Shown: piece after piece, positions 1 to 47,304 of the stretch
How positions within the stretch are numbered: position 1 is the first letter of the stretch
Layout of the letters: the number at the start of each line of letters is the position of its first letter
IMG/VR virus record: IMGVR_UViG_3300017917_001210
Location: 1 to 47,304 of that record
DNA: 47,304 nt
Strand: one strand, 5' to 3'
Source: a virus
Made by a program: the position numbers and the translations under genes
Notes under the pieces: model-generated
Database searches by the model: none
Told to the model about the DNA's origin: nothing
Seen by the model: only the letters and a program-made list of their open reading frames with translations

Positions 1-1
1 C

Positions 2-391
2 AAAGGGCTGTTGGGCAACATCAGCACATATATTACCAGTAGAATCAGTGGTGGCAGTTTTGAAAACATGCTGGAAGGATTTTATCAGTACCTGCCCAGC
101 AAACTAAGTGGTGCCGCACAGGGCAAACTGTTAGGTGCCAACCAAGACGGATGGTTGTACACAGAAGGTGCTAAGGGTCTATCAGGACTGTTCACTATCT
201 GGGTAGCAATATACAATCTTAAACTCAACATCAAGCAACAGATTGATGCACAAGCCGGTAGCGGCGATGTGCAGGCCTACACTGGCGACAGCATAGGTCA
301 CGAAGGCTATGTTGTTGGTGGCGGCGACGAGAAAATGAAATTAATTGACAGACTAGGGTTTAGCCGCGCCAACTTTGCCAAGAACGGATAA
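2..391 (+). CDS. Probable virion protein, C-terminal part (5' truncated by window edge)
   Basis: The reading frame is open to the left edge, so the true start lies outside the window; a TTG at 11 is not convincing as a start. The visible 130 residues include a hydrophobic stretch (GLFTIWVAIYNLKL) and a Gly-rich C-terminal part ending near DRLGFSRANFAKNG. I do not recognise the family. It is followed one base later by the next ATG, so the two genes are co-transcribed. A structural role is inferred only from its neighbours. Confidence 0.55.
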   Translation, partial: KGLLGNISTYITSRISGGSFENMLEGFYQYLPSKLSGAAQGKLLGANQDGWLYTEGAKGLSGLFTIWVAIYNLKLNIKQQIDAQAGSGDVQAYTGDSIGHEGYVVGGGDEKMKLIDRLGFSRANFAKNG

Positions 392-392
392 T

Positions 393-956
393 ATGTTTGA
401 CTTTATAAAACAAGAGTTGGTTGAATCTAGGTTGTTTAGATTTCCTGAAAATCTACATGGCCGTGATGCCATTGGCATGGCAAGACTTTTGTTTGCAAGC
501 ATACTGGCGCTGGAAATTCTGCGTCACGAATACGAAAGTGCTGCACAACAATATGTGCAGCAGAGTTTGATTTTTGGTAACTTTGATTTCATGCGTGGTG
601 GCGCAACAGATCTAGCCAACATGGTAGCTGTGTTAGCCAACCAGGATAAATTTGAAGATGAGTTGAAAACCAAAATAGGACTGTACGCACCTGAACTACA
701 AATAAAAACATATCTACGCACCTTTACTGCGTCACGTGTTGACCAAGGAGATATCAGACGTTTCTTGCTTAAATTAGACGAAATGTTAATGGTAGCAGGC
801 GGAGATATGCACCAAGCACGTAGGATAGTGGCGGACTGGCCTGCAGCCTCAACGCTGGAGCAAAGAGCAGCATGGGCTACAATAAGTAGGGTTTTTATGA
901 ACCACGGATCTCAGCTGGACATATACGTACTGGTAAAGAGATATTTTAACTTCTAA
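393..956 (+). CDS. Conserved phage protein of unknown function (187 aa)
   Basis: I chose the ATG at 393, directly after the TAA of the upstream gene; an upstream TTG at 375 would overlap that gene and has no ribosome binding site. The protein is mostly helical, begins MFDFIKQELVESRLFRF, has no signal peptide and no clear transmembrane helix, and contains no catalytic motif that I recognise. Its tight coupling to the preceding gene suggests a shared role, perhaps in the virion, but this is inference. Confidence 0.6.
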   Translation: MFDFIKQELVESRLFRFPENLHGRDAIGMARLLFASILALEILRHEYESAAQQYVQQSLIFGNFDFMRGGATDLANMVAVLANQDKFEDELKTKIGLYAPELQIKTYLRTFTASRVDQGDIRRFLLKLDEMLMVAGGDMHQARRIVADWPAASTLEQRAAWATISRVFMNHGSQLDIYVLVKRYFNF

Positions 957-980
957 ACAACCCTTTTTTTACAGTTGGCA

Positions 981-986
981 TAAATA
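981..986 (+). promoter_or_regulatory. T4-late-like promoter element TAAATA
   Basis: The sequence CATAAATATTTT lies 39 bases upstream of the ATG at 1026 and after a T-rich tract that ends the previous unit. It matches the core of the T4 late promoter (TATAAATA), used by gp55-directed polymerase. No good -35 box accompanies it. Confidence 0.55.
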
Positions 987-1025
987 TTTTTAAGCGCACA
1001 GTCGCTACATTTTAGGAGAAAAAAC

Positions 1026-1430
1026 ATGGCAATCGGAGTAACAAGAGTCCACGGTGGCGTGGGCGTAGAAGGTCAAATCAACGGCGAAACAGGTACCCAA
1101 TTAGGTGGTAGTCTTTCATTCTATCACATTCAATTGCGTGACGCAAGTCTAGCAGCAATTGATGTACGTGCAGAAATGGCAGCTAACCCAGATGGCGGTT
1201 TAGGTCTAGGCGTAGAAGCAGTTCTACGTGCAGCACCAAGCGGCATCCTAGCATACCACGTGGCTAACAACGCAACAGGCAACGTGTATCTGGTAACAGA
1301 CGGCGTTAACAGCCCAAGCGCAGCAGAACTGCAAGCCACAGTACGTGCATTAGGTGCATCAGTTGGTGCAACACCAATTGACGTAAGCGGTTCTTTGGTA
1401 ACCAAAGGCAGCACTTTCACAGTAGCTTAA
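1026..1430 (+). CDS. Small virion-type protein, probably abundant (134 aa)
   Basis: The gene stands alone between its own TAAATA element and a strong terminator and has an excellent ribosome binding site (TAGGAGAAAA), which suggests high expression. The protein is rich in Gly, Ala and Val, begins MAIGVTRVHGGVGVEG, and has no signal peptide, transmembrane helix or cysteine. The composition suits a compact beta-rich structural or decoration protein. I cannot assign a named family; the virion role is inferred from expression signals and context. Confidence 0.6.
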   Translation: MAIGVTRVHGGVGVEGQINGETGTQLGGSLSFYHIQLRDASLAAIDVRAEMAANPDGGLGLGVEAVLRAAPSGILAYHVANNATGNVYLVTDGVNSPSAAELQATVRALGASVGATPIDVSGSLVTKGSTFTVA

Positions 1431-1451
1431 TTAGTTTTTAAACTAAACATC

Positions 1452-1477
1452 AAAGGCACTTTTATAGTGCCTTTTTT
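1452..1477 (+). terminator. Rho-independent terminator
   Basis: A 9-bp stem AAAGGCACT / AGTGCCTTT with loop TTTAT is followed by a run of T. It ends the monocistronic unit of the 134-aa protein. Confidence 0.9.
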
Positions 1478-1496
1478 GTTGACGATAAGTATTAAC

Positions 1497-1931
1497 ATGA
1501 ATGGCACAACTTTTTTCTCAGGTTACACTCTTGTAGACATCACTAACACTGGCGTGATCAAGGATCGCAATCAGCAGGAGTTTAGACGTAACCAGCAGCG
1601 CAACTGGGAAACAGTGTTGCAGTGTATTGGCCTGCGAGCACAGCCCATGCACATTGTTACCAAAGTAGAGGAAGTGAATTTAGATCACATGGAGTTTGGC
1701 GAGATGTATTCGGGCAAGCAACGTGTGTGGAGTTTTGCATTCACAGTAGAACACGAGGATGTGTTCACATACAAAGATGATCCTTTGTACTATCTTGAAG
1801 AAAGTTTTGATCAGGTACCTGTTATCTGCGGATTAGAAGAAACAGCTAGATTTATACTGCCAATTTTTTACAGTGCTGGCGCAATCAAAAACATATATTT
1901 TAAGATGGGCCGAATTGATGTAAATACATAA
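1497..1931 (+). CDS. Conserved phage protein of unknown function (144 aa)
   Basis: I chose the ATG at 1497 (MNGTTFFSGYTLVDIT) because the longer frame would start inside the preceding terminator. The protein is soluble, with many charged and aromatic residues, and has repeated short beta-type segments (VDITNTGVI, VWSFAFTVEHEDVF). No catalytic motif is seen. The ribosome binding site is weak. By position it may be a virion or assembly protein, but I do not recognise the family with certainty. Confidence 0.6.
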   Translation: MNGTTFFSGYTLVDITNTGVIKDRNQQEFRRNQQRNWETVLQCIGLRAQPMHIVTKVEEVNLDHMEFGEMYSGKQRVWSFAFTVEHEDVFTYKDDPLYYLEESFDQVPVICGLEETARFILPIFYSAGAIKNIYFKMGRIDVNT

Positions 1932-2021
1932 CGTGATGCTCAGGCATTTTTCGGCACCCATTATGGCTCATATCAAGGCAGTTAGATTGCATCCTCTATC
2001 ACATAAATTAGGAGTAGTATA

Positions 2022-2279
2022 GTGGCCACCGCTATTGAAAAAGAAAATCTTGAAGCACACGTAGAGCTGTGTGCGGAAAGATATGCTAAATTGGAAACAA
2101 AACTTGAAGGCGTTGAGAAAAAGGTGGAAGCACTGGAAGCTCACGTGATTGAAATTAAAACAACCCTGGCTGGTGCTGGAAACACCCAGTCTAAACAACT
2201 TATAGCAATTGGGACAGCTATTATATCAGTGCTGATCACTGGTATCATTACCCTAACCATTCACTTGATTAACAAATGA
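2022..2279 (+). CDS. Coiled-coil protein with C-terminal membrane helix (XhlA-like, 85 aa)
   Basis: The start is GTG, set by a GGAG seven bases upstream. Residues 5-48 form a charged heptad-type coiled coil (ERYAKLETKLEGVEKKVEALE) and residues 59-82 form one transmembrane helix ending with NK. This is the architecture of the phage XhlA / haemolysin-associated family, whose members act beside holins, although the similarity here is architectural rather than motif-based. The stop overlaps the next ATG (ATGA). Alternatives are a tail-anchored membrane adaptor. Confidence 0.6.
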   Translation: MATAIEKENLEAHVELCAERYAKLETKLEGVEKKVEALEAHVIEIKTTLAGAGNTQSKQLIAIGTAIISVLITGIITLTIHLINK

Positions 2280-2485
2280 AAATAATTGAATTGGTCAACG
2301 ATCTGAGTGTTCCTATTACCAACGAGGAATACGATGTGCTGAACCTATTTCACAATCAGGATGAAATACAAAAACCGGACTTGAATGAGCGCCAAATTCA
2401 AGTTGCCAACTCTCTAGTCAATAAGGACGTACTGTATCGTCGAAATCAAAATGGCCGTATCACATACCACAAAAAATCGAATTAA
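2276..2485 (+). CDS. Small conserved phage protein (69 aa)
   Basis: The ATG overlaps the stop of the previous gene by four bases, so translation is probably coupled. The protein is small, acidic in its first half and basic at the end (RITYHKKSN). The order of helices followed by VLYRRNQNGRITY resembles the helix and beta-wing of a small winged-helix fold, but this is a visual impression only. Function unknown. Confidence 0.55.
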   Translation: MKIIELVNDLSVPITNEEYDVLNLFHNQDEIQKPDLNERQIQVANSLVNKDVLYRRNQNGRITYHKKSN

Positions 2486-2990
2486 AAAGCTGGCCCGCAA
2501 GATCGCTGAGAAGGAAATAGCTGAAGAACTAATGGCCACCTATCTCAACTGGTGGACCAAGCAAGAGATACTTCACTTGATGAACAAGGGCACACTGGTG
2601 GTGCTGCCCGCAGAGCAAGGGCAGGGCTACATAATAGGACGCCTAAGATTACACAAAGCCAACGGCTGCTGGAGCGTGACCAGCGATTACCGTGATAAAG
2701 AGCTGGTATTTGCAGACAAAATGGCAGCAGTATTTTATTGTTTGTACGAGCACAAACACATGTTTAAATCGTCGCACGAACTGTGGCAACAGGACGCCGT
2801 ACTGCGCAAATTAGATAACGATCAAAAGTTCTACAGGCATAAGTATAAAATAGCCTGTGAGAAAAGCAACGGTTTTGCACAAGATCTCTGGGAAGCTAGA
2901 CTGAGCGATGTAACTCCTCGCCTGTTAAACGCCCAAGATCAACTGCAAAAAATGATTACTAGAGCTAAATACATTAAAATTTGGGATTAA
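2451..2990 (+). CDS. Conserved phage protein of unknown function (179 aa)
   Basis: The ATG at 2451 lies inside the end of the preceding gene, a 35-base overlap; a later ATG at 2532 is the alternative start. The N-terminus is Lys/Arg-rich and helical (NRIKKLARKIAEKEIAEE), and the C-terminal half is a long charged helix pair. No transmembrane helix or catalytic motif is seen. The gene leads without break into the next virion-type genes. Confidence 0.55.
   Translation: MAVSHTTKNRIKKLARKIAEKEIAEELMATYLNWWTKQEILHLMNKGTLVVLPAEQGQGYIIGRLRLHKANGCWSVTSDYRDKELVFADKMAAVFYCLYEHKHMFKSSHELWQQDAVLRKLDNDQKFYRHKYKIACEKSNGFAQDLWEARLSDVTPRLLNAQDQLQKMITRAKYIKIWD
2966..2971 (+). promoter_or_regulatory. Possible T4-late-like element TAAATA
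   Basis: GAGCTAAATACATT lies within the end of the preceding coding region and 24 bases before the ATG at 2996. The context (GCTAAATAC) is the same as at 5401, which supports it as a promoter core rather than chance. Confidence 0.4.
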
Positions 2991-2995
2991 CCACC

Positions 2996-3691
2996 ATGAG
3001 ACTACAAGAATTGGGCTTGAAAAATACAGCCAACCGTATTAACAAAATCAATGAAAGCCGCTTTGGTTTTGGCATTGATTACAATAAATTAACAGTGGGC
3101 AAGGCACATGCTTTGAGTCGCGCACTAGGCGAAAACCTAGACAAGCTGCGTCGCAGCCACGGTCAGCACACAGCAGAGAAGAATCCAAAGTACATGGAAC
3201 TTCTAATGGTGCGTGAAGGACTTAACCGCTGGATCGATGAACACCGCACACTAACTGAAAGTGAAATGGGCAAATCAGAAGCTATCTTGGCCGCTAAGGA
3301 CATGGTAGATTCAATCCAGGACATGATTGAAGATGTGAGCAAGATGCAGAACGAACAGATGCCTGCGCTGATTGACACTATTCGTGATCAAATTGGCAGT
3401 GAGCAAGCTGATCAATTCAAAGGCGCAGTGGGCACAGTACTTGGTGCTATCCTACAACAATTAACCGATGCACGTGAACAAACAGACAATGCAGCACGTA
3501 GCCTAGCAGGTGAAGGTTCACCTGACATGGGCATGGGCGGTGCTGCTATGGGTGGTCCTGGCATAGGAGCTGAAATGCCTGGTGCCGCTCCTGGCATGGG
3601 CCCAGAAAGCGACATGGACATGGGCGACGAGTTTGCTGCAACTGATGCAGCAGCTGGTGGCGAAGCAGACCTCGGCAGAGAAAAACGCTAA
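2996..3691 (+). CDS. Virion-associated helical protein with Gly/Met-rich tail (231 aa)
   Basis: I chose the ATG at 2996 (MRLQELGLKNTANRI). Residues 1-165 are charged and strongly helical (ESEMGKSEAILAAKDMVDS). Residues 175-225 are a low-complexity tail rich in Gly, Met, Ala and Asp. The long helical body and flexible tail resemble phage scaffold or prohead-core proteins, which is an inference from composition and from the adjacent structural genes. The MR-x-x-E-L start is shared with several other proteins here. No enzymatic motif is present. Confidence 0.55.
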   Translation: MRLQELGLKNTANRINKINESRFGFGIDYNKLTVGKAHALSRALGENLDKLRRSHGQHTAEKNPKYMELLMVREGLNRWIDEHRTLTESEMGKSEAILAAKDMVDSIQDMIEDVSKMQNEQMPALIDTIRDQIGSEQADQFKGAVGTVLGAILQQLTDAREQTDNAARSLAGEGSPDMGMGGAAMGGPGIGAEMPGAAPGMGPESDMDMGDEFAATDAAAGGEADLGREKR

Positions 3692-3692
3692 T

Positions 3693-4073
3693 ATGCGTAT
3701 TCGTGAGTTACATGAAGACACCGATGGTGATGCTAACCTCATCACCATTCTTCAGTTTCTTCGCAATAGAGCTCACAACAAAAAACTCACTCCAACTGTT
3801 AGCACACAAAGTCTAGTAAACATGGTTAAGAATCAAGGTGGATCAGAATGGTTCACCTTTGATAACCTAAGTGCTGCACAAGAACGCAACCCAGCAGTAT
3901 CCGAATTGATCAAAAGTCTAGACAAAGAAAAAGTTACACTAACTGGTTTCGGTGACGAAATCGATGCTAGTGAAGTTGAGCAAGCAGCAGCCAACAAAGA
4001 ACAAGTAAGCAAAGCAAATCCAGAAAAGACAGTGCAGGCAATGGCCAAACGTGCCGCTGCAAATCGTTCTTAA
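3693..4073 (+). CDS. Small virion-associated protein (126 aa)
   Basis: I chose the ATG at 3693, one base after the stop of the preceding gene; the longer frame back to 3582 only shadows that gene's Gly-rich tail. The protein begins MRIRELHEDTDGDAN, the same type of N-terminus as the gene before it. It is helical, has no cysteine or membrane segment, and ends in an Ala/Lys-rich tail. Position suggests a head or prohead-core component; function unknown. Confidence 0.55.
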   Translation: MRIRELHEDTDGDANLITILQFLRNRAHNKKLTPTVSTQSLVNMVKNQGGSEWFTFDNLSAAQERNPAVSELIKSLDKEKVTLTGFGDEIDASEVEQAAANKEQVSKANPEKTVQAMAKRAAANRS

Positions 4074-4076
4074 TCG

Positions 4077-4106
4077 TTGACATTCCCCTTATAAATATTT
4101 TATACT
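4077..4106 (+). promoter_or_regulatory. Composite promoter: sigma70-type plus TATAAATA late element
   Basis: TTGACA at 4077-4082 is followed after 18 bases by TATACT at 4101-4106. Inside the spacer, at 4090-4097, lies a perfect TATAAATA. Both could serve the gene at 4141, giving early and late expression. Confidence 0.65.
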
Positions 4107-4140
4107 AACCCACAGGTTAGCATTTCATTATGGAGAAAAC

Positions 4141-4677
4141 ATGGCAGACGAAATCAAAAAGCCTTCCCGCAGCGAGCGCGAAGCAGCAATTAAAGACAAA
4201 GCAGGGTTGGTAATTGTTATCATGGCACTGTTCTTGGCAGGCAACACATATCTAGCAAACGGCTTCAGTGGCACAGCACAGACTAAACTGTTACAGGCCA
4301 CAAACACATACGGCTTCTATCAGGCCAAGTCAATCAAACAAAGTATTGCAGAAGGACAACTAGAAGACGCCAAACAGTCAGGTAACAAGGCTCGAGTGGA
4401 AAAACTAGAAGCCAAGATTGAGCGTTACGAAAGTGATCCTAAATCGGGCGAAGGTAAAAAAGAACTACTAGCCAAAGCACAAAAGTTAGAAACAGAACGT
4501 GAACAGGCAAGAGCACACGGTCCATGGCTGACCTTTAGTGGCATGCTGTTTCAGTTGGCAATTGTTCTGTTATCAGCGAGTATCCTGGCAGTGAACATGC
4601 GCATGTACTGGGGCAGTCTTGGAGTAGGCGCACTAGGTGTTCTACTATTGGCCCAGGGTTACTGGCTGTTCATCTAA
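4141..4677 (+). CDS. DUF4337-like membrane protein (178 aa)
   Basis: The protein has one N-terminal membrane helix (about residues 22-40), a charged coiled-coil middle (60-125) and two C-terminal helices (about 128-150 and 155-176). The segment NTYGFYQAKSIKQSI matches the characteristic N-x-x-x-x-YQAKSIK motif of the DUF4337 family, whose function is unknown. A strong ribosome binding site (TGGAGAAAAC) and the composite promoter upstream suggest good expression from the host membrane. An envelope or lysis-timing role is possible but unproven. Confidence 0.7.
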   Translation: MADEIKKPSRSEREAAIKDKAGLVIVIMALFLAGNTYLANGFSGTAQTKLLQATNTYGFYQAKSIKQSIAEGQLEDAKQSGNKARVEKLEAKIERYESDPKSGEGKKELLAKAQKLETEREQARAHGPWLTFSGMLFQLAIVLLSASILAVNMRMYWGSLGVGALGVLLLAQGYWLFI

Positions 4678-4692
4678 CAAAAGAATCAACTA

Positions 4693-5403
4693 ATGATCAC
4701 TCAACGATATGATTACACTCCCATCAATAGAACAACTGTTGATGGGAAGAGGCACTACTGTTTGCCCGATGGCAGCAAGGTGCCTAGTGTTACTACAATT
4801 CTAGATAAAACCAAACCAGCTGAACAGAAAGAAGCGTTGCAGAAGTGGAAGGATCGTGTGGGCACTGAACGTGCTCAACAGATTACCACAGAAGCTGCCA
4901 ACCGCGGAACTCGCATGCACGCCTACTTGGAATCATACATCCTACAGGATGATATGAAACCCTTGCCCACTAACCCATACGCACACCCTAGCTGGTTCAT
5001 GGCTGCAGAAGTCATACTCAAGGGTCTGGTGCATGTGGACGAATACTGGGGGTCAGAAGTGCCTGTTTATTATAGCGGGTTATATGCTGGTACCACAGAC
5101 TGTGTGGGCGTGTGGAAGGGCAAGCCTGCTATCATGGATTTCAAGCAGACCAACAAGCCCAAGAAGCGTGAGTGGATCGGCGACTACTTTATTCAGCTTG
5201 CAGCCTACGCAGAAGCACACAACGACACACATGGTACCAACATACAAGACGGCATAATTTTGATGTGCGCACAGCCTAAATTGCTGGAAGACGGCACCTA
5301 TTCTGTGCCAGAATACCAGGAATTTACCATTGATAGCACTGAGTTTGCACACTGGCGCGAGGAGTGGCTCAAACGAGTTGAACTCTATTACCTAATGAGC
5401 TAA
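4693..5403 (+). CDS. PD-(D/E)XK exonuclease, MGME1-like
   Basis: The protein has the hallmarks of the PD-(D/E)XK nuclease fold: Asp136 in GTTDCVGVWKGK, then Asp149-x-Lys151 in MDFKQ, then QLAAYAEAH on the following helix. The N-terminal PSVTTILDKTKP and RGTRMHAYLE segments are typical of the subfamily that includes mitochondrial genome maintenance exonuclease 1 and many phage exonucleases. Such enzymes degrade or trim single-stranded DNA. Its job is probably recombination, replication or host DNA breakdown. It starts 15 bases after the membrane protein gene. Confidence 0.85.
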   Translation: MITQRYDYTPINRTTVDGKRHYCLPDGSKVPSVTTILDKTKPAEQKEALQKWKDRVGTERAQQITTEAANRGTRMHAYLESYILQDDMKPLPTNPYAHPSWFMAAEVILKGLVHVDEYWGSEVPVYYSGLYAGTTDCVGVWKGKPAIMDFKQTNKPKKREWIGDYFIQLAAYAEAHNDTHGTNIQDGIILMCAQPKLLEDGTYSVPEYQEFTIDSTEFAHWREEWLKRVELYYLMS

Positions 5404-5406
5404 ATA
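5401..5406 (+). promoter_or_regulatory. T4-late-like promoter element TAAATA
   Basis: GAGCTAAATACACC overlaps the stop codon of the exonuclease gene and lies 25 bases before the tailspike ATG. Placement before a structural gene fits late expression. Confidence 0.5.
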
Positions 5407-5431
5407 CACCATACACTGGGATTTAGAGCAA

Positions 5432-7072
5432 ATGGCAATCGTACAGATATCAAGAATACAACATCGCAAAGGACTACAGCAGGACCTACCACAACTGGCT
5501 TCTGCTGAACTGGGTTGGAGTGTGGACACACGCCAGCTGTACATAGGTAACGGCACTATTGCTGAAGGTGCTCCTACAGAAGGCGTTACTGAGATTCTAA
5601 CACAGTATACTGACTTGTTGGCTATTGCTGACCAGTACACGTTCAAAGGATCAGAGTCGGGCTATACTTCACAAACTGGCCCTACTGCGCTGTCACCTAT
5701 TCAGCGTACTCTACAGGCCAAGCTGGATGACGCGATCAACGTAAAAGACTTTGGTGCCGTTGGCAATGGTATTGTTGATGACACCCTGGCTATTCAACGT
5801 GCGTTTGACGAAGTGTTGTTTGGTGGCTTTGCTGCTACACAGCCGAGACTGCGTCGCCCAATCTATTTCCCAGCTGGTACTTTTATTATCAGCAACAGTT
5901 TAAAAATTCCTGCATACTTGACCATCATTGGTGCAGGTGTGCAAAAAACCACAATACAACAAACTTCCAACAGCTATCCACTGTTTCAGTTAAAAGACAG
6001 CTCTGGTCAAATTGACAATGCCTACGGCACACTGGGTGCTGCCACAGTTAAGTTTGTGGTAGTATCAGACATGACTCTAGATAATGCTGGCAGCAACAAC
6101 ATTCTAAAACTTGACAGTTGCGACAACATGTACTTTCAGAGAGTGCAGTTCAAAGGCGACCAAGTGGATCCTGGCTATGTGGCCACGCTGGCAAACACTC
6201 AGTCTGGTGTGTATGCTATCCCAAGAGATGCGTCCAAGGACATCAACAACATCAACTTCATTGACTGTTTGTTCACTGGATGCCATTATGGACTGTTACT
6301 AAATGCCAACAACGTTAAGATAATTGGGTGTGACTTTACACAGTGCTACCAAGGAGTATGGGTAGGTGCCACTGGCACAACACCATTTAATTCTGCCAGA
6401 AGCAGAAACATTAAAATTTCAAATTGTACCTTTGAAGACATCAGCCACGAGGCCATCTATGTTAACACTGCATCAGCTACCAAGGTTACCAATGTGCTGA
6501 GTGTTGGCAACTGGTTTGGTGAAATAGGCACAGGCTATGCAGGCGCAGGTGCTGCGGTGTCTCCGGTGATCACATTCCAAGGCACTGGCAACAGCAGTGT
6601 GGGTGATGACTTTGAAAGACCTGATGTTGACCACGGCGTCTATGCTCGTGTGAGTCATTCTGCAGATACCATGAGCGTGAGCCTAAGCGGTAACGTAGGT
6701 CTGCAAACAGGCATGATCACTCGTGGCACTGGTCGTACACTAACACTGGCCGCTGGACAAACTTCTGCCAATACTGGCATTGTGCTAACAGGAGTAACCA
6801 ACGGAGCAGCAAGTATTCATTACACACTGGAGAGACCCAGTGCCACTGCCTATCGTCATGGTGTTCTGGATGTGGTATTCAATGGTACAGATGTGCAATA
6901 CACTGATGAGTATGTGGAATATCCCAATGGTACCTATTACAGTTATCCGGGTCCAACAGGAGTTACACTCAGTGTGGTGAATGTGAGCTCTGGTATTTTC
7001 AAAATAAACTATACCAGTGACGGCAGCGGTACTGGCACATTAACATATAGTATAACCAAATTTCAAGTTTAA
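5432..7072 (+). CDS. Tailspike/fibre with Mtd-type N-domain and pectate-lyase beta-helix (546 aa)
   Basis: Residues 1-45 (IQHRKGLQQDLP, SAELGWSVDTRQLYIGNG) match the short N-terminal domain found on many phage fibres and on the Bordetella phage major tropism determinant. From about residue 100 the NVKDFGAVGNGIVDDTLAIQ segment is the classic start of a pectate-lyase-type right-handed beta-helix, followed by regular beta rungs with Asn ladders. The protein probably binds or cleaves a host surface polysaccharide. No catalytic residues can be assigned safely. The C-terminal 150 residues look like a separate beta-rich trimerisation or binding region. Confidence 0.85.
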   Translation: MAIVQISRIQHRKGLQQDLPQLASAELGWSVDTRQLYIGNGTIAEGAPTEGVTEILTQYTDLLAIADQYTFKGSESGYTSQTGPTALSPIQRTLQAKLDDAINVKDFGAVGNGIVDDTLAIQRAFDEVLFGGFAATQPRLRRPIYFPAGTFIISNSLKIPAYLTIIGAGVQKTTIQQTSNSYPLFQLKDSSGQIDNAYGTLGAATVKFVVVSDMTLDNAGSNNILKLDSCDNMYFQRVQFKGDQVDPGYVATLANTQSGVYAIPRDASKDINNINFIDCLFTGCHYGLLLNANNVKIIGCDFTQCYQGVWVGATGTTPFNSARSRNIKISNCTFEDISHEAIYVNTASATKVTNVLSVGNWFGEIGTGYAGAGAAVSPVITFQGTGNSSVGDDFERPDVDHGVYARVSHSADTMSVSLSGNVGLQTGMITRGTGRTLTLAAGQTSANTGIVLTGVTNGAASIHYTLERPSATAYRHGVLDVVFNGTDVQYTDEYVEYPNGTYYSYPGPTGVTLSVVNVSSGIFKINYTSDGSGTGTLTYSITKFQV

Positions 7073-7079
7073 TTAATAA

Positions 7080-7529
7080 ATGTGGAAACTCAAGGCCGAC
7101 GATCGGTTGGATCGTTGGAAATCATTTCGCCGACACATTGGTACATTGTCGTTGGAACAAGCATTGGCTGAATGCCAAGAGTTCTGGCAGAGCGCACCAT
7201 TTACTCCCTACTATCTAGATCATACGGAATTAGACAAATGGCCAGATCCGTGGCAATTGGTCTATGAAAATTACTATTGTGACCTTGCAAAAGCTCTGGG
7301 TATAGTGTATACTCTGTACTTGAGTGAGCATGGCGCAAACTTGGACTTAGAAATACATGTGTGTCAAGATACTGTAACCAGAGGACAGTATAATTTAGTA
7401 TGGATCAATCAGGGAAAATATGTTCTTAATTTCATTCCAGCTGAGATCGTAAATAGACAACACATACCAAAGAATTTAAAAACAATAATCAAACTTTCTA
7501 GTAAAGATTTGAAGCTTAGTAATTATTAA
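7080..7529 (+). CDS. Conserved phage protein of unknown function (149 aa)
   Basis: The ATG at 7080 follows the tailspike stop by seven bases. The protein is soluble and rich in aromatic residues, with PFTPYYLDH and PDPWQLVYENYYCDLAKALG as its most distinctive parts, then beta strands (LDLEIHVCQD, YNLVWINQGKYVLNF). I recognise no catalytic motif. It sits between a receptor-binding protein and nucleotide metabolism genes, so context does not settle its role. Confidence 0.6.
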   Translation: MWKLKADDRLDRWKSFRRHIGTLSLEQALAECQEFWQSAPFTPYYLDHTELDKWPDPWQLVYENYYCDLAKALGIVYTLYLSEHGANLDLEIHVCQDTVTRGQYNLVWINQGKYVLNFIPAEIVNRQHIPKNLKTIIKLSSKDLKLSNY

Positions 7530-7548
7530 AATCAACGTAGGGGCATCA

Positions 7549-9846
7549 ATGAGTCAAATTACAGTAACAAAAAGAGATGGCAATCGAGAACAACTAGATC
7601 TAGAAAAACTACACAAGGTTGTGTTCTGGGCCACAGAAGGAATTACGGGCGTTAGTGCCAGTGAAGTTGAAATCAAAAGTCACATTCAATTTTACAATGG
7701 TATTAAAACAGCAGATATTCAGGAAACGCTGATCAAGAGTGCAGCGGATCTTATCAGTGAAGAAACACCAAACTACCAGTATGTAGCCGGCAGGCTGATA
7801 TGTTACCACTTGCGTAAACAAGTCTACAATGACTATGAACCGTGGCCCCTGCTGGCGCTGGTCAAGCGCAATGTGGAAAACGGATTCTACGACACAGGGC
7901 TACTGGCATCATATACTGAAGATGAATGGAATACATTAAATAGCTATATACATCATAACCGTGATGAGAACTTTACCTACGCTGCAATGGAGCAGTGGCG
8001 CGGCAAGTACCTGGTACAAAACCGTGTTACTGGTGAAATATATGAAACTCCACAGATAGCGTACATGCTGATTGCGGCAACGTTGTTCCAAACTTATCCT
8101 AAGGATACGAGATTACAATGGGTTCGAGACTACTATGACGCTATCAGCCTTCACGATATTAGTTTGCCTACTCCTGTTATGGCCGGTGTACGAACTCCGC
8201 AGAAACAGTTCAGTAGTTGTGTTCTTATCGAGACTGATGATAGTCTCGACAGCATTAATGCTACTACCTCCAGCATTGTTAAGTACGTTAGTCAAAAAGC
8301 AGGTATTGGTATTGGAGCCGGACGTATCCGAGCTCTTGGAAGTCCAATCCGTAGTGGAGACGCCTACCACACTGGAGTTATCCCCTTCTATAAAATGTTC
8401 CAAGCAGCCACACGCTCATGTTCACAAGGCGGTGTGCGAAATGGAGCAGCAACCTTATACTACCCCATCTGGCACTACGAAGTCGAGGATCTACTGGTCC
8501 TGAAGAACAACAAAGGCACAGAAGACAACCGTGTGCGCCACATGGACTACGGAGTTCAGTTCAATCGTGTGATGTATGAACGATTGCTGACAGGTGGAGA
8601 CATCACATTGTTTTCACCAAAAGATGTTCCTGAAATGTATGACGCATTCTTTACTGATGCTGATCGCTTTAAGGAACTGTACGAGACCGCTGAACGAAAT
8701 ACCAAGCTGAGAAAGAAGAAGATTAAGGCTGCGGATTTGTTCAGTAGATTCATGCAGGAACGCAAGGACACTGGTAGAGTATATCTACAGAACGTAGATC
8801 ATGCGAATACCCACAGTCCATTTAAGCCGGACCGCGCACCTATCAAGATGAGTAACCTTTGCTGTGAAATTGATTTGCCAACTGTACCATTGGAAGATGT
8901 CAATGACGAGGATGGTAGGATCGCCCTGTGTACTCTATCAGCGATCAATTGGGGCAATGTAAAAAGCCCACATGACTTTGAGAAAATGTGTAAGTTGTCA
9001 GTGCGCGGATTAGATGCACTATTAAGTTATCAGCAGTATCCAATTAAGGCAGCAGAATTAGCCACACAAGAGTTCCGTCCACTGGGCATTGGTATTATTA
9101 ACTTTGCCTACTGGTTGGCCAAGAATGACGTGAGTTATTCGGACCCTCGTGCCCTGCCTTTGGTAGACGAGTATGCGGAAGCCTGGAGTTACTACCTGAT
9201 CAAGGCTTCCGCCGATCTCGCAAGAGAACAAGGCGCTTGCAAACGCTTTGATGATCTCAAGTATGCAGACGGTGTGTTGCCCATTGACACTCGCAAGAAA
9301 GATGTGGACGAATTGGTGCCTTACCAAGAGCGCATGGATTGGCGTAGTCTGCGCGAACAGATCCTAACATCTGGTATTCGCAATGCTACACTAATGGCCT
9401 TGATGCCTGCAGAGACCAGCGCACAGATCAGCAATGCCACCAACGGTATTGAACCACCTCGCAGCTTTGTTAGTGTGAAGGGCAGCAAGCACGGACAACT
9501 CAAACAGGTTGTACCAGAGTATCGTAAGTTGAAAAACAAATACGAATTACTGTGGACTCAACAAAGCCCAGAAGGTTATATGAACATCTGTGCTGTACTA
9601 CAGAAATATATTGATCAAGGGATCAGTGTTAACACCAGTTACAATCCTCAGTTCTACGATGATGAAAAGATTCCAATGAGTGAGATGCTCAAGCATCTGG
9701 TGCATTTCTATAAGTTTGGCGGCAAACAATTGTACTATTTCAACACCTATGATGGTCAAGGTGAAATTGATGTAGACAAAATGAATGCAGTAGAACTTGC
9801 GCCTGGCGCAATAGAGCAAGATGATTGTGAATCTTGCGTAATCTAA
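7549..9846 (+). CDS. nrdA: Class Ia ribonucleoside-diphosphate reductase, alpha subunit
   Basis: The enzyme reduces ribonucleoside diphosphates to deoxyribonucleotides for phage DNA synthesis. Residues 3-95 form an ATP-cone allosteric domain (VTKRDGNREQLDLEKL). The catalytic set is complete: Cys224 (FSSCVL) and Cys461 (ALCTLS) as the redox pair, Asn436, Cys438 and Glu440 in SNLCCEI, and the C-terminal relay CESC in the last six residues. At 765 aa it has the full family length. It is followed directly by nrdB and a glutaredoxin, forming a self-contained pathway. Confidence 0.97.
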   Translation: MSQITVTKRDGNREQLDLEKLHKVVFWATEGITGVSASEVEIKSHIQFYNGIKTADIQETLIKSAADLISEETPNYQYVAGRLICYHLRKQVYNDYEPWPLLALVKRNVENGFYDTGLLASYTEDEWNTLNSYIHHNRDENFTYAAMEQWRGKYLVQNRVTGEIYETPQIAYMLIAATLFQTYPKDTRLQWVRDYYDAISLHDISLPTPVMAGVRTPQKQFSSCVLIETDDSLDSINATTSSIVKYVSQKAGIGIGAGRIRALGSPIRSGDAYHTGVIPFYKMFQAATRSCSQGGVRNGAATLYYPIWHYEVEDLLVLKNNKGTEDNRVRHMDYGVQFNRVMYERLLTGGDITLFSPKDVPEMYDAFFTDADRFKELYETAERNTKLRKKKIKAADLFSRFMQERKDTGRVYLQNVDHANTHSPFKPDRAPIKMSNLCCEIDLPTVPLEDVNDEDGRIALCTLSAINWGNVKSPHDFEKMCKLSVRGLDALLSYQQYPIKAAELATQEFRPLGIGIINFAYWLAKNDVSYSDPRALPLVDEYAEAWSYYLIKASADLAREQGACKRFDDLKYADGVLPIDTRKKDVDELVPYQERMDWRSLREQILTSGIRNATLMALMPAETSAQISNATNGIEPPRSFVSVKGSKHGQLKQVVPEYRKLKNKYELLWTQQSPEGYMNICAVLQKYIDQGISVNTSYNPQFYDDEKIPMSEMLKHLVHFYKFGGKQLYYFNTYDGQGEIDVDKMNAVELAPGAIEQDDCESCVI

Positions 9847-9865
9847 AGAACGGAAAAATAAAAAA

Positions 9866-10990
9866 ATGTCAGTATTCAATACCAATAAAAAAGATCATCT
9901 GAAGAGCCTTGCCTTTTTTGACCCCAGTGGTGGGGTTTCAATTCAGCGTTATGACACTTTAAAATATAGACAGTTTGATAAACTAACAGACAAACAGTTA
10001 GGTTTCTTCTGGCGTCCAGAGGAAATTGATGTAGGCCGTGACAGCAAAGATTTCAAAGATTTAACACCATATGAGCAACACATATTCACATCCAATCTCA
10101 AGCGACAAATACTTTTGGACAGCGTACAAGGTCGTAGCCCCAACCTGGCTTTTCTTCCTATTGTATCACTTCCTGAATTGGAAACTTGGGTTCAAACTTG
10201 GAGCTTCAATGAAACAATTCATAGCCGTAGTTATACTCATATCATTCGTAACGTGTATAGTGATCCTAGTAAAATATTTGATGAGCTGGTGGATATACGA
10301 GAGATCGTTGATTGCGCTACAGACATCTCAGGATACTACGACAGACTGATTGAAACTGCACAGTGGTACAACATGCTGGGTGTGGGCACTCACACTGTGA
10401 ACGGAAAAGAAATCACAGTGGATCTTTATGATCTTAAGAAAAAACTGTGGTTATGCTTGAACAGCGTAAACGCATTGGAAGGAATCCGCTTCTATGTTAG
10501 CTTTGCTTGCTCATGGGCATTTGCAGAACTAAAGAAGATGGAAGGCAATGCCAAGATCATCAAATTGATCTGCCGTGACGAGAACGTGCATCTGGCCAGT
10601 ACACAAACCTTGATCAAACTGTTACCACAGGACGATCTAGACTTTGCCAAGATCAAAGAAGAAACACAACAGGAATGTGAAGACATGTTCCTACGAGCAG
10701 CGGCACAGGAAAAAGCCTGGGCACATTACCTGTTCAAAGATGGAAGCATGATTGGTTTGAATGAACAATTGTTGTGCGATTATGTTGATTACATGACCTG
10801 CAAACGCATGCACACCGTGGGATTGAAGTGTCATCTCAAAACTGGTAGCAACCCTCTGCCATGGACGCAGAAGTGGATTGCTGGCGCTGAAGTTCAAGTG
10901 GCCCCCCAGGAAACTGAGATAAGTAGTTATGTCATTGGTGGTACCAAACAAGACGTAACTACAGACACATTCAAAGGATTTACATTATAA
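9866..10990 (+). CDS. nrdB: Class Ia ribonucleoside-diphosphate reductase, beta subunit
   Basis: This ferritin-like subunit holds the diiron centre and radical tyrosine that start catalysis in NrdA. The ligands are all present: Asp85, Glu116, His119 (ETIH), Glu205 (LEGIRFY), Glu239 and His242 (DENVH). The radical tyrosine is Tyr123 in HSRSY. At 374 aa the length is normal. The gene lies 19 bases after nrdA and abuts the glutaredoxin gene, so the three form an operon. Confidence 0.97.
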   Translation: MSVFNTNKKDHLKSLAFFDPSGGVSIQRYDTLKYRQFDKLTDKQLGFFWRPEEIDVGRDSKDFKDLTPYEQHIFTSNLKRQILLDSVQGRSPNLAFLPIVSLPELETWVQTWSFNETIHSRSYTHIIRNVYSDPSKIFDELVDIREIVDCATDISGYYDRLIETAQWYNMLGVGTHTVNGKEITVDLYDLKKKLWLCLNSVNALEGIRFYVSFACSWAFAELKKMEGNAKIIKLICRDENVHLASTQTLIKLLPQDDLDFAKIKEETQQECEDMFLRAAAQEKAWAHYLFKDGSMIGLNEQLLCDYVDYMTCKRMHTVGLKCHLKTGSNPLPWTQKWIAGAEVQVAPQETEISSYVIGGTKQDVTTDTFKGFTL

Positions 10991-11233
10991 ATGATTACCG
11001 TGTATTCAAAGAACAATTGCCCATTTTGTGTGCAGGCAAAACGATTATTAGAAAGCAAGAACGTAGACTATAGAGAAGTTAACATCGAGGAAGTTCCGGA
11101 TGCAAGACAGATGTTACTGGATCGAGGTCTGCGTAGTGTACCTCAAATCTTCAATGAAGAAGAATTGATCCCTGGTGGTTTTCAAGGCTTGAGTAAACAG
11201 CCACAAGAATTTTTTCAACAATTACAAGGATAA
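10991..11233 (+). CDS. Glutaredoxin (80 aa)
   Basis: The protein has the glutaredoxin fold pattern with the redox motif Cys10-Pro-Phe-Cys13, the cis-proline segment RSVPQIF and the glutathione-binding GGF near residue 63. It probably reduces the C-terminal cysteines of NrdA, as phage and NrdH-type glutaredoxins do. Its ATG follows the nrdB stop with no gap, which supports co-translation. Confidence 0.92.
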   Translation: MITVYSKNNCPFCVQAKRLLESKNVDYREVNIEEVPDARQMLLDRGLRSVPQIFNEEELIPGGFQGLSKQPQEFFQQLQG

Positions 11234-11235
11234 AC

Positions 11236-11550
11236 ATGTTAGTAACAAATAAGAAATATAGCGAAGGCGACGTAATCACGTTTAAATTAATCAATGGTGA
11301 TGAGATTGTTGCCAAGCTAAAAGAACAAACAGATGCTGAGTTTGTGTTAAACAAGCCATGCACAGTTCTTCCTAGTGCTAAGGGCATCGGTCTGGTACAG
11401 AGCTTGTTCACAGCCGGTGACAGCGTGGATGTGCGCATTCGTGGTGATCATGTGATCATGCACGCCCCAGTGGTTAAAGAAGTTCAGAACCATTATATCC
11501 AAGTGACCACTGGCATCCAGCCAGTGACCAGCGGCAGCATTGTGGTGTAA
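11236..11550 (+). CDS. Sm-like/SH3-barrel small protein (104 aa)
   Basis: The first 50 residues (GDVITFKLINGDEIVAKLKE, then a strand with NKPCTVLP) have the spacing of an Sm-like small beta-barrel with the NGDE turn. The rest is mostly beta. Similar short proteins occur in T4-like phages without a known role. It lies two bases after the glutaredoxin gene and two before the PAAR gene, bridging metabolic and spike genes. RNA binding is possible from the fold but not shown. Confidence 0.55.
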   Translation: MLVTNKKYSEGDVITFKLINGDEIVAKLKEQTDAEFVLNKPCTVLPSAKGIGLVQSLFTAGDSVDVRIRGDHVIMHAPVVKEVQNHYIQVTTGIQPVTSGSIVV

Positions 11551-11552
11551 TC

Positions 11553-11813
11553 ATGGGCGGAGCCGTACGACAAGGAAAAGATGCAGCGGGTGGCACAATT
11601 GCTGCCGGCAGTAATGATGTAATTGTAAACGGTAGCCCATTGGCTAGAATTGGCGATGCTGTGTCTGGGCATGCACCTGGCGCACACGCTGGTCCAACCA
11701 TGTCCGAAGGCAGTCCCAACGTTATTGTAAATAGTATTCCGGCCTGTAGAGCTGGGGACAAAGCATCTTGTGGCCATGCTGCTTCGGGTAGTCCAGATGT
11801 GATAATTAATTAA
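11553..11813 (+). CDS. PAAR-domain tail spike tip protein (86 aa)
   Basis: The protein contains repeated PAAR-type segments (GSNDVIVNGSPLARIGDAVSGHAP and GSPNVIVNSIPACRAGDKASCGHA) with His and Cys residues suited to metal binding at the cone. PAAR proteins cap the central spike of contractile tails and help puncture the outer membrane. The 86-aa length is typical. It is followed after three bases by a large structural protein that may be a partner at the baseplate. Confidence 0.92.
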   Translation: MGGAVRQGKDAAGGTIAAGSNDVIVNGSPLARIGDAVSGHAPGAHAGPTMSEGSPNVIVNSIPACRAGDKASCGHAASGSPDVIIN

Positions 11814-11816
11814 TAT

Positions 11817-13658
11817 ATGAGTTATTCTGCGCCGCAACTTCTTGCTATCAGTGGATTCTCGCAGAATAAAGGTCTGCAAGTGTCCACTGTTCTGCTGGAC
11901 CGTATAGCTGCACTACAATCTGTGGACACACTGTCGGGCAAACTGCGCAGAGTGGTAACACACCCTAGTGTATCAGGCGCAGTGGTAACCGCACTAAGAA
12001 CCAGCCTTCCGGGGCTTAGTTTAACAGTTCCGGCATCATATTCCACAGTAACCGCCCCAATAGACCCCACAGATCTGACAGAAAGTATTCGTGCTAGGGC
12101 TGACCTGCTCATGAGCAAAGGTCCTGCAGGATTTCTTAATGTACTAGGACTGGCAACCAATGCCAGTAGAACATCACGTGAAATGCTGGGTGCGCTATAC
12201 GAAATTGATCAAGATGGATTCAGTGGAGTTGCGCCGGACATCAGCAGCCATACAGATTTACTCACTGGTGGAATTACCAGTAAGTTTGGCCCATTGGCCA
12301 CAGGCAGTCCAGACAATCTCAGAGCATCTGGCTTGTACAGCGGCGGCTCATCTATTACCAAGAGTGCTACAGACATTCAGCGCAGTATCAATGCTGTGGC
12401 TGACTCTATAGAAAACCTTGGAACCTTGTACGACTTTCAATCATTGGAAACTTTTGGAACTCCGTATGGGTTGATAGTCAATTTGCTCAAGCAGGGTTTG
12501 ATCAAGGCAGAATTTATTAATTCATTCAGTGAACAAGGAGTCACTGTAAACACCTTGGCCACAGCCAGCGATTCTGTGCTGACCAGTATACTACAACAGA
12601 TCACAGGAGTAGCTCTACAAAAGATTGTTTCTGGTGTGGCATTGAAGGTGCCCAGCGCCAGCGTGATACTGAACAATGCTGCTGAGCTGCTGGAAGGCAG
12701 CAAGGTATTGAGCACAGCAGCACTGAATGCCATTCCGGGCAGCTCGCTTAAAGATTTAGCCAAACAGTTGATATCCATGAATGTGAATCTCAACAGTTCA
12801 ACTGCTATTATCACAGCACTAAGAAGTATTCGTGTGCCCAACACACCCTTGTTGAATGATCTAACAGATCCTGTGCCTGCCGAGGACAGCAACCAATTGA
12901 AATCAGTGCTGCCCACAGGGTCGGGCGATTTTAACAGCGCACTGGTTCCTGAAATAATTGGAACAGCCAGCGGACATGTGCATACCGCTGCACTCACTCG
13001 TGTTGGCATTGTGGTAGCAGGAATCAGCGGTAGTACAGAAGGCACTGCAATAGGCGCCGCTGCCGATGCTCTATATGCAATATATGCAGCGGATGGCACA
13101 GTAACCACTGAAGAAACTGCATTAATAGATGCGGTGGCAGCACTGGTAGCAAACAGCAACTATACTGTTGAAATTGAAACTACAAATCAGGCTGCGGTAG
13201 AAATAATTGATCAACTGGAACTAGAACTTTTAAATTGCAGACGAGGCGGTGTGGATGTGTACTCGTCTGTGCCAGGCAATACCAACACACTGTTGATCTC
13301 AACTGGTCTTCCAAGTTTTGGAGCAGACCCTTACAACACCGGAACCGCTGACATGTTGTTGAACATGCTCAGCAACGACAGGTATGGCGAAGCAGTTCGA
13401 GCAGTTCTGCTTCAAGGCCAAAATGCACAGGTGCTACAGTCCATTGGAAAACAAACCATTGGTGTGGCAAATGTGAGTGAAACTGCTCGCCGTGCTCGTG
13501 CATCATCTGGTGCCGGGCTAACAGACGAACAGAGAGAAAATGTTATCAAAGACGCTAGAGAACGAGGATTGGATCTTGACAATGCCATTTCCAATGCTTC
13601 GTTGTATGGATACAATAATCGATATTATATGAGCCGCGGCTTCCCGTCGGCCACATAA
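11817..13658 (+). CDS. Large structural protein, probably baseplate/tail (613 aa)
   Basis: The protein is rich in Ala, Ser, Thr, Leu and Val, has no signal peptide or clear membrane helix, and shows long low-complexity-like helical and beta segments. It starts immediately after the PAAR tip gene, with which it probably shares an mRNA. The C-terminus is charged (LTDEQRENVIKDARERGLDLD) and ends with YNNRYYMSRGF. I infer a baseplate or tail role from gene order; I do not recognise a domain. Confidence 0.65.
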   Translation: MSYSAPQLLAISGFSQNKGLQVSTVLLDRIAALQSVDTLSGKLRRVVTHPSVSGAVVTALRTSLPGLSLTVPASYSTVTAPIDPTDLTESIRARADLLMSKGPAGFLNVLGLATNASRTSREMLGALYEIDQDGFSGVAPDISSHTDLLTGGITSKFGPLATGSPDNLRASGLYSGGSSITKSATDIQRSINAVADSIENLGTLYDFQSLETFGTPYGLIVNLLKQGLIKAEFINSFSEQGVTVNTLATASDSVLTSILQQITGVALQKIVSGVALKVPSASVILNNAAELLEGSKVLSTAALNAIPGSSLKDLAKQLISMNVNLNSSTAIITALRSIRVPNTPLLNDLTDPVPAEDSNQLKSVLPTGSGDFNSALVPEIIGTASGHVHTAALTRVGIVVAGISGSTEGTAIGAAADALYAIYAADGTVTTEETALIDAVAALVANSNYTVEIETTNQAAVEIIDQLELELLNCRRGGVDVYSSVPGNTNTLLISTGLPSFGADPYNTGTADMLLNMLSNDRYGEAVRAVLLQGQNAQVLQSIGKQTIGVANVSETARRARASSGAGLTDEQRENVIKDARERGLDLDNAISNASLYGYNNRYYMSRGFPSAT

Positions 13659-13705
13659 TAGTAGCCGTTATTGGCGATAAAAACCCAATATATCCGCTAA
13701 TAACT

Positions 13706-13720
13706 ACCCATTTAATGGGT
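13706..13720 (+). terminator. Possible weak terminator hairpin
   Basis: ACCCA-TTTAA-TGGGT forms a short hairpin followed by GTGGGCTTTATTT. The T tract is interrupted and offset, so termination would be inefficient. It separates the PAAR unit from the lysis unit. Confidence 0.35.
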
Positions 13721-13736
13721 GTGGGCTTTATTTAAG

Positions 13737-13790
13737 TTGACAAACCCAAACTTATATTGTATTATTAACCAGATCCTGTGTTCTTAAATA
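13737..13790 (+). promoter_or_regulatory. Sigma70-type promoter and downstream TAAATA late element
   Basis: TTGACA at 13737-13742, 17 bases, then TATTAT at 13760-13765. A TAAATA core at 13785-13790 lies downstream, 32 bases before the lysin ATG. The pair would allow both host-polymerase and late transcription of the lysis genes. Confidence 0.65.
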
Positions 13791-13822
13791 TCACTACGTC
13801 TAAAACTAAGGAGAAACAAATT

Positions 13823-14410
13823 ATGACTCTGACCAATAGATCTTGGCAACAATGGATTCCAGGCATTACCAAATTGGTAATTGGAATCGCAGGATTTGTG
13901 TTTTGTGCTACCATGGTAACCAAGGTTACCGAAGCCAAAATGACCCAGCTGAGAGAAGCAAACAATGCACTCGGCGGCACCTATGTGACCACAGCTACCA
14001 GAGAGCGTCAGCTTTCATGCTTGGCACGTAACATCTATCACGAAGCAGGTTTTGAAAGCTTCGAGGGCAAAGTAGCAGTGGCCCAGGTAACTTTGAATCG
14101 CGCAGCCAGCGGACAGTTCCCAAATGACATCTGCGAAGTAGTACATCAGAAAAGCGTGATCTACCAAAAGGTAATCTGTCAGTTTTCTTGGTACTGCGAA
14201 CAGCCTACAAAAATGCGTCCAATCAATTCGGCTGCATACAACGAAAGTTACGCTGTGGCAAAGAAGGTACTACTGGAAGGATTCAGACTTGACGGTTTGA
14301 AGACAGCCCTGTATTATCACGCTGACTATGTGAATCCTGGTTGGGGCAAAGAAAAGGTTGCTGTGATCGGTAGACACATATTTTATTCAGGACGTCCTTC
14401 AAAGAGCTAA
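13823..14410 (+). CDS. SleB/CwlJ-type cell wall hydrolase, membrane-anchored (195 aa)
   Basis: I chose the ATG at 13823, nine bases after AAGGAG. Residues 12-35 form a single N-terminal membrane helix or signal-arrest sequence. From residue 65 the LARNIYHEAGFESFEGKVAVAQVTLNR segment, with its conserved Glu, then FSWYC and the C-terminal ALYYHADYVNPGWG are hallmarks of the Hydrolase_2 (SleB) family of peptidoglycan hydrolases. It is most likely the endolysin, exported through its N-terminal helix. A three-helix membrane protein that could be its holin follows after one base. Confidence 0.85.
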   Translation: MTLTNRSWQQWIPGITKLVIGIAGFVFCATMVTKVTEAKMTQLREANNALGGTYVTTATRERQLSCLARNIYHEAGFESFEGKVAVAQVTLNRAASGQFPNDICEVVHQKSVIYQKVICQFSWYCEQPTKMRPINSAAYNESYAVAKKVLLEGFRLDGLKTALYYHADYVNPGWGKEKVAVIGRHIFYSGRPSKS

Positions 14411-14411
14411 T

Positions 14412-14729
14412 ATGGAAAAAATTAAATTTGTAGTAATTCGCAAAGCAGTGGAAGTCTGGTTTCAAGAACACTTCATGAAAATCAGTGCTGACACATTGGG
14501 CTGGATGGCAGCACTGTTCATTCACTTTAGTATCATTCCAACCCTGCTTGCAGCCATGGCTGGGCTCACTGACAAAATGCCACCTGTGGACATGGTGTTG
14601 TTTTGTTGGGCAGCTCTAGCTCTGTTGTTTGTCAAGGCAGTGATGCTGCGTGACAGACTGAACACTTTAACCATTGGAGTTGGATTCATTGTGCAGTGTG
14701 CGCTGATGGGCCTAATGTTATTCAAATAA
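14412..14729 (+). CDS. Three-helix membrane protein, candidate holin (105 aa)
   Basis: Three hydrophobic helices are visible, at about residues 28-48, 57-77 and 85-104, with a basic N-terminus (KIKFVVIRKAVEV). Size, topology and position one base after the lysin gene are those of a class I holin. There is no family motif that I can name, so the role is inferred from topology and context. An antiholin or other envelope function remains possible. Confidence 0.6.
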   Translation: MEKIKFVVIRKAVEVWFQEHFMKISADTLGWMAALFIHFSIIPTLLAAMAGLTDKMPPVDMVLFCWAALALLFVKAVMLRDRLNTLTIGVGFIVQCALMGLMLFK

Positions 14730-14732
14730 ATA
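14727..14732 (+). promoter_or_regulatory. T4-late-like promoter element TAAATA
   Basis: CAAATAAATAACT overlaps the stop codon of the holin candidate and lies 27 bases before the ATG at 14759. Confidence 0.45.
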
Positions 14733-14758
14733 ACTATGCAGTACTGGAGGCTGCTATC

Positions 14759-14995
14759 ATGAGCAAACACTCGCACCCTGAATCAGTAGAAGACGAAGCT
14801 CTACTTGAAGAAGACCTAGAAATAGACGAAGGTGACTATGGTTTTATTTTTAGTGCAGATGGTGAACTTAAACACATGTTTACACCAGAAGATTTTTACC
14901 TAGATCCTCCACCGGTGGTAAAAAAGATTCTTAAAGCACTAGGGATCAAAGATATAAACAGTTTGTCTATGGATGGCAACGACACAATTCACTAG
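14759..14995 (+). CDS. Small acidic phage protein (78 aa)
   Basis: I chose the ATG at 14759 because GGAGG lies nine bases upstream; the longer frame would begin inside the holin candidate. The protein is very acidic at its N-terminus (EDEALLEEDLEIDEGDYGF) and contains a DGELKHMFTPEDFYLDPPP segment followed by a helix. I recognise no domain. It is the last gene before a strong bidirectional terminator. Confidence 0.65.
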   Translation: MSKHSHPESVEDEALLEEDLEIDEGDYGFIFSADGELKHMFTPEDFYLDPPPVVKKILKALGIKDINSLSMDGNDTIH

Positions 14996-15002
14996 CCAAG
15001 AG

Positions 15003-15030
15003 AAAGCCCGCATTATGCGGGCTTTTGTTT
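15003..15030. terminator. Bidirectional rho-independent terminator
   Basis: A near-perfect palindrome AAAGCCCGCAT / ATGCGGGCTTT is flanked by T-rich sequence on the plus side (TTTTGTTTT) and by an A tract on the other (GAGAAAG). It lies between convergent units and can end transcription in both directions. Confidence 0.85.
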
Positions 15031-15137
15031 TAGTCTAAGATAATCAGCAGTGCCCAAGTGACCATAAATGCTATAAAGTAATTGGTGGGCAGTAGCAGTG
15101 CCATTACCAGCACTCCGCAGATAACAAAGGTTTTCAT
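15030..15137 (-). CDS. Single-helix membrane microprotein (35 aa)
   Basis: On the minus strand the ATG at 15137 overlaps the stop of the upstream 73-aa gene (ATGA), which argues for coupled translation. The 35 residues are almost wholly hydrophobic (MKTFVICGVLVMALLLPTN), forming one or two short membrane segments and ending LIILD. The stop abuts the terminator. Such microproteins are common in phage early operons; this one has no known role. Confidence 0.6.
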   Translation of the reverse strand: MKTFVICGVLVMALLLPTNYFIAFMVTWALLIILD

Positions 15138-15355
15138 GACATGAATTTTTGCAACATTGCGGCTGCTTCGTCAATGCTTTCAATCTCATCCACGAACGCC
15201 AACTGCATGAGCTCAATCAGTGTACGACATTCCAACTGATCACGTGCAGGCAGTGTGCTGATAAAACTCTCTACACCTTCACGTGTTTCGATGGCCCACA
15301 TGATATCGCAGAGTGCCATTTGTTTGGGCGTAAGCCCTGGTAGTTCAATGTTCAT
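15134..15355 (-). CDS. Small acidic helical protein (73 aa)
   Basis: I chose the ATG at 15355 (MNIELPGLTPKQMALCD), two bases after the stop of the preceding minus-strand gene; an upstream frame extends a few codons. The protein is helical and acidic, with LTPKQMALCDIMWAIETREGVESFI suggesting a compact helical domain. Function unknown. It belongs to the four-gene minus-strand operon led by the GIY-YIG gene. Confidence 0.65.
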   Translation of the reverse strand: MNIELPGLTPKQMALCDIMWAIETREGVESFISTLPARDQLECRTLIELMQLAFVDEIESIDEAAAMLQKFMS

Positions 15356-15357
15356 GA

Positions 15358-15612
15358 TTAACCCCAATCCTTTTTGTCACCGTGTTGCTCATTGTAATCG
15401 TAGCCTGCCATGTATTCTGCAATTTCAAGATCGGTAAGCTCAGTTACTGCATCGCCATGGTAGGTGCCTTGTGGGTACCAGTGTGGGCGGCGTGGACGAC
15501 CATAGTAGCTGTCAGCTGAGCCTCGGTCATACAGTCCGCCGTGGTGATCACGATCAAACTGTACACCACGAAGGGTTTGGATAATCAGTTCTTGCTCTGC
15601 AACTTTGTCCAT
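15358..15612 (-). CDS. Small conserved phage protein (84 aa)
   Basis: The ATG at 15612 follows a good AAGGAG. The middle of the protein is rich in Gly, Tyr, Arg and His (YDRGSADSYYGRPRRPHWYP) and the C-terminal part is a helix (TDLEIAEYMAGYDYNEQ). I believe this pattern recurs in phage genomes, but I know no function. It lies nine bases after the GIY-YIG gene in the same operon. Confidence 0.65.
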   Translation of the reverse strand: MDKVAEQELIIQTLRGVQFDRDHHGGLYDRGSADSYYGRPRRPHWYPQGTYHGDAVTELTDLEIAEYMAGYDYNEQHGDKKDWG

Positions 15613-15621
15613 TTTAGCTCC

Positions 15622-15948
15622 TTAGTGTGAATTCAGTGCTGGGTTGTAAGTACGGATCAATTCACGCTCACGTGCGTGAGCAGGCTTGCGTCCGCGGATG
15701 ATTTCAACAAGACCGTATGTGTGTGCCAGGGTGCCATGTTCACGGATGCTCTTGCACAAGTTCCAGTCCTTGTTTTCTGTTACAGCACGACGAACGTGCT
15801 TCTGGATGCGCACTTTCAGTGCCTTGCGCACATTGCCACCGCACACGGTAATACCAATGTACTGCTCACCTGTCACTGTATTTGTAATGCAGTAGACAGC
15901 ATGATTTGTATCCTGGCGTCTTTTGCGGGTGGGCTTTTCTAAGTTCAT
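15622..15948 (-). CDS. GIY-YIG nuclease domain protein (108 aa)
   Basis: The segment VYCITNTVTGEQYIGIT is a variant of the GIY...YIG signature, followed by a conserved Arg region (KVRIQKHVRRA), a Glu in RERELI and a final Asn in YNPALN, all expected in the GIY-YIG catalytic core. At 108 aa it is essentially the nuclease domain alone, with a short basic N-terminus and no DNA-binding extension. It could be a stand-alone homing-type endonuclease or a host-DNA nuclease. It heads the minus-strand operon behind a near-consensus sigma70 promoter. Confidence 0.85.
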   Translation of the reverse strand: MNLEKPTRKRRQDTNHAVYCITNTVTGEQYIGITVCGGNVRKALKVRIQKHVRRAVTENKDWNLCKSIREHGTLAHTYGLVEIIRGRKPAHARERELIRTYNPALNSH

Positions 15949-15954
15949 GTTATT

Positions 15955-15983
15955 ATTATAGTGGAAATGGGCTTTTTGGTCAA
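15955..15983 (-). promoter_or_regulatory. Strong sigma70-type promoter
   Basis: On the minus strand TTGACC, 17 bases, TATAAT. The -10 box ends only seven bases before the ATG at 15948, so the transcript would have little or no leader. Confidence 0.75.
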
Positions 15984-16139
15984 CCGTTTTTAGGGCACTT
16001 TTTGCTAGGTTAGTGCCCGCTAACCCCTAGTGTTTATGGGCTCAAAAAGTAGTACTTTTGTTAACCTTTAGCATGTTGCTTTTTTGCAACGATTTTACCC
16101 CAGGTTTTGATATGGTTAAATAGTATATTAAGAGCAATT
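15984..16139. other. Intergenic region with hairpins
   Basis: This divergent gap holds a 7-bp inverted repeat GGGCACT / AGTGCCC (15993-15999, 16012-16018), an AAAAAGTAGTACTTTT palindrome near 16045, and GTTGC-TTTTTT-GCAAC (16075-16090). They could be operators or transcript hairpins. I see no small gene or tRNA. Confidence 0.4.
16117..16122 (+). promoter_or_regulatory. T4-late-like promoter element TAAATA
   Basis: ATGGTTAAATAGTATA lies 17 bases before the ATG at 16140, leaving a very short leader. Confidence 0.5.
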
Positions 16140-16595
16140 ATGGCCATTGACGCAAACACATATCCCAACTCGGGCGGGTTAATACTTAACCAGTTCCTCG
16201 GAGTATTCGCAAACACAGAATCAGAGAGCGACTCTACTGGTGCCCTACAGGTATGGGGTGGCGCAGCTATCAAGAAAAACCTGTACGTGGCTGGCAACCT
16301 TACCATTGCCAATGCAGCAGCGTTCACGGGAAATATTTCTACCAATGGTAACTTGAGCATTCTTGGCAATATTTCTTCTGGCAATGTAACCACCGGCAAA
16401 GTTACTGCAACCACAGCCAGCATTGTCACCGTGACTGCTGCCAATGTGACTGCTGCCAATGTGATTGCTGCCAATGTGATTGCTGCCAACGGAATAGTAG
16501 CATCTGATCTAATACTAACCAATGTCAACTACGAGGGACGCGGTGCTGTAACAAGAGCTGAGATGTACGCTACCACTGTTGTTTTTGGGTTTTAA
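16140..16595 (+). CDS. Fibre-like protein with VTAAN repeats (151 aa)
   Basis: I chose the ATG at 16140 (MAIDANTYPNSGG); an upstream TTG frame would include the promoter. Residues 30-95 show short beta-rung repeats (NLYVAGNLTIANAAAFTGNIS) typical of trimeric phage fibre shafts. Residues 98-117 are a tandem V-T/I-A-A-N repeat encoded by four 15-bp units. The C-terminal part (RGAVTRAEMYATTVVFGF) may be a cap. It probably belongs to a tail or neck fibre. Confidence 0.7.
   Translation: MAIDANTYPNSGGLILNQFLGVFANTESESDSTGALQVWGGAAIKKNLYVAGNLTIANAAAFTGNISTNGNLSILGNISSGNVTTGKVTATTASIVTVTAANVTAANVIAANVIAANGIVASDLILTNVNYEGRGAVTRAEMYATTVVFGF
16431..16490 (+). repeat. Four tandem 15-bp repeats
   Basis: Four units of the form GTGAYTGCTGCCAAY lie head to tail inside the fibre gene and encode VTAAN, VTAAN, VIAAN, VIAAN. 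The third and fourth differ from the first two by one base, and the last also ends in C. Confidence 0.9.
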
Positions 16596-16610
16596 TAAGT
16601 CATATTCAGC

Positions 16611-16616
16611 TAAATA
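16611..16616 (+). promoter_or_regulatory. T4-late-like promoter element TAAATA
   Basis: CAGCTAAATAGCTAAAAGGAAT lies 16 bases before the ATG at 16633. The element sits between two AGCT sequences that could pair in a readthrough transcript. Confidence 0.5.
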
Positions 16617-16632
16617 GCTAAAAGGAATTATC

Positions 16633-16968
16633 ATGAGAGCAGCAGATATTATCAGAGGCGTACTAGACATGCTGGACAATGCAGATCGCCCAATCCATGC
16701 ACAAGGTACTATTGTGTTGGGTCCAAAACCAGACAGTGAAGTTGAGCAGCAGGACCCTGTTGATGACTCTGAGCTGGTGCGCATGAAACAGATTGCTGGA
16801 TTGTTAGATAATGATCCTCCAGGTCAGTACGAAAATGAGCCAAATGAAAAATATGCAGGTGTTGACTCAGTTATTTCTGGAGGCGATGATGTACACAAAG
16901 AAAAGAATCCAGCAGATATTAGAACCAATGCTCCTAGTATGTTTCCCGGATTTCAGGCTAGGATGTAA
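16633..16968 (+). CDS. Small conserved phage protein (111 aa)
   Basis: The start is supported by AAAGGAATT upstream. The protein begins MRAADIIRGVLDMLDN, a short amphipathic helix of the same type as other virion-associated proteins here, followed by an acidic, Pro/Asn-rich and probably disordered region, and ends MFPGFQARM. No catalytic motif is present. Location among fibre genes suggests a virion or assembly role, which is inference. Confidence 0.6.
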   Translation: MRAADIIRGVLDMLDNADRPIHAQGTIVLGPKPDSEVEQQDPVDDSELVRMKQIAGLLDNDPPGQYENEPNEKYAGVDSVISGGDDVHKEKNPADIRTNAPSMFPGFQARM

Positions 16969-16970
16969 CA

Positions 16971-17831
16971 ATGGCCAATGTTACAATCACAGTTCAAAGT
17001 TTATTGAACACTGCGGCGTATGACAGTTACACCATTGACAACGGACAAACCGTTAATCAGTTAAAAACTGTAATCAATGCTGCACAGGGGTTTAACAGCG
17101 CCTGGTATGACGTGGTCAATGGCAATGTGCTAACAGGTACCAGCACATTGAGTGCGCTGGGTATTACAACAGGCACAGCATTAAAAACACACAACAAGAT
17201 TTCAAGATTGGCCACAAGAGAACTTCGCCAAAAAGCCAAGTTGGATCTTGCGGCCCTGGATCGTGCAGATTCAAGCAACCCCCGTGCCACATATGATTTA
17301 ACATTGTTGCCCACACAGTTTGATAGCAATGCAGTTGTTAACAATCCCAACGCCGGCGGATTGGTTCTTGGTCGTCCTTGGATTGCAACAGTGTCTACCT
17401 TTACATTCTATGAAGCATTCGGAACAACCAGTACAATATCAACCACACAGTATGTGAGTGGCAATAAGATTTACGCTGAATCATCGACTTACGATGTTCC
17501 TAGTTATCAAAATGCCAGGATCGTGGTCAACGACATCATAGTGGCAAACACAGCTTTGCGTGGACATACCCTGGTGGTGCTAGACTCAAATGGTGATGTT
17601 GTTACTGGTCCTACTCAGTATGACACTTATATTAGTTCTGCGAATGTTGCTGCATTGGCATCAGCTTTAACCAGCGTGACCAGCAGTAACATTGTGGTGT
17701 TAGTGGTCTATGATGCATCAGCAGCAAATGCCGCAGTGCGTTCAGCAATCAACACAGGATACGGTTCAACAAATGCCAATACCTGGACAGCAGAAAGACG
17801 CAGTCACATCTTTATTGGTATAAAAGCATAA
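16971..17831 (+). CDS. Fibre-associated protein with ILEI/FAM3-type domain (286 aa)
   Basis: Residues 1-75 look like a small ubiquitin-like beta-grasp domain (VTITVQSLLN, then GQTVNQLKTVI). Residues 180-286 (ALRGHTLVVLDSNGDVV, then DTY, then NIVVLVVYDASAANA, ending RRSHIFIGIKA) follow the order of conserved elements of the ILEI/FAM3 domain, a carbohydrate-associated fold found in animals and in some phage fibres. It probably decorates a tail fibre or binds host glycans. It overlaps the next fibre gene by one base. Confidence 0.7.
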   Translation: MANVTITVQSLLNTAAYDSYTIDNGQTVNQLKTVINAAQGFNSAWYDVVNGNVLTGTSTLSALGITTGTALKTHNKISRLATRELRQKAKLDLAALDRADSSNPRATYDLTLLPTQFDSNAVVNNPNAGGLVLGRPWIATVSTFTFYEAFGTTSTISTTQYVSGNKIYAESSTYDVPSYQNARIVVNDIIVANTALRGHTLVVLDSNGDVVTGPTQYDTYISSANVAALASALTSVTSSNIVVLVVYDASAANAAVRSAINTGYGSTNANTWTAERRSHIFIGIKA

Positions 17832-19456
17832 TGGCACTTCCAAATAGAAATAACACCACTGACTATGTGCATCCGCAGGAAACAAACCTGCTGAATCTGC
17901 ACAAGGCCATGGAGTACGACCTTGGTGGCAAGCCCATGATTCGCGTTGCTGCAAAGTTATCTGGTCCTGGTATTGCCGGGCAGGTATCAGCGTTTGGCGA
18001 ACCTTTAGCAATTAGCCCTACCGCAGTTATTCAGCTAGACGGTATCTACGGCACCACTACTGATGTGATACAAACTTATACCAGTGGCACCGGATCAGTG
18101 GCCAATTCAGTTGCGGGCATGTTCCATGTGAGTTCAGGAACCACGCAAGGTGGATATGGTGTGTTGCGTAGCAAACGATTCATGCGCTATCGTCCCGGAC
18201 AAGGTATTGTGACAAGATTCACTGCAGAATTTACCACGGGCGTGGCTGGTAGCAGTCAGTTCGCTGGCCTGGCCAATCAAGAAAACAGACTGCAATTTGG
18301 TTATGATGGCGACAAGTTTGGTATTGTGCGAAGCACCGGTGGTCGAGCAACTATTTTATTAATGACCATGACCGCAGCACCCAATGCATCGCAAACTGCT
18401 ACCATTACCTTAAACGGTGTTGCCTATACTGTGGCCTTAACAAACAGTACCGTAGACCAAGCAGTGGTAGCAATAACCAATCGTGTAGGCGGCTACGGTG
18501 GTTGGTTGTTCCAACAAACTGATGGTGCCATGTTATGGTTAGCACCCACACTAGGTCCCATGAACGGCACATTCAGTTTTACCAGCACCGGTAATGCCAC
18601 TGCCACCTTTGAAGTCAAACAAGCAGGTATAGCACAAACCAACTACTGGACCTATCAAACGGATTGGAACATTGACCGCATGGATGGCAGTAATACTATT
18701 GATACCAATCCCAGTGGCATGACCCTGGATCCTACCAAACTAAATGTGTATCAGATTGCCATGCGTTGGCTAGGAGCCGGAACAATCAGTTATGCACTGG
18801 AGGATCAAGCATCAGGAACCTTGGTGTATGTTCACCGTGAGCACTATACCAATCAACATAATAGACCACACATAGACAATCCCAGTTTCAAAATAGCCTA
18901 CACGGCTGTAAACACCACTAATACCGCAAACCTAACTGTTCGAGGTGCCAGCATGTATGGTGCCGTGGAAGGTACCATATTCCAAAACGAATTGACACGT
19001 TCTTGGTCCACATCAAAAAGCGGACTCGCACAAAATGTCACGCACCACATGATGAGCATTAAAAACTCAGTGGTCACAAACGGCCTGGCTGGTGCCAACA
19101 ACGGTAACTATGTGCTCAACACCAAAGAAGCCATTATCAAAAGTTTAAGCGTGTCAGTGCAAAGCACAGACCCGTCACAGGTGTTTTTGTTTTTTGAACC
19201 CACGAGTTTTAGTAGCACATACACATACTTTAACATTCCTTACACCAATGAAGTGCATGCTGTAGATACTGGCACATTTAACAGTGCCATTGACACTCCC
19301 ATCTACACCGGACTGCTGGCTATTAATGGAACAGTCAACATCGATCTAAGTGCCTATCGTATCACAGTCCCGCCAGGCAGTTGGGTTAGCATAGCGGTTC
19401 GTAGTACCAATTCTGTGACACAGGCCACAGTGGCCCTGACTTGGTCAGAAGATTAA
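17831..19456 (+). CDS. Large virion protein, fibre or adhesin (541 aa)
   Basis: The ATG shares its A with the TAA of the previous gene. The protein is beta-rich and contains many Thr, Asn and Gly residues, with no signal peptide, membrane helix or clustered cysteines. Segments such as VLRSKRFMRYRPGQGIVTRFTAEF and YWTYQTDWNIDRMDG suggest jelly-roll-like domains of the kind seen in phage receptor-binding proteins. No catalytic site is evident. Coupling to the ILEI-domain gene suggests that the two act in the same fibre. Confidence 0.65.
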   Translation: MALPNRNNTTDYVHPQETNLLNLHKAMEYDLGGKPMIRVAAKLSGPGIAGQVSAFGEPLAISPTAVIQLDGIYGTTTDVIQTYTSGTGSVANSVAGMFHVSSGTTQGGYGVLRSKRFMRYRPGQGIVTRFTAEFTTGVAGSSQFAGLANQENRLQFGYDGDKFGIVRSTGGRATILLMTMTAAPNASQTATITLNGVAYTVALTNSTVDQAVVAITNRVGGYGGWLFQQTDGAMLWLAPTLGPMNGTFSFTSTGNATATFEVKQAGIAQTNYWTYQTDWNIDRMDGSNTIDTNPSGMTLDPTKLNVYQIAMRWLGAGTISYALEDQASGTLVYVHREHYTNQHNRPHIDNPSFKIAYTAVNTTNTANLTVRGASMYGAVEGTIFQNELTRSWSTSKSGLAQNVTHHMMSIKNSVVTNGLAGANNGNYVLNTKEAIIKSLSVSVQSTDPSQVFLFFEPTSFSSTYTYFNIPYTNEVHAVDTGTFNSAIDTPIYTGLLAINGTVNIDLSAYRITVPPGSWVSIAVRSTNSVTQATVALTWSED

Positions 19457-19466
19457 ACCATTTCTC

Positions 19467-19520
19467 TTGCATTGCCCCAAACAATCTAGTATAATTTATC
19501 CTAATAATCTTAGGTAAATA
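19467..19520 (+). promoter_or_regulatory. Sigma70-type promoter and TAAATA late element
   Basis: TTGCAT at 19467-19472, 17 bases, TATAAT at 19490-19495. TAAATA follows at 19515-19520, seven bases before the ATG at 19528, so a late transcript would be nearly leaderless. Confidence 0.6.
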
Positions 19521-19527
19521 CACTTCT

Positions 19528-21501
19528 ATGATATTTGGATATCTCATTCTTTTGATTGCAGTACTAATATCTGCAATCGCTGCCTACTATTCGGTTGTGG
19601 GTCTTACTGCTATCTTTGCTGCCGCTGTTGTGCCTGTTATGATCATGGGCGGCGCACTGGAAGCAGGTAAGATTGTGGCCACAGTTTGGCTACACAATAA
19701 CTGGAAGCGAGCAGGCTACGCATTCAAACTGTATCTTGTGCCTGCTATCATATTCCTCATGCTGCTGACTAGCATGGGTATCTTTGGATTCCTATCAAAG
19801 GCACACGGTGACCAAAGTCTAGTATCGGGTGACGCAATGGCCAAAGTTGCCATTTACGATGAAAAGATCAAAATAGCAAAGGACAATATTGATGCGAACA
19901 GGAAGGCGCTTAAACAGATGGATGAAGCTGTGGACCAAGTTATGGGTCGAAGCAGTGATGAAAAAGGTGCCGACAAAGCTGTTCAAATTAGACGCAGTCA
20001 ACAAAAAGAACGTGTCAGACTTCAATCCGAGATCCAAGCCGAACAGAAAACTATTACCGCCCTTAGTGAAGAATCTGCACCGCTTCGCGCCGAGTTCCGC
20101 AAAGTGGAAGCAGAAGTTGGTCCAATCAAATACATTGCGGCCTTAATCTACGGAGACGAAGCCAGCCAGAACATGCTAGAAGCCGCTGTGCGCTGGGTGA
20201 TCATTCTAATCGTTATTGTATTTGATCCATTGGCACTATGTTTGATTCTAGCTGCTAACAAACAACTGGAGTGGGTACAGGACGAGCGTAACAAAAAAGA
20301 TCAAGAATTCAATGACAAGTATGTTGAATTAAAAACAGAAGAACCCAAAGAATTCAGTTTGTTCCAATGGTCCAAACCCCCAGAAGAAATCGAGGATGAT
20401 GAGCCTCCACCCGAGGCGTTGGTAAAACTGTTTCAGGATGGCATGGAAACAAAAGAACCAGATCCAGTGGATCATGGCAACTGCCCAAAGTGCGAAACTC
20501 CAATAATAAATGCTCCAGGCATTGGTTTGTTCTGTCCAAACAAAGAATGCGATGTAGTTGACAACATAATTGGTGCCAGAGAAGAAATTGAAAACAAACA
20601 GCTGGAAGAATTTTTCTGGCGTGGTCGCATGATTGCCAAAGGGCTAGATGCTGACGAAACTGCTAGAAATGCAGAACAAGCCAATGCCCTACTTGCTGAA
20701 GTTGAAGCACCGGAGCCTGATGTCGACTCAGTTGTTGAACAAGCGCAACAGCTTGAGCAGTTTGAAAAATCCATTGCAACTCTTGAACAACAAAAAACAG
20801 TTCTAGAACAAGAGCGTGATGCACTAACAGATGCACTGAACACCTTGGCAACAGAGTACGAACGAGTAAACAATCGTCTACCAGATGTTGAACAGTATCG
20901 CAATCAACTGCAAGAAGAATTGAATGCAAAGAATGCAGAACTAGAAGTGGTTAATGCTGCCAAGTCTGCGGCCGAACACCAGTCCATGACACTAACAGAG
21001 CAGCTGGAATCTGTGTCTGCTGAAAAGGCGCAGGTTGAAACACAAGTCCAACAAATGCAACAGTGGGTAACTCAACTGGAGCAGGATCTGCGTGAAGCCA
21101 TTCAAATTGCACATGATAAAAGTGTAGAATTAGAAACGCTCAAAGAACTCACTGCTGAGCCTGTCGAAGAGCAAACAGGACCAGACCTGTTGGACTTTAT
21201 TGCACAACCAGATGATCCAGAAGGCACGGACACTCGTGCCACCTTTGGCACAGAGTTTCCACGCAATCAAAAGAAAGGCGACATGTTCTTGAGAGTGGAC
21301 TATCTACCACCAAGACTGTTCAAATGGAATGGTACCAAGTGGATTGAGATTGACAGAGCTCAAACAGATCGCTATGCTTATGATCAAGCCTACATTCAGA
21401 TGCTGGTAGAAAAACTACAACGTGGGGAGTATGATCCCGACGACCTCAATGACACAGAGCGAGCTCAAGTGGCTGCTTATCTCAACAATCCGGCCGCCTG
21501 A
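19528..21501 (+). CDS. Membrane protein with zinc ribbon and long coiled coil (657 aa)
   Basis: Three hydrophobic helices lie within residues 1-90 and a fourth at about 222-243, separated by a charged coiled coil. A zinc ribbon follows: Cys319, Cys322, Cys336 and Cys341. Residues 390-550 form a second long, Glu/Gln-rich coiled coil. The C-terminal segment around GDMFLRVDYLPPRLFKWNGTKWIEID looks like a small beta domain. The protein is probably anchored in the host inner membrane with its large C-terminal part in the cytoplasm. The function is unknown to me; membrane organisation of phage processes is one possibility. Confidence 0.7.
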   Translation: MIFGYLILLIAVLISAIAAYYSVVGLTAIFAAAVVPVMIMGGALEAGKIVATVWLHNNWKRAGYAFKLYLVPAIIFLMLLTSMGIFGFLSKAHGDQSLVSGDAMAKVAIYDEKIKIAKDNIDANRKALKQMDEAVDQVMGRSSDEKGADKAVQIRRSQQKERVRLQSEIQAEQKTITALSEESAPLRAEFRKVEAEVGPIKYIAALIYGDEASQNMLEAAVRWVIILIVIVFDPLALCLILAANKQLEWVQDERNKKDQEFNDKYVELKTEEPKEFSLFQWSKPPEEIEDDEPPPEALVKLFQDGMETKEPDPVDHGNCPKCETPIINAPGIGLFCPNKECDVVDNIIGAREEIENKQLEEFFWRGRMIAKGLDADETARNAEQANALLAEVEAPEPDVDSVVEQAQQLEQFEKSIATLEQQKTVLEQERDALTDALNTLATEYERVNNRLPDVEQYRNQLQEELNAKNAELEVVNAAKSAAEHQSMTLTEQLESVSAEKAQVETQVQQMQQWVTQLEQDLREAIQIAHDKSVELETLKELTAEPVEEQTGPDLLDFIAQPDDPEGTDTRATFGTEFPRNQKKGDMFLRVDYLPPRLFKWNGTKWIEIDRAQTDRYAYDQAYIQMLVEKLQRGEYDPDDLNDTERAQVAAYLNNPAA

Positions 21502-21854
21502 TGCACAGTAATTTTATTACACCGCCAGACCTAGTTGACAACGATCTTCCTACAGTGCTCATGATTGATGCTGCGTGGGACGATGTTGAAAACATAGCCT
21601 TGTTTTGTCAGAACAGCAAACGCTGTTATAATGTGTATCTGTACACTGACATCATGTTTGATGCAGAGTGGCTCGGAGACGCAGTAAAACGTGCTCATGC
21701 TATTATTCTAAACTCTGCTGAAAGTGGTTGCACACAGGACAAGAATCGTTTGCTAAAAGATCCTCGAACCTGGTACTATGGACCAAACAACTATCTAGGC
21801 AACACCAACCAATTGCGTAACCCTATAGATTTTTTTATCAAAGACAATGAGTGA
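21501..21854 (+). CDS. Conserved phage protein of unknown function (117 aa)
   Basis: The ATG overlaps the stop of the previous gene (TGATG) and the end overlaps the start of clpX by eight bases, so the three genes are translationally linked. The pattern LPTVLMIDAAWDDVENIALFC, then CYNVYLYTDIMFDAEWLGDAV, then HAIILNSA alternates strands and helices like a Rossmann-type or receiver-like alpha/beta domain. No catalytic motif is clear. Confidence 0.6.
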   Translation: MHSNFITPPDLVDNDLPTVLMIDAAWDDVENIALFCQNSKRCYNVYLYTDIMFDAEWLGDAVKRAHAIILNSAESGCTQDKNRLLKDPRTWYYGPNNYLGNTNQLRNPIDFFIKDNE

Positions 21855-23055
21855 TTCTTCTAATCATGTGCTGTGTAATTTCTGCGGCAAGAGTCGCAGC
21901 GAAGTTGACAAATTGATTGTGGCAAACGACGCCGGCATTTGCAACGAGTGTATTGAGTTCTGTGCTGACCTTCTTAGCATGGAACGTGTTAAGAATCTGC
22001 AGTCAGATAAAAAGATCAGCAAGGCCCTGGATCCAGTTAAGATACGCAAATATCTTGACGAGTTTGTGATTGGACAGGACCAAGCCAAGATTAGTCTAGC
22101 AGTGGCAGTGGTAAATCATTACAAGCGTGTGTTCTTTGAACCAGAAATCGAAGTAGAAAAAAGCAATCTGCTCATACACGGACCAACAGGTTCAGGCAAA
22201 ACACTGCTGGCAAAAACTGTGGCCAAGTATCTCAATGTGCCATTTGTGATTGCAGACGCCACAACACTAACACAGGCAGGGTATGTGGGCGATGATGTAG
22301 AAAGTGTGATCAGTAGACTACTGAGTGCAGCCGATAACGATGTTGAAAAGTGCCAACAGGGCATTGTTTTCATAGATGAAATTGATAAAATTGGTCGTAA
22401 AAGTGAAAGCAGCAACTTGCATCGTGATGTGGGCGGCGAAGGTGTACAACAGGCTCTGCTCAAGTTGGTAGAGGGTACTGTGTGTAATGTTACTGTGAAC
22501 AGCGGTAAAAAGCATCCTAGTTTAGACAGTGTGGAAGTAAACACATCAAACATTCTGTTTATTGCAGGTGGAGCGTTTGACGGTCTGGACAAGATTGTGT
22601 CCAGCAGACAAAAAGGCACAGGCATTGGCTTTACCACAGCAGCCACCAGCAGCACCGCAGAGCAGGTAGAAGTGCTGCCCGAAGACCTAATCAAGTTTGG
22701 CATGATTCCAGAGTTTGTGGGACGTTTTCCAATTGCAGTAGGCATTGACGCACTGGATCTAGAAGACCTGACCAGGGTGCTGATTGAACCCAAAAACAGT
22801 TTGATACAACAAATGCAGTGGTACTTTGCCACCGACGGAATACAGTTGGAGTTTGAAGACACTGCTATCCTTACTATTGCGCAAACAGCGTTGGATCGTA
22901 AGGTTGGTGCCCGTGGGCTCAAGGGCATTGTAGAACAAGCATTGATGAGCACCATGTATTCCTTGCAGGAACTCAAGCGCACAGGAATAAGTAAAGTACG
23001 CATAACCAGCGATGTAATAACCAAACAAAAGGAACCGGAATATTTAAAATCATGA
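21847..23055 (+). CDS. clpX: ATP-dependent protease ATP-binding subunit ClpX
   Basis: ClpX unfolds proteins and feeds them to ClpP. All main elements are present in 402 aa: the zinc-binding domain (Cys10, Cys13, Cys32, Cys35), Walker A GPTGSGKT at 112-119, pore loop GYVGD, Walker B with Asp177-Glu178, and the sensor-2 GARGLK. The ClpP-docking IGF tripeptide is kept at 260-262, so it should still bind a ClpP ring. A ClpP gene lies 21 kb downstream. The stop overlaps the ATG of the bS21 gene. Confidence 0.97.
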   Translation: MSDSSNHVLCNFCGKSRSEVDKLIVANDAGICNECIEFCADLLSMERVKNLQSDKKISKALDPVKIRKYLDEFVIGQDQAKISLAVAVVNHYKRVFFEPEIEVEKSNLLIHGPTGSGKTLLAKTVAKYLNVPFVIADATTLTQAGYVGDDVESVISRLLSAADNDVEKCQQGIVFIDEIDKIGRKSESSNLHRDVGGEGVQQALLKLVEGTVCNVTVNSGKKHPSLDSVEVNTSNILFIAGGAFDGLDKIVSSRQKGTGIGFTTAATSSTAEQVEVLPEDLIKFGMIPEFVGRFPIAVGIDALDLEDLTRVLIEPKNSLIQQMQWYFATDGIQLEFEDTAILTIAQTALDRKVGARGLKGIVEQALMSTMYSLQELKRTGISKVRITSDVITKQKEPEYLKS

Positions 23056-23288
23056 AAGATAGACCAAAATTTGTTAACGGCATGACCGTTTTAGTTATCA
23101 ACGACAATGTGGAAAAAGCATTGCGCAAGTTCAAAAAGAAAGTGCAAGAAAGCGGACTCTTGCAGGATCTACGTGCGCGAGAATTCTACGAAAAGCCTAC
23201 CACTGCACGTAAACGTGCTAAAAATTCTGCCAAGCGCCGCTGGCAGAAACGTCTGGAAAGCCAGGCATTGCCTAAAAAACTCTACTGA
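23052..23288 (+). CDS. rpsU: Ribosomal protein bS21 (phage copy, 78 aa)
   Basis: The core (MTVLVINDNVEKALRKFKKK, then REFYEKPTTARKRAK, ending KKLY) matches bacterial bS21, including the near-invariant REFYEKPT-x-x-RKRAK segment. bS21 sits near the anti-Shine-Dalgarno end of 16S rRNA and affects initiation, so a phage copy could favour phage mRNAs. I use the ATG at 23052 that overlaps the clpX stop; the internal ATG at 23082 gives the canonical bS21 N-terminus and is a real alternative. Phage bS21 genes are known in large phages. Confidence 0.95.
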   Translation: MKDRPKFVNGMTVLVINDNVEKALRKFKKKVQESGLLQDLRAREFYEKPTTARKRAKNSAKRRWQKRLESQALPKKLY

Positions 23289-23542
23289 TGTACGTTGAAT
23301 TCCGTTTGCCAACTGGCGCAGGCGGAATGGCTGCTGGGCACTGTGCCGCATTGATCAAACGAAACATTGAAGCATGGGCAGTGAACCATAACATCAAGTA
23401 TAGAACAAAAATAGTCAATTACACTCTTAGACTGAGTTTACTGTCTGAACAGGACTATACTCTTTTTCAATTGAGCTGGAATCCAGATCACCACTGGGCA
23501 CGAGAGTACACATTGGTAGAGCCAATGGCCCAAAAAAATTGA
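23288..23542 (+). CDS. Small conserved phage protein (84 aa)
   Basis: The ATG shares a base with the TGA of the bS21 gene. The protein begins MYVEFRLPTGAGGMAAGHCAALIKRN and has alternating strands and helices with a His-rich segment (NPDHHWAREYTL). I do not recognise the family and see no classical catalytic triad. Co-expression with clpX and rpsU suggests an early host-takeover role, but this is inference. Confidence 0.6.
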   Translation: MYVEFRLPTGAGGMAAGHCAALIKRNIEAWAVNHNIKYRTKIVNYTLRLSLLSEQDYTLFQLSWNPDHHWAREYTLVEPMAQKN

Positions 23543-23569
23543 CTTCTTTCCCTTGATCGTGTATAAATA
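23539..23569 (+). promoter_or_regulatory. Composite promoter of the Hsp20 gene
   Basis: TTGACT at 23539-23544 is followed after 17 bases by TATAAA, which is itself part of a perfect TATAAATA at 23562-23569. The same -10 region can therefore serve host sigma70 and a T4-like late polymerase. Confidence 0.7.
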
Positions 23570-23574
23570 CACAT

Positions 23575-23631
23575 GTAAGATGCCTACGGGGTCTTACCAG
23601 TCATATTTTGCTTAAAGGAGAAAATAAAATG
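23575..23631 (+). promoter_or_regulatory. Possible ROSE/fourU-like RNA thermometer in the Hsp20 leader
   Basis: Hairpin I: GTAAGA (23575-23580) pairs with TCTTAC (23592-23597), with an inner CC-TACG-GG that gives a stable UNCG tetraloop. Hairpin II: TATTTT (23604-23609) pairs with AAAATA (23621-23626), G23610 is bulged, and CTT pairs with GAG across an AAAG loop. Hairpin II contains the Shine-Dalgarno sequence AAGGAG (23615-23620). A bulged G opposite the ribosome site and a UUGCU element are ROSE features. This is manual folding only. Confidence 0.55.
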
Positions 23632-24069
23632 GCTACTATCTTAACTCTTGACCTACCTACCCTGCATCGTCGCTTTATTGGTTTTGACCAATTTTTTGAC
23701 GAACTTGAACGCACGTTCCAAGTGCCCAAGCAGGACAATTACCCACCACACAACGTTATTCGCCAAAGCGAAAATCAGTTCAGCATTGAGCTGGCTGTGG
23801 CAGGCTTTGACGAGGACGAACTAGACGTCAGTTTGAGCAATCGTGTGCTAACCATTAAAGGTGAGCGTAAACCACGAGCAGCAACTGAGTCATGGGAATA
23901 CTTGCATCGTGGCATCGCCAGTCGCGATTTTGAACGCACCTTTCCATTGAACGACAATGTGGAAGTACGTGCCGTGACTGTGCGCAATGGCATCATGACT
24001 GTGAATCTGGAACTACTGGTTCCGGAGGAACAAAAAGCCAAAAAGATTGCAATTACGTTTGCCAAGTAA
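23629..24069 (+). CDS. Small heat shock protein (Hsp20/IbpA-like, 146 aa)
   Basis: I chose the ATG at 23629 (MATILTLDLPTLHRRFIGFD), eight bases after AAGGAG. The N-terminus with FIGFDQFFDELER and the alpha-crystallin domain (NQFSIELAVAGFDEDELDV, LTIKGER, HRGIASRDFERTFPL) are close to the IbpA/HspH family of bacteria. The protein binds unfolding proteins without ATP. It stands alone between a strong promoter and a terminator, and its leader may be temperature-sensitive. Confidence 0.95.
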   Translation: MATILTLDLPTLHRRFIGFDQFFDELERTFQVPKQDNYPPHNVIRQSENQFSIELAVAGFDEDELDVSLSNRVLTIKGERKPRAATESWEYLHRGIASRDFERTFPLNDNVEVRAVTVRNGIMTVNLELLVPEEQKAKKIAITFAK

Positions 24070-24074
24070 TATAA

Positions 24075-24106
24075 TAGTGGCTGCTAACCATGCAGCCACT
24101 ATTTTT
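24075..24106 (+). terminator. Strong rho-independent terminator
   Basis: A 10-bp stem TAGTGGCTGC / GCAGCCACTA with loop TAACCAT is followed by TTTTT. It closes the Hsp20 unit. Confidence 0.92.
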
Positions 24107-24120
24107 AATCGCGAGGAATT

Positions 24121-24441
24121 ATGAGCACAGATACACCAACCAAGGTACAAAACAATTTAAAAATTGAACCCAAGCTAAACATTCCTGAGCCTCGCATGTT
24201 TAAGGTTATTTTTATCAATGATGAAATTACCACAATGGAGTTCATTATTGAAACATTGAAGAACGTGTTTGACTACGATGAAGAAGATGCAAATGAAATG
24301 ACCATGCGTATTCATCAAGAAGGCGCAGCCATCGTTGCAGTTTATCCATATGAACTAGCGGAACAAAAAGGCATTGAAAGCACAGTACTGGCCCGTAACA
24401 ACGGTTTTCCATTGCAAGTTAAACTAGAACCAGAAGGTTAA
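24121..24441 (+). CDS. clpS: Clp protease adaptor ClpS (106 aa)
   Basis: The core (MFKVIFINDEITTMEFIIETL, then ANEMTMRIHQEGAAIVAVYPYELAE, then ARNNGFPLQVKLE) carries the ND-x-x-TTMEFV-type signature and the late helix and strand of ClpS. ClpS delivers N-end-rule substrates to ClpA/ClpC and blocks other substrates. No clpA is present here, so the phage adaptor would act on the host ClpA-ClpP machine. GAGGAATT precedes the ATG. Confidence 0.93.
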   Translation: MSTDTPTKVQNNLKIEPKLNIPEPRMFKVIFINDEITTMEFIIETLKNVFDYDEEDANEMTMRIHQEGAAIVAVYPYELAEQKGIESTVLARNNGFPLQVKLEPEG

Positions 24442-24443
24442 TC

Positions 24444-24983
24444 ATGGATGTGATGTTAGACATCGAGACACTGAGCACACGCCCTGAAAGCGTGTTGCTT
24501 ACCATTGGTGCGGTAAAGTTTGATCCCTGGGGCGATGATGTTGACACAGACCATGGACTCTACCACAGAGTAAATGTCGACGAGCAACTGGAACTGGGTC
24601 GCCATGTACAAGAAGAAACAGTTCAGTGGTGGGGCAACCAACCAGCTGATGTTTTTGAAGAAGCCATGGGTGAAAGCAACCGTGTGAGTCTAGCACAAAT
24701 GACAGCAGACCTAAATCGCTTTCTAGTAGGTGTAGAAAACATCTGGTGTCAAGGTCCTGCGTTTGACATTGTGATTCTAGAAAATCTGTATCGTCAATTG
24801 ATCAAACCAACACCATGGCAGTTCTGGCAAATTCGTGACAGTCGTACACTGTTTGGTGTACACGGCGATCCACGTGAAAAAGATCGCAAGGCCGCACACA
24901 ACGCACTCATGGACTGTTACTATCAAGCCATTGGTGTACAGCAGATTTACAAGACTGCAAAAATTGCCAAACGCACCTATTGA
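24444..24983 (+). CDS. DEDDh 3'-5' exonuclease, DexA-like (179 aa)
   Basis: The RNase H-like exonuclease set is complete: Asp6 and Glu8 in MLDIETLS, Asp108 in FDIVIL, His152 and Asp157 in HNALMD. The size and the WWGNQP and WCQGPAFD segments match the Rv2179c/DexA family of single-domain exonucleases; T4 DexA is a 3'-5' DNA exonuclease. It begins two bases after clpS. Action on RNA rather than DNA cannot be excluded. Confidence 0.88.
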   Translation: MDVMLDIETLSTRPESVLLTIGAVKFDPWGDDVDTDHGLYHRVNVDEQLELGRHVQEETVQWWGNQPADVFEEAMGESNRVSLAQMTADLNRFLVGVENIWCQGPAFDIVILENLYRQLIKPTPWQFWQIRDSRTLFGVHGDPREKDRKAAHNALMDCYYQAIGVQQIYKTAKIAKRTY

Positions 24984-24994
24984 AGAGAAAACAA

Positions 24995-25204
24995 ATGTCA
25001 GATCCTGTTGAAGAAAAACTAAATGAAATTCTCAGCTTTTTGCGAGTACTAGACATGAAACTCAAGTTTGTTGAAGATGACATACGTGATCTTAAGACTC
25101 AAGAGCTTGCAGAAATCAAAGCCTGTGTGGAAGTACTAGCCGAAGGAAAACTACAAAATATTCAGCAAGAAGCTGCAAAAAATTGGAAAGTGGAGAGATT
25201 GTAA
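24995..25204 (+). CDS. Small coiled-coil protein (69 aa)
   Basis: I chose the ATG at 24995, preceded by GAAGAGAAAACAA. The whole protein is a charged coiled coil (EEKLNEILSFLRVLDMKLKFVEDDIRDL) without membrane segment. Its stop overlaps the next ATG. Function unknown; it may act as an oligomerisation or adaptor factor. Confidence 0.6.
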   Translation: MSDPVEEKLNEILSFLRVLDMKLKFVEDDIRDLKTQELAEIKACVEVLAEGKLQNIQQEAAKNWKVERL

Positions 25205-25560
25205 TGCAAATCGTGTTTGGTGAAGAAGCTGCAAATCAGCTGAAAACAAAATATACCGTACTCAAGTTAGAAGATGTCGATACCGGAAGTGGTATATTGC
25301 ATCCTTACTGTGTGATTCCTGTAGAACAGATTGCAATGCAAATGGCCACATTAGAGCAGGATATTGCACTGCATGACAAGTTTGTTGATGCAATTGGCAA
25401 AAATGATGCCAAACTCTGCGAAAGCCTAGCACCCCACTTGTTAGGAAAATTTGGTGGCGAACTGGATACCTTTTATCAAATCGTAGTGGACAGATGCCAA
25501 TCCACTGGCCAAGCAACACTGGTTCTTCCAGCTGTACCCGAAGACCAAAAAACACCTTAA
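25204..25560 (+). CDS. Conserved phage protein of unknown function (118 aa)
   Basis: The ATG at 25204 shares its A with the TAA of the preceding gene. The N-terminal half is beta-rich (MQIVFGEEAANQLKTKYTVLKLEDV) and the middle is helical. There are two cysteines and no membrane segment. It ends this operon; the next gene lies behind a new leader. I recognise no domain. Confidence 0.6.
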   Translation: MQIVFGEEAANQLKTKYTVLKLEDVDTGSGILHPYCVIPVEQIAMQMATLEQDIALHDKFVDAIGKNDAKLCESLAPHLLGKFGGELDTFYQIVVDRCQSTGQATLVLPAVPEDQKTP

Positions 25561-25579
25561 TATTTCGTACCCAAACGGA

Positions 25580-25585
25580 TAAATA
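25580..25585 (+). promoter_or_regulatory. T4-late-like element and structured leader of the curli-type operon
   Basis: GGATAAATATTAATG at 25578-25592 is followed by an 84-base leader before the CsgF ATG. In the leader GTGGGT (25599-25604) can pair with ACCCAC (25636-25641), while the overlapping GGTGA (25602-25606) can pair with TCACC (25626-25630). The two pairings exclude each other. Confidence 0.5.
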
Positions 25586-25669
25586 TTAATGAGGACAAGT
25601 GGGTGAACCACTCTCATTGATAGCATCACCTACTGACCCACAAACGATAACAATAAAGGGCAGTCAACC

Positions 25670-26119
25670 ATGAAGTTTCTAAGAACAGCAATGGCCGCTG
25701 TTTTACTACCCACTACAGTGTGGGCCGCTCCACTGGCCGATTATTCATTTAAAAGTCCTGCATTCAACGGAGTTGGATACAGTAGTCACGTGCTGACTAT
25801 TGAGAACCAAGAACACACACGTAGAGAAACACTAAGAAAAGATTTACAGGCTGCAATAGACAAAGCAGCAGCAGAAGCCAAGTCCAGTAACTTGAACAAG
25901 TTCTTAAACAACTTGGAATCACGTATCTATGCTCAGATCAGTCAAAACCTAGCAACAGCAATGTTTGCTGATGGTGGCAGCAACACCGGGTCATTGAATT
26001 TTGAAGGTAATACCATATCCTGGACCAAGGATAGCAGTAACGTATATCTAACTGTTACAGACCTAGTGGGTAATGTAACACAAATAACAGTACCATTAGG
26101 GCAATTTCAATTCCAATGA
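25670..26119 (+). CDS. csgF: CsgF-like curli assembly protein (149 aa)
   Basis: A signal peptide (MKFLRTAMAAVLLPTTVWAA) is followed by LADYSFKSPAFNGVGY, which matches the CsgF start (F-x-F-x-NPxFGG) that inserts into the CsgG channel. The middle helix and the final NVYLTVTDLVGNVTQITVPLG also follow the CsgF order. CsgF caps the CsgG pore and helps nucleate the fibre on the cell surface. The stop overlaps the CsgG start (ATGA), so the two are coupled as partners. Confidence 0.85.
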   Translation: MKFLRTAMAAVLLPTTVWAAPLADYSFKSPAFNGVGYSSHVLTIENQEHTRRETLRKDLQAAIDKAAAEAKSSNLNKFLNNLESRIYAQISQNLATAMFADGGSNTGSLNFEGNTISWTKDSSNVYLTVTDLVGNVTQITVPLGQFQFQ

Positions 26120-27363
26120 CAAAACTACTAACAACAATTTTATTAATAGGGTTATTGTCGGGTTGTGCAGTTACCCAAAATGATCGCATGGGCAAAGCTC
26201 CCAAGCCAGTGAACATGCCTGTGATGATGCAGAAAGAATTTGATGCAATTCGTGGCCCAGCCCACGGACAGCCTATTACAGTAGCACTGTATGGATTCAC
26301 AGATAAAACAGGTCAGCGTAGACCACAACAGAACATTGCCAGCCTGAGCACAGCAGTTACTCAAGGATCAGAAACATTCTTGATCAAGGCACTACAAGAC
26401 GTAGGGCAGGGTCGTTGGTTCAAAGTTGTAGAGCGTGTGGGCATTGACGGGTTAACTCGTGAACGCCAGCTGATTAGACAGATGCGCGAAGCCTACGAAG
26501 GATCGAACGCTAAACCTTTGCCGCCAATGACATTTGCTGGAATAATACTCGAAGGCGGTATTGTTGGGTACGATAGCTCAGTTAAATCTGGAGGCATGGC
26601 AGCACGTTGGTTGGGTATTGGGCCACAGACACAGTACAGTGAAGATATTGTTACTGTGAGTATTCGTGCTATCAGTGTAAGCTCAGGCGAAGTGTTGGCA
26701 GCAGTCACAGTACAAAAGACCATTGTGAGTGCAGCAGACAGCGTAGCAGCAATGAAGTTTTTTGACATGGGCACCAAGGCTTTTGAATTTGAAACTGGTA
26801 TGACAGTCAATGAGCCGGGGACATTTGCAGTCAAGAGTACCATTGAAATGGCAGTATTAGAGTTGATTAAAGAAGGTGCAAAGAGAAATGTATGGGCGTT
26901 TGACGCTGCCACACCAGCAGCAAGTCCAGCAATTCCTCCTGCAAAAGAGCAAAAGCCAGAACCGGTTCCTGAGAAAAAAGCAGAACCAGCACCTGTGCCT
27001 GAAGTTAAAAAAGAAAATCCGCCGGCCAAAACAGAACCAGCAGCTAAAGCAGAACCAGCGGTAACGGTTCCTGTTCCTGAGGTTAAACTGGCAATTACCG
27101 AGCAATCAGCAAACCCGCCCGCAGTTGATAAAAAAGAAGTAGACAAACATTTACCAGTGGTATATGTCAAGGGCACAACCTATTTGTATATGAAAAAAGA
27201 TCTTCATAGCAAACGACTGGGCTGGTTATCTACAGGCGTTGAGCTGACTGTGGCGGAAATGGATAATCATTGGGCAACCGTTGTTGACTCCATGGGTAGG
27301 CACGGGTTCGTTAGGAAGGCAGTATTAGTGTCCGAAAAACCTATAATAAGAAAAGGGCATTAG
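26116..27363 (+). CDS. csgG: CsgG-like outer-membrane curli secretion channel with SH3-like tail (415 aa)
   Basis: A lipoprotein signal peptide ends in LLSGC with Cys17 as the lipidated residue. Residues 35-255 carry the CsgG domain (ITVALYGFTDKTGQ, QDVGQGRWFKVVER, GGIVGYDSSVKSGG, GPQTQYSEDIVTVSIRAI), the nonameric pore that exports curli subunits. Unlike the 277-aa E. coli protein, it continues with a Pro/Glu/Lys/Ala-rich linker (about 260-345) and a C-terminal SH3-like domain (about 347-410) with VYVKGTTYLYMKKD and GRHGFVRKAVL. The extra part may bind peptidoglycan. Confidence 0.92.
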   Translation: MTKLLTTILLIGLLSGCAVTQNDRMGKAPKPVNMPVMMQKEFDAIRGPAHGQPITVALYGFTDKTGQRRPQQNIASLSTAVTQGSETFLIKALQDVGQGRWFKVVERVGIDGLTRERQLIRQMREAYEGSNAKPLPPMTFAGIILEGGIVGYDSSVKSGGMAARWLGIGPQTQYSEDIVTVSIRAISVSSGEVLAAVTVQKTIVSAADSVAAMKFFDMGTKAFEFETGMTVNEPGTFAVKSTIEMAVLELIKEGAKRNVWAFDAATPAASPAIPPAKEQKPEPVPEKKAEPAPVPEVKKENPPAKTEPAAKAEPAVTVPVPEVKLAITEQSANPPAVDKKEVDKHLPVVYVKGTTYLYMKKDLHSKRLGWLSTGVELTVAEMDNHWATVVDSMGRHGFVRKAVLVSEKPIIRKGH

Positions 27364-27385
27364 CCGAAAGGAGCAGTAAAATAAA

Positions 27386-28162
27386 ATGAAAATAAAATTT
27401 CTAGCAGCAGTGTTAATGCTAGGGATTACTAATTATATTCAAGCAGGTGACAATAAAGTATATATCGACCAAGTTGGTGATCGTAGCACAATAGCAATAA
27501 CCCAGGATGGGTCTAGTAACTTAGTAAAAGGCGTGGGTACCGCACAGGATACCAATGCTAAAATTCACGGCGATGACGCCGCAGTAACAATAACGCAGAC
27601 AGGAGCAGCCAACCAGCTGGTACTGGGCGTCAATGGTGGTGCCTTGGGCTCTAACAACATAGTTTCCTACACAGTAACAGGTAACTTAGGAAATGCCACT
27701 ATTGACTGTAACAACGCTGATACCGGCAAGTGTAATGCTAACAACATTGGCATCACACAGGTTGGTAACAACTCTTTGGCTACAGTAACCGTTAATGGCG
27801 AAAACAACGTGGTGACTGGTACTACCACTGGTGGTAACAATAACCAGTTGTATTTCAATATCACAGGTGACGGCTTGCATCCAAGCATTGCTATCACAGG
27901 TGGTGGCAACAGCGGCAGTATCACCATGGCGCCAACAGCAGGTATCAATGCCACAGCCACTATGACCATTACTGGTTCTAGCAACAACGTGAGCATTAAC
28001 CAAACAGGCGGAGCCGTGCTTGGACATACTGCACAACTAGGAATCAGTGGCAGCGGTAACACCGTAACAGTTGTTCAGACAGGTACAGCAGGAGACAATT
28101 TGTTTAACTTGACCAGCTCTGGCAGCAGCAATTCTATCACTGTTAATCAAAACACGCAGTAA
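27386..28162 (+). CDS. Secreted curlin-repeat protein, amyloid subunit candidate (258 aa)
   Basis: A signal peptide (to about residue 20, IQA-GDN) is followed by several curlin-like units of the S/N-x-I/V-x-I-x-Q-x-G-x-x-N type, for example NKVYIDQVGDRSTIAITQDG, AAVTITQTGAANQ, NNIGITQVGNNS and NNVSINQTGG. These Gln/Asn ladders form the amyloid beta-rungs in CsgA and CsgB. The ribosome binding site is GAAAGGAG. By position after CsgG it is the likely CsgA- or CsgB-type substrate of the channel. Confidence 0.85.
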   Translation: MKIKFLAAVLMLGITNYIQAGDNKVYIDQVGDRSTIAITQDGSSNLVKGVGTAQDTNAKIHGDDAAVTITQTGAANQLVLGVNGGALGSNNIVSYTVTGNLGNATIDCNNADTGKCNANNIGITQVGNNSLATVTVNGENNVVTGTTTGGNNNQLYFNITGDGLHPSIAITGGGNSGSITMAPTAGINATATMTITGSSNNVSINQTGGAVLGHTAQLGISGSGNTVTVVQTGTAGDNLFNLTSSGSSNSITVNQNTQ

Positions 28163-28174
28163 CCGGGAGAGGAA

Positions 28175-29284
28175 GTGAAACTATGCCGCATCGTCATCTT
28201 AGAACTATCGCTGATATTATTCGCGAGCAGCACACACGCTGGAATAGGAAAGATTACCGATCAAGTAAACACCCCAGCTTCGATACAACGACAGAAAACG
28301 ATGCTGAATGGGACGAAAGGTACAGCCCTGGAGATGCAAGATGCAGTGCGGACTGCCCAGGGAAAAGTTCAGATAACTTTTGATGACGAGACCAAGGTAC
28401 AGATCACTGAAAACAGTAAGTTAGTTATAGATGATTTTGTTTACGATCCTAACAGCAAGAAAGGCGGAAAACTTGCTGTTAATATCGCACTAGGCACAGT
28501 ACGTTATGCCAGTGGACAAATTGCAAAAAACAATCCTCAAGCAGTAGCAGTTAACACTCCTTCAGCCACAATTGGTGTGCGTGGCACAGACTTTACAGCA
28601 GCAGTAGACGAACTAGGACGCAGTACCATTGTGTTGCTGCCCAGCTGTCCAGTCGGTTGGCGCGATATTAAAACAGATTGTAAAACTGGTGAGATCAGTG
28701 TAACCTCAGATGAGGGCACTGTTATCATGAATCAACCCTTTCAAGCAACCACAGTGACCACAAGAGAAACCAGGCCCATGAAACCGGTTATTCTCAAACT
28801 TGATGAGGATCAAATCAACAATCTGTTGATCCTTACTCCAATCAAGGGAGAACCAACCAGAGAAGAACGCATGGACACTCGCAAGGGTTTTTTAGATGTG
28901 GATTTTTTAAAATTTGAAGGACTGGGCAATGCTCTAGAAGCGCAGGATCCTTTCAAATACAGCAAGTTGGATGTTAACTTTTTGGAACGAGAATTCTTGG
29001 TTAACATTCTGGACATGGTAGACGCCATGATCAAAGCACAAATGGATTACCTGGAAAATGCCAATGCCAAGCTACTACCAGACTACGTGGCACTCACAGG
29101 TGTAAGAGCAGTTATTGAAGATCCAATTGTACAGCTATGTCGCGAAGATAACAGCAGCAATGTGGCCTGTGTGCAGGTATTACAGACCAGAGATGTAACC
29201 ATTACGATCATACAAGAACGCATGGAGTTTAAGAATCGTGTGAACGCAGGTGGTATAAGCAATATAACTATTACACAAAACTAA
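28175..29284 (+). CDS. Secreted FecR-domain protein (369 aa)
   Basis: The start is GTG after GGGAGAGG. A signal peptide ends near HAGIG. Residues 30-195 are a FecR-type beta-helix domain (TALEMQDAVRTAQGKVQITF, SKLVIDDFVYDP, VNTPSATIGVRGTDFTAAV). The C-terminal half is charged and helical and the last residues (GGISNITITQN) resemble one curlin rung. There is no N-terminal sigma-regulator region, so this is a secreted structural or adaptor use of FecR, perhaps at the fibre base. Eleven bases separate it from the curlin-repeat gene. Confidence 0.8.
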   Translation: MKLCRIVILELSLILFASSTHAGIGKITDQVNTPASIQRQKTMLNGTKGTALEMQDAVRTAQGKVQITFDDETKVQITENSKLVIDDFVYDPNSKKGGKLAVNIALGTVRYASGQIAKNNPQAVAVNTPSATIGVRGTDFTAAVDELGRSTIVLLPSCPVGWRDIKTDCKTGEISVTSDEGTVIMNQPFQATTVTTRETRPMKPVILKLDEDQINNLLILTPIKGEPTREERMDTRKGFLDVDFLKFEGLGNALEAQDPFKYSKLDVNFLEREFLVNILDMVDAMIKAQMDYLENANAKLLPDYVALTGVRAVIEDPIVQLCREDNSSNVACVQVLQTRDVTITIIQERMEFKNRVNAGGISNITITQN

Positions 29285-29285
29285 T

Positions 29286-29873
29286 ATGAGACTTCCTACA
29301 ATTATTTTCTTCTCGTTGTTTTTACTTGCATGCGGATTGGCATTTGCAGACAATTCAATCACAGTGAATCAAGTGGGCAGTTCTAACACTATTAACATTG
29401 AGCAAGTGGGAACCAAACACAAGGTCACCGTGAACATGGGACAAACAACAGACGTGGACAACACTACGTTGACCATATTACAGCAGGGCACAGGAGCAAA
29501 AACTGCCACAGTTTCTATTCCGTCAGGAATTAACAACAGCGTTAATATACAGCAGGATGGTGCTGGAAATCACTTGGCCAGCATACAGAATTTAAACGGC
29601 TCTGGCAACGGTATAACCGTGAATCAATCAGGTGCAGGCAAACATGAGTTTAATGTGGTAGTAGGTGCAGGCACTACAAACAACGGAAATACTATTACCG
29701 CTACACAAGCAGGCGGTACAGGATCAGACAAGTGGTTTAATGTTTGGTTAAATGGAGCAACAGGAGCAACTGTCAATGTGGTACAGGACAATGCAAACAC
29801 CGCAGATCAAGCCAGCATGAACGTACAGTGCATGCCCGGAACCTGTGGAACATTCGGATACATTAAACACTAG
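29286..29873 (+). CDS. Second curlin-repeat secreted protein (195 aa)
   Basis: A signal peptide ends at LAFADN. The mature part has curlin-type rungs (NSITVNQVGSSNTINIEQVG, NSVNIQQDGAGNHLASIQN, NGITVNQSGAGK, NTITATQAGG). The C-terminus has a CMPGTC pair and ends FGYIKH, which could be a disulphide-closed cap. With the first curlin-repeat protein it makes a two-subunit set like CsgA/CsgB, but I cannot tell nucleator from major subunit. It follows the FecR gene by one base. Confidence 0.85.
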   Translation: MRLPTIIFFSLFLLACGLAFADNSITVNQVGSSNTINIEQVGTKHKVTVNMGQTTDVDNTTLTILQQGTGAKTATVSIPSGINNSVNIQQDGAGNHLASIQNLNGSGNGITVNQSGAGKHEFNVVVGAGTTNNGNTITATQAGGTGSDKWFNVWLNGATGATVNVVQDNANTADQASMNVQCMPGTCGTFGYIKH

Positions 29874-29874
29874 G

Positions 29875-29880
29875 TAAATA
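29875..29880 (+). promoter_or_regulatory. Possible TAAATA element before the small secreted protein
   Basis: TAGGTAAATATTTTTATG places the element only five bases before the ATG, so a transcript from it would be leaderless. No Shine-Dalgarno sequence is present. Confidence 0.3.
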
Positions 29881-29885
29881 TTTTT

Positions 29886-30215
29886 ATGAAAAAACTAGCC
29901 ATGGCTGCTATCCTACTAGCACTGGTATCACAGGGTTATGCTCGAGACAAAACAATACAAGTTACCTGTGGCACCAAGGAAGAATGGGTAATGACAGCCA
30001 ACAAATATGGCGAAGAATTGGTTATTGCGGCTCCCGCACCAAACAGAGAAACCATAGTGAGTCTATGGGTAAACTTTGCCACAGGGTCATCCAGCTGGGT
30101 AACTCATGTGGTAGCAACAGACGAATGGTGTATGACAGGCATAGGGGAGAAATTGCTAATACCAAAAGACAGTCCGTTGAATAATTTAACAGGAACAAGA
30201 GTAATATACAAATAA
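29886..30215 (+). CDS. Small secreted protein of the curli-type locus (109 aa)
   Basis: A signal peptide (MKKLAMAAILLALVSQGYA) is followed by a 90-residue beta-rich mature domain with two cysteines (VTCGTKEEW and EWCMTG) that could form a disulphide. The size and single beta-sandwich look recall periplasmic curli accessory proteins such as CsgC or CsgE, but no diagnostic motif supports either. It is the last gene before the operon terminator. Confidence 0.6.
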   Translation: MKKLAMAAILLALVSQGYARDKTIQVTCGTKEEWVMTANKYGEELVIAAPAPNRETIVSLWVNFATGSSSWVTHVVATDEWCMTGIGEKLLIPKDSPLNNLTGTRVIYK

Positions 30216-30237
30216 CCTCGCTAGTCGAGGTTTTTTT
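30214..30237 (+). terminator. Rho-independent terminator of the curli-type operon
   Basis: A 7-bp stem AACCTCG / CGAGGTT with loop CTAGT is followed by a run of T. It overlaps the last codon of the small secreted protein. Confidence 0.9.
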
Positions 30238-30257
30238 ACGACTAGAAGGAGAACGTC

Positions 30258-30341
30258 ATGAGTTGGTTCAATCATAGACCTACAAGAAATCCACCAGCCC
30301 CACCACCAACACACCCGCCATCTAGATGTAAGCACAGATAA
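30258..30341 (+). CDS. Proline-rich microprotein (27 aa)
   Basis: A strong AGAAGGAGAACGTC precedes the ATG. The 27 codons read MSWFNHRP, then a Pro/Thr/His-rich stretch, then SRCKHR. Phage genomes often carry tiny proteins that begin MSWF and continue with prolines, so I think it is real, but it is too short to be sure. It lies alone between a terminator and the next leader. Confidence 0.5.
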   Translation: MSWFNHRPTRNPPAPPPTHPPSRCKHR

Positions 30342-30360
30342 TTTTTTTGGTAGGTAGTCG

Positions 30361-30366
30361 TAAATA
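30361..30366 (+). promoter_or_regulatory. T4-late-like element upstream of the autotransporter
   Basis: AGTCGTAAATATCTAAG lies 69 bases before the ATG at 30436. The A-rich leader that follows ends in a strong site (AGAAGGAGCTAAAAATC). Confidence 0.5.
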
Positions 30367-30435
30367 TCTAAGTAGAACCCTAGGCAGTTAAAAAAATAAA
30401 AATAAAGGGACTACACTTAGAAGGAGCTAAAAATC

Positions 30436-32799
30436 ATGCGTAAACTATTGACTAAGGTCATTCTGGCCTTAGGTATCGCCTTTGCCCCTGTGGCTCAGGC
30501 AGACCTAGTTGACGGACATTTTAGTACTAATCAAATTTTTGATGTACAGTATTATTGGTCCGGCACAACTCTAAACGCAAGTAACTTTATCGCTCCGTAC
30601 GATATGAATTTTCAACATCCTACGGTAGCAGCTGGAGACTACTTTGCGTTTTTCCCAAGTACCACAAATCCCGGAACATATGGCATGGGGCTGTATAATT
30701 CCTCAGGAACGCTATTACAAGTCGTACACGACACCGGTACACTACAAGCCATTGGCCCAGATGCTATTTTTTATGTAGGATCAGGATTCTTTGGTACAGT
30801 GATTACTACCAGTGCAGGATACGCATATGGTGCCAGCGGTACATTTACCAATATGGATACCAGTGTGTCTGGAACTGATGCCAGTTCATACACCTGGGCT
30901 AGTACCACTCCACTGACAGCAGGTCAAACTGCCAGCAGCGGTGGCGGTAGCGGCGGTGGAACAACAACACCTACACCAACCTATACAGCAATTACCAGTG
31001 CAAATGTTGTGCAAGTTACTCCGACCAGTAACAACAGCCCAGCAGGTGAAGGTGCTACCAATGTGATTGATGGCAACACAGGCACAAAGTATTTGAACTT
31101 TGACCGTGCAAGTGCAGGTTTCACTATTAAACTGGACCAAGGTCGAGTAATTGAGAAATTCACAATTACCACAGCTAACGACTACTCTCCACGTGACCCA
31201 AGCAAGTTCAGCTTGTTTGGATCAAACGATGGACGTACTTGGACCACAATCGCTAACAATCAAAGTATAACATTAAGTGATAATCGTTTTACCACATCCA
31301 GCGACATTGTTGTGGCCAATACCAATGCTTATGTGTATTACTTTATTACTTTTGATTCCACCAAAGCCTTGGATCAATATCCAGTGTTGGCATCCTGTAT
31401 GGCAGCATACGGTGGTGGTTGGCTAGGTACCGAAAACTGTAACAGTGTTCAAGTATCAGAAGTCAAGTACTACTATGACAGTGCAAACAACACTACCAGT
31501 GTTGATGCTGGTAACGGTACTGTGGCTAACCCAGGAACAGCTGGTGCTACATCCAGTTTGAACACTGGCCCAACTGTGGTTGGTACTGCTCCAGGTGCAA
31601 ACATTGTATCCACAACAGAAACACCAGGCACAATGGTAACAAATACCAACAGCACACGCGGCACAACCACATCGGTTACCACTGTAAACGATGCACGTGG
31701 CGCACAGGAAACCAAACGTTTGGAAGTGGTTAGAACCACAACAGTGACTTCTACTACTCCAATCACCACAGTGGTTACACAGACAACACCAGTTACTGTT
31801 ACTACCGTGACCACACCAACTACTGTGACAACCTACAGTGATGGTACTACCACTACTACAAATGGTACTCCAGTAACCACAGTCGCAATCAGAACTGATG
31901 TGATCACAACAACCACAACTACCAATGAAGTTGTTAGTTCTTCCAGCGATCAGAGCTACTTTACCAAGATTGATCAGTACAGTAACCTGGCAGCAGTTAA
32001 CCAAAGACTTAACGCAGCATTGGACAGTGATGTTCTAGATCGTCACAAAGGATCTAGCGAAACTCTTGTAACTCGCAGCAATGCAGCGGGCAATGAGGAA
32101 AAAGGTTGGTGGTATCTAATTGCTGAAGGACAGCGTTCTAACACAGTAGACACATACTCCACTAAAACCAATCGTTATGGATTTGGACATGAGAAAAAGG
32201 TACGTGGTAACTGGATAGTTGGTTTACAATACAACCATCTAAGCAGCACCATGGCTGGTCTGGATGCAGGCGGCGGTTTGGTCAAAGACCACGTGGGTAT
32301 CTACAGTCTGTACAATCACAATGGTTGGTTGTTGAAAACTGATTTGGCATACAGCCAGAACAGCTTTACCAACTATCATTCATTGCCAGAACTGAACTAC
32401 AGCAACTCAGGCAAAACCGCAGGTAATGATATCTGGTTGAGCAACAGACTATACACTCCAGAGTTCAAAGGGTTCCGTCCTTTTGCTGGTGTACGTGTAG
32501 AGAACAACAAGCGCAACGAACTAACAGAAACTGGTTCTGCTATCACTGCAATGAACTATGCTGCTGTTAACCAAACTCGCACAGTAGGCGAAGTTGGTTT
32601 GCGTTATGATGTTGCAATCAGAGAGCGAGTGAACTTTATCGCAGAAGCCAGTCAAACTGACACAAGCCTTACAACTGTTAAGGTCGGTGTAAACTTTGCA
32701 CCAAAAGAACGTGTTATCGGTGGCGTAAGCGTGGTTCAACAAAGCCAAAACGGCGTACAAAATACTCTAGGTCAAGTATCTTTACGTTGGATATTCTAA
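30436..32799 (+). CDS. Autotransporter with discoidin domain and outer-membrane barrel (787 aa)
   Basis: A signal peptide ends at VAQADL. An N-terminal beta domain with a PEP-CTERM-like or surface-protein look (30-160) is followed by a Gly/Ser linker, then a discoidin (F5/8 type C) fold at about 185-305 (GEGATNVIDGNTGTKYLNF, PSKFSLFGSNDGRTWTTI). Residues 350-510 are a Thr/Val low-complexity stalk. The last 250 residues are an autotransporter-type barrel (GFGHEKKVRGNWIVGLQYNH, ending LGQVSLRWIF with a terminal Phe). The protein would display a sugar-binding passenger on the host surface. Confidence 0.85.
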   Translation: MRKLLTKVILALGIAFAPVAQADLVDGHFSTNQIFDVQYYWSGTTLNASNFIAPYDMNFQHPTVAAGDYFAFFPSTTNPGTYGMGLYNSSGTLLQVVHDTGTLQAIGPDAIFYVGSGFFGTVITTSAGYAYGASGTFTNMDTSVSGTDASSYTWASTTPLTAGQTASSGGGSGGGTTTPTPTYTAITSANVVQVTPTSNNSPAGEGATNVIDGNTGTKYLNFDRASAGFTIKLDQGRVIEKFTITTANDYSPRDPSKFSLFGSNDGRTWTTIANNQSITLSDNRFTTSSDIVVANTNAYVYYFITFDSTKALDQYPVLASCMAAYGGGWLGTENCNSVQVSEVKYYYDSANNTTSVDAGNGTVANPGTAGATSSLNTGPTVVGTAPGANIVSTTETPGTMVTNTNSTRGTTTSVTTVNDARGAQETKRLEVVRTTTVTSTTPITTVVTQTTPVTVTTVTTPTTVTTYSDGTTTTTNGTPVTTVAIRTDVITTTTTTNEVVSSSSDQSYFTKIDQYSNLAAVNQRLNAALDSDVLDRHKGSSETLVTRSNAAGNEEKGWWYLIAEGQRSNTVDTYSTKTNRYGFGHEKKVRGNWIVGLQYNHLSSTMAGLDAGGGLVKDHVGIYSLYNHNGWLLKTDLAYSQNSFTNYHSLPELNYSNSGKTAGNDIWLSNRLYTPEFKGFRPFAGVRVENNKRNELTETGSAITAMNYAAVNQTRTVGEVGLRYDVAIRERVNFIAEASQTDTSLTTVKVGVNFAPKERVIGGVSVVQQSQNGVQNTLGQVSLRWIF

Positions 32800-32814
32800 G
32801 CAGCAATGCTCAGC

Positions 32815-32841
32815 AAAAAGCTCGCTTCGGCGAGCTTTTTT
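32815..32841 (+). terminator. Strong rho-independent terminator
   Basis: An 11-bp stem AAAAAGCTCGC / GCGAGCTTTTT with a TTCG tetraloop and a T run follows the autotransporter gene. Confidence 0.95.
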
Positions 32842-32846
32842 GTTGG

Positions 32847-32852
32847 TAAATA
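32847..32852 (+). promoter_or_regulatory. T4-late-like promoter element TAAATA
   Basis: TTGGTAAATAGAATACTATG lies directly after the terminator and seven bases before the cyclase ATG. The leader would be minimal and no Shine-Dalgarno sequence is present. Confidence 0.5.
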
Positions 32853-32859
32853 GAATACT

Positions 32860-34902
32860 ATGAAAAAACTTCTATTAAACCCATGGACTGCACTGATTAC
32901 CTTGGCATTGGTACTAGGCATTCGTATATCCGATACCGCATTTGTAGAGTCAGTTAGACTGCGCTACTTTGACACACTGATCACAAGCAAGGCGCCAACA
33001 GAAAATAACATATACACGGTGAACATTGATGAAGCCACATTGGACAAATATGGCCAATGGCCTTTGCCAAGAGGCCAGTATGCTGAACTAATTGACGAAC
33101 TCTTCAAGAGAAACGCTGGACTGGTAGTGTGGACCATACTCATGCCAGAGCTGGATCGCAACGGTCAGGACAATGACCTATCGTATGCTTTGGCCACAAA
33201 CCCTGTTATTCTCAGCAGTGTGCCCAGTAACACATCCAAGAATCCCCCAAGACAGGTGGGTGTCAGTATTATGCGTCCTGAATTTACAGACCGCATTGTA
33301 CAGTATCCAGGCATGATATCTAATATAGAGGCCCTGAGCAGTCAAGCCGCAGGTGTGGGTATTGCCGGAACATTACCTGAGGTTGATGGTGTTAATCGTA
33401 GATTGCCTCTGGTGGTCAGCGTGAATGATGTGCTGTATCCAAGCGTGTCACTGGAAACACTACGAGTGGCAGCGGGTGATCCTAGTTTTCAAATCAAGCT
33501 GAACGAGAATGGTGTAGAGAAAATGCGCATTCCGCAGTTTGGTCCTATCGCCACAGACAACCTAGGGCGCATCTGGATTGACTGGAGCCAGCGCAGCCAG
33601 TCTGTGAGCGCAGCAAAGCTGCCAAAAGATTTTAACAAGGCCATTGTGATTGTGGGTACCAGTGCCGCAGGATTGGGTAACCCAGTGCCCACCAGCATTG
33701 GAGCAGTATGGCCTCAGGATGTGCATGCCAGCGTGATTGGCACTATGGTCAATGGAGTTACCATACAGCGACCGGACTACGCAGATGGGCTGGAAATACT
33801 TGCAATACTTGCTGCTGGTGTTATACTGCTAGCGTTAACCAGGTGGGTGTATGTTGGTCTAGCATCTGTGGTAGTTCTTGTTGGTGGATTCGCATACGGC
33901 AGCTACTATGCTTTTGCTACAGATCTTTGGCTGTTTGATGTTACCGCACCAATTGCAGGAGTTATCCTGGTTGCACTACACGCATACGGTGTGAAGTTCG
34001 TAAGCGAGTTCTTGCAGAAACAACAGATCAAGAAACAGTTTGGCAGCTATGTGAGCCCTGTTATCGTTGAGAGATTACAAAAAGATCCTAGTTTAATTAA
34101 ACTGGGCGGCGAAGAAAAGATGCTTACAGCAGTGATGACAGACATGCGCAACTTCACAGGACTAGGTGAAAAGTACGGCGCAGACGTTGAAGGCTTTACC
34201 GCTATCATGAACGCATACATGACAGCTATCAGCAAACCTGTGTTTGCCAACGATGGTTGTTTGATCAAGTTCATTGGTGATGCCAGCTTGCACATTCATG
34301 GTGCACCGGTAGACGACAATCGCCATGCTTACCGTGCTGCGCAAACAGCCATTGAAATGGTACAGGCCGTGGACGAGTTTAACAAGCACCTGCACAGTAT
34401 TGGCAAGCCACCAGTGGGTATGGGTGCTGGTGTTAACACAGGAAAGATTCTTGTAGGTAACATTGGATCAGAAGGCAAGATGGGATACGATGTACTAGGC
34501 GATCCTGTGAGCGTGGCCAGTCGACTGGAAGGTCAGACCAAGGGCTATGGAGTATTGTTGATCATTGGACCTGACACCTATGCAGAAGTTAAAAATGATT
34601 TCCATTGCTTTGAACTAGATTGCATTGCAGTCAAAGGCAAAGACATTGGATTGAATATCTATACACCACTGTTTAATCCTGCCAACTTCAATCAACATGA
34701 TGCCGACAGACATGCAAGCATGCTGGCTGCATACAGAGCTCAGGACTGGAGAGCGGCAACTGCAATTACCAAGAGTTTGATTGGCTGCTTTGGTGGCGAA
34801 TTGGACCACTACTATGAACTGTGGCTAGAGCGTATTGCAGCAACAAAGAAAATGAAATTACCAACAGACTGGGACGGAATCTACCGTGCTACTAGCAAAT
34901 AA
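32860..34902 (+). CDS. CHASE2-domain class III adenylate/guanylate cyclase (680 aa)
   Basis: An N-terminal helix, a periplasmic CHASE2 sensor (about 25-315; VNIDEATLDKYGQWPLPRGQY) and three membrane helices (about 315-380) precede a class III cyclase domain (about 405-600). Both metal aspartates are present, Asp428 (TDMRNFT) and Asp474 (KFIGDAS). The Lys in IKFIGD and Asp548 region favour ATP, but Ser551 replaces the usual transition-state Asn while Arg555 is kept (PVSVASRLE). The enzyme probably makes cAMP in response to an envelope signal. A C-terminal helical tail follows. Confidence 0.93.
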   Translation: MKKLLLNPWTALITLALVLGIRISDTAFVESVRLRYFDTLITSKAPTENNIYTVNIDEATLDKYGQWPLPRGQYAELIDELFKRNAGLVVWTILMPELDRNGQDNDLSYALATNPVILSSVPSNTSKNPPRQVGVSIMRPEFTDRIVQYPGMISNIEALSSQAAGVGIAGTLPEVDGVNRRLPLVVSVNDVLYPSVSLETLRVAAGDPSFQIKLNENGVEKMRIPQFGPIATDNLGRIWIDWSQRSQSVSAAKLPKDFNKAIVIVGTSAAGLGNPVPTSIGAVWPQDVHASVIGTMVNGVTIQRPDYADGLEILAILAAGVILLALTRWVYVGLASVVVLVGGFAYGSYYAFATDLWLFDVTAPIAGVILVALHAYGVKFVSEFLQKQQIKKQFGSYVSPVIVERLQKDPSLIKLGGEEKMLTAVMTDMRNFTGLGEKYGADVEGFTAIMNAYMTAISKPVFANDGCLIKFIGDASLHIHGAPVDDNRHAYRAAQTAIEMVQAVDEFNKHLHSIGKPPVGMGAGVNTGKILVGNIGSEGKMGYDVLGDPVSVASRLEGQTKGYGVLLIIGPDTYAEVKNDFHCFELDCIAVKGKDIGLNIYTPLFNPANFNQHDADRHASMLAAYRAQDWRAATAITKSLIGCFGGELDHYYELWLERIAATKKMKLPTDWDGIYRATSK

Positions 34903-34914
34903 TTGGATAGACTT

Positions 34915-35772
34915 ATGCGTAAGTACATACCTATACTGCTACTTCTTTCCTTATTATTTCATGGGGCAAGTGTCGCAAAAACACCAGCCAGTACCAACGA
35001 CCTAACAGCCAAAAGCTGGTTGGTAACTGACAGCGAAGGAAATCTCATTGCAGGTGAGAATGTGCATGCGGTACGCAGTATTGCCAGCGTGACCAAGTTG
35101 ATGACTGTGCTCACAATACTGGACAGGCATGCAGAACTGGATCGTCCACTGGACCTAACCATGCGTAACTATAATAAGAAAACACGCAAGGCCAAGCGCA
35201 GTGCATATGATAACCTCACTCGTAGACAGTTGATTGACCTAGCCATGATTCGCAGCGACAACAATGCGGCCAGGTTGTTGTGCGAAACATATCCTGAAGG
35301 ATACAAAAAGTGCATTGATGACATGAATGCCAAGGCGCACAGTTTAGGTATGTTGTACAGTGTGTTCTACGATCCTACAGGACTAGATGACAGAAACAAC
35401 AGCACAGCCGCAGACCTGGTCAAGTTGGCCAGAAGTGCAGTGAACTATCCTGAAGTGGTAAATGCCAGTCAGCAGAGTCAGATCAAGGTAAAGATCAAAC
35501 GTCACTGGTTTGCAGGACACAACACAAATCCACTGATCGGCAACACGCATGACATCAAGGTCAGTAAGACTGGGTGGACCACACGAGCTGGTGGGTGTAT
35601 TTTGATGCTAATGGACACAGACAAAGGACGCAGGATCGTTGTGGTATTGGGCAGTAAGAGTATCAAGACTCGAATACCTGAAGCAGAGTTTATATCTCGG
35701 ATTGATGAAACAGCGGTGGTTGAAAAAGAGCCTAATACACTGTTTGGTATCAGGCTCTTTGGCAGCGATTAA
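34915..35772 (+). CDS. D-Ala-D-Ala endopeptidase, PBP7-like (S11 family, 285 aa)
   Basis: I chose the ATG at 34915 (MRKYIPILLLL); a TTG at 34903 would add four residues. A signal peptide ends near SVAKT. The three penicillin-binding motifs are present: SVTK at 58-61, SDN in MIRSDNNAA, and KTG in VSKTGWT. The short length without the C-terminal anchor domain matches PBP7 (PbpG), which cleaves peptidoglycan cross-links in the periplasm. It begins 12 bases after the cyclase, so the two may share one mRNA. Confidence 0.92.
   Translation: MRKYIPILLLLSLLFHGASVAKTPASTNDLTAKSWLVTDSEGNLIAGENVHAVRSIASVTKLMTVLTILDRHAELDRPLDLTMRNYNKKTRKAKRSAYDNLTRRQLIDLAMIRSDNNAARLLCETYPEGYKKCIDDMNAKAHSLGMLYSVFYDPTGLDDRNNSTAADLVKLARSAVNYPEVVNASQQSQIKVKIKRHWFAGHNTNPLIGNTHDIKVSKTGWTTRAGGCILMLMDTDKGRRIVVVLGSKSIKTRIPEAEFISRIDETAVVEKEPNTLFGIRLFGSD
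35725..35760 (-). terminator. Terminator for the minus-strand membrane genes, inside the PBP7-like gene
   Basis: On the minus strand AAAGAGCCTGATAC pairs with GTATTAGGCTCTTT (one mismatch) and is followed by TTC after a T tract. It lies within the last codons of the convergent PBP7-like gene, and may stop both transcripts. Confidence 0.7.
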
Positions 35773-36131
35773 GACTTCTTTTTTTCTGACTCAATGTCGC
35801 GACCAGCGACTTTATCAGCTTCGTCCATGGCCTCATGAAACTTTTTGTTAGCTTGCGCTTCAACAAGAGTTGTTTCCATAACACGATCACTTTCGATCAT
35901 TTTGCCACGAATGGTTAGCACAGTGTTAACCTTTTGATTCAAACGAATCAAATCGTTGTCCAACATGCGAATACGATCAATCAATGCAATAAGCACAGTG
36001 TTTGCTTCGCTGATAACAGGTTTAACTTCCTTGGTGCTCCACTCCCAAACGTACTTGATAATGTAGCCCATGCCCACTGCCATAACAATGGGGAATCCAT
36101 ACTTGTTGACTAATTCTGCAATATCGCCCAT
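35769..36131 (-). CDS. Phage membrane protein, YvrJ/holin-like N-terminus (120 aa)
   Basis: The ATG at 36131 follows AAGGATATAAC. The N-terminus MGDIAELVNKYGFPIVMAVGMGYIIKYV contains one membrane helix with the GFP turn typical of small YvrJ-like phage proteins. The rest is a charged coiled coil (LDNDLIRLNQKVNTVL) and a Lys-rich end. It is a paralogue of the 93-aa protein two genes upstream. A holin-related or membrane-adaptor role is possible. Confidence 0.65.
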   Translation of the reverse strand: MGDIAELVNKYGFPIVMAVGMGYIIKYVWEWSTKEVKPVISEANTVLIALIDRIRMLDNDLIRLNQKVNTVLTIRGKMIESDRVMETTLVEAQANKKFHEAMDEADKVAGRDIESEKKKS

Positions 36132-36132
36132 G

Positions 36133-36285
36133 TTATATCCTTATTAGAAAGCCAATCACAAAGCCAAAAACAAAACCTAGTCCAATAGCTTTGTACATGT
36201 CTCGATCGTGCCACAGTGGTTGTTTGCTCAGATAGGCACGCATTTGTGGAGACAAACTGTCATGCCATTTTTCCCATTTATTCAT
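36133..36285 (-). CDS. Small membrane protein (50 aa)
   Basis: The ATG at 36285 shares a base with the TGA of the upstream gene. The sequence MNKWEKWHDSLSPQMRAYL, then WHDRDMYKAIGLGFVFGFVIGFLI, has a Trp-rich amphipathic start and one membrane helix with Gly-x3-Gly spacing. I believe small proteins with the WHDRD motif recur in T4-like phages. It lies between two paralogous membrane proteins and probably acts with them. Confidence 0.7.
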   Translation of the reverse strand: MNKWEKWHDSLSPQMRAYLSKQPLWHDRDMYKAIGLGFVFGFVIGFLIRI

Positions 36286-36566
36286 CAGTCTCTCCTTGCA
36301 TCGTTTTTGCCGTCTGCGCGAGCAATACGGTCAACGTCCGGACGCAGGCCCAATGCGTTTGATACAATAGTATCAATGCGCACCACGTCGTGATTCATGG
36401 TTTTTACACGGTTGTCTAAGGCAGTGATAATTCCTGCCATTCCCTTGATGCTTCCTAGCACTCCTTGTAATAGTAGTTTGATAGTTAGATACACAAAATA
36501 CCCACCGGCAAACGCTACTGCTACAGGAAACCCTAGTTCACCAATGATTTTAAAAACTTCATTCAT
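36285..36566 (-). CDS. Phage membrane protein, YvrJ/holin-like (93 aa)
   Basis: I chose the ATG at 36566 because AAGGAGCT lies four bases upstream; the longer frame starts inside the leader. MNEVFKIIGELGFPVAVAFAGGYFVYLTIKLLL contains one membrane helix after the GFP turn, followed by a short coiled coil (ALDNRVKTMNHDVVRIDTIV) that aligns by eye with the 120-aa paralogue. It is first in a three-gene minus-strand membrane operon. Confidence 0.65.
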   Translation of the reverse strand: MNEVFKIIGELGFPVAVAFAGGYFVYLTIKLLLQGVLGSIKGMAGIITALDNRVKTMNHDVVRIDTIVSNALGLRPDVDRIARADGKNDARRD

Positions 36567-36597
36567 TGATAGCTCCTTGTTTGAATTATTGTGCAAG

Positions 36598-36603
36598 TAT
36601 TTA
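36598..36603 (-). promoter_or_regulatory. T4-late-like element on the minus strand
   Basis: The minus strand reads CCATAAATACTTG, 31 bases before the ATG at 36566. It faces a plus-strand TAAATA at 36633, making a divergent late pair. Confidence 0.5.
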
Positions 36604-36632
36604 TGGACAACCTGAATTTATGGCTGGGTCCA

Positions 36633-36638
36633 TAAATA
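36633..36638 (+). promoter_or_regulatory. T4-late-like promoter element TAAATA
   Basis: TCCATAAATAATTC lies 19 bases before the ATG at 36658, with GAGGAG between. The CCATAAATA context is identical to the divergent minus-strand element. Confidence 0.55.
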
Positions 36639-36657
36639 ATTCTAGTAGAGGAGAATT

Positions 36658-37383
36658 ATGGGCTTTATTGAATACTCTGACATTGGGTTCAGGGCGTTTG
36701 TGTTTAGTAGCAGACAGCAGGAAATCATTCAACGAAAACAGAGTATAATACAGTCTGTTTATAGTAACTACAACTTAACCCCCAAGTCTGTGTTATTTGT
36801 TGGGTTCAACCCTGCTATTGTCAATTGCACAACAGCCACCATATACATTACAGAAGTCAGTCAAGAAGTTCAAGACTGGCTTGCTGCCAACGGAATTTCT
36901 GCAGAATTTATTGCTGCTGAAGATCTGTTCAACTACGGCAGAAACTTTGACGCTGTGTTGGCCCTGGAAGAATACTTTACTTTTGCTGAAAATGAAGAGC
37001 AGCAAAAAAGTCAGTTTGACATGATTTGTAAAGTGGCACGTCAATGTGTGATAACTACATTACGTGACTACAAAAATCAGGAATTCAAAGATCGTGAATT
37101 TAGCATGCCAGCAGTGATTAAAACAGATTCAGGTAGCCGTGTGTTTTTAGAATACCACGACTATGATATGGCAGATAGAAATGCCTGGGCAAGAACTGTT
37201 TACGAAATCACCAACGCAGAGCTGCAAGTAAACGGACCGTTCCATTGTCGTCATATGTTTTTCAAACAGTGTGCAAAATTTGGATATGATGCAGGCGCAA
37301 AAGAGTTCTTGGTACACAAGAACTTGATGTACAAGAGTCTGATCAAGAAAAATTATGAGCACGTGATATCAATCAAATTTTAA
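36658..37383 (+). CDS. Methyltransferase-like alpha/beta protein (241 aa)
   Basis: The middle (KSVLFVGFNPAIVNCTTATIYITEVS, then GISAEFIAAEDL, then NFDAVLALEEYFTFAENEEQQ) follows the strand-acidic loop-strand order of a Rossmann SAM-methyltransferase, with DAVLALEE at the fourth strand. However the first glycine loop is degenerate (VGFNPA), so it may not bind SAM. The C-terminal half is unlike known enzymes to me. It is followed after two bases by the long fibre gene, so a fibre or virion modification role is possible. Confidence 0.55.
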   Translation: MGFIEYSDIGFRAFVFSSRQQEIIQRKQSIIQSVYSNYNLTPKSVLFVGFNPAIVNCTTATIYITEVSQEVQDWLAANGISAEFIAAEDLFNYGRNFDAVLALEEYFTFAENEEQQKSQFDMICKVARQCVITTLRDYKNQEFKDREFSMPAVIKTDSGSRVFLEYHDYDMADRNAWARTVYEITNAELQVNGPFHCRHMFFKQCAKFGYDAGAKEFLVHKNLMYKSLIKKNYEHVISIKF

Positions 37384-37385
37384 AT

Positions 37386-38648
37386 ATGGACGTAAATCAA
37401 CACGTAGACAGCATAGTAGAAAATCTTGTAAGAGGAATTGAAACCAGACTAGAAGCCAGGGTTGAACAGGCTGTTACCAAGTTTCTGGAGACAAAAGTCG
37501 GAGAGATTGACGTTGAAGCCAAACTCAACTGGTTGGCCAGTTTAAAGCTGGACAGCATGATCAGTCAGATGGAAATCAACAAGGGCACCGTGCAGGCACG
37601 TGTGGACGCAGTCACAGACACCGTGGTCAACAGCATGGAAGCAGAACTGCGCAGACAAGCGCAGGAACGAGTACGCACACATCTGCACAACAACATTGAC
37701 ATGGCCAAAACTGTGCGTGAGTTGATTGCTTCAGAAATTGGCAATCGCATGGACAACATGGCGTTTCCTGATGCCAGCATTCCGGGCAGCGCCGTTAACG
37801 CAGCATCATTGTCACTCAGTGGCAACAACATTCGTGGCGGAGTGATTCAGCAGTTCAGCAGCACAGGCATTGAAGACAAAAGCGATCAAGTGCAAATCAC
37901 TGTGTTGAATGAAGCAGTGGTTGTTGAAAATAAATTGGTTACCATGGGCCTCCAGGTTGAAGGAACCACGGTGATCAATGGCGACATTGTGCTCAACGGC
38001 AGTGTTCCTCCAGAAAGTTCATTTTATACCAGCATCATTGACAGCGCAGTTCAAGGCGTCAAGAGCAGTATGGATCAAGAGTTTTTTGGTGACTACAGCA
38101 CGGTTATCTTTAACAAGATCAAAGAAGAAGGGTTAGACCTTAATCGCATTACCCTTAACGGCACTGAAGTTATCACAGGCAACAAACTCAACTACGGCAT
38201 TACAGATACCAACATCACACGTCTGGGCATGGTAAATGATCTGCAAACAGCAGGCGAAACCTATCTCAGCGAACGTTTGTATGTGAGCAAGAACAAAGTG
38301 GGCATTGGCACCATTGAGCCCGAACACAGTCTAACAGTATGGGACCAAGAAGTGGAATTAGGATTTGGCAAGCGTCTCAAAGACACCGGCTGGATCGGAA
38401 CCACACGCAAACAAAATCTAATCCTCAGCGCCAACAATCAAGACAATCTGGTGCTGAACGAAGACGGTACCGTTAGTGTTAAAAAGTTAACAATTAACAA
38501 AATCACAATAATCAGTGCTGCCAGCACACCTAGTGATGCACAGCCACGTGGCACTGTGGCATTCAATGAGAACCCTGCACCTGGACAACCTGTGGGTTGG
38601 GTAAGTCTGGGCAACGGCAGTTGGAGCAAGTTCGGAACAGTTGGTTGA
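37386..38648 (+). CDS. Long fibre protein with coiled-coil shaft (420 aa)
   Basis: Residues 1-120 are a charged coiled coil (VENLVRGIETRLEARVEQAV). Residues 130-310 show beta-rung fibre segments (SLSLSGNNIRGGVIQQFSS, LQVEGTTVINGDIVLNGSV). The KVGIGTIEPEHSLTVWD stretch resembles the GIGTx-P...L-V segment before intramolecular chaperone or tip domains in phage fibres. The C-terminus (AFNENPAPGQPVGWVSLGNGSWSKFG) may be the tip. Role: tail or whisker fibre. Confidence 0.75.
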   Translation: MDVNQHVDSIVENLVRGIETRLEARVEQAVTKFLETKVGEIDVEAKLNWLASLKLDSMISQMEINKGTVQARVDAVTDTVVNSMEAELRRQAQERVRTHLHNNIDMAKTVRELIASEIGNRMDNMAFPDASIPGSAVNAASLSLSGNNIRGGVIQQFSSTGIEDKSDQVQITVLNEAVVVENKLVTMGLQVEGTTVINGDIVLNGSVPPESSFYTSIIDSAVQGVKSSMDQEFFGDYSTVIFNKIKEEGLDLNRITLNGTEVITGNKLNYGITDTNITRLGMVNDLQTAGETYLSERLYVSKNKVGIGTIEPEHSLTVWDQEVELGFGKRLKDTGWIGTTRKQNLILSANNQDNLVLNEDGTVSVKKLTINKITIISAASTPSDAQPRGTVAFNENPAPGQPVGWVSLGNGSWSKFGTVG

Positions 38649-38673
38649 CAGTAATTGCTAATTTGTGTATCAT
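38645..38673 (+). promoter_or_regulatory. Sigma70-type promoter of the UV endonuclease gene
   Basis: TTGACA at 38645-38650, 17 bases, TATCAT at 38668-38673. The -35 box overlaps the stop of the fibre gene. Confidence 0.75.
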
Positions 38674-38715
38674 ACCATATGATCACATCTTTTGTAACTA
38701 CTAAGGTTTTCCTAA

Positions 38716-39747
38716 ATGACTGTTAAACGCATTGGCTTTGCATGCAAATGGATCAACGGCCCTGATGAAATTGCAGGCGCAAAACCAGCTAGCACAGACC
38801 ACAACACACGATCTACCACAGTGGCCTGGCTTAACCGTCAGCCCAAAGACGAAGCTGTGCAACGACTGTGGGACATTGTGCAGCATAACATTTCCTCAAC
38901 TCGCAAACTTGTAGAAAAGGTAGGCACCCATGAGCATTCATTACGTATGGTTCGGATTGGCAGCGATATTCTTCCTATGTACACTCAGCCTGATTGGGGC
39001 TGGTTTTATCAGCAACCGGATGTTAGAGCTTATGCCCAGCAGCATTTTGCAGAAGTGGGACGGCTGGCTCGCGCCCTTGACGTGCGCCTTAGTTTTCATC
39101 CTGGCCAGTTCTGTGTTCTTGCAAGTGACAACGACAATATTGTTGAACGTAGTATTGAAGAGTTTGAATATCACGCCGATGTAGCACGTTGGATGGGCTA
39201 TGGTGCCACATGGCACGATCACGGATTTAAGATTAACGTACATTTAAGCGGACGCGGTGGGTCCGATAAGTTCCTTACAACACTGGGCAGACTTTCGCCT
39301 GAGGCTAGGAATCTAATTACCATCGAGAATGATGAGATGAAATATGGATTGGATTATACTCTTGCTGTCAGTAAACATGTGGCTCTTGTTCTCGATATAC
39401 ATCATCACTGGGTCAACTCGGGGGAGTATATTGCGCCGACAGACGATCGTGTTCGCGCTGTTATTGACAGTTGGCGTGGTACTCGTCCTGTTCTGCACTA
39501 CTCTGTTAGTAGGGAAGATATTCTTGTGGATCATTGTGCCGGATCTAGGCCCGATCTTGCAGGACTTATTGCGGGAGGCCATAAGAAACAACAACTTCGC
39601 GCACACAGTGATTTCTACTGGAACCAATCTGTGAATGAGTGGGCATTAGAGTTTACAGACCAGTTTGATCTCATGTGCGAATCAAAAGCCAAAAATTTAG
39701 CCAGCTTTGCATTACACAAGCTGGCTAAAGAAAAGAATATAATTTAA
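38716..39747 (+). CDS. uvsE: UV-damage endonuclease (UVDE/UvsE family, 343 aa)
   Basis: The TIM-barrel UVDE pattern is clear: RIGFACKWI at the first strand, MVRIGSDILPMYT, SFHPGQFCVLAS, NVHLSGRGG, TIENDEMKYG, LVLDIHHHWVN and LHYSVSRE, with metal-binding His and Glu residues at the expected strand ends. The enzyme nicks DNA 5' to UV photoproducts and starts excision repair. Length is normal. A sigma70 promoter suggests early expression, useful for a sunlit-water phage (inference). Confidence 0.95.
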   Translation: MTVKRIGFACKWINGPDEIAGAKPASTDHNTRSTTVAWLNRQPKDEAVQRLWDIVQHNISSTRKLVEKVGTHEHSLRMVRIGSDILPMYTQPDWGWFYQQPDVRAYAQQHFAEVGRLARALDVRLSFHPGQFCVLASDNDNIVERSIEEFEYHADVARWMGYGATWHDHGFKINVHLSGRGGSDKFLTTLGRLSPEARNLITIENDEMKYGLDYTLAVSKHVALVLDIHHHWVNSGEYIAPTDDRVRAVIDSWRGTRPVLHYSVSREDILVDHCAGSRPDLAGLIAGGHKKQQLRAHSDFYWNQSVNEWALEFTDQFDLMCESKAKNLASFALHKLAKEKNII

Positions 39748-40104
39748 TTACTTCTTTGGTTTGGCAGGCTTCTTGGCCGGTGCTGGTTTTTTAGCTAGTG
39801 CCGGCTTTTTCACGGTCTTGGCTGTTTTGGTAGCTGGCTTTTTGGCTGCTACTTTTTTAGCTGCTGTTTTGGCTTTTGTAGCAGTTTTCTTAACCGCTGC
39901 AACTGCATCAGCTGCATTCACCTTGCCGTCTTTGTTTACGTCTGCAACTTTGGCAACTGTTTGTGTTAACACTGGAGCAACTGCACTCAGGTCTTCTTTA
40001 GTAACTTTGCCATCTTTGTTGATGTCCAAAGGTTTAGACGTATTGTTAACGTAGAGCAAGTAACCCACGGCAACTAATACTACTAGGCCAATGATAATTT
40101 CCAT
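39748..40104 (-). CDS. Membrane-anchored dockerin-like/EF-hand protein with histone H1-like tail (118 aa)
   Basis: An N-terminal membrane helix (MEIIIGLVVLVAVGYLLYV) is followed by two calcium-loop motifs, DINKDGKVTKED and DVNKDGKVNAAD, spaced as in a dockerin pair. The last 50 residues are a Lys/Ala/Pro-rich repeat tail (AAKKVAAKKPATK) like histone H1 or bacterial Hc1. The tail could bind DNA or an anionic cell-wall polymer. Function unknown. The stop abuts the UVDE stop, and the gene has its own TAAATA element. Confidence 0.8.
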   Translation of the reverse strand: MEIIIGLVVLVAVGYLLYVNNTSKPLDINKDGKVTKEDLSAVAPVLTQTVAKVADVNKDGKVNAADAVAAVKKTATKAKTAAKKVAAKKPATKTAKTVKKPALAKKPAPAKKPAKPKK

Positions 40105-40132
40105 TTAAAATCTCCTTATAAGGTTGGTAAAA

Positions 40133-40138
40133 TATTTA
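40133..40138 (-). promoter_or_regulatory. T4-late-like element on the minus strand
   Basis: The minus strand reads AGGTTAAATATTTTACC, 28 bases before the ATG at 40104, with AAGGAG between. Confidence 0.55.
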
Positions 40139-40230
40139 ACCTGAATCTTCGGGCAGTTTATTTTTTCTAGCAGTTTAGTGAATGGACACTAAAACTCAGT
40201 AGAAACCATAATAAATGTTGCAGAGCAGCA

Positions 40231-40236
40231 TAAATA
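40231..40236 (+). promoter_or_regulatory. T4-late-like element in a 200-base gap
   Basis: GCATAAATAAATG lies 74 bases before the ATG at 40311. Upstream in the same gap is a 7-bp hairpin TTTAGTG / CACTAAA (40174-40193) without a T run. I see no small gene in 40139-40310. Confidence 0.45.
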
Positions 40237-40310
40237 AATGTACAATAGAAAACATGATGCCATAATGGGTCATGAAATATATTGGAACATTTCGTCTAAA
40301 GGAGAAAACT

Positions 40311-40589
40311 ATGTTCGCAACTGATACAATTATCGACACAATCCAAACCGCTAAGAAAACAGCGATCACCACTTTTGTTAAGCACGAAGGCATTGCCAAG
40401 AGCTTGACTGAATGGGTAGATGCAGAAACCACTATTGCCAAAGACGTGGTTAAGGCTGGAACTAAAACTGCAACCACATTGGGTTCAGAATTAACCAAGG
40501 CTGCACAAGAAGCTGCCAAAGTTGATTACACCAAGCAATTTACAACCTGGGCACAGGACTGGCAGAAAGCGTTCAAGCCAGCAAAATGA
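40311..40589 (+). CDS. Phasin-like amphipathic helical protein (92 aa)
   Basis: I chose the ATG at 40311 after AAAGGAGAAAACT. The protein is a continuous amphipathic helix rich in Thr, Ala and Lys (TIQTAKKTAITTFVKHEG, KAGTKTATTLGSELTKAAQEAAK) without membrane segment, in the style of phasins or small apolipoprotein-like proteins. It could coat a hydrophobic surface or the nucleic acid. The family assignment is by composition only. Two microprotein genes follow with ATGA overlaps. Confidence 0.55.
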   Translation: MFATDTIIDTIQTAKKTAITTFVKHEGIAKSLTEWVDAETTIAKDVVKAGTKTATTLGSELTKAAQEAAKVDYTKQFTTWAQDWQKAFKPAK

Positions 40590-40732
40590 GCCCAAATACC
40601 ACAGGAATTGGTCAATTCTTCAATGCTATCTATGAGTTCTTGGTAGCATTCAATCAAGCCCGCGCCGCAGCCTATATGGCTAGAATTGGTCAACATGAAC
40701 AAGCGCAAGACATGATGAAGGATCGACCATGA
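40586..40732 (+). CDS. Microprotein (48 aa)
   Basis: The ATG overlaps the stop of the phasin-like gene (ATGA). The sequence begins MSPNTTGIGQFFNAIYEFL and continues with an Ala/Arg helix (NQARAAAYMARIGQHEQA). It is amphipathic and may lie on a membrane surface. No family is recognised. Coupling at both ends supports its reality. Confidence 0.6.
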   Translation: MSPNTTGIGQFFNAIYEFLVAFNQARAAAYMARIGQHEQAQDMMKDRP

Positions 40733-40887
40733 ACACAGTGAAAGAAATGTGGGAGCGAGTACAAGAAATGTTTCGTCAGCCCAGCGACTTTGAAAGTTGG
40801 TTAATTAGCAGAAATCCGCAAAATGCGGCCGAGCTGGAGCACCTGTACAAAGAGTGGACTTACAAGCAATTTCGTGACTGTTACTAA
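40729..40887 (+). CDS. Microprotein (52 aa)
   Basis: The ATG overlaps the stop of the preceding microprotein (ATGA). It reads MNTVKEMWERVQEMFRQPS, then FESWLISRNPQNAAELEHLY, ending FRDCY. The ESWL..R.P...AELE pattern is common to small helical phage and bacterial proteins, but I cannot name a function. A strong terminator follows. Confidence 0.6.
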   Translation: MNTVKEMWERVQEMFRQPSDFESWLISRNPQNAAELEHLYKEWTYKQFRDCY

Positions 40888-40910
40888 GTTAGCAACCGCT
40901 AACCACTTGA

Positions 40911-40938
40911 AAAATGGGCTGTTTTTAGCCCATTTTTT
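40911..40938 (+). terminator. Rho-independent terminator
   Basis: A 10-bp stem AAAATGGGCT / AGCCCATTTT with loop GTTTTT and a following T run closes the three-gene unit. Confidence 0.92.
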
Positions 40939-40942
40939 ATGG

Positions 40943-40971
40943 TTGACACAAAATCCGTCTTTTGCTATACT
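40943..40971 (+). promoter_or_regulatory. Strong sigma70-type promoter
   Basis: TTGACA, 17 bases, TATACT, placed immediately after the terminator and 25 bases before the ATG at 40997. Confidence 0.85.
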
Positions 40972-40996
40972 ATGCACATCGTTTAAGGAGTAGAGT

Positions 40997-41188
40997 ATGA
41001 AAACCCTGGCAGCTTTTTTAGGTGTGCTACTGTTGGTTGCACTGATTGTGGTGTTTGCGCCACTGGCACTGATTTGGTCTATAAACACCCTGTTCCCAGA
41101 TCTGGGCATTCCGTACACCATGGAAACCTGGGCGGCATCCTTGATTGTTAGCTCACTGTTTGGTACCACCAATATCAAACGCGGTTGA
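40997..41188 (+). CDS. Small membrane protein (63 aa)
   Basis: A good TAAGGAG precedes the ATG. The protein has a long N-terminal membrane helix (about 4-31) and a possible second hydrophobic segment near residues 42-56 (METWAASLIVSSLFG). The pattern APLALIWSINTLF is of a kind I associate with small phage inner-membrane proteins. Function unknown; early expression is suggested by the near-consensus promoter. Confidence 0.7.
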   Translation: MKTLAAFLGVLLLVALIVVFAPLALIWSINTLFPDLGIPYTMETWAASLIVSSLFGTTNIKRG

Positions 41189-41213
41189 CCAAAAAATCCA
41201 TTTTCTGTATAAT
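41185..41213 (+). promoter_or_regulatory. Strong sigma70-type promoter
   Basis: TTGACC overlaps the stop of the previous gene; 17 bases later comes a perfect TATAAT at 41208-41213. Confidence 0.85.
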
Positions 41214-41244
41214 TACTGTACATTAACTAATTTGGACTGTTGTT

Positions 41245-41403
41245 ATGAAAAACACAAATCATTTTGTTGTTCCTCAAACTCGTACACGAGCTCATCGTGT
41301 GCTGTTTGAAAACGGCAGTCCATTCAAGGCGCGAACCGTGGAATTAAAAACACGATACAAGCGTAAACCCAAGCACTCTCGTTCTAACCCCCTTGACTAT
41401 TAA
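41245..41403 (+). CDS. Small, very basic protein (52 aa)
   Basis: The ATG at 41245 lies 31 bases after a perfect -10 box. The 52 residues are rich in Arg, Lys and His (RTRAHRVLFENGSPFK, then KTRYKRKPKHSRSNP), suggesting binding to nucleic acid or the ribosome. It is too small for a domain call. It is first in a run of coupled genes leading to two exported proteins. Confidence 0.65.
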   Translation: MKNTNHFVVPQTRTRAHRVLFENGSPFKARTVELKTRYKRKPKHSRSNPLDY

Positions 41404-41414
41404 GGAGTCTCTAA

Positions 41415-41570
41415 ATGAGCAAAACTCTTGAGCTGGCTGCAACCGTGGCTATTTTTCATCGCCAGCTGAGCACTGATCGTGCTGTGCGTTTTGTTGTACA
41501 GGAAACTGGCGTGACAGCGGACGCCGCTGAACGTGCCTTGCGTTCTGTAATGATTTCTTACAAGAAGTGA
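41415..41570 (+). CDS. Small helical protein (51 aa)
   Basis: AAGGAG lies eight bases before the ATG. The sequence MSKTLELAATVAIFHRQL, then RAVRFVVQETGVTADAAERAL, has a helix-turn-helix-like rhythm, with ETGVTADAAERAL as a possible recognition segment. It could be a minimal DNA-binding protein, but this is tentative. The stop overlaps the GTG of the lipoprotein gene. Confidence 0.6.
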   Translation: MSKTLELAATVAIFHRQLSTDRAVRFVVQETGVTADAAERALRSVMISYKK

Positions 41571-41866
41571 AACAGATTCTAGCCATGGCTGTGTGTGCTG
41601 GGTTGGTAGGTTGTGCAAGCAACACACCTCCAATTCCAGCAGGCAGTACATCCAACTCTCAGAGCATGGTGCCTGTGGCAGTGGATTGTAGATATGCCAC
41701 TCGCATGTCAGCTGAACTAGAATACATCATTGCTAATCCCGCAGTTCCGAGTGCCATCTGGGATAGAACCCTTCAATGGGTAGGTGGTATTGAAAACACT
41801 ACACAAAGGCGCTCCAGTGCCAAAACTGTGCTATGGTCCATAAGAACAAACTGCCCCGGCTTCTAA
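41567..41866 (+). CDS. Small lipoprotein (99 aa)
   Basis: The start is GTG, overlapping the stop of the previous gene. A signal peptide ends with the lipobox LVGC, Cys16 being the lipidated residue. The mature 84 residues are helical with two further cysteines (VDCRYA and TNCPGF) that may bond. It could be an outer-membrane partner such as a spanin subunit, but it lacks the proline-rich character of Rz1. The 3' end overlaps the next exported protein by 34 bases. Confidence 0.75.
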   Translation: MKQILAMAVCAGLVGCASNTPPIPAGSTSNSQSMVPVAVDCRYATRMSAELEYIIANPAVPSAIWDRTLQWVGGIENTTQRRSSAKTVLWSIRTNCPGF

Positions 41867-42420
41867 TAGCCCTGACCCTGGTGTCTGGTTCTGCTATAGC
41901 AGACGCAGACTGCTACCTGCGCAGTGCATCTGTGAGTCGTGCCGCTGCTCGTATTGAGCGCATGGCGGACTTGCAGTATGCTCTACTGCCAGCCGAAGGC
42001 AATCAAATGCGCTGCCGTGTGACCTTCCGGGCGTTGATTGACAACCAATGGCACACCGCAGAAGGTGAAAACGTAGGTCCTGCCAAACAGGATTCTGCCC
42101 AGATTTGCAGCCAGGCACTGAACATTGCTCGCAGTACCACACTGGTACGTGTGTCTGGCGCCAGCACTCAAATGGCACAGGAAATGGTGTGTACTGATCA
42201 GCCCATTCCCAAGGTGCGTGAGTCTGTAGCAGCCGGCGAAGCTGTTCGCGAAAGTGAACTGCAACCGCACCCAATTTATAGACGTCCGTTTTCTTATCGT
42301 GGCAGTATGTGCAAATGGTTTGTGGAAAGTCGTCCAGATTCTGGTCGTGTGGACATGAACCAAGGCGTGATTTGCAAAGCACCAAACGATAATGCCTGGC
42401 GTGTGGTTGACAAATGGTAA
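41833..42420 (+). CDS. Secreted periplasmic protein, Cys-containing (195 aa)
   Basis: The ATG at 41833 lies inside the lipoprotein gene, a 34-base overlap. A signal peptide (MVHKNKLPRLLIALTLVSGS) ends at AIADAD. The mature part has six cysteines (for example DADCYLRS, MRCRVTF, AQICSQ, MVCTD, SMCKWF, GVICKAP), suggesting disulphide bonds in the periplasm. I recognise no domain. Overlap with the lipoprotein gene suggests that the two proteins interact. Confidence 0.7.
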   Translation: MVHKNKLPRLLIALTLVSGSAIADADCYLRSASVSRAAARIERMADLQYALLPAEGNQMRCRVTFRALIDNQWHTAEGENVGPAKQDSAQICSQALNIARSTTLVRVSGASTQMAQEMVCTDQPIPKVRESVAAGEAVRESELQPHPIYRRPFSYRGSMCKWFVESRPDSGRVDMNQGVICKAPNDNAWRVVDKW

Positions 42421-42435
42421 AAAATCATTTACAAT
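42407..42435 (+). promoter_or_regulatory. Sigma70-type promoter of the LPP20-type gene
   Basis: TTGACA inside the end of the preceding gene, 17 bases, TACAAT at 42430-42435. Confidence 0.7.
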
Positions 42436-42477
42436 ACGCATGTATTCTTTTATTAACTAATTCCGAAAGGAACTGAA

Positions 42478-43245
42478 ATGAAACGCTTAGTTATTGTGAG
42501 CGCACTATTAATGTCGCTCGTTGGTTGTAGTTCCATGAAGCAGACCCGTGCTGACGCACCAATTCCTAGTCCTACTCCTGCTGTGACCAAGGACCAGACT
42601 GTGTCTGCACAAGGTCGTGTGGAGAATGCTCAGAGCATTGACGTGCCAGCCTGGTACATCAAGGCACCTGCTAGCACCGAAGACTATGTGTATGTGACAG
42701 GTACCGCTGTTAGCTCAGACCTTAGCATGAGCCGCCAGAAGGCACTGCTGGATGCACAGGTGCAGTTGGCAGACAAGATCAACGGTGTGATCAATGCACT
42801 GACCAAGCAGAACCGCAAGGATGACAGCGGCAGCGTGGACACAGACCGTACTCAGATCACTGTTAAGAAATTGATCCTGGATACTGCAATCACTGGCTAT
42901 CACTTGGAAGATACCAAGATCATGGCTGAGAATCGTGGTTACCGTACCTTTGTTTTGGTGCGTTACCCAATGGGCGACGCCAACCGCATGCTCAAAGACA
43001 AGTTGCGCAAAGAACGCCAGGATCGTGAGGACGCACGTGAAAACGGACAAAATGAGCTGGATCGCGAAATGGAAGCTCGCAAGCCTGCTGTGAATCCGGT
43101 GCCTGCTCCGTCCACAGTAAAAGCTCAACCTTTGAACACCAGTGAAATCAAACTGATGGATGTGGACAATGCAGAGTACAAAGCACGTCGTGACGCTGCT
43201 CTGCAAAAACCCAATGCAGTTATTGGGCAAGTTACAGTACAGTAA
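42478..43245 (+). CDS. LPP20-type lipoprotein (255 aa)
   Basis: A lipobox LVGC puts the lipid on Cys17. Residues 60-165 match the LPP20/FlgP type (VPAWYIKAPASTEDYVYVTGTAVSSDLSMSRQKALLDAQVQLADKI is its characteristic W-x-x-x-P...G-x-G...A...A-x-x-A-x-x-L-A order), ending in the YRTFVLVRYP strand. The C-terminal third is a charged, Pro-containing helix region. LPP20 proteins accompany flagellar and CsgG-related outer-membrane systems, so a link to the phage CsgG locus is worth testing. Confidence 0.82.
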   Translation: MKRLVIVSALLMSLVGCSSMKQTRADAPIPSPTPAVTKDQTVSAQGRVENAQSIDVPAWYIKAPASTEDYVYVTGTAVSSDLSMSRQKALLDAQVQLADKINGVINALTKQNRKDDSGSVDTDRTQITVKKLILDTAITGYHLEDTKIMAENRGYRTFVLVRYPMGDANRMLKDKLRKERQDREDARENGQNELDREMEARKPAVNPVPAPSTVKAQPLNTSEIKLMDVDNAEYKARRDAALQKPNAVIGQVTVQ

Positions 43246-43260
43246 AACACACCACTTAAC

Positions 43261-43303
43261 GCCCTCGCTATGCTGTTAAATACAGCAAAGTGGAGGGCTT
43301 TCT
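43261..43303 (+). promoter_or_regulatory. Hairpin with late promoter in its loop, hiding a ribosome binding site
   Basis: GCCCTC (43261-43266) pairs with GAGGGC (43293-43298), and inside it TGCTGT (43271-43276) pairs with ACAGCA (43282-43287). The TAAATA element (43277-43282) occupies the loop. The outer 3' arm contains the Shine-Dalgarno GGAGGG of the SprT-like gene, and TTTCTT follows, so the hairpin may also terminate upstream transcripts. A transcript starting from TAAATA would lack the 5' arms. Confidence 0.7.
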
Positions 43304-43304
43304 T

Positions 43305-43790
43305 ATGGCTAGACCAAATCCTATCAGACGCATCATGGAATGTGCGTTACCCAGCATTACGTATCAAAGACGTAGGCTGTTTAGAGTGGGGCCAGAAGAA
43401 GTCAAATATGCGTATAAAATAATCAACAAATATGTGTTTGATAACAAACTGCATCGCCCGCCCATTGAAATAGGTATTACCCGAGACTACTGGGGAATAT
43501 GTGAGGGCCTGGATTATGAAACAGGTCACAATACCTACTCTAAACTAAAGATCAGCGACAAGTACTTTTGCGCCCAGTGGTTCATGAATGTGCTAGCACA
43601 CGAAATGGCCCATCAATATCAATGGGACATTGTTACTCCTGCTCGCGAACAAGAAGGCATGCAGCCCGTACTGAGTCATGGTCCAACCTTCTTTATGTGG
43701 CGTGAAGAGTTTGAGTACTACGGACTACATCTAAAAACCGCCCACGGACAGCGCCGCTGGTTTTTGCATCAAGATTTCAATAAGTGTTGA
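43305..43790 (+). CDS. SprT-like zinc metalloprotease (161 aa)
   Basis: I chose the ATG at 43305, seven bases after GGAGGG; the GTG frame start at 43290 lies within the hairpin. The active site is HEMAH at 99-103 with a downstream SHGPTFFMW that can supply the third ligand, as in SprT/Spartan domains. Spartan-type enzymes cleave DNA-protein cross-links. The N-terminal domain (YKIINKYVFDNKLHRPPIEIG) also fits. No zinc ribbon is seen. The substrate is unknown. Confidence 0.85.
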   Translation: MARPNPIRRIMECALPSITYQRRRLFRVGPEEVKYAYKIINKYVFDNKLHRPPIEIGITRDYWGICEGLDYETGHNTYSKLKISDKYFCAQWFMNVLAHEMAHQYQWDIVTPAREQEGMQPVLSHGPTFFMWREEFEYYGLHLKTAHGQRRWFLHQDFNKC

Positions 43791-43815
43791 CAACTGCTCT
43801 ATAGTTCTCTATAAT
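43787..43815 (+). promoter_or_regulatory. Consensus sigma70 promoter of clpP
   Basis: TTGACA, 17 bases, TATAAT: perfect boxes and optimal spacing. The -35 box overlaps the stop of the SprT-like gene. The ATG follows 25 bases after the -10 box, with AGGAGT upstream. Confidence 0.9.
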
Positions 43816-43840
43816 TAGCTATAGTTAACTAGGAGTCAGT

Positions 43841-44430
43841 ATGCCCCATTTTGTACCCACAGTATTAGAAAAAACCTCACACGGCGAACGAGCGTATGAT
43901 ATCTACAGCCGTTTGCTCAAAGATCGAATCGTTATGCTGGACACTGATGTGAATGAGCACAGTGCTAGCCTTGTTGTTAGTCAATTACTCTTTTAGAAAG
44001 TGAGAATCCAGATGCAGACATCCTATTTTACATCAACTCCCCCGGCGGTGTCGTTACTGCTGGAATGGCAATCTATGATACTATGCAGTTCATTAAGCCT
44101 GATGTATCTACCATTGTTATGGGCCAAGCCTGCTCTATGGGAAGTCTGCTTGCTCAAGCAGGAGCTCGGGGAAAACGGCTAATATTACCCAATGCACGAC
44201 ACATGATTCACCAGCCCTCAGGCGGTGCGGGTGGACAAGCCACAGACATGGAAATCCAGGTGCGTGAAATCCTCAAAATGAAGCGCAACTTGACTGAAGT
44301 TTATGTGCAACATAACAGTGCAGGACGCACCTACGAAGAGCTGTCAGCTGACATGGAACGCGACTTTTTCATGAGCGCAGAAGAATCCGTGGCTTACGGG
44401 CTGGCAGATCAGGTGATCCGAGCAAGATAA
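43841..44430 (+). pseudogene. clpP: ClpP protease subunit, reading frame broken by one base
   Basis: The first 51 codons ([20 protein letters not shown], ending SQLLF) reach TAG at 43994. The rest of ClpP continues in the -1 frame from TTA at 43993 ([20 protein letters not shown]) to 44430, giving about 196 aa in total, the normal length. The catalytic Ser (GQACSMGS), His (MIHQPSGG) and Asp (MERDFF) are intact. One extra T in the TTTT run would restore the frame. The cause may be a true mutation, an assembly error or recoding. The promoter and both halves look otherwise healthy. Confidence 0.9.
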
Positions 44431-44449
44431 CCTAAACTGTTACTAACGG

Positions 44450-44455
44450 TAAATA
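44450..44455 (+). promoter_or_regulatory. T4-late-like element abutting a terminator
   Basis: ACGGTAAATAATAGG; the last A of the element is the first base of the terminator stem. A late transcript would begin within the 5' arm and so lose the hairpin. Confidence 0.5.
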
Positions 44456-44485
44456 ATAGGAGACCTACCGTCTCCTATTTTTTTT
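44455..44485 (+). terminator. Rho-independent terminator after clpP
   Basis: A 10-bp stem AATAGGAGAC / GTCTCCTATT with loop CTACC is followed by a T run of eight. It would stop transcripts from the clpP promoter. Confidence 0.93.
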
Positions 44486-44490
44486 AAAAC

Positions 44491-46218
44491 ATGCGACTAG
44501 ACGAATTTGAATCACTGAACCTTGCCATTAACTTCCACGATGAGTTAAACCCACAATTGTGGAGCAAAGGCCGTATGCAGCCAGAAGTGCGCAAAGCACT
44601 CATGCGTATTGCTGACCATTTCAAGGACTTTTTGGGCATTGATATGTTTGACCTACTGGACATAACTGTGTCTGGTAGTAATGCTGCCTATACCTACACA
44701 CCACAGAGCGACATCGATTTGCACCTGGTGGTAATGATTCCGGACGAGCACGAAGCAGAACTCAAAGAACTGTTTCAATCCAAAAAGTATCAGTACAACG
44801 ATCAACACAATATCAAGATTCGTGGATATGATGTAGAGTTGTATGTACAGGATGCAGAAGATGCACATCACAGCATGGGCATCTACAGTGTGCTAAATGA
44901 TCGCTGGATCAGCAAGCCCAAGAAACAACGAGCACAAATTGATGATATTGAAGTAAAAGAAAAGTATCAGTGCATCAAGCATCGCATCAACAGAGCCATT
45001 GTAAACGACGATCAAGGTCTAGTGCAAAGTGTATGGGATGCTGTTAAGAATTTACGCAAGACTGGATTAGAACGTGCAGGCGAATTCAGTCCTGAGAATC
45101 TAGCATTCAAGATTCTACGTGCAGATGGCACATTGGAAAAACTGCGCAAGCATCTAGGCAATCTGCAGGATCGTGATCTAGGACTGGACGAAGACATGTT
45201 CAGTGAAGATGACGACAATCAAAAGGTAGAGCGTCCCAGCAGTCGTGCAGAGGTCTACCTAGACATGGACGGAGTGCTGTGTGACTTCTTTGAAGAATAT
45301 GCTCGCCTGGCAGGCAACCCACAAGACGGCAGCGGTAGATACAATTACAGAAACATACCTGCAGCCAAGACAGATCCTACATTGAACAAAATGATAGGCA
45401 CTGATTTCTTTGCTCGCTTGCCAAAGTTTCCTACCACAGACACCTTGGTAAACATGGTGGTAAAACTGTTTGGTCACTACAACATCTGTTCCAGTCCACT
45501 GCGTGGTGATCACGAGAACAGTGCATATCAAAAGAATGTGTGGCTCAAACAGAATTTACAAGTACAGCCCAAGGAAGTGATCATCACACCTCGCAAGGAC
45601 AAGCATGCGGTGCAGCCAGATGGTACACCAAACGTGCTGATTGACGATCGTGGCAGCAACATCAGCGCATGGGAAGCGGCCGGCGGTGTGGGCATCAAGT
45701 ATCAAGCAGACGAAGATGACTTGAGTACAGTGGTACAAGGACTAAAGCGAGCAATGGAAATCATTGCAGGCACACGCAAGCTGGATCCTCAAAAGTTAAA
45801 GAGCATTGATCGTAGTTTGCCTGTGGCAACACCTGACGAAAAACCTGAGCAGTTGAAAGAGCAGGATCGCAGTCTTAAAGAATCTGAGATCAAACAGTTC
45901 ATTCAATACGTGTATGACAAACTGCACATGGATGCACCTCTGCCTAGAATCAAATTACAAAGCACCAAAGAGTCACCAAAACAAAATCGTACCGGATGGT
46001 ATAACGCACTCAAGAACGAGATGTGGATATACACAGGCAATCGTAACCTCATTGACATACTAAGAACAGTGGCGCATGAACTGGCGCATCATAAACAACG
46101 CCTGGATGGTGATACCACTAATAACACAGACCTTGCGGATCTTGAAGGACAGGCAGATCAAGTGGCTGGCATGATCATGAAATTGTATGTTCGCCAGAAT
46201 CCGGAGATCATTGAATGA
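44491..46218 (+). CDS. Three-domain fusion: nucleotidyltransferase, HAD nucleotidase, zinc peptidase (575 aa)
   Basis: After a short MRLDEFESLNLAI start, residues 40-215 form a nucleotidyltransferase-type domain (SGSN at 61-64, SDID with Asp74 and Asp76). Residues 250-430 are a HAD 5'-nucleotidase-like domain (LDMDGVLCDFF with Asp258 and Asp260, then IDDRGSNISAWEAAGG). Residues 460-575 carry a zincin helix HELAHH (529-533) in a short peptidase-like domain. No Shine-Dalgarno sequence is seen. The combination may be a virion-packaged or self-processing polyprotein (inference). Confidence 0.85.
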   Translation: MRLDEFESLNLAINFHDELNPQLWSKGRMQPEVRKALMRIADHFKDFLGIDMFDLLDITVSGSNAAYTYTPQSDIDLHLVVMIPDEHEAELKELFQSKKYQYNDQHNIKIRGYDVELYVQDAEDAHHSMGIYSVLNDRWISKPKKQRAQIDDIEVKEKYQCIKHRINRAIVNDDQGLVQSVWDAVKNLRKTGLERAGEFSPENLAFKILRADGTLEKLRKHLGNLQDRDLGLDEDMFSEDDDNQKVERPSSRAEVYLDMDGVLCDFFEEYARLAGNPQDGSGRYNYRNIPAAKTDPTLNKMIGTDFFARLPKFPTTDTLVNMVVKLFGHYNICSSPLRGDHENSAYQKNVWLKQNLQVQPKEVIITPRKDKHAVQPDGTPNVLIDDRGSNISAWEAAGGVGIKYQADEDDLSTVVQGLKRAMEIIAGTRKLDPQKLKSIDRSLPVATPDEKPEQLKEQDRSLKESEIKQFIQYVYDKLHMDAPLPRIKLQSTKESPKQNRTGWYNALKNEMWIYTGNRNLIDILRTVAHELAHHKQRLDGDTTNNTDLADLEGQADQVAGMIMKLYVRQNPEIIE

Positions 46219-47304
46219 GGTATACTGAGATCGTAACAGAATTATACGATCCCGAATCCAGTTTCAAACTGGAGTGGGATGACACCTTTGGTCCTGCAGA
46301 ACGCCATGCTAGAGCCTATGACCGTCAGGGCAACTATATAGATATCAAGTTCGTTCCTGTTAGAGATAGTGTGATCGAAGTTGAATTCAGTCGTAACGAC
46401 AGTTATGACATGACCGGCGGTGGTGATGCCAACAGAGTGTTGGGCACTGTGCTAGAAGCATTTAGACAATACCTGTCGGGCTATCAACCCAAGATGTTTG
46501 TGTTCTCAGCAAAAGGTGGCAGTCGTGGCAAGGTATATCAAAGTTTAATTAAAAGATTTGCTGCCAGTGCGGGTTATCGTCAATTTGACATGTCCAAGTT
46601 AAGCCCAGAGAAACGAGCAAAGATAGTTGCATCAGGATCGGACTTGATGGTACTGCGCAAGTCTGCGCCTGCTGAACTAGATGAAGCACCACTGGCAGAT
46701 TACCAGCCCATGGGTGACTTCAGCAAGCCAGGGCCTTTCCGTGGACCAGACAAGAAGCTGGTGCCACACCCAGTTAACCAATTGAAGACTGCACGATTCT
46801 TTGAAAAGACTCCTTACGATTTCAGACTGTTCTTCAGCAACATACCGGGCACAGGCAAGTACAGCGAGTATGGCCCAATGCGAGTCGAGGTGATCCAACA
46901 GGTGTTTGGTACCAATGCAGAGCAGATTCTAGCAGGCAGTGAAGATGCAATCACCGTGGTGTTTGTGGGCAACAAAGGTGACAGCAAAGTCATGCTTACT
47001 CCTTGGATGATGGCGCATCGCATCGGGCATGCTATACAAGCAGGCGAGCGTCAAACTGCTCATACCTGGCGTGCAGCCGAAGAACATTTCTTTCGTGCTA
47101 TCAACAGCATGCTAGAAGACTTCTATGGCAGATCTAGTCAAAGACGGTTTGGAGTAACTCCGCAGACCATGCGTGGCGATTTGTCAAAAGAGTACACCGC
47201 ATTGTTCAATGCCATTGGCACACAACGCAGTAGTCGCAGCGGACAGATCACTCGTCCGTATGAATTTCTCTACGAGCTATTTGCACAGTATCTGGGCACT
47301 GGTA
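46215..47304 (+). CDS. Large phage protein with degenerate zincin-like motif (3' truncated by window edge)
   Basis: The ATG overlaps the stop of the fusion gene (ATGA) and the frame is open to the window end, giving at least 363 residues. It starts MRYTEIVTELYDPES, like the preceding protein. Residues 40-155 (IDIKFVPVRDSVIEVEFSRN, FVFSAKGGSRGKVYQSLIKRFA) look like a GNAT-type or similar alpha/beta fold. Around residue 275, MMAHRIGHAIQ resembles HExxH with Arg in place of Glu, so peptidase activity is doubtful. Likely partner of the fusion protein. Confidence 0.7.
   Translation, partial: MRYTEIVTELYDPESSFKLEWDDTFGPAERHARAYDRQGNYIDIKFVPVRDSVIEVEFSRNDSYDMTGGGDANRVLGTVLEAFRQYLSGYQPKMFVFSAKGGSRGKVYQSLIKRFAASAGYRQFDMSKLSPEKRAKIVASGSDLMVLRKSAPAELDEAPLADYQPMGDFSKPGPFRGPDKKLVPHPVNQLKTARFFEKTPYDFRLFFSNIPGTGKYSEYGPMRVEVIQQVFGTNAEQILAGSEDAITVVFVGNKGDSKVMLTPWMMAHRIGHAIQAGERQTAHTWRAAEEHFFRAINSMLEDFYGRSSQRRFGVTPQTMRGDLSKEYTALFNAIGTQRSSRSGQITRPYEFLYELFAQYLGTG

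Follow-up and report, generated by a model that had tools for sequence, protein, structure and literature searches.

The window analysed here is the whole 47,304-nucleotide stretch of virus record IMGVR_UViG_3300017917_001210. Its block of envelope genes, confirmed by Pfam and fold searches, is predicted to be transcribed as three units behind TAAATA elements resembling late promoters. The features are as follows.

25580-25585, plus strand: TAAATA late-promoter-like element of unit 1, 90 bp 5' of csgF
25670-26119, plus strand: CsgF, secreted curli chaperone (Pfam PF10614, 3e-13; phrog_35372, 4e-61)
26116-27363, plus strand: CsgG, outer-membrane curli pore lipoprotein (Pfam PF03783, 6e-45; PDB CsgG 3x2r, 8.6e-45)
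27386-28162, plus strand: curlin-repeat protein 1, 258 aa (Pfam PF07012, 1.6e-5; seven curlin-like strand patterns)
28175-29284, plus strand: periplasmic protein with a FecR domain and curlin-like strands at its C-terminus (Pfam PF04773, 1.4e-11; PupR Z 15.7; tail statistics)
29286-29873, plus strand: curlin-repeat protein 2, short headless form, 195 aa (Pfam PF07012, 1e-5)
29886-30215, plus strand: small secreted protein, 109 aa (signal peptide by eye; homologues adjoin the autotransporter in loci L006 and L007)
30214-30232, plus strand: terminator between units 1 and 2 (terminator scan)
30361-30366, plus strand: TAAATA element of unit 2, 75 bp 5' of the autotransporter gene
30436-32799, plus strand: autotransporter, 787 aa (F5/8C Pfam, 2.5e-8; predicted fold)
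32816-32840 (about), plus strand: terminator between units 2 and 3 (by eye; absent from the terminator-scan list)
32847-32852, plus strand: TAAATA element of unit 3, 13 bp 5' of the cyclase gene
32860-34902, plus strand: CHASE2 membrane adenylate cyclase, class III (Pfam PF05226, 3e-37, and PF00211, 9e-16; catalytic residues)
34915-35772, plus strand: PBP7-type DD-endopeptidase/S11 peptidase (Pfam PF00768, 2e-37; PDB DD-endopeptidase 6azi, 5e-30; motifs)
35769-36131, minus strand: small membrane coiled-coil protein, 120 aa, paralogue of the 93 aa protein (phrog_18771, 1.9e-28; holin phrog_4898, 9e-4)
36285-36566, minus strand: small membrane coiled-coil protein, 93 aa, linked to the curli module (phrog_18771, 1.1e-28)
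36598-36603, minus strand: TAAATA element 5' of the minus-strand pair (in 68 of 85 relatives, expectation 16.7)

All the genes named in the original prediction were found, the autotransporter by its fold and the others through Pfam. As that prediction stated, eight of nine proteins carry a signal peptide or lipobox, judged by inspection rather than with SignalP, the ninth being the CHASE2 cyclase. The predicted right-hand edge of the block proved too narrow, as the functional unit runs past it to take in the minus-strand pair at 35769-36566. The PBP7 gene is given from its ATG; a TTG start lies at 34903. Searches of the window with Rfam, at gathering thresholds, and for tRNAs returned no matches.

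The block is built around a curli operon, with CsgF, CsgG, curlin repeat, FecR and cyclase genes in the order of other phage curli modules and on one strand. CsgG and CsgF are predicted to constitute an outer-membrane pore and the two curlin-repeat proteins to be the fibre subunits; the phage module probably encodes the secretion of an amyloid fibre. The CsgG protein has around 150 additional C-terminal residues, with a weak SH3 match, and its constriction is unlike that of E. coli: the position equivalent to Phe56, in E. coli numbering, is Leu in 82 of the 87 proteins, out of 107, in which it was readable. A PDB sequence search with CsgF gave no meaningful match. Neither CsgE nor CsgD was detected by Pfam among the ten block proteins scanned, and no dedicated transcription regulator was found in the block. 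In many relatives the second curlin subunit is large, in some cases bearing a PA14 or F5/8C head; in the window it is short and headless, and the head is carried by the autotransporter instead.

The signalling domain of the FecR protein has a fold similar to that of PupR, and where an N-terminal cytoplasmic anti-sigma domain would lie there is a signal peptide. At its other end is a curlin-like strand, a feature shared by 86 of 96 distinct FecRs. No such strand appeared in 336 tails taken from CsgG, cyclase, PBP7 and CsgF proteins, and the background rate is about 0.5% of random 20-mers. Among 59 FecRs, Gln368 is the sole invariant column beyond residue 192. Comparison of the FecR tail profile with the curlin profile scored 19.1-20.9, with 16 control windows reaching at most 14.6, although the hhalign probability of 4-13% is weak in absolute terms. 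The association extends to bacterial genomes, where a curlin-like tail is present on six of seven FecRs beside CsgG and on 5 of 79 others (Fisher p 6.5e-6; 79 loci sampled out of 388), with the seven including L171-L174, which come from bacterial bins but themselves resemble phage contigs. One of these, L174, begins after csgG and encodes the small pair along with FecR, curlin and cyclase, and therefore six of the seven loci strictly show CsgG. Since AlphaFold places the tail inside a folded six-strand C-terminal domain, the window's FecR has no Pfam Curlin_rpt match at E 0.1 and the hhalign signal is weak, the tail may be an ordinary beta-domain. Nevertheless, a curlin-like end with an invariant Gln, nearly absent from FecRs outside curli loci, looks to be a new feature. 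There is a precedent in bacterial biofilms for pairing FecR with a CHASE2 sensor, as described in the accessible part of PMC5192318.

In the cyclase, the two metal-binding Asp, the adenine-type Lys/Asp and the transition-state Arg are each present in 100 of 100 relatives. At the position of the transition-state Asn, the window has Ser, as do 79 of these relatives, the other 21 having Asn; because of this replacement, it is uncertain whether the window's cyclase would make cyclic AMP.

The interval between FecR and the cyclase is a slot of variable content. Here it holds an autotransporter comprising a signal peptide, an N-terminal domain, an F5/8C (CBM32-like) domain, a Thr-rich stretch and, in the predicted structure, a 12-strand barrel at residues 557-786, the architecture of a type Va translocator. 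The fold matches NalP with Z 31.1 (1.9 A over 259 residues); Pfam PF03797 (Autotransporter) does not match this protein, and does match two others from the slot. Heads appear to be exchanged between anchors: residues 1-384 of the L015 protein resemble residues 1-407 of the window's autotransporter (53% identity, 6e-130) and end in curlin strands, while in L005 the same head, at 60% identity, is joined to another barrel. Among 86 proteins of the slot region, Curlin_rpt was matched in 20, F5/8C in seven and PA14 in six. Classification of 48 clusters gave 29 long proteins whose last 190 residues include curlin-like strands, 11 short curlins, four combining head and barrel, and four with neither; this was regex-based, omitted three slots lacking an ORF of 140 aa, had L005 added by hand to the head-and-barrel class, and regrouped by hand the 16 'other' members of automatic classes of 18, 11, 3 and 16. 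The L001 protein, in the long-curlin class, has no clear head. Glycosyltransferases and other varied genes also occupy the slot. These modular surface proteins, apparently setting one head on either curlin repeats or beta-barrels, look new.

The core of the module recurs widely. From the best 80 of 173 CsgG relatives, forming 57 clusters, 32 non-redundant loci had enough flanking sequence, and these encode CsgF in 31 cases, curlin in 32, FecR in 32 and the cyclase in 30 (relatives of the cyclase itself being the best 80 of 515). In most of the 32 the genes are ordered as in HTVC008M, Melnitz and the window. The module is present in many viral contigs of up to about 370 kb, a recurrence that is new. 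By contrast, the idea of a single indivisible block was not supported. The PBP7 protein has intact SxxK, SxN and KTG motifs, as do 36 of 36 sequences, and its best PDB match is to a DD-endopeptidase. Its gene follows the cyclase in just 8 of the 32 CsgG loci, and of the 42 PBP7 loci reaching 12 kb or more, 17 include a cyclase (from the best 80 of 565 relatives, recovered with an alignment query after a single-sequence scan gave none). These counts exclude PBP7 as an obligatory part. Likewise, the sister phages L006 and contig 3300017917_002374 have the small secreted, autotransporter and PBP7 genes without curli; of seven loci from the autotransporter scan, two (L004 and L007) stop within the gene and only L005 among the other five has curli. 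Because both occur often without curli, the autotransporter and PBP7 are optional parts at best.

The small membrane pair behaves differently. For the gene of the 93 aa protein, all 45 well-flanked viral relatives (at least 16 kb; from the best 80 of 572, with 77 new loci) are accompanied by a curli-module gene, and all six phage records with it carry CsgG; the protein has a 56% identical counterpart in Melnitz. Matches to holin phrog_4898 (9e-4 for one paralogue, 0.068 for the other) and YvrJ (0.028) are weak. In podophages a 'histidine kinase' is placed before csgF (PMC9599517). Position alone suggests that the pair may correspond to it, and Pfam detects no kinase domain in either protein of the window's pair. 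The linkage of this pair, on the minus strand at 35.8-36.6 kb, to the module appears to be new.

The late promoter consensus of T4 has a TAAATA core, and here too this core is found 5' of late genes. It precedes each of the three units, as originally predicted, and a further copy lies 11 bp 5' of the small secreted gene. On the plus strand, 21 of 23 copies fall within 120 bp 5' of plus-strand starts, zones making up 12.7% of the window; the minus strand has only four copies. TAAATA is upstream of csgF in 82 of 99 relatives (mono-shuffle expectation 23.4), of the cyclase in 56 of 97 (expectation 20.2), of a tail-linked gene in 15 of 17 and of the operon-internal csgG in none of 96. The late-type elements ahead of csgF, the cyclase and the small pair look new. 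Two textbook terminators part the units, in line with the original prediction, and no good one was found closing unit 3; over the whole window, the terminator scan was near chance (21 against 15.2 +/- 4.2 expected), while a sigma-70 promoter scan was at chance (28 against 28.5).

The proposal that the block belongs to the phage lineage itself is borne out by its recurrence in related viral contigs and by the late-type TAAATA shared with structural genes. GC content shows no break (0.4505, compared to 0.4395-0.4592 in equal-size windows), and on this basis, together with a gene order seen in many contigs, we reject a foreign insertion or assembly chimera, even though the block's tetranucleotide distance exceeds those of the other windows tried.

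Judging from gene content, we consider it reasonably probable that a large tailed phage here carries a module for surface display, expressed late and based on a curli operon of alphaproteobacterial type; the rebuilding and sensing of the host surface before lysis, as first suggested, fits this anatomy. Late in infection, the cell would export amyloid and a CBM32-like adhesin. Periplasmic FecR might engage curlin or the pore via its curlin-like C-terminus and pass the state of assembly on to the CHASE2 cyclase, whose output would be cyclic AMP; the two small membrane proteins are candidate inner-membrane partners of sensing or secretion. The PBP7-type peptidase could trim the wall, admitting envelope proteins or easing lysis. 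The likely pay-off would be a sticky cell, or debris, keeping progeny near new hosts, the 'sibling capture' proposed by others. More tentatively, the module may be a self-monitoring amyloid organelle, in which a curlin-mimicking FecR strand binds within the growing fibre or the CsgG-CsgF pore, allowing the CHASE2 cyclase to translate amyloid export into a cyclic-nucleotide signal while the cell is dying, a small inner-membrane pair is dedicated to the system, and interchangeable lectin heads, on fibre subunits or autotransporter barrel, direct the sticky cell or its debris towards particles or the next host. No published experiment showing fibres from any phage was found in the literature searched, and for Melnitz the accessible part of PMC9004378 reports that no clumping was observed in culture.

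As has been put forward for Melnitz, according to the same part of that report, CsgG and CsgF might instead be a gated pore or pinholin repurposed to aid lysis. In this alternative the small pair and peptidase would be lysis partners, and fibres secondary or absent. The late-type promoters, the altered CsgG constriction and the weak matches of the small pair to holin and YvrJ families agree with this, but curlin subunits and adhesin-type heads, unneeded by a bare pore, are conserved alongside, the corresponding site in sister phages has no pore gene, and an outer-membrane pore alone would not depolarise the inner membrane; we regard it as unlikely. Similarly improbable is that there is no joint function, only a hotspot where envelope genes were gained one by one next to a curli module: both PBP7 and the autotransporter can occur apart from curli, the genes between FecR and cyclase vary and the block has the highest tetranucleotide distance of the windows tried (0.1545, against 0.087-0.148), yet CsgF, CsgG, curlin, FecR, the cyclase and the small pair are found together, and one head type is found on both curlin and autotransporter. 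Superinfection exclusion usually acts early, and late-type promoters would be late for it. Exclusion or receptor masking, by a coat that conceals or changes the receptors of the infected cell, seems distinctly improbable; it was suggested for pelagiphages (PMC9599517) and is compatible with surface-located products and with the glycosyltransferases and other genes entering the slot.

The purpose of phage curli has been a question since 2020, and the present data divide it into pieces that can be tested: second subunits bearing heads, a FecR tail with a curlin-type Gln as its last conserved residue, late-type promoters, a small pair never seen here without the module, and sister phages that naturally lack curli but share the flanks. 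If the reading of FecR is true, it suggests a general means of sensing amyloid export in cells and phages.

The proposal of an undescribed system holds in part. The curli-FecR-cyclase core was in print in 2020-2022 (PMC7029224, PMC9004378 and PMC9599517, in their accessible parts) and is annotated in the HTVC008M and Melnitz records, whereas the adhesin, its anchors and the matching features look new. Pelagimyophage, pelagipodophage and Melnitz curli (HTVC008M, MZ577097) have the order csgF-csgG-curlin-FecR-curlin-cyclase, as in the window, which adds the small secreted gene, F5/8C autotransporter, PBP7 and CsgG C-terminal region; homologues of the small membrane pair adjoin csgF in these phages, the window's pair lying downstream on the minus strand, and the HTVC008M cyclase retains Asn where the window has Ser. 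Two Caulobacteraceae loci (L175 and L176) and one from Hyphomonas (L177) likewise share csgF-csgG-curlin-FecR-cyclase with the window, but their CsgG forms a clade of its own, their cyclase retains Asn, the small pair was not found in these operons and the Hyphomonas FecR is without the Gln tail. The csgBAC-csgDEFG system of E. coli has the CsgG and CsgF families and curlin repeats in common with the window, which differs in its constriction residues, in CsgD and CsgE not being found in the block and in the addition of FecR and the cyclase. The type Va proteins NalP, EstA and EspP share with the window's autotransporter a 12-strand C-terminal barrel with a helix and a C-terminal Phe, at 10-17% identity; the window protein is distinguished by its short passenger, discoidin/CBM32 head and carriage by a phage. 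Finally, the FecR/PupR regulators share the signalling-domain fold of the window's FecR, which is instead periplasmic, with a signal peptide, no anti-sigma part, a curlin-like tail and a cyclase as its partner.

The best explanation for the envelope genes of this virus, and the one towards which we lean, is a late-expressed surface-display module built on the curli (csg) operon. The features concerned, and others observed in the window, are:

23608-24069 and 24121-24441: Hsp20 and ClpS
25.67-35.77 kb, plus strand: nine envelope genes, in the order CsgF, CsgG, curlin-repeat protein 1, FecR, curlin-repeat protein 2, 109-aa secreted protein, 787-aa autotransporter, CHASE2 adenylate cyclase, S11/PBP7 peptidase
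35.8-36.6 kb, minus strand, 3' of PBP7: small membrane pair, two paralogs, both phrog_18771
39748-40104, minus strand: small protein combining a single hydrophobic stretch near its N-terminus with a dockerin/EF-hand pair (6.6e-11) and a tail rich in Lys, Ala and Pro
41567-43245: second small envelope cluster, made up of a 99-aa protein resembling a lipoprotein, a 195-aa secreted protein and a lipoprotein of the LPP20 type (9.7e-5)
43770-44430: split ClpP-like gene

The N-terminal and catalytic parts of the last (Pfam CLP_protease, 2.6e-50 for 44065-44430) are in different frames, hence the gene either carries a frameshift or was misassembled. Other products of the window, a virus record of 47.3 kb, are ribonucleotide reductase, virion proteins (tail-spike among them), Hsp20, and ClpX and ClpS (both named by eye).

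Intergenic gaps in the first transcription unit are -4 to 22 bp, and the predicted terminators dividing the block were found in a 220 bp gap 5' of the autotransporter and a 60 bp gap 5' of the cyclase. TAAATA elements, likewise expected ahead of each unit, precede csgF, the autotransporter and the cyclase, as well as the small secreted gene; across the whole window, 21 of 23 plus-strand copies lie directly 5' of genes. Among relatives, the element was found upstream of csgF (82/99), the cyclase (56/97), the small membrane gene (68/85) and a gene 'tail-linked' by position only (15/17), of PBP7 in only 2/35, and of csgG in 0/96. TAAATA resembles the T4 late consensus; expression of the module would thus be late.

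The original prediction of an undescribed system does not hold for the core, which is not new: csgF-csgG-curlin-FecR-curlin-cyclase occurs in the same order in the methylophage Melnitz (MZ577097) and the pelagiphage HTVC008M, and three papers (PMC7029224, PMC9004378, PMC9599517) describe the phage operon, report its transcripts in ocean metatranscriptomes, and propose roles in sibling capture, as a gated pore for lysis, in superinfection defence or in uptake. Among 50,697 phage records searched at the protein level, seven have CsgG, namely four isolates of Melnitz, two records of HTVC008M and a short Salmonella phage record that lacks annotation. PMC9004378 describes Melnitz as lacking csgA and csgB, contrary to two annotated curlin-repeat genes (MZ577097.1 52015-52734 and 53793-54809); PMC9599517 reports curlin repeats in myophages.

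IMG/VR scans gave 173 CsgG and 515 cyclase relatives, of which the best 80 each were fetched; 32 non-redundant loci with enough flank were drawn from the best 80 of 173 CsgG relatives. Conservation of the neighbourhood was borne out for curlin and FecR (each 32/32), CsgF (31/32) and the cyclase (30/32), but not for PBP7, which follows the cyclase in 8/32. A curlin or adhesin gene occupies the slot between FecR and the cyclase in 30/32, and one or both of the small membrane pair occur in 26/32. Module genes occur on contigs as long as 357 kb (L084) and 372 kb (L266). In the CsgG tree, the window falls inside a viral clade of 22 rows, with support of 99/97, that is separate from the marine references; L011 is nearest (78% identical), three bacterial CsgGs are a clade of their own, and long branches make any deep order tentative.

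ClpS lies upstream of the curli site in 29/32 loci, and the presence of Hsp20 and ClpS there in most viral relatives indicates a conserved insertion site. Locus L006 and contig 3300017917_002374 (355 kb) share with the window Hsp20, ClpS, an exonuclease-like gene, the small secreted gene, PBP7 and tail-linked genes, and between these flanks have no curli, cyclase or small membrane pair. In the curli-free sister phage L327 the site bounded by the small secreted gene and PBP7 holds an unrelated 258-aa membrane-type protein (7030-7806). A scan with the profile of one paralog of the pair, keeping the best 80 of 572 relatives, added 77 new loci; all 45 of at least 16 kb carry a curli-module gene and 44 the cyclase, and the six phage-collection records with this paralog all have CsgG. 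As loci with the pair carry curli genes and curli-free sisters lack it, the pair appears, from gene content, to belong to the module; its link to holins is weak.

Pfam domains in 86 slot-region proteins comprise curlin repeats (20), F5/8C (7), PA14 (6), glycosyltransferases (5) and autotransporter domains (2). The second curlin of HTVC008M has PA14 followed by curlin repeats, and L029 resembles it. L015 (584 aa) joins the N-terminal and F5/8C domains of the window autotransporter (53% over residues 1-407, 6e-130) to curlin-like strands, L005 joins this head (60%) to a different beta-barrel, and L095 aligns with the window autotransporter along its full length (68%). Occurring on both a curlin fusion and barrels, the head looks like an interchangeable binding domain that is presented by amyloid in some proteins and by a barrel in others. 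The F5/8C part of the head is similar to galactose-binding CBM32 (Z 14.8 against 4lks); ligand binding is putative. The consulted portion of PMC9599517 mentions neither PA14 nor lectin, autotransporter or carboxypeptidase, and among the literature matches listed none concerned phage PA14 with curlin, autotransporters with curli as auxiliary metabolic genes, curli in freshwater jumbo phages, or phage curlin with FecR and CHASE2.

A self-monitoring role, whereby the FecR tail senses amyloid export and the CHASE2 cyclase signals, is a more doubtful reading. The FecR of phages combines a signal peptide with the FecR/PupR signalling fold, and 86 of 96 distinct proteins end in a strand, [N/T]-x-hydrophobic-x-hydrophobic-x-Gln, seen in ~0.5% of random 20-mers and in 0/336 tails of four other module families. 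Gln368 is the sole invariant column after residue 192 in 59 aligned FecRs, HTVC008M and Melnitz included. The tail profile scored 19.1 against a curlin profile (overlapping window 20.9; 16 control windows ≤14.6), at low absolute probability. In bacterial-genome records the strand occurs in 6/7 FecRs of curli loci (CsgG is present in the records of six, the record of the seventh, L174, being truncated; four are probably phage contigs in bins) versus 5/79 others (p 6.5e-6, kinship ignored). As AlphaFold folds residues 310-368 into six strands with high confidence, the tail is, in this model, part of a small beta-domain; it may bind curlin or the pore. FecR was found paired with a related cyclase in bacterial loci both with and without curli, and adjoins a CHASE2 sensor, there with a histidine kinase, in a Burkholderia biofilm operon (PMC5192318). 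PBP7 motifs are intact in 36/36.

The two metal Asp residues, Lys, Asp and Arg are kept in 100/100 cyclases, and Ser replaces the transition-state Asn in 79/100, whereas Asn is retained in HTVC008M and in the bacterial enzymes examined. In HTVC008M and Melnitz the homologous small pair precedes csgF and shares its strand, unlike that of the window, on the minus strand after PBP7. The block is a variant of the known phage curli module: its adhesin display is swapped, it has a possible curlin-mimic sensor, and small membrane partners appear dedicated to it.

Follow-up and report, generated by a model that had tools for sequence, protein, structure and literature searches.

Curli export genes and a linked autotransporter in a phage genome point to remodelling of the infected cell surface

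Curli are sticky amyloid fibres with which bacteria attach themselves. Curli loci of phages were described earlier for marine SAR11 and OM43 phages, with their function left unassigned. The gene order CsgF-CsgG-curlin-FecR-curlin-cyclase was published for pelagiphages and phage Melnitz, together with the same hypotheses as are weighed here (PMC7029224, PMC9599517, PMC9004378), and viral curli transcripts were reported in the ocean (PMC9599517). The type VIII secretion modules of the pelagiphages (HTVC008M and HTVC023P-type clades) and of the Methylophilales phage Melnitz share this order and lack CsgE. Melnitz infections showed no clumping (PMC9004378). In bacteria, the closest systems are the csgBAC/csgDEFG operons of E. 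coli, the alphaproteobacterial curli operons, the pairs of a FecR-domain protein and a CHASE2 cyclase (PMC9239204), which are known in Campylobacterota too, and the type V autotransporters (PF03797).

The window analyzed here is the 47,304-nt stretch at positions 1–47,304 of the IMG/VR record IMGVR_UViG_3300017917_001210. The first-pass annotation had read positions 25670–30215 as a curli-type amyloid export locus in a phage, which was correct, although the basic finding of a phage curli locus is already known and not new. The operon consisted of CsgF, CsgG, a curlin, a FecR-domain protein, a curlin, and a small secreted protein, and ended in a terminator; the observation was confirmed. Signal peptides were readable in the sequence, as was the lipobox of CsgG (LLSGC). 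However, the end assigned to the locus was too early, as positions 30436–34902 belonged to the same island. The curli reading stood. It had overlooked the CHASE2 cyclase, the autotransporter linked to the operon, and the SH3-type tail on CsgG, and it had assigned no role to FecR. The features were as follows.

25578..25585, + strand: T4-late-type motif GATAAATA, putative late promoter, 92 nt 5' of csgF
25670..26119, + strand: CsgF with signal peptide and conserved N-terminal PxFxGxG segment (PF10614)
26116..27363, + strand: CsgG outer-membrane pore lipoprotein with Pro/Lys/Glu-rich linker and C-terminal SH3-type domain (PF03783)
27386..28162, + strand: first curlin (A1), about ten predicted rungs (PF07012, 1.6e-5, over cut-off)
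28175..29284, + strand: secreted FecR-domain protein with C-terminal Gln/Asn-rich beta tail, residues about 310–369 (PF04773, 1.4e-11)
29286..29873, + strand: second curlin (A2) in its short form, with a pair of Cys residues close to the C-terminus (PF07012, 1.0e-5, over cut-off)
29886..30215, + strand: small secreted protein private to the window, signal peptide in sequence
30214..30239, + strand: terminator at the end of the curli operon; its stem (7 pairs) and the T7 run after it span 30214–30232
30361..30366, + strand: late-type TAAATA motif, 75 nt upstream of the autotransporter gene
30436..32799, + strand: autotransporter-type protein (PF00754, 2.5e-8)
32810..32842, + strand: terminator-like hairpin between the autotransporter and cyclase genes, read from sequence
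32860..34902, + strand: membrane CHASE2 sensor with class III nucleotidyl cyclase domain (PF05226, 3.1e-37; PF00211, 8.9e-16)

The small secreted protein had no significant Pfam match and no family, and none of the viral loci compared encoded a relative. On the 5' side of the operon, genes for ClpX, Hsp20, ClpS, and an exoRNase were present with one gene without assignment. Other window genes resembled those of T4-like and roughly 260-kb phages, and a cell wall hydrolase gene was located at 13778; Melnitz has one too.

The HMM searches suggested as a check on the annotation (PF03783, PF10614, and PF07012) all scored over the cut-off. CsgF matched PF10614 with an E-value of 3.1e-13 (50.5 bits, Pfam cut-off 25.8), and the N-terminal PxFxGxG pore segment was found in all 97 distinct viral CsgFs. 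CsgG matched PF03783 with an E-value of 6.2e-45 (153.5 bits, Pfam cut-off 20.8), and the CsgG profile matched E. coli CsgG at 2e-63; the constriction-loop residues were unlike those of E. coli. The linker and SH3-type tail occurred on 41 of 96 CsgGs. The tail was assigned to SH3_4 in 19 of 28 relatives (best E-value 3.5e-10), while that of the window itself was sub-threshold (E = 0.0085). The window CsgG was 44–46% identical to the CsgGs of the pelagiphage and Melnitz modules. In a quickly built tree, which had long branches, window and pelagiphage CsgGs were on one side of a branch with an SH-aLRT of 94 and alphaproteobacterial CsgGs on the other. The window clade was set apart and comprised large phages; among the phage records searched, none of its members came from culture. 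Beyond the known phage curli, the analysis adds this separate CsgG clade, part of it with the SH3-type tail, the larger unit with autotransporter and cyclase, the exchange of payloads between fibre and barrel, the pairing of FecR with a CHASE2 cyclase in curli-free bacteria together with the beta tail of the phage FecR, the absence of CsgE from the nearest bacterial curli genomes, and the late-type motif before csgF. The window clade also differs from the pelagiphage and Melnitz modules in its contigs of up to 357 kb, in the autotransporter with a shared ectodomain that adjoins the operon, and in the upstream genes, Hsp20/ClpS/exoRNase, where podoviral pelagiphages have a histidine kinase.

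Both curlins contained six copies of the pattern [hydrophobic]x[hydrophobic]xQxG against 0.15–0.18 expected, a number that no shuffle out of 5000 equalled. A profile built from 42 relatives matched the solved curlins of Pontibacter (CsgA, 8c50, E = 2.3e-21) and E. coli (CsgA, 8enq, 2.3e-5). Therefore, the curlin assignment was not a matter of mere composition. The AlphaFold2 model of A1 was a regular two-strand solenoid (pLDDT 86, pTM 0.82). Since a Foldseek search of this model against the PDB gave no significant match, curlin membership rests on the sequence. The second curlins of relatives occurred in short and long forms, and the long ones bore PA14 or F5/8C domains; a PA14-curlin fusion is also present in HTVC008M.

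CsgE, which the first-pass annotation had not recognized, was indeed absent from the window and from all 22 related virus records. The nearest bacterial curli operons, those of alphaproteobacteria, had the same F-G-curlin-curlin order in 19 of 19 cases, and CsgE was absent from all 19 genomes while present in five of five gammaproteobacterial ones. Thus, CsgE is not defining for that branch, and its absence from the phage locus is no sign of a broken system. In E. coli, overexpression of CsgG restores secretion without CsgE (PMC6957492). Compared with the E. coli operons, the phage locus shares the CsgG, CsgF, and curlin families but has a different gene order, no CsgE, no CsgC or CsgD seen, and an added FecR and cyclase. 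The alphaproteobacterial operons likewise have neither FecR nor CHASE2 cyclase within about 9 kb.

The autotransporter-type protein resembles type V autotransporters in its signal peptide, passenger, and C-terminal beta-barrel ending in Phe, and differs from them in its passenger, an F5/8C-type ectodomain (about residues 21–400, followed by a Thr-rich stretch) common to phage curlins. The window barrel itself was below Pfam detection; it was 34–39% identical to relatives, two of which matched PF03797 (2.6e-14 and 6e-13), the former being L133, a barrel relative recovered with phmmer (1.7e-59). An annotated autotransporter relative is present in an isolate, Synechococcus phage DSL-LC03. The window ectodomain and the N-terminus of a long curlin from locus L088 shared 53.5% identity. 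This ectodomain was curlin-fused in 22 relatives and barrel-fused in 11, and PA14 was found on other second curlins, which indicates that payloads were swapped between fibre and barrel. For eight of the 11 barrel-fused ectodomains, the fetched flanks were free of curli genes, and CsgG was missing from two phages of 355–367 kb that carried such an ectodomain, so the link between the autotransporter and curli is not a fixed one.

The fold of the FecR-domain protein was that of the PupR/anti-sigma signalling domain. Its Gln/Asn-rich beta tail was found in all 81 distinct FecR homologues, including those of the pelagiphage/Melnitz module, and was modelled with six strands (pLDDT about 85–92). The motif and predicted strands hinted at a true curlin repeat, but this candidate was rejected on profile comparison with controls: the hhalign score against curlin was equalled by 15 of 200 column-shuffled controls, and no Pfam curlin match was obtained in 51 members. 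The CHASE2 cyclase gene occupies the same place in HTVC008M and Melnitz. FecR adjoined a CHASE2 cyclase in 55 of 80 loci examined, three of these being phage contigs. The bacterial pairs show the same adjacency, but their FecR has a different C-terminus from the phage protein and no curli genes nearby. In the window cyclase, the metal-binding Asp residues were kept, while the transition-state Asn was replaced by Ser, as in 38 of 57 viral homologues; cyclase activity is thus unsure.

In 72 of 97 distinct loci, TAAATA was present in the 150 nt 5' of csgF, compared with 6 of 97 for the opposite strand and 0 of 101 upstream of csgG. It was also found 13 nt upstream of the window cyclase gene. Melnitz had no late motif before csgF, and the control on structural genes was weak (8/20 vs. 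2/17). In a sigma-70 promoter scan, sites were rarer than in shuffles.

From these results, the most probable reading, to which we assign a probability of roughly 0.55, is a curli exporter that lacks CsgE and is produced late in infection, serving to coat the host cell, with adhesion or aggregation as the most likely benefit. The module would be a phage-borne type VIII secretion system of alphaproteobacterial layout (csgF-csgG-curlin-curlin), with the FecR gene set between the curlin genes and the CHASE2 cyclase downstream. As the T4-late-type motif suggests, the unit would be transcribed late, and its products, given their signal peptides, would be exported by Sec. CsgG would form the outer-membrane pore, and its SH3-type tail, placed in the periplasm, may dock the pore to peptidoglycan or aid substrate entry without CsgE. 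Judging from its conserved N-terminal segment and E. coli biology, CsgF would insert into the pore and hold the fibre. The two curlins, as family members, would pass through the exporter and assemble by stacking into amyloid on the infected cell. The second curlin or the linked autotransporter would present an exchangeable glycan-binding-type ectodomain (F5/8C or PA14, as in the fusions), so that the product would be a decorated, sticky cell surface. By analogy with the curli-free bacterial pairs, FecR and the cyclase may signal the state of export or assembly through a cyclic nucleotide in the cytoplasm. Late adhesion or aggregation would keep progeny or debris near new hosts.

The earlier suggestion of amyloid made by infected cells on their own surface gains support from the complete set of pore, coupler, and two subunits, from purifying selection on the module (dN/dS 0.06–0.13 against the related locus L004, where dS was estimable), and from the glycan-binding-type domains on the second curlin of relatives. 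In favor of the exporter reading, the family membership of every part, conserved order, closest bacterial operons (same order, no CsgE), CsgF segment, purifying selection, fusions, FecR-cyclase pairs, late motif, and ocean transcripts were counted; against it, the lack of clumping by Melnitz, its lack of the late motif, CsgG constriction loop, weak motif control, Ser in the cyclase, FecR tail, and curli-free barrels. A more specific version is tentative: the late fibre and the viral autotransporter may be interchangeable scaffolds for swapped glycan-binding-type domains, tethering infected cells, debris, or progeny to new hosts or particles, with a curli-aimed FecR/CHASE2 pair monitoring assembly.

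The same machinery could bring other benefits, such as protection from grazers, which the first-pass annotation had raised, or superinfection exclusion, in which receptors on the infected cell would be hidden from competing phages by the amyloid coat and the surface proteins. Such exclusion was proposed for pelagiphages (PMC9599517), and the variable surface ectodomains of relatives suit masking as well as binding. However, the late-type motif before csgF would place expression late for exclusion, and glycan-binding-type domains suit binding at least equally; we consider exclusion unlikely. A pinholin- or secretin-like lysis-timing pore formed by CsgG and CsgF, with the other genes as bystanders, was proposed for Melnitz from a structure model and synteny (PMC9004378), and the cell wall hydrolase of both phages would fit it. 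That proposal assumed no fibre subunits, but curlins were present in nearly all viral loci compared and are annotated in the Melnitz record too. Moreover, CsgF retains its pore segment and an outer-membrane pore leaves the inner membrane polarized, so a lysis role is improbable. Marginally less probable still is uptake of larger nutrients (cobalamin, siderophores) through an open CsgG pore with FecR as iron regulator, as suggested in PMC7029224 and PMC9599517. It leaves CsgF, two curlins, and payload fusions unexplained; the bacterial FecR partner is a CHASE2 cyclase, and neither a FecI-type sigma factor nor a TonB receptor was found among the window proteins searched.

The survey of related contigs recovered the same gene order in about 100 viral loci, often from far larger phages, with G+C contents of 32–49%; L037, L086, and L090 shared the order ClpX-Hsp20-ClpS-exoRNase-CsgF-CsgG-curlin-FecR-...-cyclase. 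An assembly chimera of phage and bacterial DNA, raised by the first-pass annotation and by the bacterial look of the surface genes, is refuted and has a negligible chance, because the block and its flanks recur in many independent viral contigs, G+C is flat across the block, the window CsgG is separate from bacterial CsgGs in the tree, and the isolates HTVC008M and Melnitz carry the module, which is thus a phage trait. The four best genome matches (L137–L140) were rejected as bacterial carriers since they were mis-binned phage contigs whose non-curli proteins are common with Melnitz and HTVC008M. Real bacteria had a curli operon or a FecR-cyclase pair, never both in the loci seen. The Salmonella phage record OR851715 (1.5 kb, unannotated) was left out of the evidence.

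As CsgE-less curli are the state of the nearest bacterial branch, an "incomplete operon" is no argument against function. In the wider family, a glycan-binding-type domain is often part of the second subunit and recurs on a viral autotransporter, which makes the locus look more like a surface-display system than a lysis or uptake pore. The exporter reading predicts late fibres on infected cells, binding of payloads to glycans, and FecR-cyclase coupling. On sequence grounds, the linked genes and payload swapping point to remodelling of the infected cell's surface. If this is true, lytic phages would alter the stickiness of infected cells in open water.

Six plus-strand genes, overlapping or separated by short gaps, occupy 25670-30215 of the window, which is a 47,304-base fragment of a viral genome, and end in a terminator at 30214. 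The first-pass annotation had described a tight operon with CsgF, CsgG, two curlin-repeat proteins and a FecR-domain protein, and the profile searches it suggested for CsgG, CsgF and curlin repeats agreed: CsgF, CsgG, curlin, FecR and curlin were each matched above the curated Pfam cut-off. The sixth gene had no family match and no relative among the viral loci compared. In the case of curlin, a profile built from its relatives matched solved curlins (2.3e-21 and 2.3e-5), the motif count was far above that of shuffled sequences, and AlphaFold2 predicted a regular solenoid. The curlin assignment survived these stricter tests, despite a Foldseek search of the PDB with the model returning no significant match. 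Between the terminator and the next gene, a Pro-rich open frame of 27 codons with a good ribosome-binding site was noted at 30259-30342.

The block is flanked by structural, ribonucleotide reductase, tail-spike and head-protease genes. A virion structural protein of the window showed 38% identity with its cyanomyovirus S-T4 counterpart, and the closest relatives of its UV-endonuclease were found in phages of 258-265 kb. Two scans for CsgG-bearing virus contigs yielded hundreds of relatives, 563 being confirmed among the stretches examined in one. CsgF and CsgG occurred in 136 compared loci and FecR in 119 (the window and two phage isolates are included in these counts, and some contigs entered them twice); Hsp20 and ClpS lay upstream in approximately 100, and contigs reached 357 kb. 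The objection that the block is an assembly chimera of phage and bacterial DNA is excluded. In the window, a phage ClpX-like ATPase, Hsp20 and a ClpS adaptor form a single stretch upstream (21847-24441). Elsewhere, 5432-7072 encodes a pectate-lyase-like beta-helix protein with tail-spike matches and an Mtd_N domain (PF18454, 5.3e-7), a domain that forms the N-terminus of the major tropism determinant, and an ILEI domain protein (16971-17831; PF15711, 5.9e-10) adjoins the cyanophage-like virion protein.

The module was reported earlier in pelagimyophages (PMC7029224) and Melnitz (PMC9004378), and was made explicit, with curlins, FecR, histidine kinase and cyclase, in podoviral pelagiphages (PMC9599517). 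The isolates HTVC008M and Melnitz share the window's order of these genes; the finding as first annotated thus belongs to a known kind. Four apparent bacterial carriers (L137-L140; GenBank MAGs filed as Flavobacteriaceae, Rhodobacteraceae, Pirellulales and Sphingobacteriales) were in fact Melnitz/HTVC008M-type myophage contigs; thus, binning may falsely ascribe curli to these bacteria. What appears different or new here is a separate CsgG group, long CsgG tails, long second curlins and an ectodomain on two scaffolds. In a CsgG tree built by a quick method, with some long branches, a branch with SH-aLRT 94 set apart the 51 viral rows together with four from mis-binned phage contigs; nested among these, the 49-member group of the window (support 99) was separate from the marine group. 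Only seven phage records matched the window's CsgG, none above 46% identity. CsgG was at least 355 aa long in 41/96 distinct viral proteins, and 19 of 28 C-terminal tails of long CsgGs matched SH3_4 (best 3.5e-10); the match of the window's own tail was weak.

CsgE, which the first reading had not recognised, was absent from 22 large virus records. It was likewise missing from the 19 alphaproteobacterial genomes whose CsgG is closest, and was present in 5/5 gammaproteobacterial genomes, so the argument for an incomplete system loses force. In E. coli, secretion without CsgE was restored by CsgG overexpression (PMC6957492).

Among the closest FecR homologues in genome contigs, a CHASE2 cyclase lay less than 4 kb away in 55/80 loci, three of them phage contigs; none of the true bacterial loci among the 80 carried csgG. 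The pair is also known from Campylobacterota (PMC9239204). Neither FecR nor the cyclase was near the 19 alphaproteobacterial curli operons. Thus, the phage module looks like an alphaproteobacterial-type curli operon joined with a signalling pair, consistent with published accounts in which bacterial curli operons lack FecR and cyclase. The FecR domain resembles the PupR signalling domain. All 81 distinct viral FecR proteins carried a Gln/Asn-rich C-terminal stretch, predicted as six strands (pLDDT about 85-92), whereas the bacterial partners of CHASE2 cyclases have a different C-terminus; this tail resembles curlin rungs, although profile comparison did not show homology. At the GDxVN position, 38/57 viral cyclases, including that of the window (32860-34902), had Ser instead of the usual Asn; among the bacterial partners, one had Ser and 34 Asn. 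The viral cyclase may be altered or regulatory. Directly 3' of the window's cyclase gene, a D-alanyl-D-alanine carboxypeptidase-like gene (34903-35772; PF00768, 2e-37), kept in approximately 30 relatives, is possibly a cell-wall adjustment gene of the curli island.

The T4 late promoter has TAAATA as its core. This motif occurred in the 150 nt preceding csgF in 72/97 distinct loci (other strand, 6), upstream of the cyclase in 41/69 (other strand, 1) and upstream of csgG in 0/101. In the window, where terminator-like hairpins part the three units, it lies as follows:

about -90 to csgF
-75 to the autotransporter-type gene
-13 to the cyclase gene

Melnitz structural genes pointed weakly in the same direction (8/20 versus 2/17), and the motif was absent before Melnitz csgF. 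Late expression of the module is suggested by this motif.

The second curlin has a short form, as in the window (29286-29873), and a longer one, some 400-840 aa in length, with a different N-terminal domain, PA14 in L018, L057 and HTVC008M and F5/8C in L014 and L088. The product of the gene next after the operon (30436-32799) is, over its residues 1-407, 53.5% identical to the long curlin of L088 (residues 1-384), and ends in a beta-barrel whose relatives match the autotransporter family. A scan with this ectodomain gave 37 loci, where it was fused to curlin in 22 and to a barrel in 11, with 4 unclear; it is thus a payload moving between two surface scaffolds. Phage contigs L275 and L292 (355 and 367 kb) had the barrel-borne ectodomain and no CsgG; hence, viral autotransporters occur independently of curli. 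The published phage curli literature examined contained no statement of such movement.

Superinfection block, 'sibling capture', uptake and lysis have been proposed for the phage module (PMC7029224, PMC9004378, PMC9599517). The first-pass annotation's observation was confirmed, while its interpretation, surface amyloid that might exclude rivals or aggregate cells around progeny, was supported only in part. Early exclusion of rivals is less favoured, as the late-type motif speaks rather for a function when infection is nearly over, such as holding debris, progeny or neighbours. CsgG as a lysis pore or uptake channel is disfavoured by the payload fusions, which favour a sticky or binding surface. 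The analysis establishes the gene set, its order, family membership, conservation, the fusions and the lack of CsgE; on the proposed mechanism, curlin exported late in infection would form a fibre on the infected cell, with putative roles in adhesion and signalling. As Melnitz showed no clumping under the conditions of its study (PMC9004378), aggregation may depend on conditions other than these, or the purpose of the fibre may be a different one. The aspect most deserving specialist attention is the payload exchangeable between curlin fibre and barrel.

Follow-up and report, generated by a model that had tools for sequence, protein, structure and literature searches.

Why would a virus carry a gene whose product looks designed for anchoring in a bacterial outer membrane, and does this gene belong to the virus at all? 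The question is raised by one gene, hereafter AT, in a 47-kb linear virus record (47,304 nt, all of which was analysed and is referred to as the window). An inspection of the DNA alone (the sequence-only reading) had taken AT for a phage-encoded autotransporter displaying a discoidin domain, and this identity is borne out by the open reading frame, the PF00754 and PF03797 matches, and the AlphaFold2 fold. Positions of AT, its domains, and its neighbours are given in Table 1.

Architecture of the autotransporter

The reading frame of AT is uninterrupted: 787 codons with zero internal stops extend from the ATG at 30436 to the stop codon at 32797–32799, and a Shine-Dalgarno sequence AAGGAG is found at 30421–30426, upstream of the start codon. 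The signal peptide, MRKLLTKVILALGIAFAPVAQA with D as the next residue, was delimited by inspection and alignment, with no SignalP run. The F5/8 type C (discoidin) domain satisfies both the profile criterion (PF00754, 34.5 bits, E 2.5e-8, cut-off 28.2) and the jelly-roll fold criterion, its model yielding Z 16.9 with the matching region of the GH92 enzyme 7nsn and Z 14 with CBM32 and galactose oxidase; ligand binding is not covered by these criteria.

Table 1. Predicted features in and around the autotransporter gene (window positions; residues refer to the AT protein)
Feature	Position	Strand	Evidence or remark
CsgF	25670–26119	+	PF10614, 50.5 bits
CsgG, outer-membrane curli pore	26116–27363	+	PF03783, 153.5 bits
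Curlin1, curlin-repeat protein	27386–28162	+	PF07012, 25.2 bits
FecR-domain protein	28175–29284	+	PF04773; phrog_37870, E 5e-125
Curlin2, short headless curlin-repeat protein	29286–29873	+	PF07012, 25.8 bits
Small exported protein directly 5' of AT	29886–30215	+	
Intrinsic-terminator-like hairpin before AT	30214–30232	+	7-bp stem, then T run
TAAATA, T4-late-promoter-like, 75 nt before AT	30361–30366	+	Enrichment; like positions in several relatives
AT, 787-aa autotransporter, predicted surface protein	30436–32799	+	ORF, Shine-Dalgarno, Pfam, AlphaFold2, fold search
AT signal peptide, residues 1–23	30436–30504	+	Basic n-region, hydrophobic core, AQA end; common to relatives
ND, phage-specific N-terminal head, residues 24–165	30505–30930	+	Conservation, all-beta model
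AT discoidin / F5/8 type C (CBM32-like) domain, residues 188–358	30997–31509	+	PF00754, fold search
Thr-rich stalk with TYSDGT motif, residues 370–512	31543–31971	+	53 of 143 residues Thr (37%)
Pore helix, residues 514–528	31975–32019	+	AlphaFold2
12-stranded autotransporter barrel, residues 558–787, terminal Phe	32107–32796	+	PF03797, AlphaFold2, Z to NalP
CHASE2 adenylate/guanylate cyclase	32860–34902	+	PF05226, PF00211, phrog_35576
S11 D-Ala-D-Ala peptidase	34903–35772	+	PF00768

PF03797 scores 53.3–53.7 bits, about double the cut-off of 26; a 221-aa piece of AT matched it, and it was returned by hmmscan neither on the full-length protein nor on a 270-aa C-terminal piece. Since the 221-aa piece matched, this looks like a filter effect, and absence of the barrel, as implied by the searches with long pieces, is ruled out by this match and by the fold. 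The AlphaFold2 model has 12 strands and a pore helix (pLDDT mostly 80–96); in the fold search the barrel yields Z 28.3 with AaaA, 27.5 with NalP and 25.8 with EstA, and the structural alignment with NalP starts at residue 511, near the predicted pore helix. The C-terminal residues are SLRWIF, that is, with the terminal aromatic Phe expected for type Va. With the single-chain 12-strand barrel (PF03797), pore helix, Sec signal peptide and terminal Phe, the type Va criteria are met, and the assignment is well supported in sequence and predicted structure; the surface exposure of the passenger is inferred, in the absence of localisation data. The intact signal peptide, the threonine-rich stalk and the terminal barrel ending in Phe, all noticed in the sequence-only reading, have been recovered, and the outcome that would have refuted it, a structure prediction with no barrel, did not appear.

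Three other assignments were rejected. A YadA-type trimeric (Vc) autotransporter is ruled out by the entire 12-strand barrel in one chain and no YadA Pfam match; a curlin (CsgA/B-like) fibre subunit, by the absence of PF07012 from AT, though it is present in curlin-tailed relatives; and the tail-fibre reading of the discoidin domain, by the signal peptide and the barrel.

AT shares the 12-strand barrel, pore helix, signal peptide and terminal Phe with NalP, EstA, AaaA and BrkA (type Va), the identity in the barrel being 12–16%. It differs from them in being phage-encoded and in its passenger, which consists of ND, discoidin domain and Thr-rich stalk rather than a classical beta-helix or protease. 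Closer in sequence are autotransporter-like proteins of the Synechococcus phages DSL-LC03 and DSL-LC02, also phage-encoded, with barrel and stalk approximately 30–34% identical to those of the window; unlike AT, they have an HTNSIGY-type head and no curli neighbours, and adjoin lysis genes. Together with 55 viral contigs these two phages constitute a second family (L004, L005, L055–L109) sharing this type of head, Phe-terminal in 49 of the 50 reading frames not cut by a contig end. Hence, the earlier statement that phages rarely carry outer-membrane barrels can be kept only in a weakened form.

The N-terminal head and its anchors

The most conserved part of AT is ND, approximately 140 aa at the N terminus. 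Its mean column identity is 83% in eight close phage sequences, and 22 other sequences are 53–88% identical to the window version. The pN/pS ratio of the ND coding region is about 0.12–0.14 in comparisons with four of seven relatives and 0.18–0.28 with the other three, as against 0.37–0.65 for the barrel and 0.38–0.76 for the stalk, ND being lower in every full-length comparison. Judging by these ratios, selection constrains ND more strongly than it does the barrel and the stalk, and the AT coding sequence is under purifying selection. The sequence-only reading should be corrected in two respects: the discoidin domain is, in the sequences compared, optional among ND proteins, the conserved part being ND instead, and AT is not isolated but stands in a curli/FecR/cyclase cluster.

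ND is predicted to be all-beta (model pTM 0.72). No match to it has been found in Pfam, PDB or BFVD, and no usable structural match was obtained (best Foldseek E 0.04, best VIA-align Z 3.7, best BFVD E 0.12), which does not prove a new fold.

Besides the window, ND is encoded by 41 viral records, several of them contigs of 100–355 kb and some in the range of 190–355 kb; terminase was found in three of the eight largest ND records tested. The 355-kb sister phage record G001 carries a terminase, an AT 58% identical to that of the window, and a virion protein 80% identical to the one encoded at 17831–19456. No relative of ND has been confirmed in a pattern scan of approximately 85,000 prokaryote genomes, which can miss distant relatives; a second scan, with the cyclase, confirmed no relative either. 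ND was also not found in any INPHARED phage, the ND set consisting of metagenomic fragments. The barrel alignment (A3) was too diverse for scanning, and its comparison with A9 was not used, being circular (cyanophage proteins occur in both). Host contamination is unlikely for AT and was rejected, given the viral ND records, the terminases, the virion protein of G001 and the lack of a confirmed ND relative in the pattern scan; nor did that scan turn up the same gene in a host chromosome, which would have refuted the sequence-only reading.

Among the 42 ND sequences, the window included, 17 are curlin-tailed, 24 are of the barrel type (subtypes A, B and C with 13, 4 and 7 sequences, respectively), and one is too short to tell; one sequence of subtype A (L007), cut off in the stalk, was assigned to the barrel type by hand. 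Of the representative records, 28 were of sufficient length for assessment; among these, CsgG accompanies 11 of 11 curlin-tailed versus 6 of 17 barrel-tailed cases (Fisher p 0.0009, kinship uncorrected). AT is not tied to the curli cluster: barrel-anchored ND without CsgG is observed in G001 and others, and in the 338-kb phage record G002 it lies away from the curli genes. The second curlin of the G002 cluster resembles Curlin2 of the window in being short and having no head.

As all curlin-tailed ND proteins in the records judged adjoin CsgG, and several barrel-tailed ones lack it, one ND head appears to be exported to the surface by two unrelated routes. Moreover, since the same head rides curlin repeats with CsgG and CsgF in relatives, it may be regarded as the conserved business end, and the anchor as exchangeable. 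The discoidin domain is likewise found with curlin repeats, PF07012 and PF00754 being joined in single phage proteins of L026 and L033. The ND tree requires two changes between curlin and barrel, but only one of them is imposed by branches with good support. For a tree-aware test of anchor versus CsgG, just one or two independent pairs were available, too few. Still, as far as can be told from sequences, the interchange of anchors is clear; how often swaps happened is not shown by the tree.

Gene neighbourhood and the slot after FecR

The order of genes around AT is CsgF, CsgG, Curlin1, FecR, Curlin2, small exported protein, AT, CHASE2 cyclase, S11 peptidase. As CsgF, CsgG, curlin, FecR and cyclase are all in the window, the criterion of a phage curli/FecR/cyclase cluster is met. 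Clusters of this kind have been described in phages of SAR11 and in Melnitz, a phage of OM43 (PMC7029224, PMC9599517, PMC9004378), and the T8SS clusters of pelagiphages (HTVC008M) and Melnitz agree with the window in gene order, with CsgF, CsgG, curlin-repeat proteins, FecR and a cyclase of the CHASE2 type. The window differs in having a discoidin-bearing autotransporter between FecR and the cyclase. The word "autotransporter" does not occur in these three papers, and neither PA14 nor discoidin occurs in the text of PMC9599517.

In four relatives (L009, L010, L016, L017) curli genes are absent, and the small exported protein and AT are preceded by the same genes; in three of them the same S11 peptidase follows AT (the contig of L010 stops within AT), so that this peptidase stands 3' of AT both with and without curli. 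Therefore, either the AT locus is older than the curli genes that surround it in the window, or curli have been lost elsewhere, the direction not being shown.

The terminator-like hairpin sets AT apart from the preceding genes, and a similar one lies 5' of AT in L009, L010 and L016. The TAAATA motif occurs at 13 sites of the window (e.g., 4092, 23564, 25580 and 30361) and is enriched in the noncoding DNA immediately before genes, on the coding strand. In short gene-upstream stretches nine plus-strand copies are observed versus 1.7 expected from shuffles, and only 1 of 2000 shuffles reached this number. Although inferred from a six-base motif, it is likely a T4-late-type promoter of the window phage. 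No Rfam match has been found within the window.

Six phage cyclase homologues have been compared: CHASE2 aligns in all, and the cyclase domain of the window protein differs from the near-identical one in the other five. The pattern of the window sequence looks like domain exchange.

Phage-type FecR is found at no fewer than 552 loci in viral contigs, and in 77 of the best 80 of these (L123–L202) CsgG shares the locus. From these best 80 loci, 32 proteins encoded after FecR were collected, and that of HTVC008M was added; among the resulting 33, PF07012 is present in 12, PA14 in 10, GLEYA in five, and F5/8 in three. The protein of the cultured pelagiphage HTVC008M (AGE60352, L002:10067–11392), annotated as hypothetical, comprises PA14 and curlin repeats, the one of L199 is a barrel with a different head, and nine curlin-tailed proteins of the slot share a stalk motif of the TYSDG type. 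In relatives of the window, ND and/or other heads (discoidin, PA14) fused to curlin repeats or to a barrel are found between FecR and the cyclase, and the order FecR, head protein, cyclase is common to curlin-tailed and barrel-tailed loci. From their domain content, we read the slot after FecR as a putative display site for adhesin-type heads.

We consider it reasonably probable that large phages have a surface-display system of their own, in which ND, to which discoidin or other adhesin modules may be joined, is exported via a type V barrel or curli amyloid from one shared operon slot, curli being a carrier for adhesin heads.

Proposed role and alternatives

The purpose of phage curli is debated, with an uptake pore, a lysis timer, sibling capture and exclusion having been suggested (PMC7029224, PMC9004378, PMC9599517). 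The slot encodes adhesin-type heads on amyloid or barrel, and one head persists across export routes, which suggests that display on the cell surface is what selection has favoured. For AT itself, the balance tips slightly towards an outer-membrane-anchored adhesin. From established type V biology, it would be exported by Sec; BAM would assist insertion of the barrel in the host outer membrane, and the passenger would pass through it to the outside, ND forming the far end. Expression would be late in infection, if the six-base motif is indeed a phage promoter, the displayed head would bind surface glycans, and infected cells or their envelopes could be tethered to neighbouring potential hosts (cf. 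"sibling capture", PMC7029224). Late expression, glycan binding and tethering are all inferred, with no binding or localisation data, and the functions that the sequence-only reading put forward as possible (cross-linking of cells, masking of phage receptors, recruitment of new hosts) are likewise conjectural. That other heads in the slot are of adhesin types (PA14, GLEYA, F5/8) agrees with this role, while Melnitz, which has a curli cluster, did not clump in culture (PMC9004378). We rank adhesion to neighbours as most likely, ahead of both superinfection exclusion and trans-envelope sensing via FecR and the cyclase.

In the case of superinfection exclusion, the displayed head would mask or occupy phage receptors on the infected cell, so that rivals could not adsorb. 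We regard this as unlikely, yet deserving consideration: surface display itself is well supported by the barrel match, model and fold search (without localisation data), varied heads of glycan-binding type would suit masking of varied receptors, and a barrier of curli against rival phages has been proposed (PMC9599517). What weakens it is the timing, and also the high conservation of ND in phages that are only distantly related, where a head that masks receptors would be expected to diversify. Superinfection exclusion is usually early, and the late-type promoter motif fits this poorly.

Trans-envelope sensing, in which the head, FecR and the CHASE2 cyclase would relay an outside ligand as a cyclic nucleotide setting host state or lysis timing, seems decidedly improbable. 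The FecR and cyclase genes flank AT, phage FecR is very common, as the above count shows, and FecR stands beside a CHASE2-like cyclase without curli in Ruegeria and Rhizobium plasmids. However, barrel-anchored ND loci L009, L016 and L019 have no detectable FecR or cyclase, and the AT barrel lacks the plug of a FecA-type transducer.

A virion-associated or released protein, whether through cleavage of the passenger or because a tail-fibre-like protein has been misread as secreted, is very doubtful: discoidin domains are known in phage tail proteins (a weak phrog_17517 match; the LKA1 tailspike, PMC5701251), but it is contradicted by the signal peptide, the pore helix and a barrel of 12 strands that ends in Phe, and the neighbours of AT are export genes, not tail genes. 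Least credible of all is a host gene without a phage role, brought in by assembly error or generalised transfer: autotransporters are indeed common in bacteria, but the viral ND records with their contig sizes and terminases, the genome scan, purifying selection on AT and the phage promoter motif all speak against it.

There is nothing new in autotransporters, discoidin domains or phage curli clusters as such. As far as the open-access literature shows, the new elements are a phage autotransporter inside a curli cluster, a head that is specific to phages and for which no relatives could be detected, and the mounting of one head on anchors of both type V and type VIII; no published description of the AT protein was found in an open-access literature sample covering phage autotransporters, discoidin, curli, FecR and PA14. 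These data suggest that viruses may remodel the surface of the infected cell, with one head on a barrel or, in related viruses, on an amyloid fibre. Surface display can be tested via this autotransporter, since a single gene is much simpler to express than an entire curli system.

Several other genes of the window deserve mention. Dockerin type I / EF-hand repeats, which are unusual in a phage, occur in a small protein encoded on the minus strand (39748–40104). A UvdE UV endonuclease is found at 38716–39747, and a SprT-like protein, slightly below the cut-off, at 43290–43790. Genes for Hsp20 (23608–24069), ClpS (24121–24441) and a ClpX-like ATPase with a zinc finger (21847–23055) are clustered, possibly forming a phage proteolysis module. 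The large and small subunits of class I ribonucleotide reductase are encoded at 7549–9846 and 9866–10990, and a tailspike-like protein with a pectate-lyase fold and an Mtd_N domain, at 5432–7072.

Follow-up and report, generated by a model that had tools for sequence, protein, structure and literature searches.

Introduction

A module of curli genes with a FecR-domain gene and an adenylate cyclase gene has already been described in pelagiphages (Wittmers et al., 2022; PMC9599517). In the accessible part of that report, the module was given an alphaproteobacterial origin and was described as transferred between phage families, and a histidine kinase ahead of csgF was reported to be always present in podoviral pelagiphages (PMC9599517). 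The basic finding is therefore known. The same part contains no analysis of CHASE2, of the catalytic residues, of domain swaps or of the FecR tail. It is a puzzle that full curli systems occur in phages of the ocean and of fresh water although the known hosts of these phages have none. Sibling capture, import, superinfection exclusion and lysis timing are the proposals made so far for phage curli.

Related enzymes are found in cells. A gene cluster in Campylobacterota comprises a CHASE2 cyclase, a PDE, FecR and TPR (PMC9239204). CyaD1 of the Clr pathway in Sinorhizobium meliloti is a CHASE2 adenylate cyclase that becomes constitutive when CHASE2 is deleted, and SMc02177, a Clr target with a FecR domain, was found not to be needed for signal perception (PMC5498481). 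Ma1120, a class III cyclase of Mycobacterium avium, combines a Lys/Asp purine pair with Ala at a position described as a transition-state residue; the enzyme is active and loses most of its activity once Asn is restored there (PMC4215837).

A related locus was analyzed here in a virus record of 47.3 kb. The whole stretch of 47,304 nucleotides is called the window, and it carries phage genes for ribonucleotide reductase, a tail-spike-like protein and virion proteins. The module itself is known, and the catalytic variant, the domain swaps and the curlin-like tail of the FecR protein are new.

Organization of the Curli Block

The genes around the cyclase in the window are as follows.

25670-26119, plus strand: CsgF, curli extracellular chaperone (Pfam, E 3e-13)
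26116-27363, plus strand: CsgG, outer-membrane curli pore with a C-terminal extension (Pfam CsgG, E 6e-45; SH3_3, E 0.013, weak)
27386-28162, plus strand: curlin-repeat protein 1, C-terminus SNSITVNQNTQ (Pfam Curlin_rpt; termini)
28175-29284, plus strand: secreted FecR-domain protein (Pfam FecR, E 1e-11; structural matches of the model)
29102-29281, plus strand: C-terminal beta domain of the FecR protein, residues 310-369, with the curlin-like final strand SNITITQN (AF2 strands, motif statistics, profile comparison, invariant terminal Gln)
29286-29873, plus strand: curlin-repeat protein 2 (Pfam Curlin_rpt)
29886-30215, plus strand: small secreted-looking protein, an inconstant module member (Pfam I42 below the cut-off; relatives in 16 viral loci)
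30436-32799, plus strand: F5/8 type C (discoidin) surface protein, an occasional member (Pfam; relatives in 12 viral loci; termini)
34903-35772, plus strand: S11 D-Ala-D-Ala carboxypeptidase-like protein, beginning right after the cyclase stop (Pfam, E 2e-37; downstream in 21 of 127 viral loci)

The order on the single strand was csgF-csgG-curlin-FecR-curlin, then two extra genes and the cyclase, which was the last gene of the curli (type VIII secretion) block. CsgF, CsgG, curlin, FecR and the cyclase were hence arranged as in the curli (T8SS)/FecR/AC module. The pelagiphage module, represented by HTVC008M and Melnitz, shares these genes and their order (CsgF, CsgG, curlin, FecR, second curlin and cyclase), and the two pelagiphage cyclases were 36-40% identical to that of the window. 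In contrast to the pelagiphage module, the window adds the discoidin-like surface protein and the carboxypeptidase gene. No histidine kinase was detected among the five ORFs scanned upstream of csgF (21847-25560). An earlier sequence-only reading of this DNA had called the neighbors of the cyclase surface proteins and had named curli among the bacterial processes under cAMP control. Surface and secreted genes were indeed present, but their identity as a curli/FecR operon had been missed. Curli had been named aptly, except that the curli genes are owned by the phage and lie directly upstream, rather than being those of the host.

Several minor features were observed in this region. CsgG had an additional Pro/Glu/Lys-rich C-terminal extension with a weak SH3-like domain at its end. 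The discoidin-like protein, located between curlin 2 and the cyclase, was 787 aa long and signal-peptide-like, with a barrel-like C-terminus (...LRWIF) and a terminal Phe. A 125-aa ORF before csgF (25183-25560, plus strand) was similar to the helical tail at the C-terminus of the cyclase (28%, residues 613-665, E 4e-4), and about 12 viral loci had a stand-alone ORF of this kind close to the module. A proteolysis/RNA-turnover cluster (21847-24983, plus strand) lay shortly before the curli block and encoded a ClpX-like AAA protein with a zinc finger, Hsp20, a ClpS adaptor and a 3'-5' exoribonuclease. No Rfam elements or tRNAs were found, and the T4 late-promoter pattern was not above chance.

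Domain Layout of the Cyclase

The cyclase and its parts are given below.

32860-34902, plus strand: CHASE2 class III adenylate cyclase, 680 aa (Pfam, PHROG 35576, AF2, Foldseek 3r5g/2w01/1wc0)
32899-33822, plus strand: CHASE2 sensor domain, residues 14-321, predicted periplasmic (Pfam, E 3e-37; flanking helices of the model)
33781-34041, plus strand: three post-CHASE2 helices (308-328, 330-355 and 362-394), predicted transmembrane (AF2 secondary structure)
34006-34047, plus strand: linker EFLQKQQIKKQF, residues 383-396, the breakpoint of sensor/catalytic similarity between phages (sliding identity, codon-level comparison, AU test)
34126-34644, plus strand: class III catalytic domain, residues 423-595, with D428, K470, D474, D544, S551 and R555, plus H478 and H480 (Pfam Guanylate_cyc, E 9e-16)

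The frame was uninterrupted across the 680 codons, the opposite strand was rich in stops, and the PHROG 35576 match spanned the whole length of the protein. In the AlphaFold2 model (pLDDT 90), a single helix at residues 8-24 preceded CHASE2 and the three helices separated it from the output domain, which is the layout of a CHASE2 receptor. Membership in the class III cyclases was indicated by homology (Pfam) and by fold. Among the solved class III cyclases, 3r5g (CyaB) matched the catalytic domain with a TM of 0.90 on the target, and Foldseek grouped the domain with Pseudomonas CyaB, Synechocystis Cya2 and Spirulina CyaC. Because of the helix arrangement in the model, CHASE2 is expected outside in the periplasm and the cyclase domain in the cytoplasm. 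The sequence-only reading of a phage protein with a CHASE2 sensor, membrane helices and a class III domain with both metal aspartates was borne out by Pfam, PHROG, AF2 and Foldseek. Its idea that the enzyme retunes the host from the periplasm would hold for the sensor only, catalysis being placed in the cytoplasm. CyaD1 is likewise a CHASE2 receptor cyclase, though in an alphaproteobacterium; unlike the window enzyme, it is chromosomal and works via the host Clr.

Catalytic Residues and a Virus-Restricted Type

Asp428 and Asp474 are assigned to the metals, Lys470 and Asp544 to the purine, and Ser551 occupies the site of the usual Asn; the substitution and the retained Arg555 had been numbered correctly in the earlier reading. 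Both metal aspartates and the transition-state Arg of class III enzymes were present (D428, D474 and R555), and the transition-state Asn was replaced by Ser551. K470 and D544 constitute the Lys/Asp form of the adenylate-type pair, for which Lys/Thr and Lys/Ser are also accepted. The combination of Lys and Asp is the classical adenine-recognizing pair of class III adenylate cyclases. The gene product probably makes cAMP. Two short segments distinguish the enzyme from its relatives.

34291-34299, plus strand: codons of His478-x-His480, diagnostic for the Asp/Ser clade, with Ala and Trp elsewhere (alignment, DNA pattern scans)
34489-34512, plus strand: codons of Asp544...Ser551, a virus-restricted pair, with S/T544 and N551 in the nearest bacterial enzymes (alignment)

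The residues D428, K470, D474 and R555 did not vary among 235 viral homologues of near-full length; position 551 held Ser in 144 of them and Asn in the other 91. Ser551 was always accompanied by Asp544, and Asn551 by Ser or Thr544. The Asp/Ser group also had fixed Ser476, His478 and His480, with Ile469 in all members except one. An alignment with bacterial CHASE2 cyclases had been suggested earlier to see whether Ser551 is common; it was found in 0 of the 80 closest bacterial enzymes among the matches listed, all of which had Ser/Thr544 with Asn551. The His-x-His DNA pattern matched at least 120 viral contigs. The second motif was readable in 112 of these contigs among the matches listed, and all 112 were Asp/Ser. 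The bacterial scan for the same pattern covered 754 proteobacterial genomes and gave no match in 385 genomes from the class of a Bradyrhizobium locus or in 369 genomes from the class of a Burkholderiales locus. The Asp544/Ser551/His-x-His type thus appears to be new and, within the sets scanned, was found in viruses only. The window and Melnitz have it, whereas HTVC008M does not.

In the catalytic-domain tree, the Asp/Ser enzymes formed a single branch (SH-aLRT 100) nested in a supported group with viral Thr/Asn enzymes. The type therefore most likely arose among phage cyclases. Since this origin is single, the coupling of the two positions counts as one event and not many. The perfect 544/551 coupling was accordingly rejected as an independent sign of functional coupling, the Asp/Ser enzymes being one clade.

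The joint change of catalytic positions 469, 476, 478, 480, 544 and 551 in this clade, none of whose six states is the rule in the 80 closest bacterial enzymes among the matches listed, would suit enzymes that yield cGMP or another cyclic nucleotide in place of cAMP, so that the circuit would not be cAMP-based. However, Lys470 and Asp544 are the adenine pair shared with the adenylate cyclase Ma1120, and the residue at 551 is described as acting on the transition state and not on base recognition (PMC4215837). A product other than cAMP is hence considered quite unlikely.

Selection and Exchange of the Catalytic Domain

The median dN/dS was 0.058 for the catalytic domain and 0.13 for the sensor (107 pairs), and, judged from the sequences, the Asp/Ser clade is under strong purifying selection. 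The two halves of the protein had different histories. L220 and L187 shared 95% of the catalytic domain and only 35% of the sensor, whereas L018 and L068 shared 87% of the sensor and only 53% of the catalytic domain. The identity jumped at about residues 383-396, in the pre-catalytic linker, with a second drop past about residue 595. Moreover, 2 changes of catalytic state were needed on the cyclase tree versus 12 on the CHASE2 tree, and a single Thr/Asn clade was rejected on the CHASE2 alignment (AU test, p-AU 0.0003). Unequal rates of the domains were rejected as the cause of the discordant trees because pairs were discordant in both directions and Thr/Asn monophyly on CHASE2 failed the AU test. 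Phages have therefore exchanged this catalytic domain repeatedly between sensors at the preceding linker, which is a new observation. In the codon-level comparison, the four-fold sites of the swapped segments were largely diverged; hence, the exchanges are old. Such swaps are natural experiments on where the signal enters a cyclase.

A phylogenetic search for the donor had also been proposed. No recent donor was found, since the best bacterial full-length match among the matches listed was 34% identical and the best match in plasmids was about 29%; recent capture from a host was rejected on these values.

The selection and exchange data also bear on whether the cyclase is dead, or almost so, and kept as a scaffold or decoy. 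The replacement of the conserved transition-state Asn, which the earlier reading had pointed out, would fit such a role. However, the remaining catalytic residues were all invariant, selection was strongest on the catalytic domain, and this domain was exchanged repeatedly as a unit. Ma1120 resembles the window cyclase in its Lys/Asp pair and its non-Asn transition-state residue, although it has Ala and not Ser and is not a phage protein. Because Ma1120 is active with Ala at that position and is damaged by Asn, Ser551 would be no argument against activity and no mark of inactivity, the precedent being Ala rather than Ser. Conservation, selection and the example of Ma1120 led to the rejection of inactivity due to Ser551, and a dead enzyme is regarded as very improbable. 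With the Asp/Ser/HxH type, nature may instead offer a substitute for a residue that is considered almost universal among class III cyclases.

The FecR Protein and Its Curlin-Like Tail

The FecR protein had a signal-like N-terminus. In its model (pLDDT 81), the FecR domain was similar to PupR (6ovk, Z 14.9 over 135 residues), and a weaker match was obtained with an adhesin anchoring domain (5ix9, Z 6.6). The model thus resembles an anti-sigma protein of cell-surface signalling as well as an adhesin anchor, and domain homology and fold agree with FecR of cell-surface signalling (Pfam, E 1e-11; 6ovk). A separate C-terminal domain of six strands was predicted by AF2; the search, carried out with the whole FecR model, gave no convincing solved-structure match for it.

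This domain ended similarly to curlin 1 of the window (SNITITQN vs. SNSITVNQNTQ) and showed the curlin strand pair x-I-x-I-x-Q with Gln/Asn-Gly arcs. The pattern, which was drawn up after the tails had been seen, fitted 127 of the 153 FecR proteins from viruses, or 39 of 53 once redundancy had been removed. None of the 30 FecR proteins from bacteria had it (0 of 30); it turned up in 3 of 1536 other ORFs, and shuffled tails matched at a rate of about 1%. The terminal Gln of the tail strand was invariant, and the FecR and curlin tails were aligned by hhalign with a probability of 77% over 36 columns. When 47 FecR proteins were compared with Pfam Curlin_rpt, none matched up to an E of 1, and the signal of a curlin-tail HMM against whole ORFs was too weak to decide. 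Since the pattern was post hoc and the Pfam curlin model misses the tail, the FecR end is named a curlin-like tail and not a proven curlin repeat. The module FecR accordingly ends in a curlin-like strand pair that is missing from bacterial FecR neighbors of the cyclase, a feature that is new here.

Cellular pairs, i.e., those of Campylobacterota (PMC9239204) and alphaproteobacterial ones found in this work, also place a CHASE2 cyclase beside a FecR-domain protein. Unlike the phage FecR, the bacterial partners did not have the curlin-like tail (the 0 of 30 above). In two Bradyrhizobium loci, FecR-domain proteins of more than 1500 aa with RTX-like repeats at the end were encoded directly before a CHASE2 cyclase (L245, 5335-9885; L312, 2755-9861). 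These long proteins suggest a wider bacterial adhesin-FecR-CHASE2 theme.

Linkage of the Cyclase to Curli Genes in Viruses

Relatives of the cyclase were collected by three overlapping IMG/VR scans, which gave at least 515, at least 585 and at least 135 stretches; 240 loci were kept, and the viral sequences were mostly metagenomic contigs. Neighborhoods were counted, on the cyclase strand and within 8.5 kb, in the 127 viral loci whose upstream DNA reached at least 6 kb. csgF and csgG lay upstream of the cyclase in 111 of the 127 loci, curlin in 116 and FecR in 112, and the exact order csgF-csgG-curlin-FecR-curlin-cyclase was found in 98. In 50,697 deposited phage records, a full-length cyclase and CsgG co-occurred in six (four of Melnitz and two of HTVC008M), and CsgG without the cyclase occurred in one, a 1.5-kb 'Salmonella phage' record.

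Ten cyclase contigs, nine of which had no curli genes nearby, were searched whole. CsgG and FecR were located elsewhere in six of them; the other four, without CsgG and FecR, were 118, 41, 23 and 8.2 kb long. The longest, L026 (118,684 bases), is a long phage contig with the cyclase and no detectable CsgG or FecR anywhere.

The separation of the cyclase from the curli block in some phages raises the question of whether the enzyme answers a general host or envelope cue, such as a small molecule or the membrane state, with the block merely co-inherited and cAMP steering host metabolism or lysis timing. CHASE2 ligands are in general not known. Furthermore, a FecR ORF lay within 300 nt of the cyclase in only 19 of the 80 closest bacterial CHASE2 cyclases among the matches listed and, unlike in the window, no CsgG match was found near any of the 80. 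However, the gene order is tightly kept across very diverged phages, and most of the contigs searched whole retain CsgG and FecR at a distance. A cue unrelated to curli is therefore judged rather unlikely, though it is the strongest of the competing explanations.

A Possible Signalling Output of the Phage Curli Module

An even chance is given to the reading in which the phage curli module signals through a working receptor adenylate cyclase, which reads the state of FecR and the fiber or of the envelope and acts on host cAMP targets. During infection, the phage would make the CsgG/CsgF outer-membrane pore, curlin fiber subunits and the exported FecR-domain protein with its curlin-like C-terminus. 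The periplasmic CHASE2 domain would sense the assembly state of FecR and the fiber, or the envelope stress arising from assembly. FecR is the likely link to CHASE2, FecR genes also adjoining some bacterial CHASE2 cyclases, although operon adjacency is in itself no proof of binding. The helices and the KQQIKKQF linker would carry the signal to a cytoplasmic, homodimeric catalytic domain, which would convert ATP to cAMP. The cAMP would then work on host targets, because a search of the window and of 22 viral contigs with the cyclase detected no cNMP-binding domain or protein. A phage-encoded cAMP receptor was rejected on the same search, and the earlier proposal of a cyclase acting on the host agrees with it.

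The conserved receptor cyclase and the fiber-like FecR tail suggest that the fiber is sensed and reported into the cell. A further proposal is that a catalytic type evolved in phages (Asp544/Ser551/His-x-His), spread as a cassette between sensors and is used in a virus-encoded second-messenger circuit that monitors the amyloid fiber of the phage via the FecR protein with its curlin-like tail. This proposal is put forward tentatively, at somewhat less than even odds.

Other Genes of the Window

Class I ribonucleotide reductase subunits were encoded at 7549-10990 (plus strand), and the large subunit was 60% identical to that of Stenotrophomonas phage DLP6. One virion protein was 38% identical to those of cyanophages. 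The window is thus of mosaic origin, since the ribonucleotide reductase is nearest to that of DLP6 and the virion protein matches cyanophages. A protein adjoining a virion structural gene (16971-17831, plus strand) had a Pfam ILEI domain at its C-terminus (E 6e-10), and the UV-damage endonuclease UvdE was encoded at 38716-39747 (plus strand).
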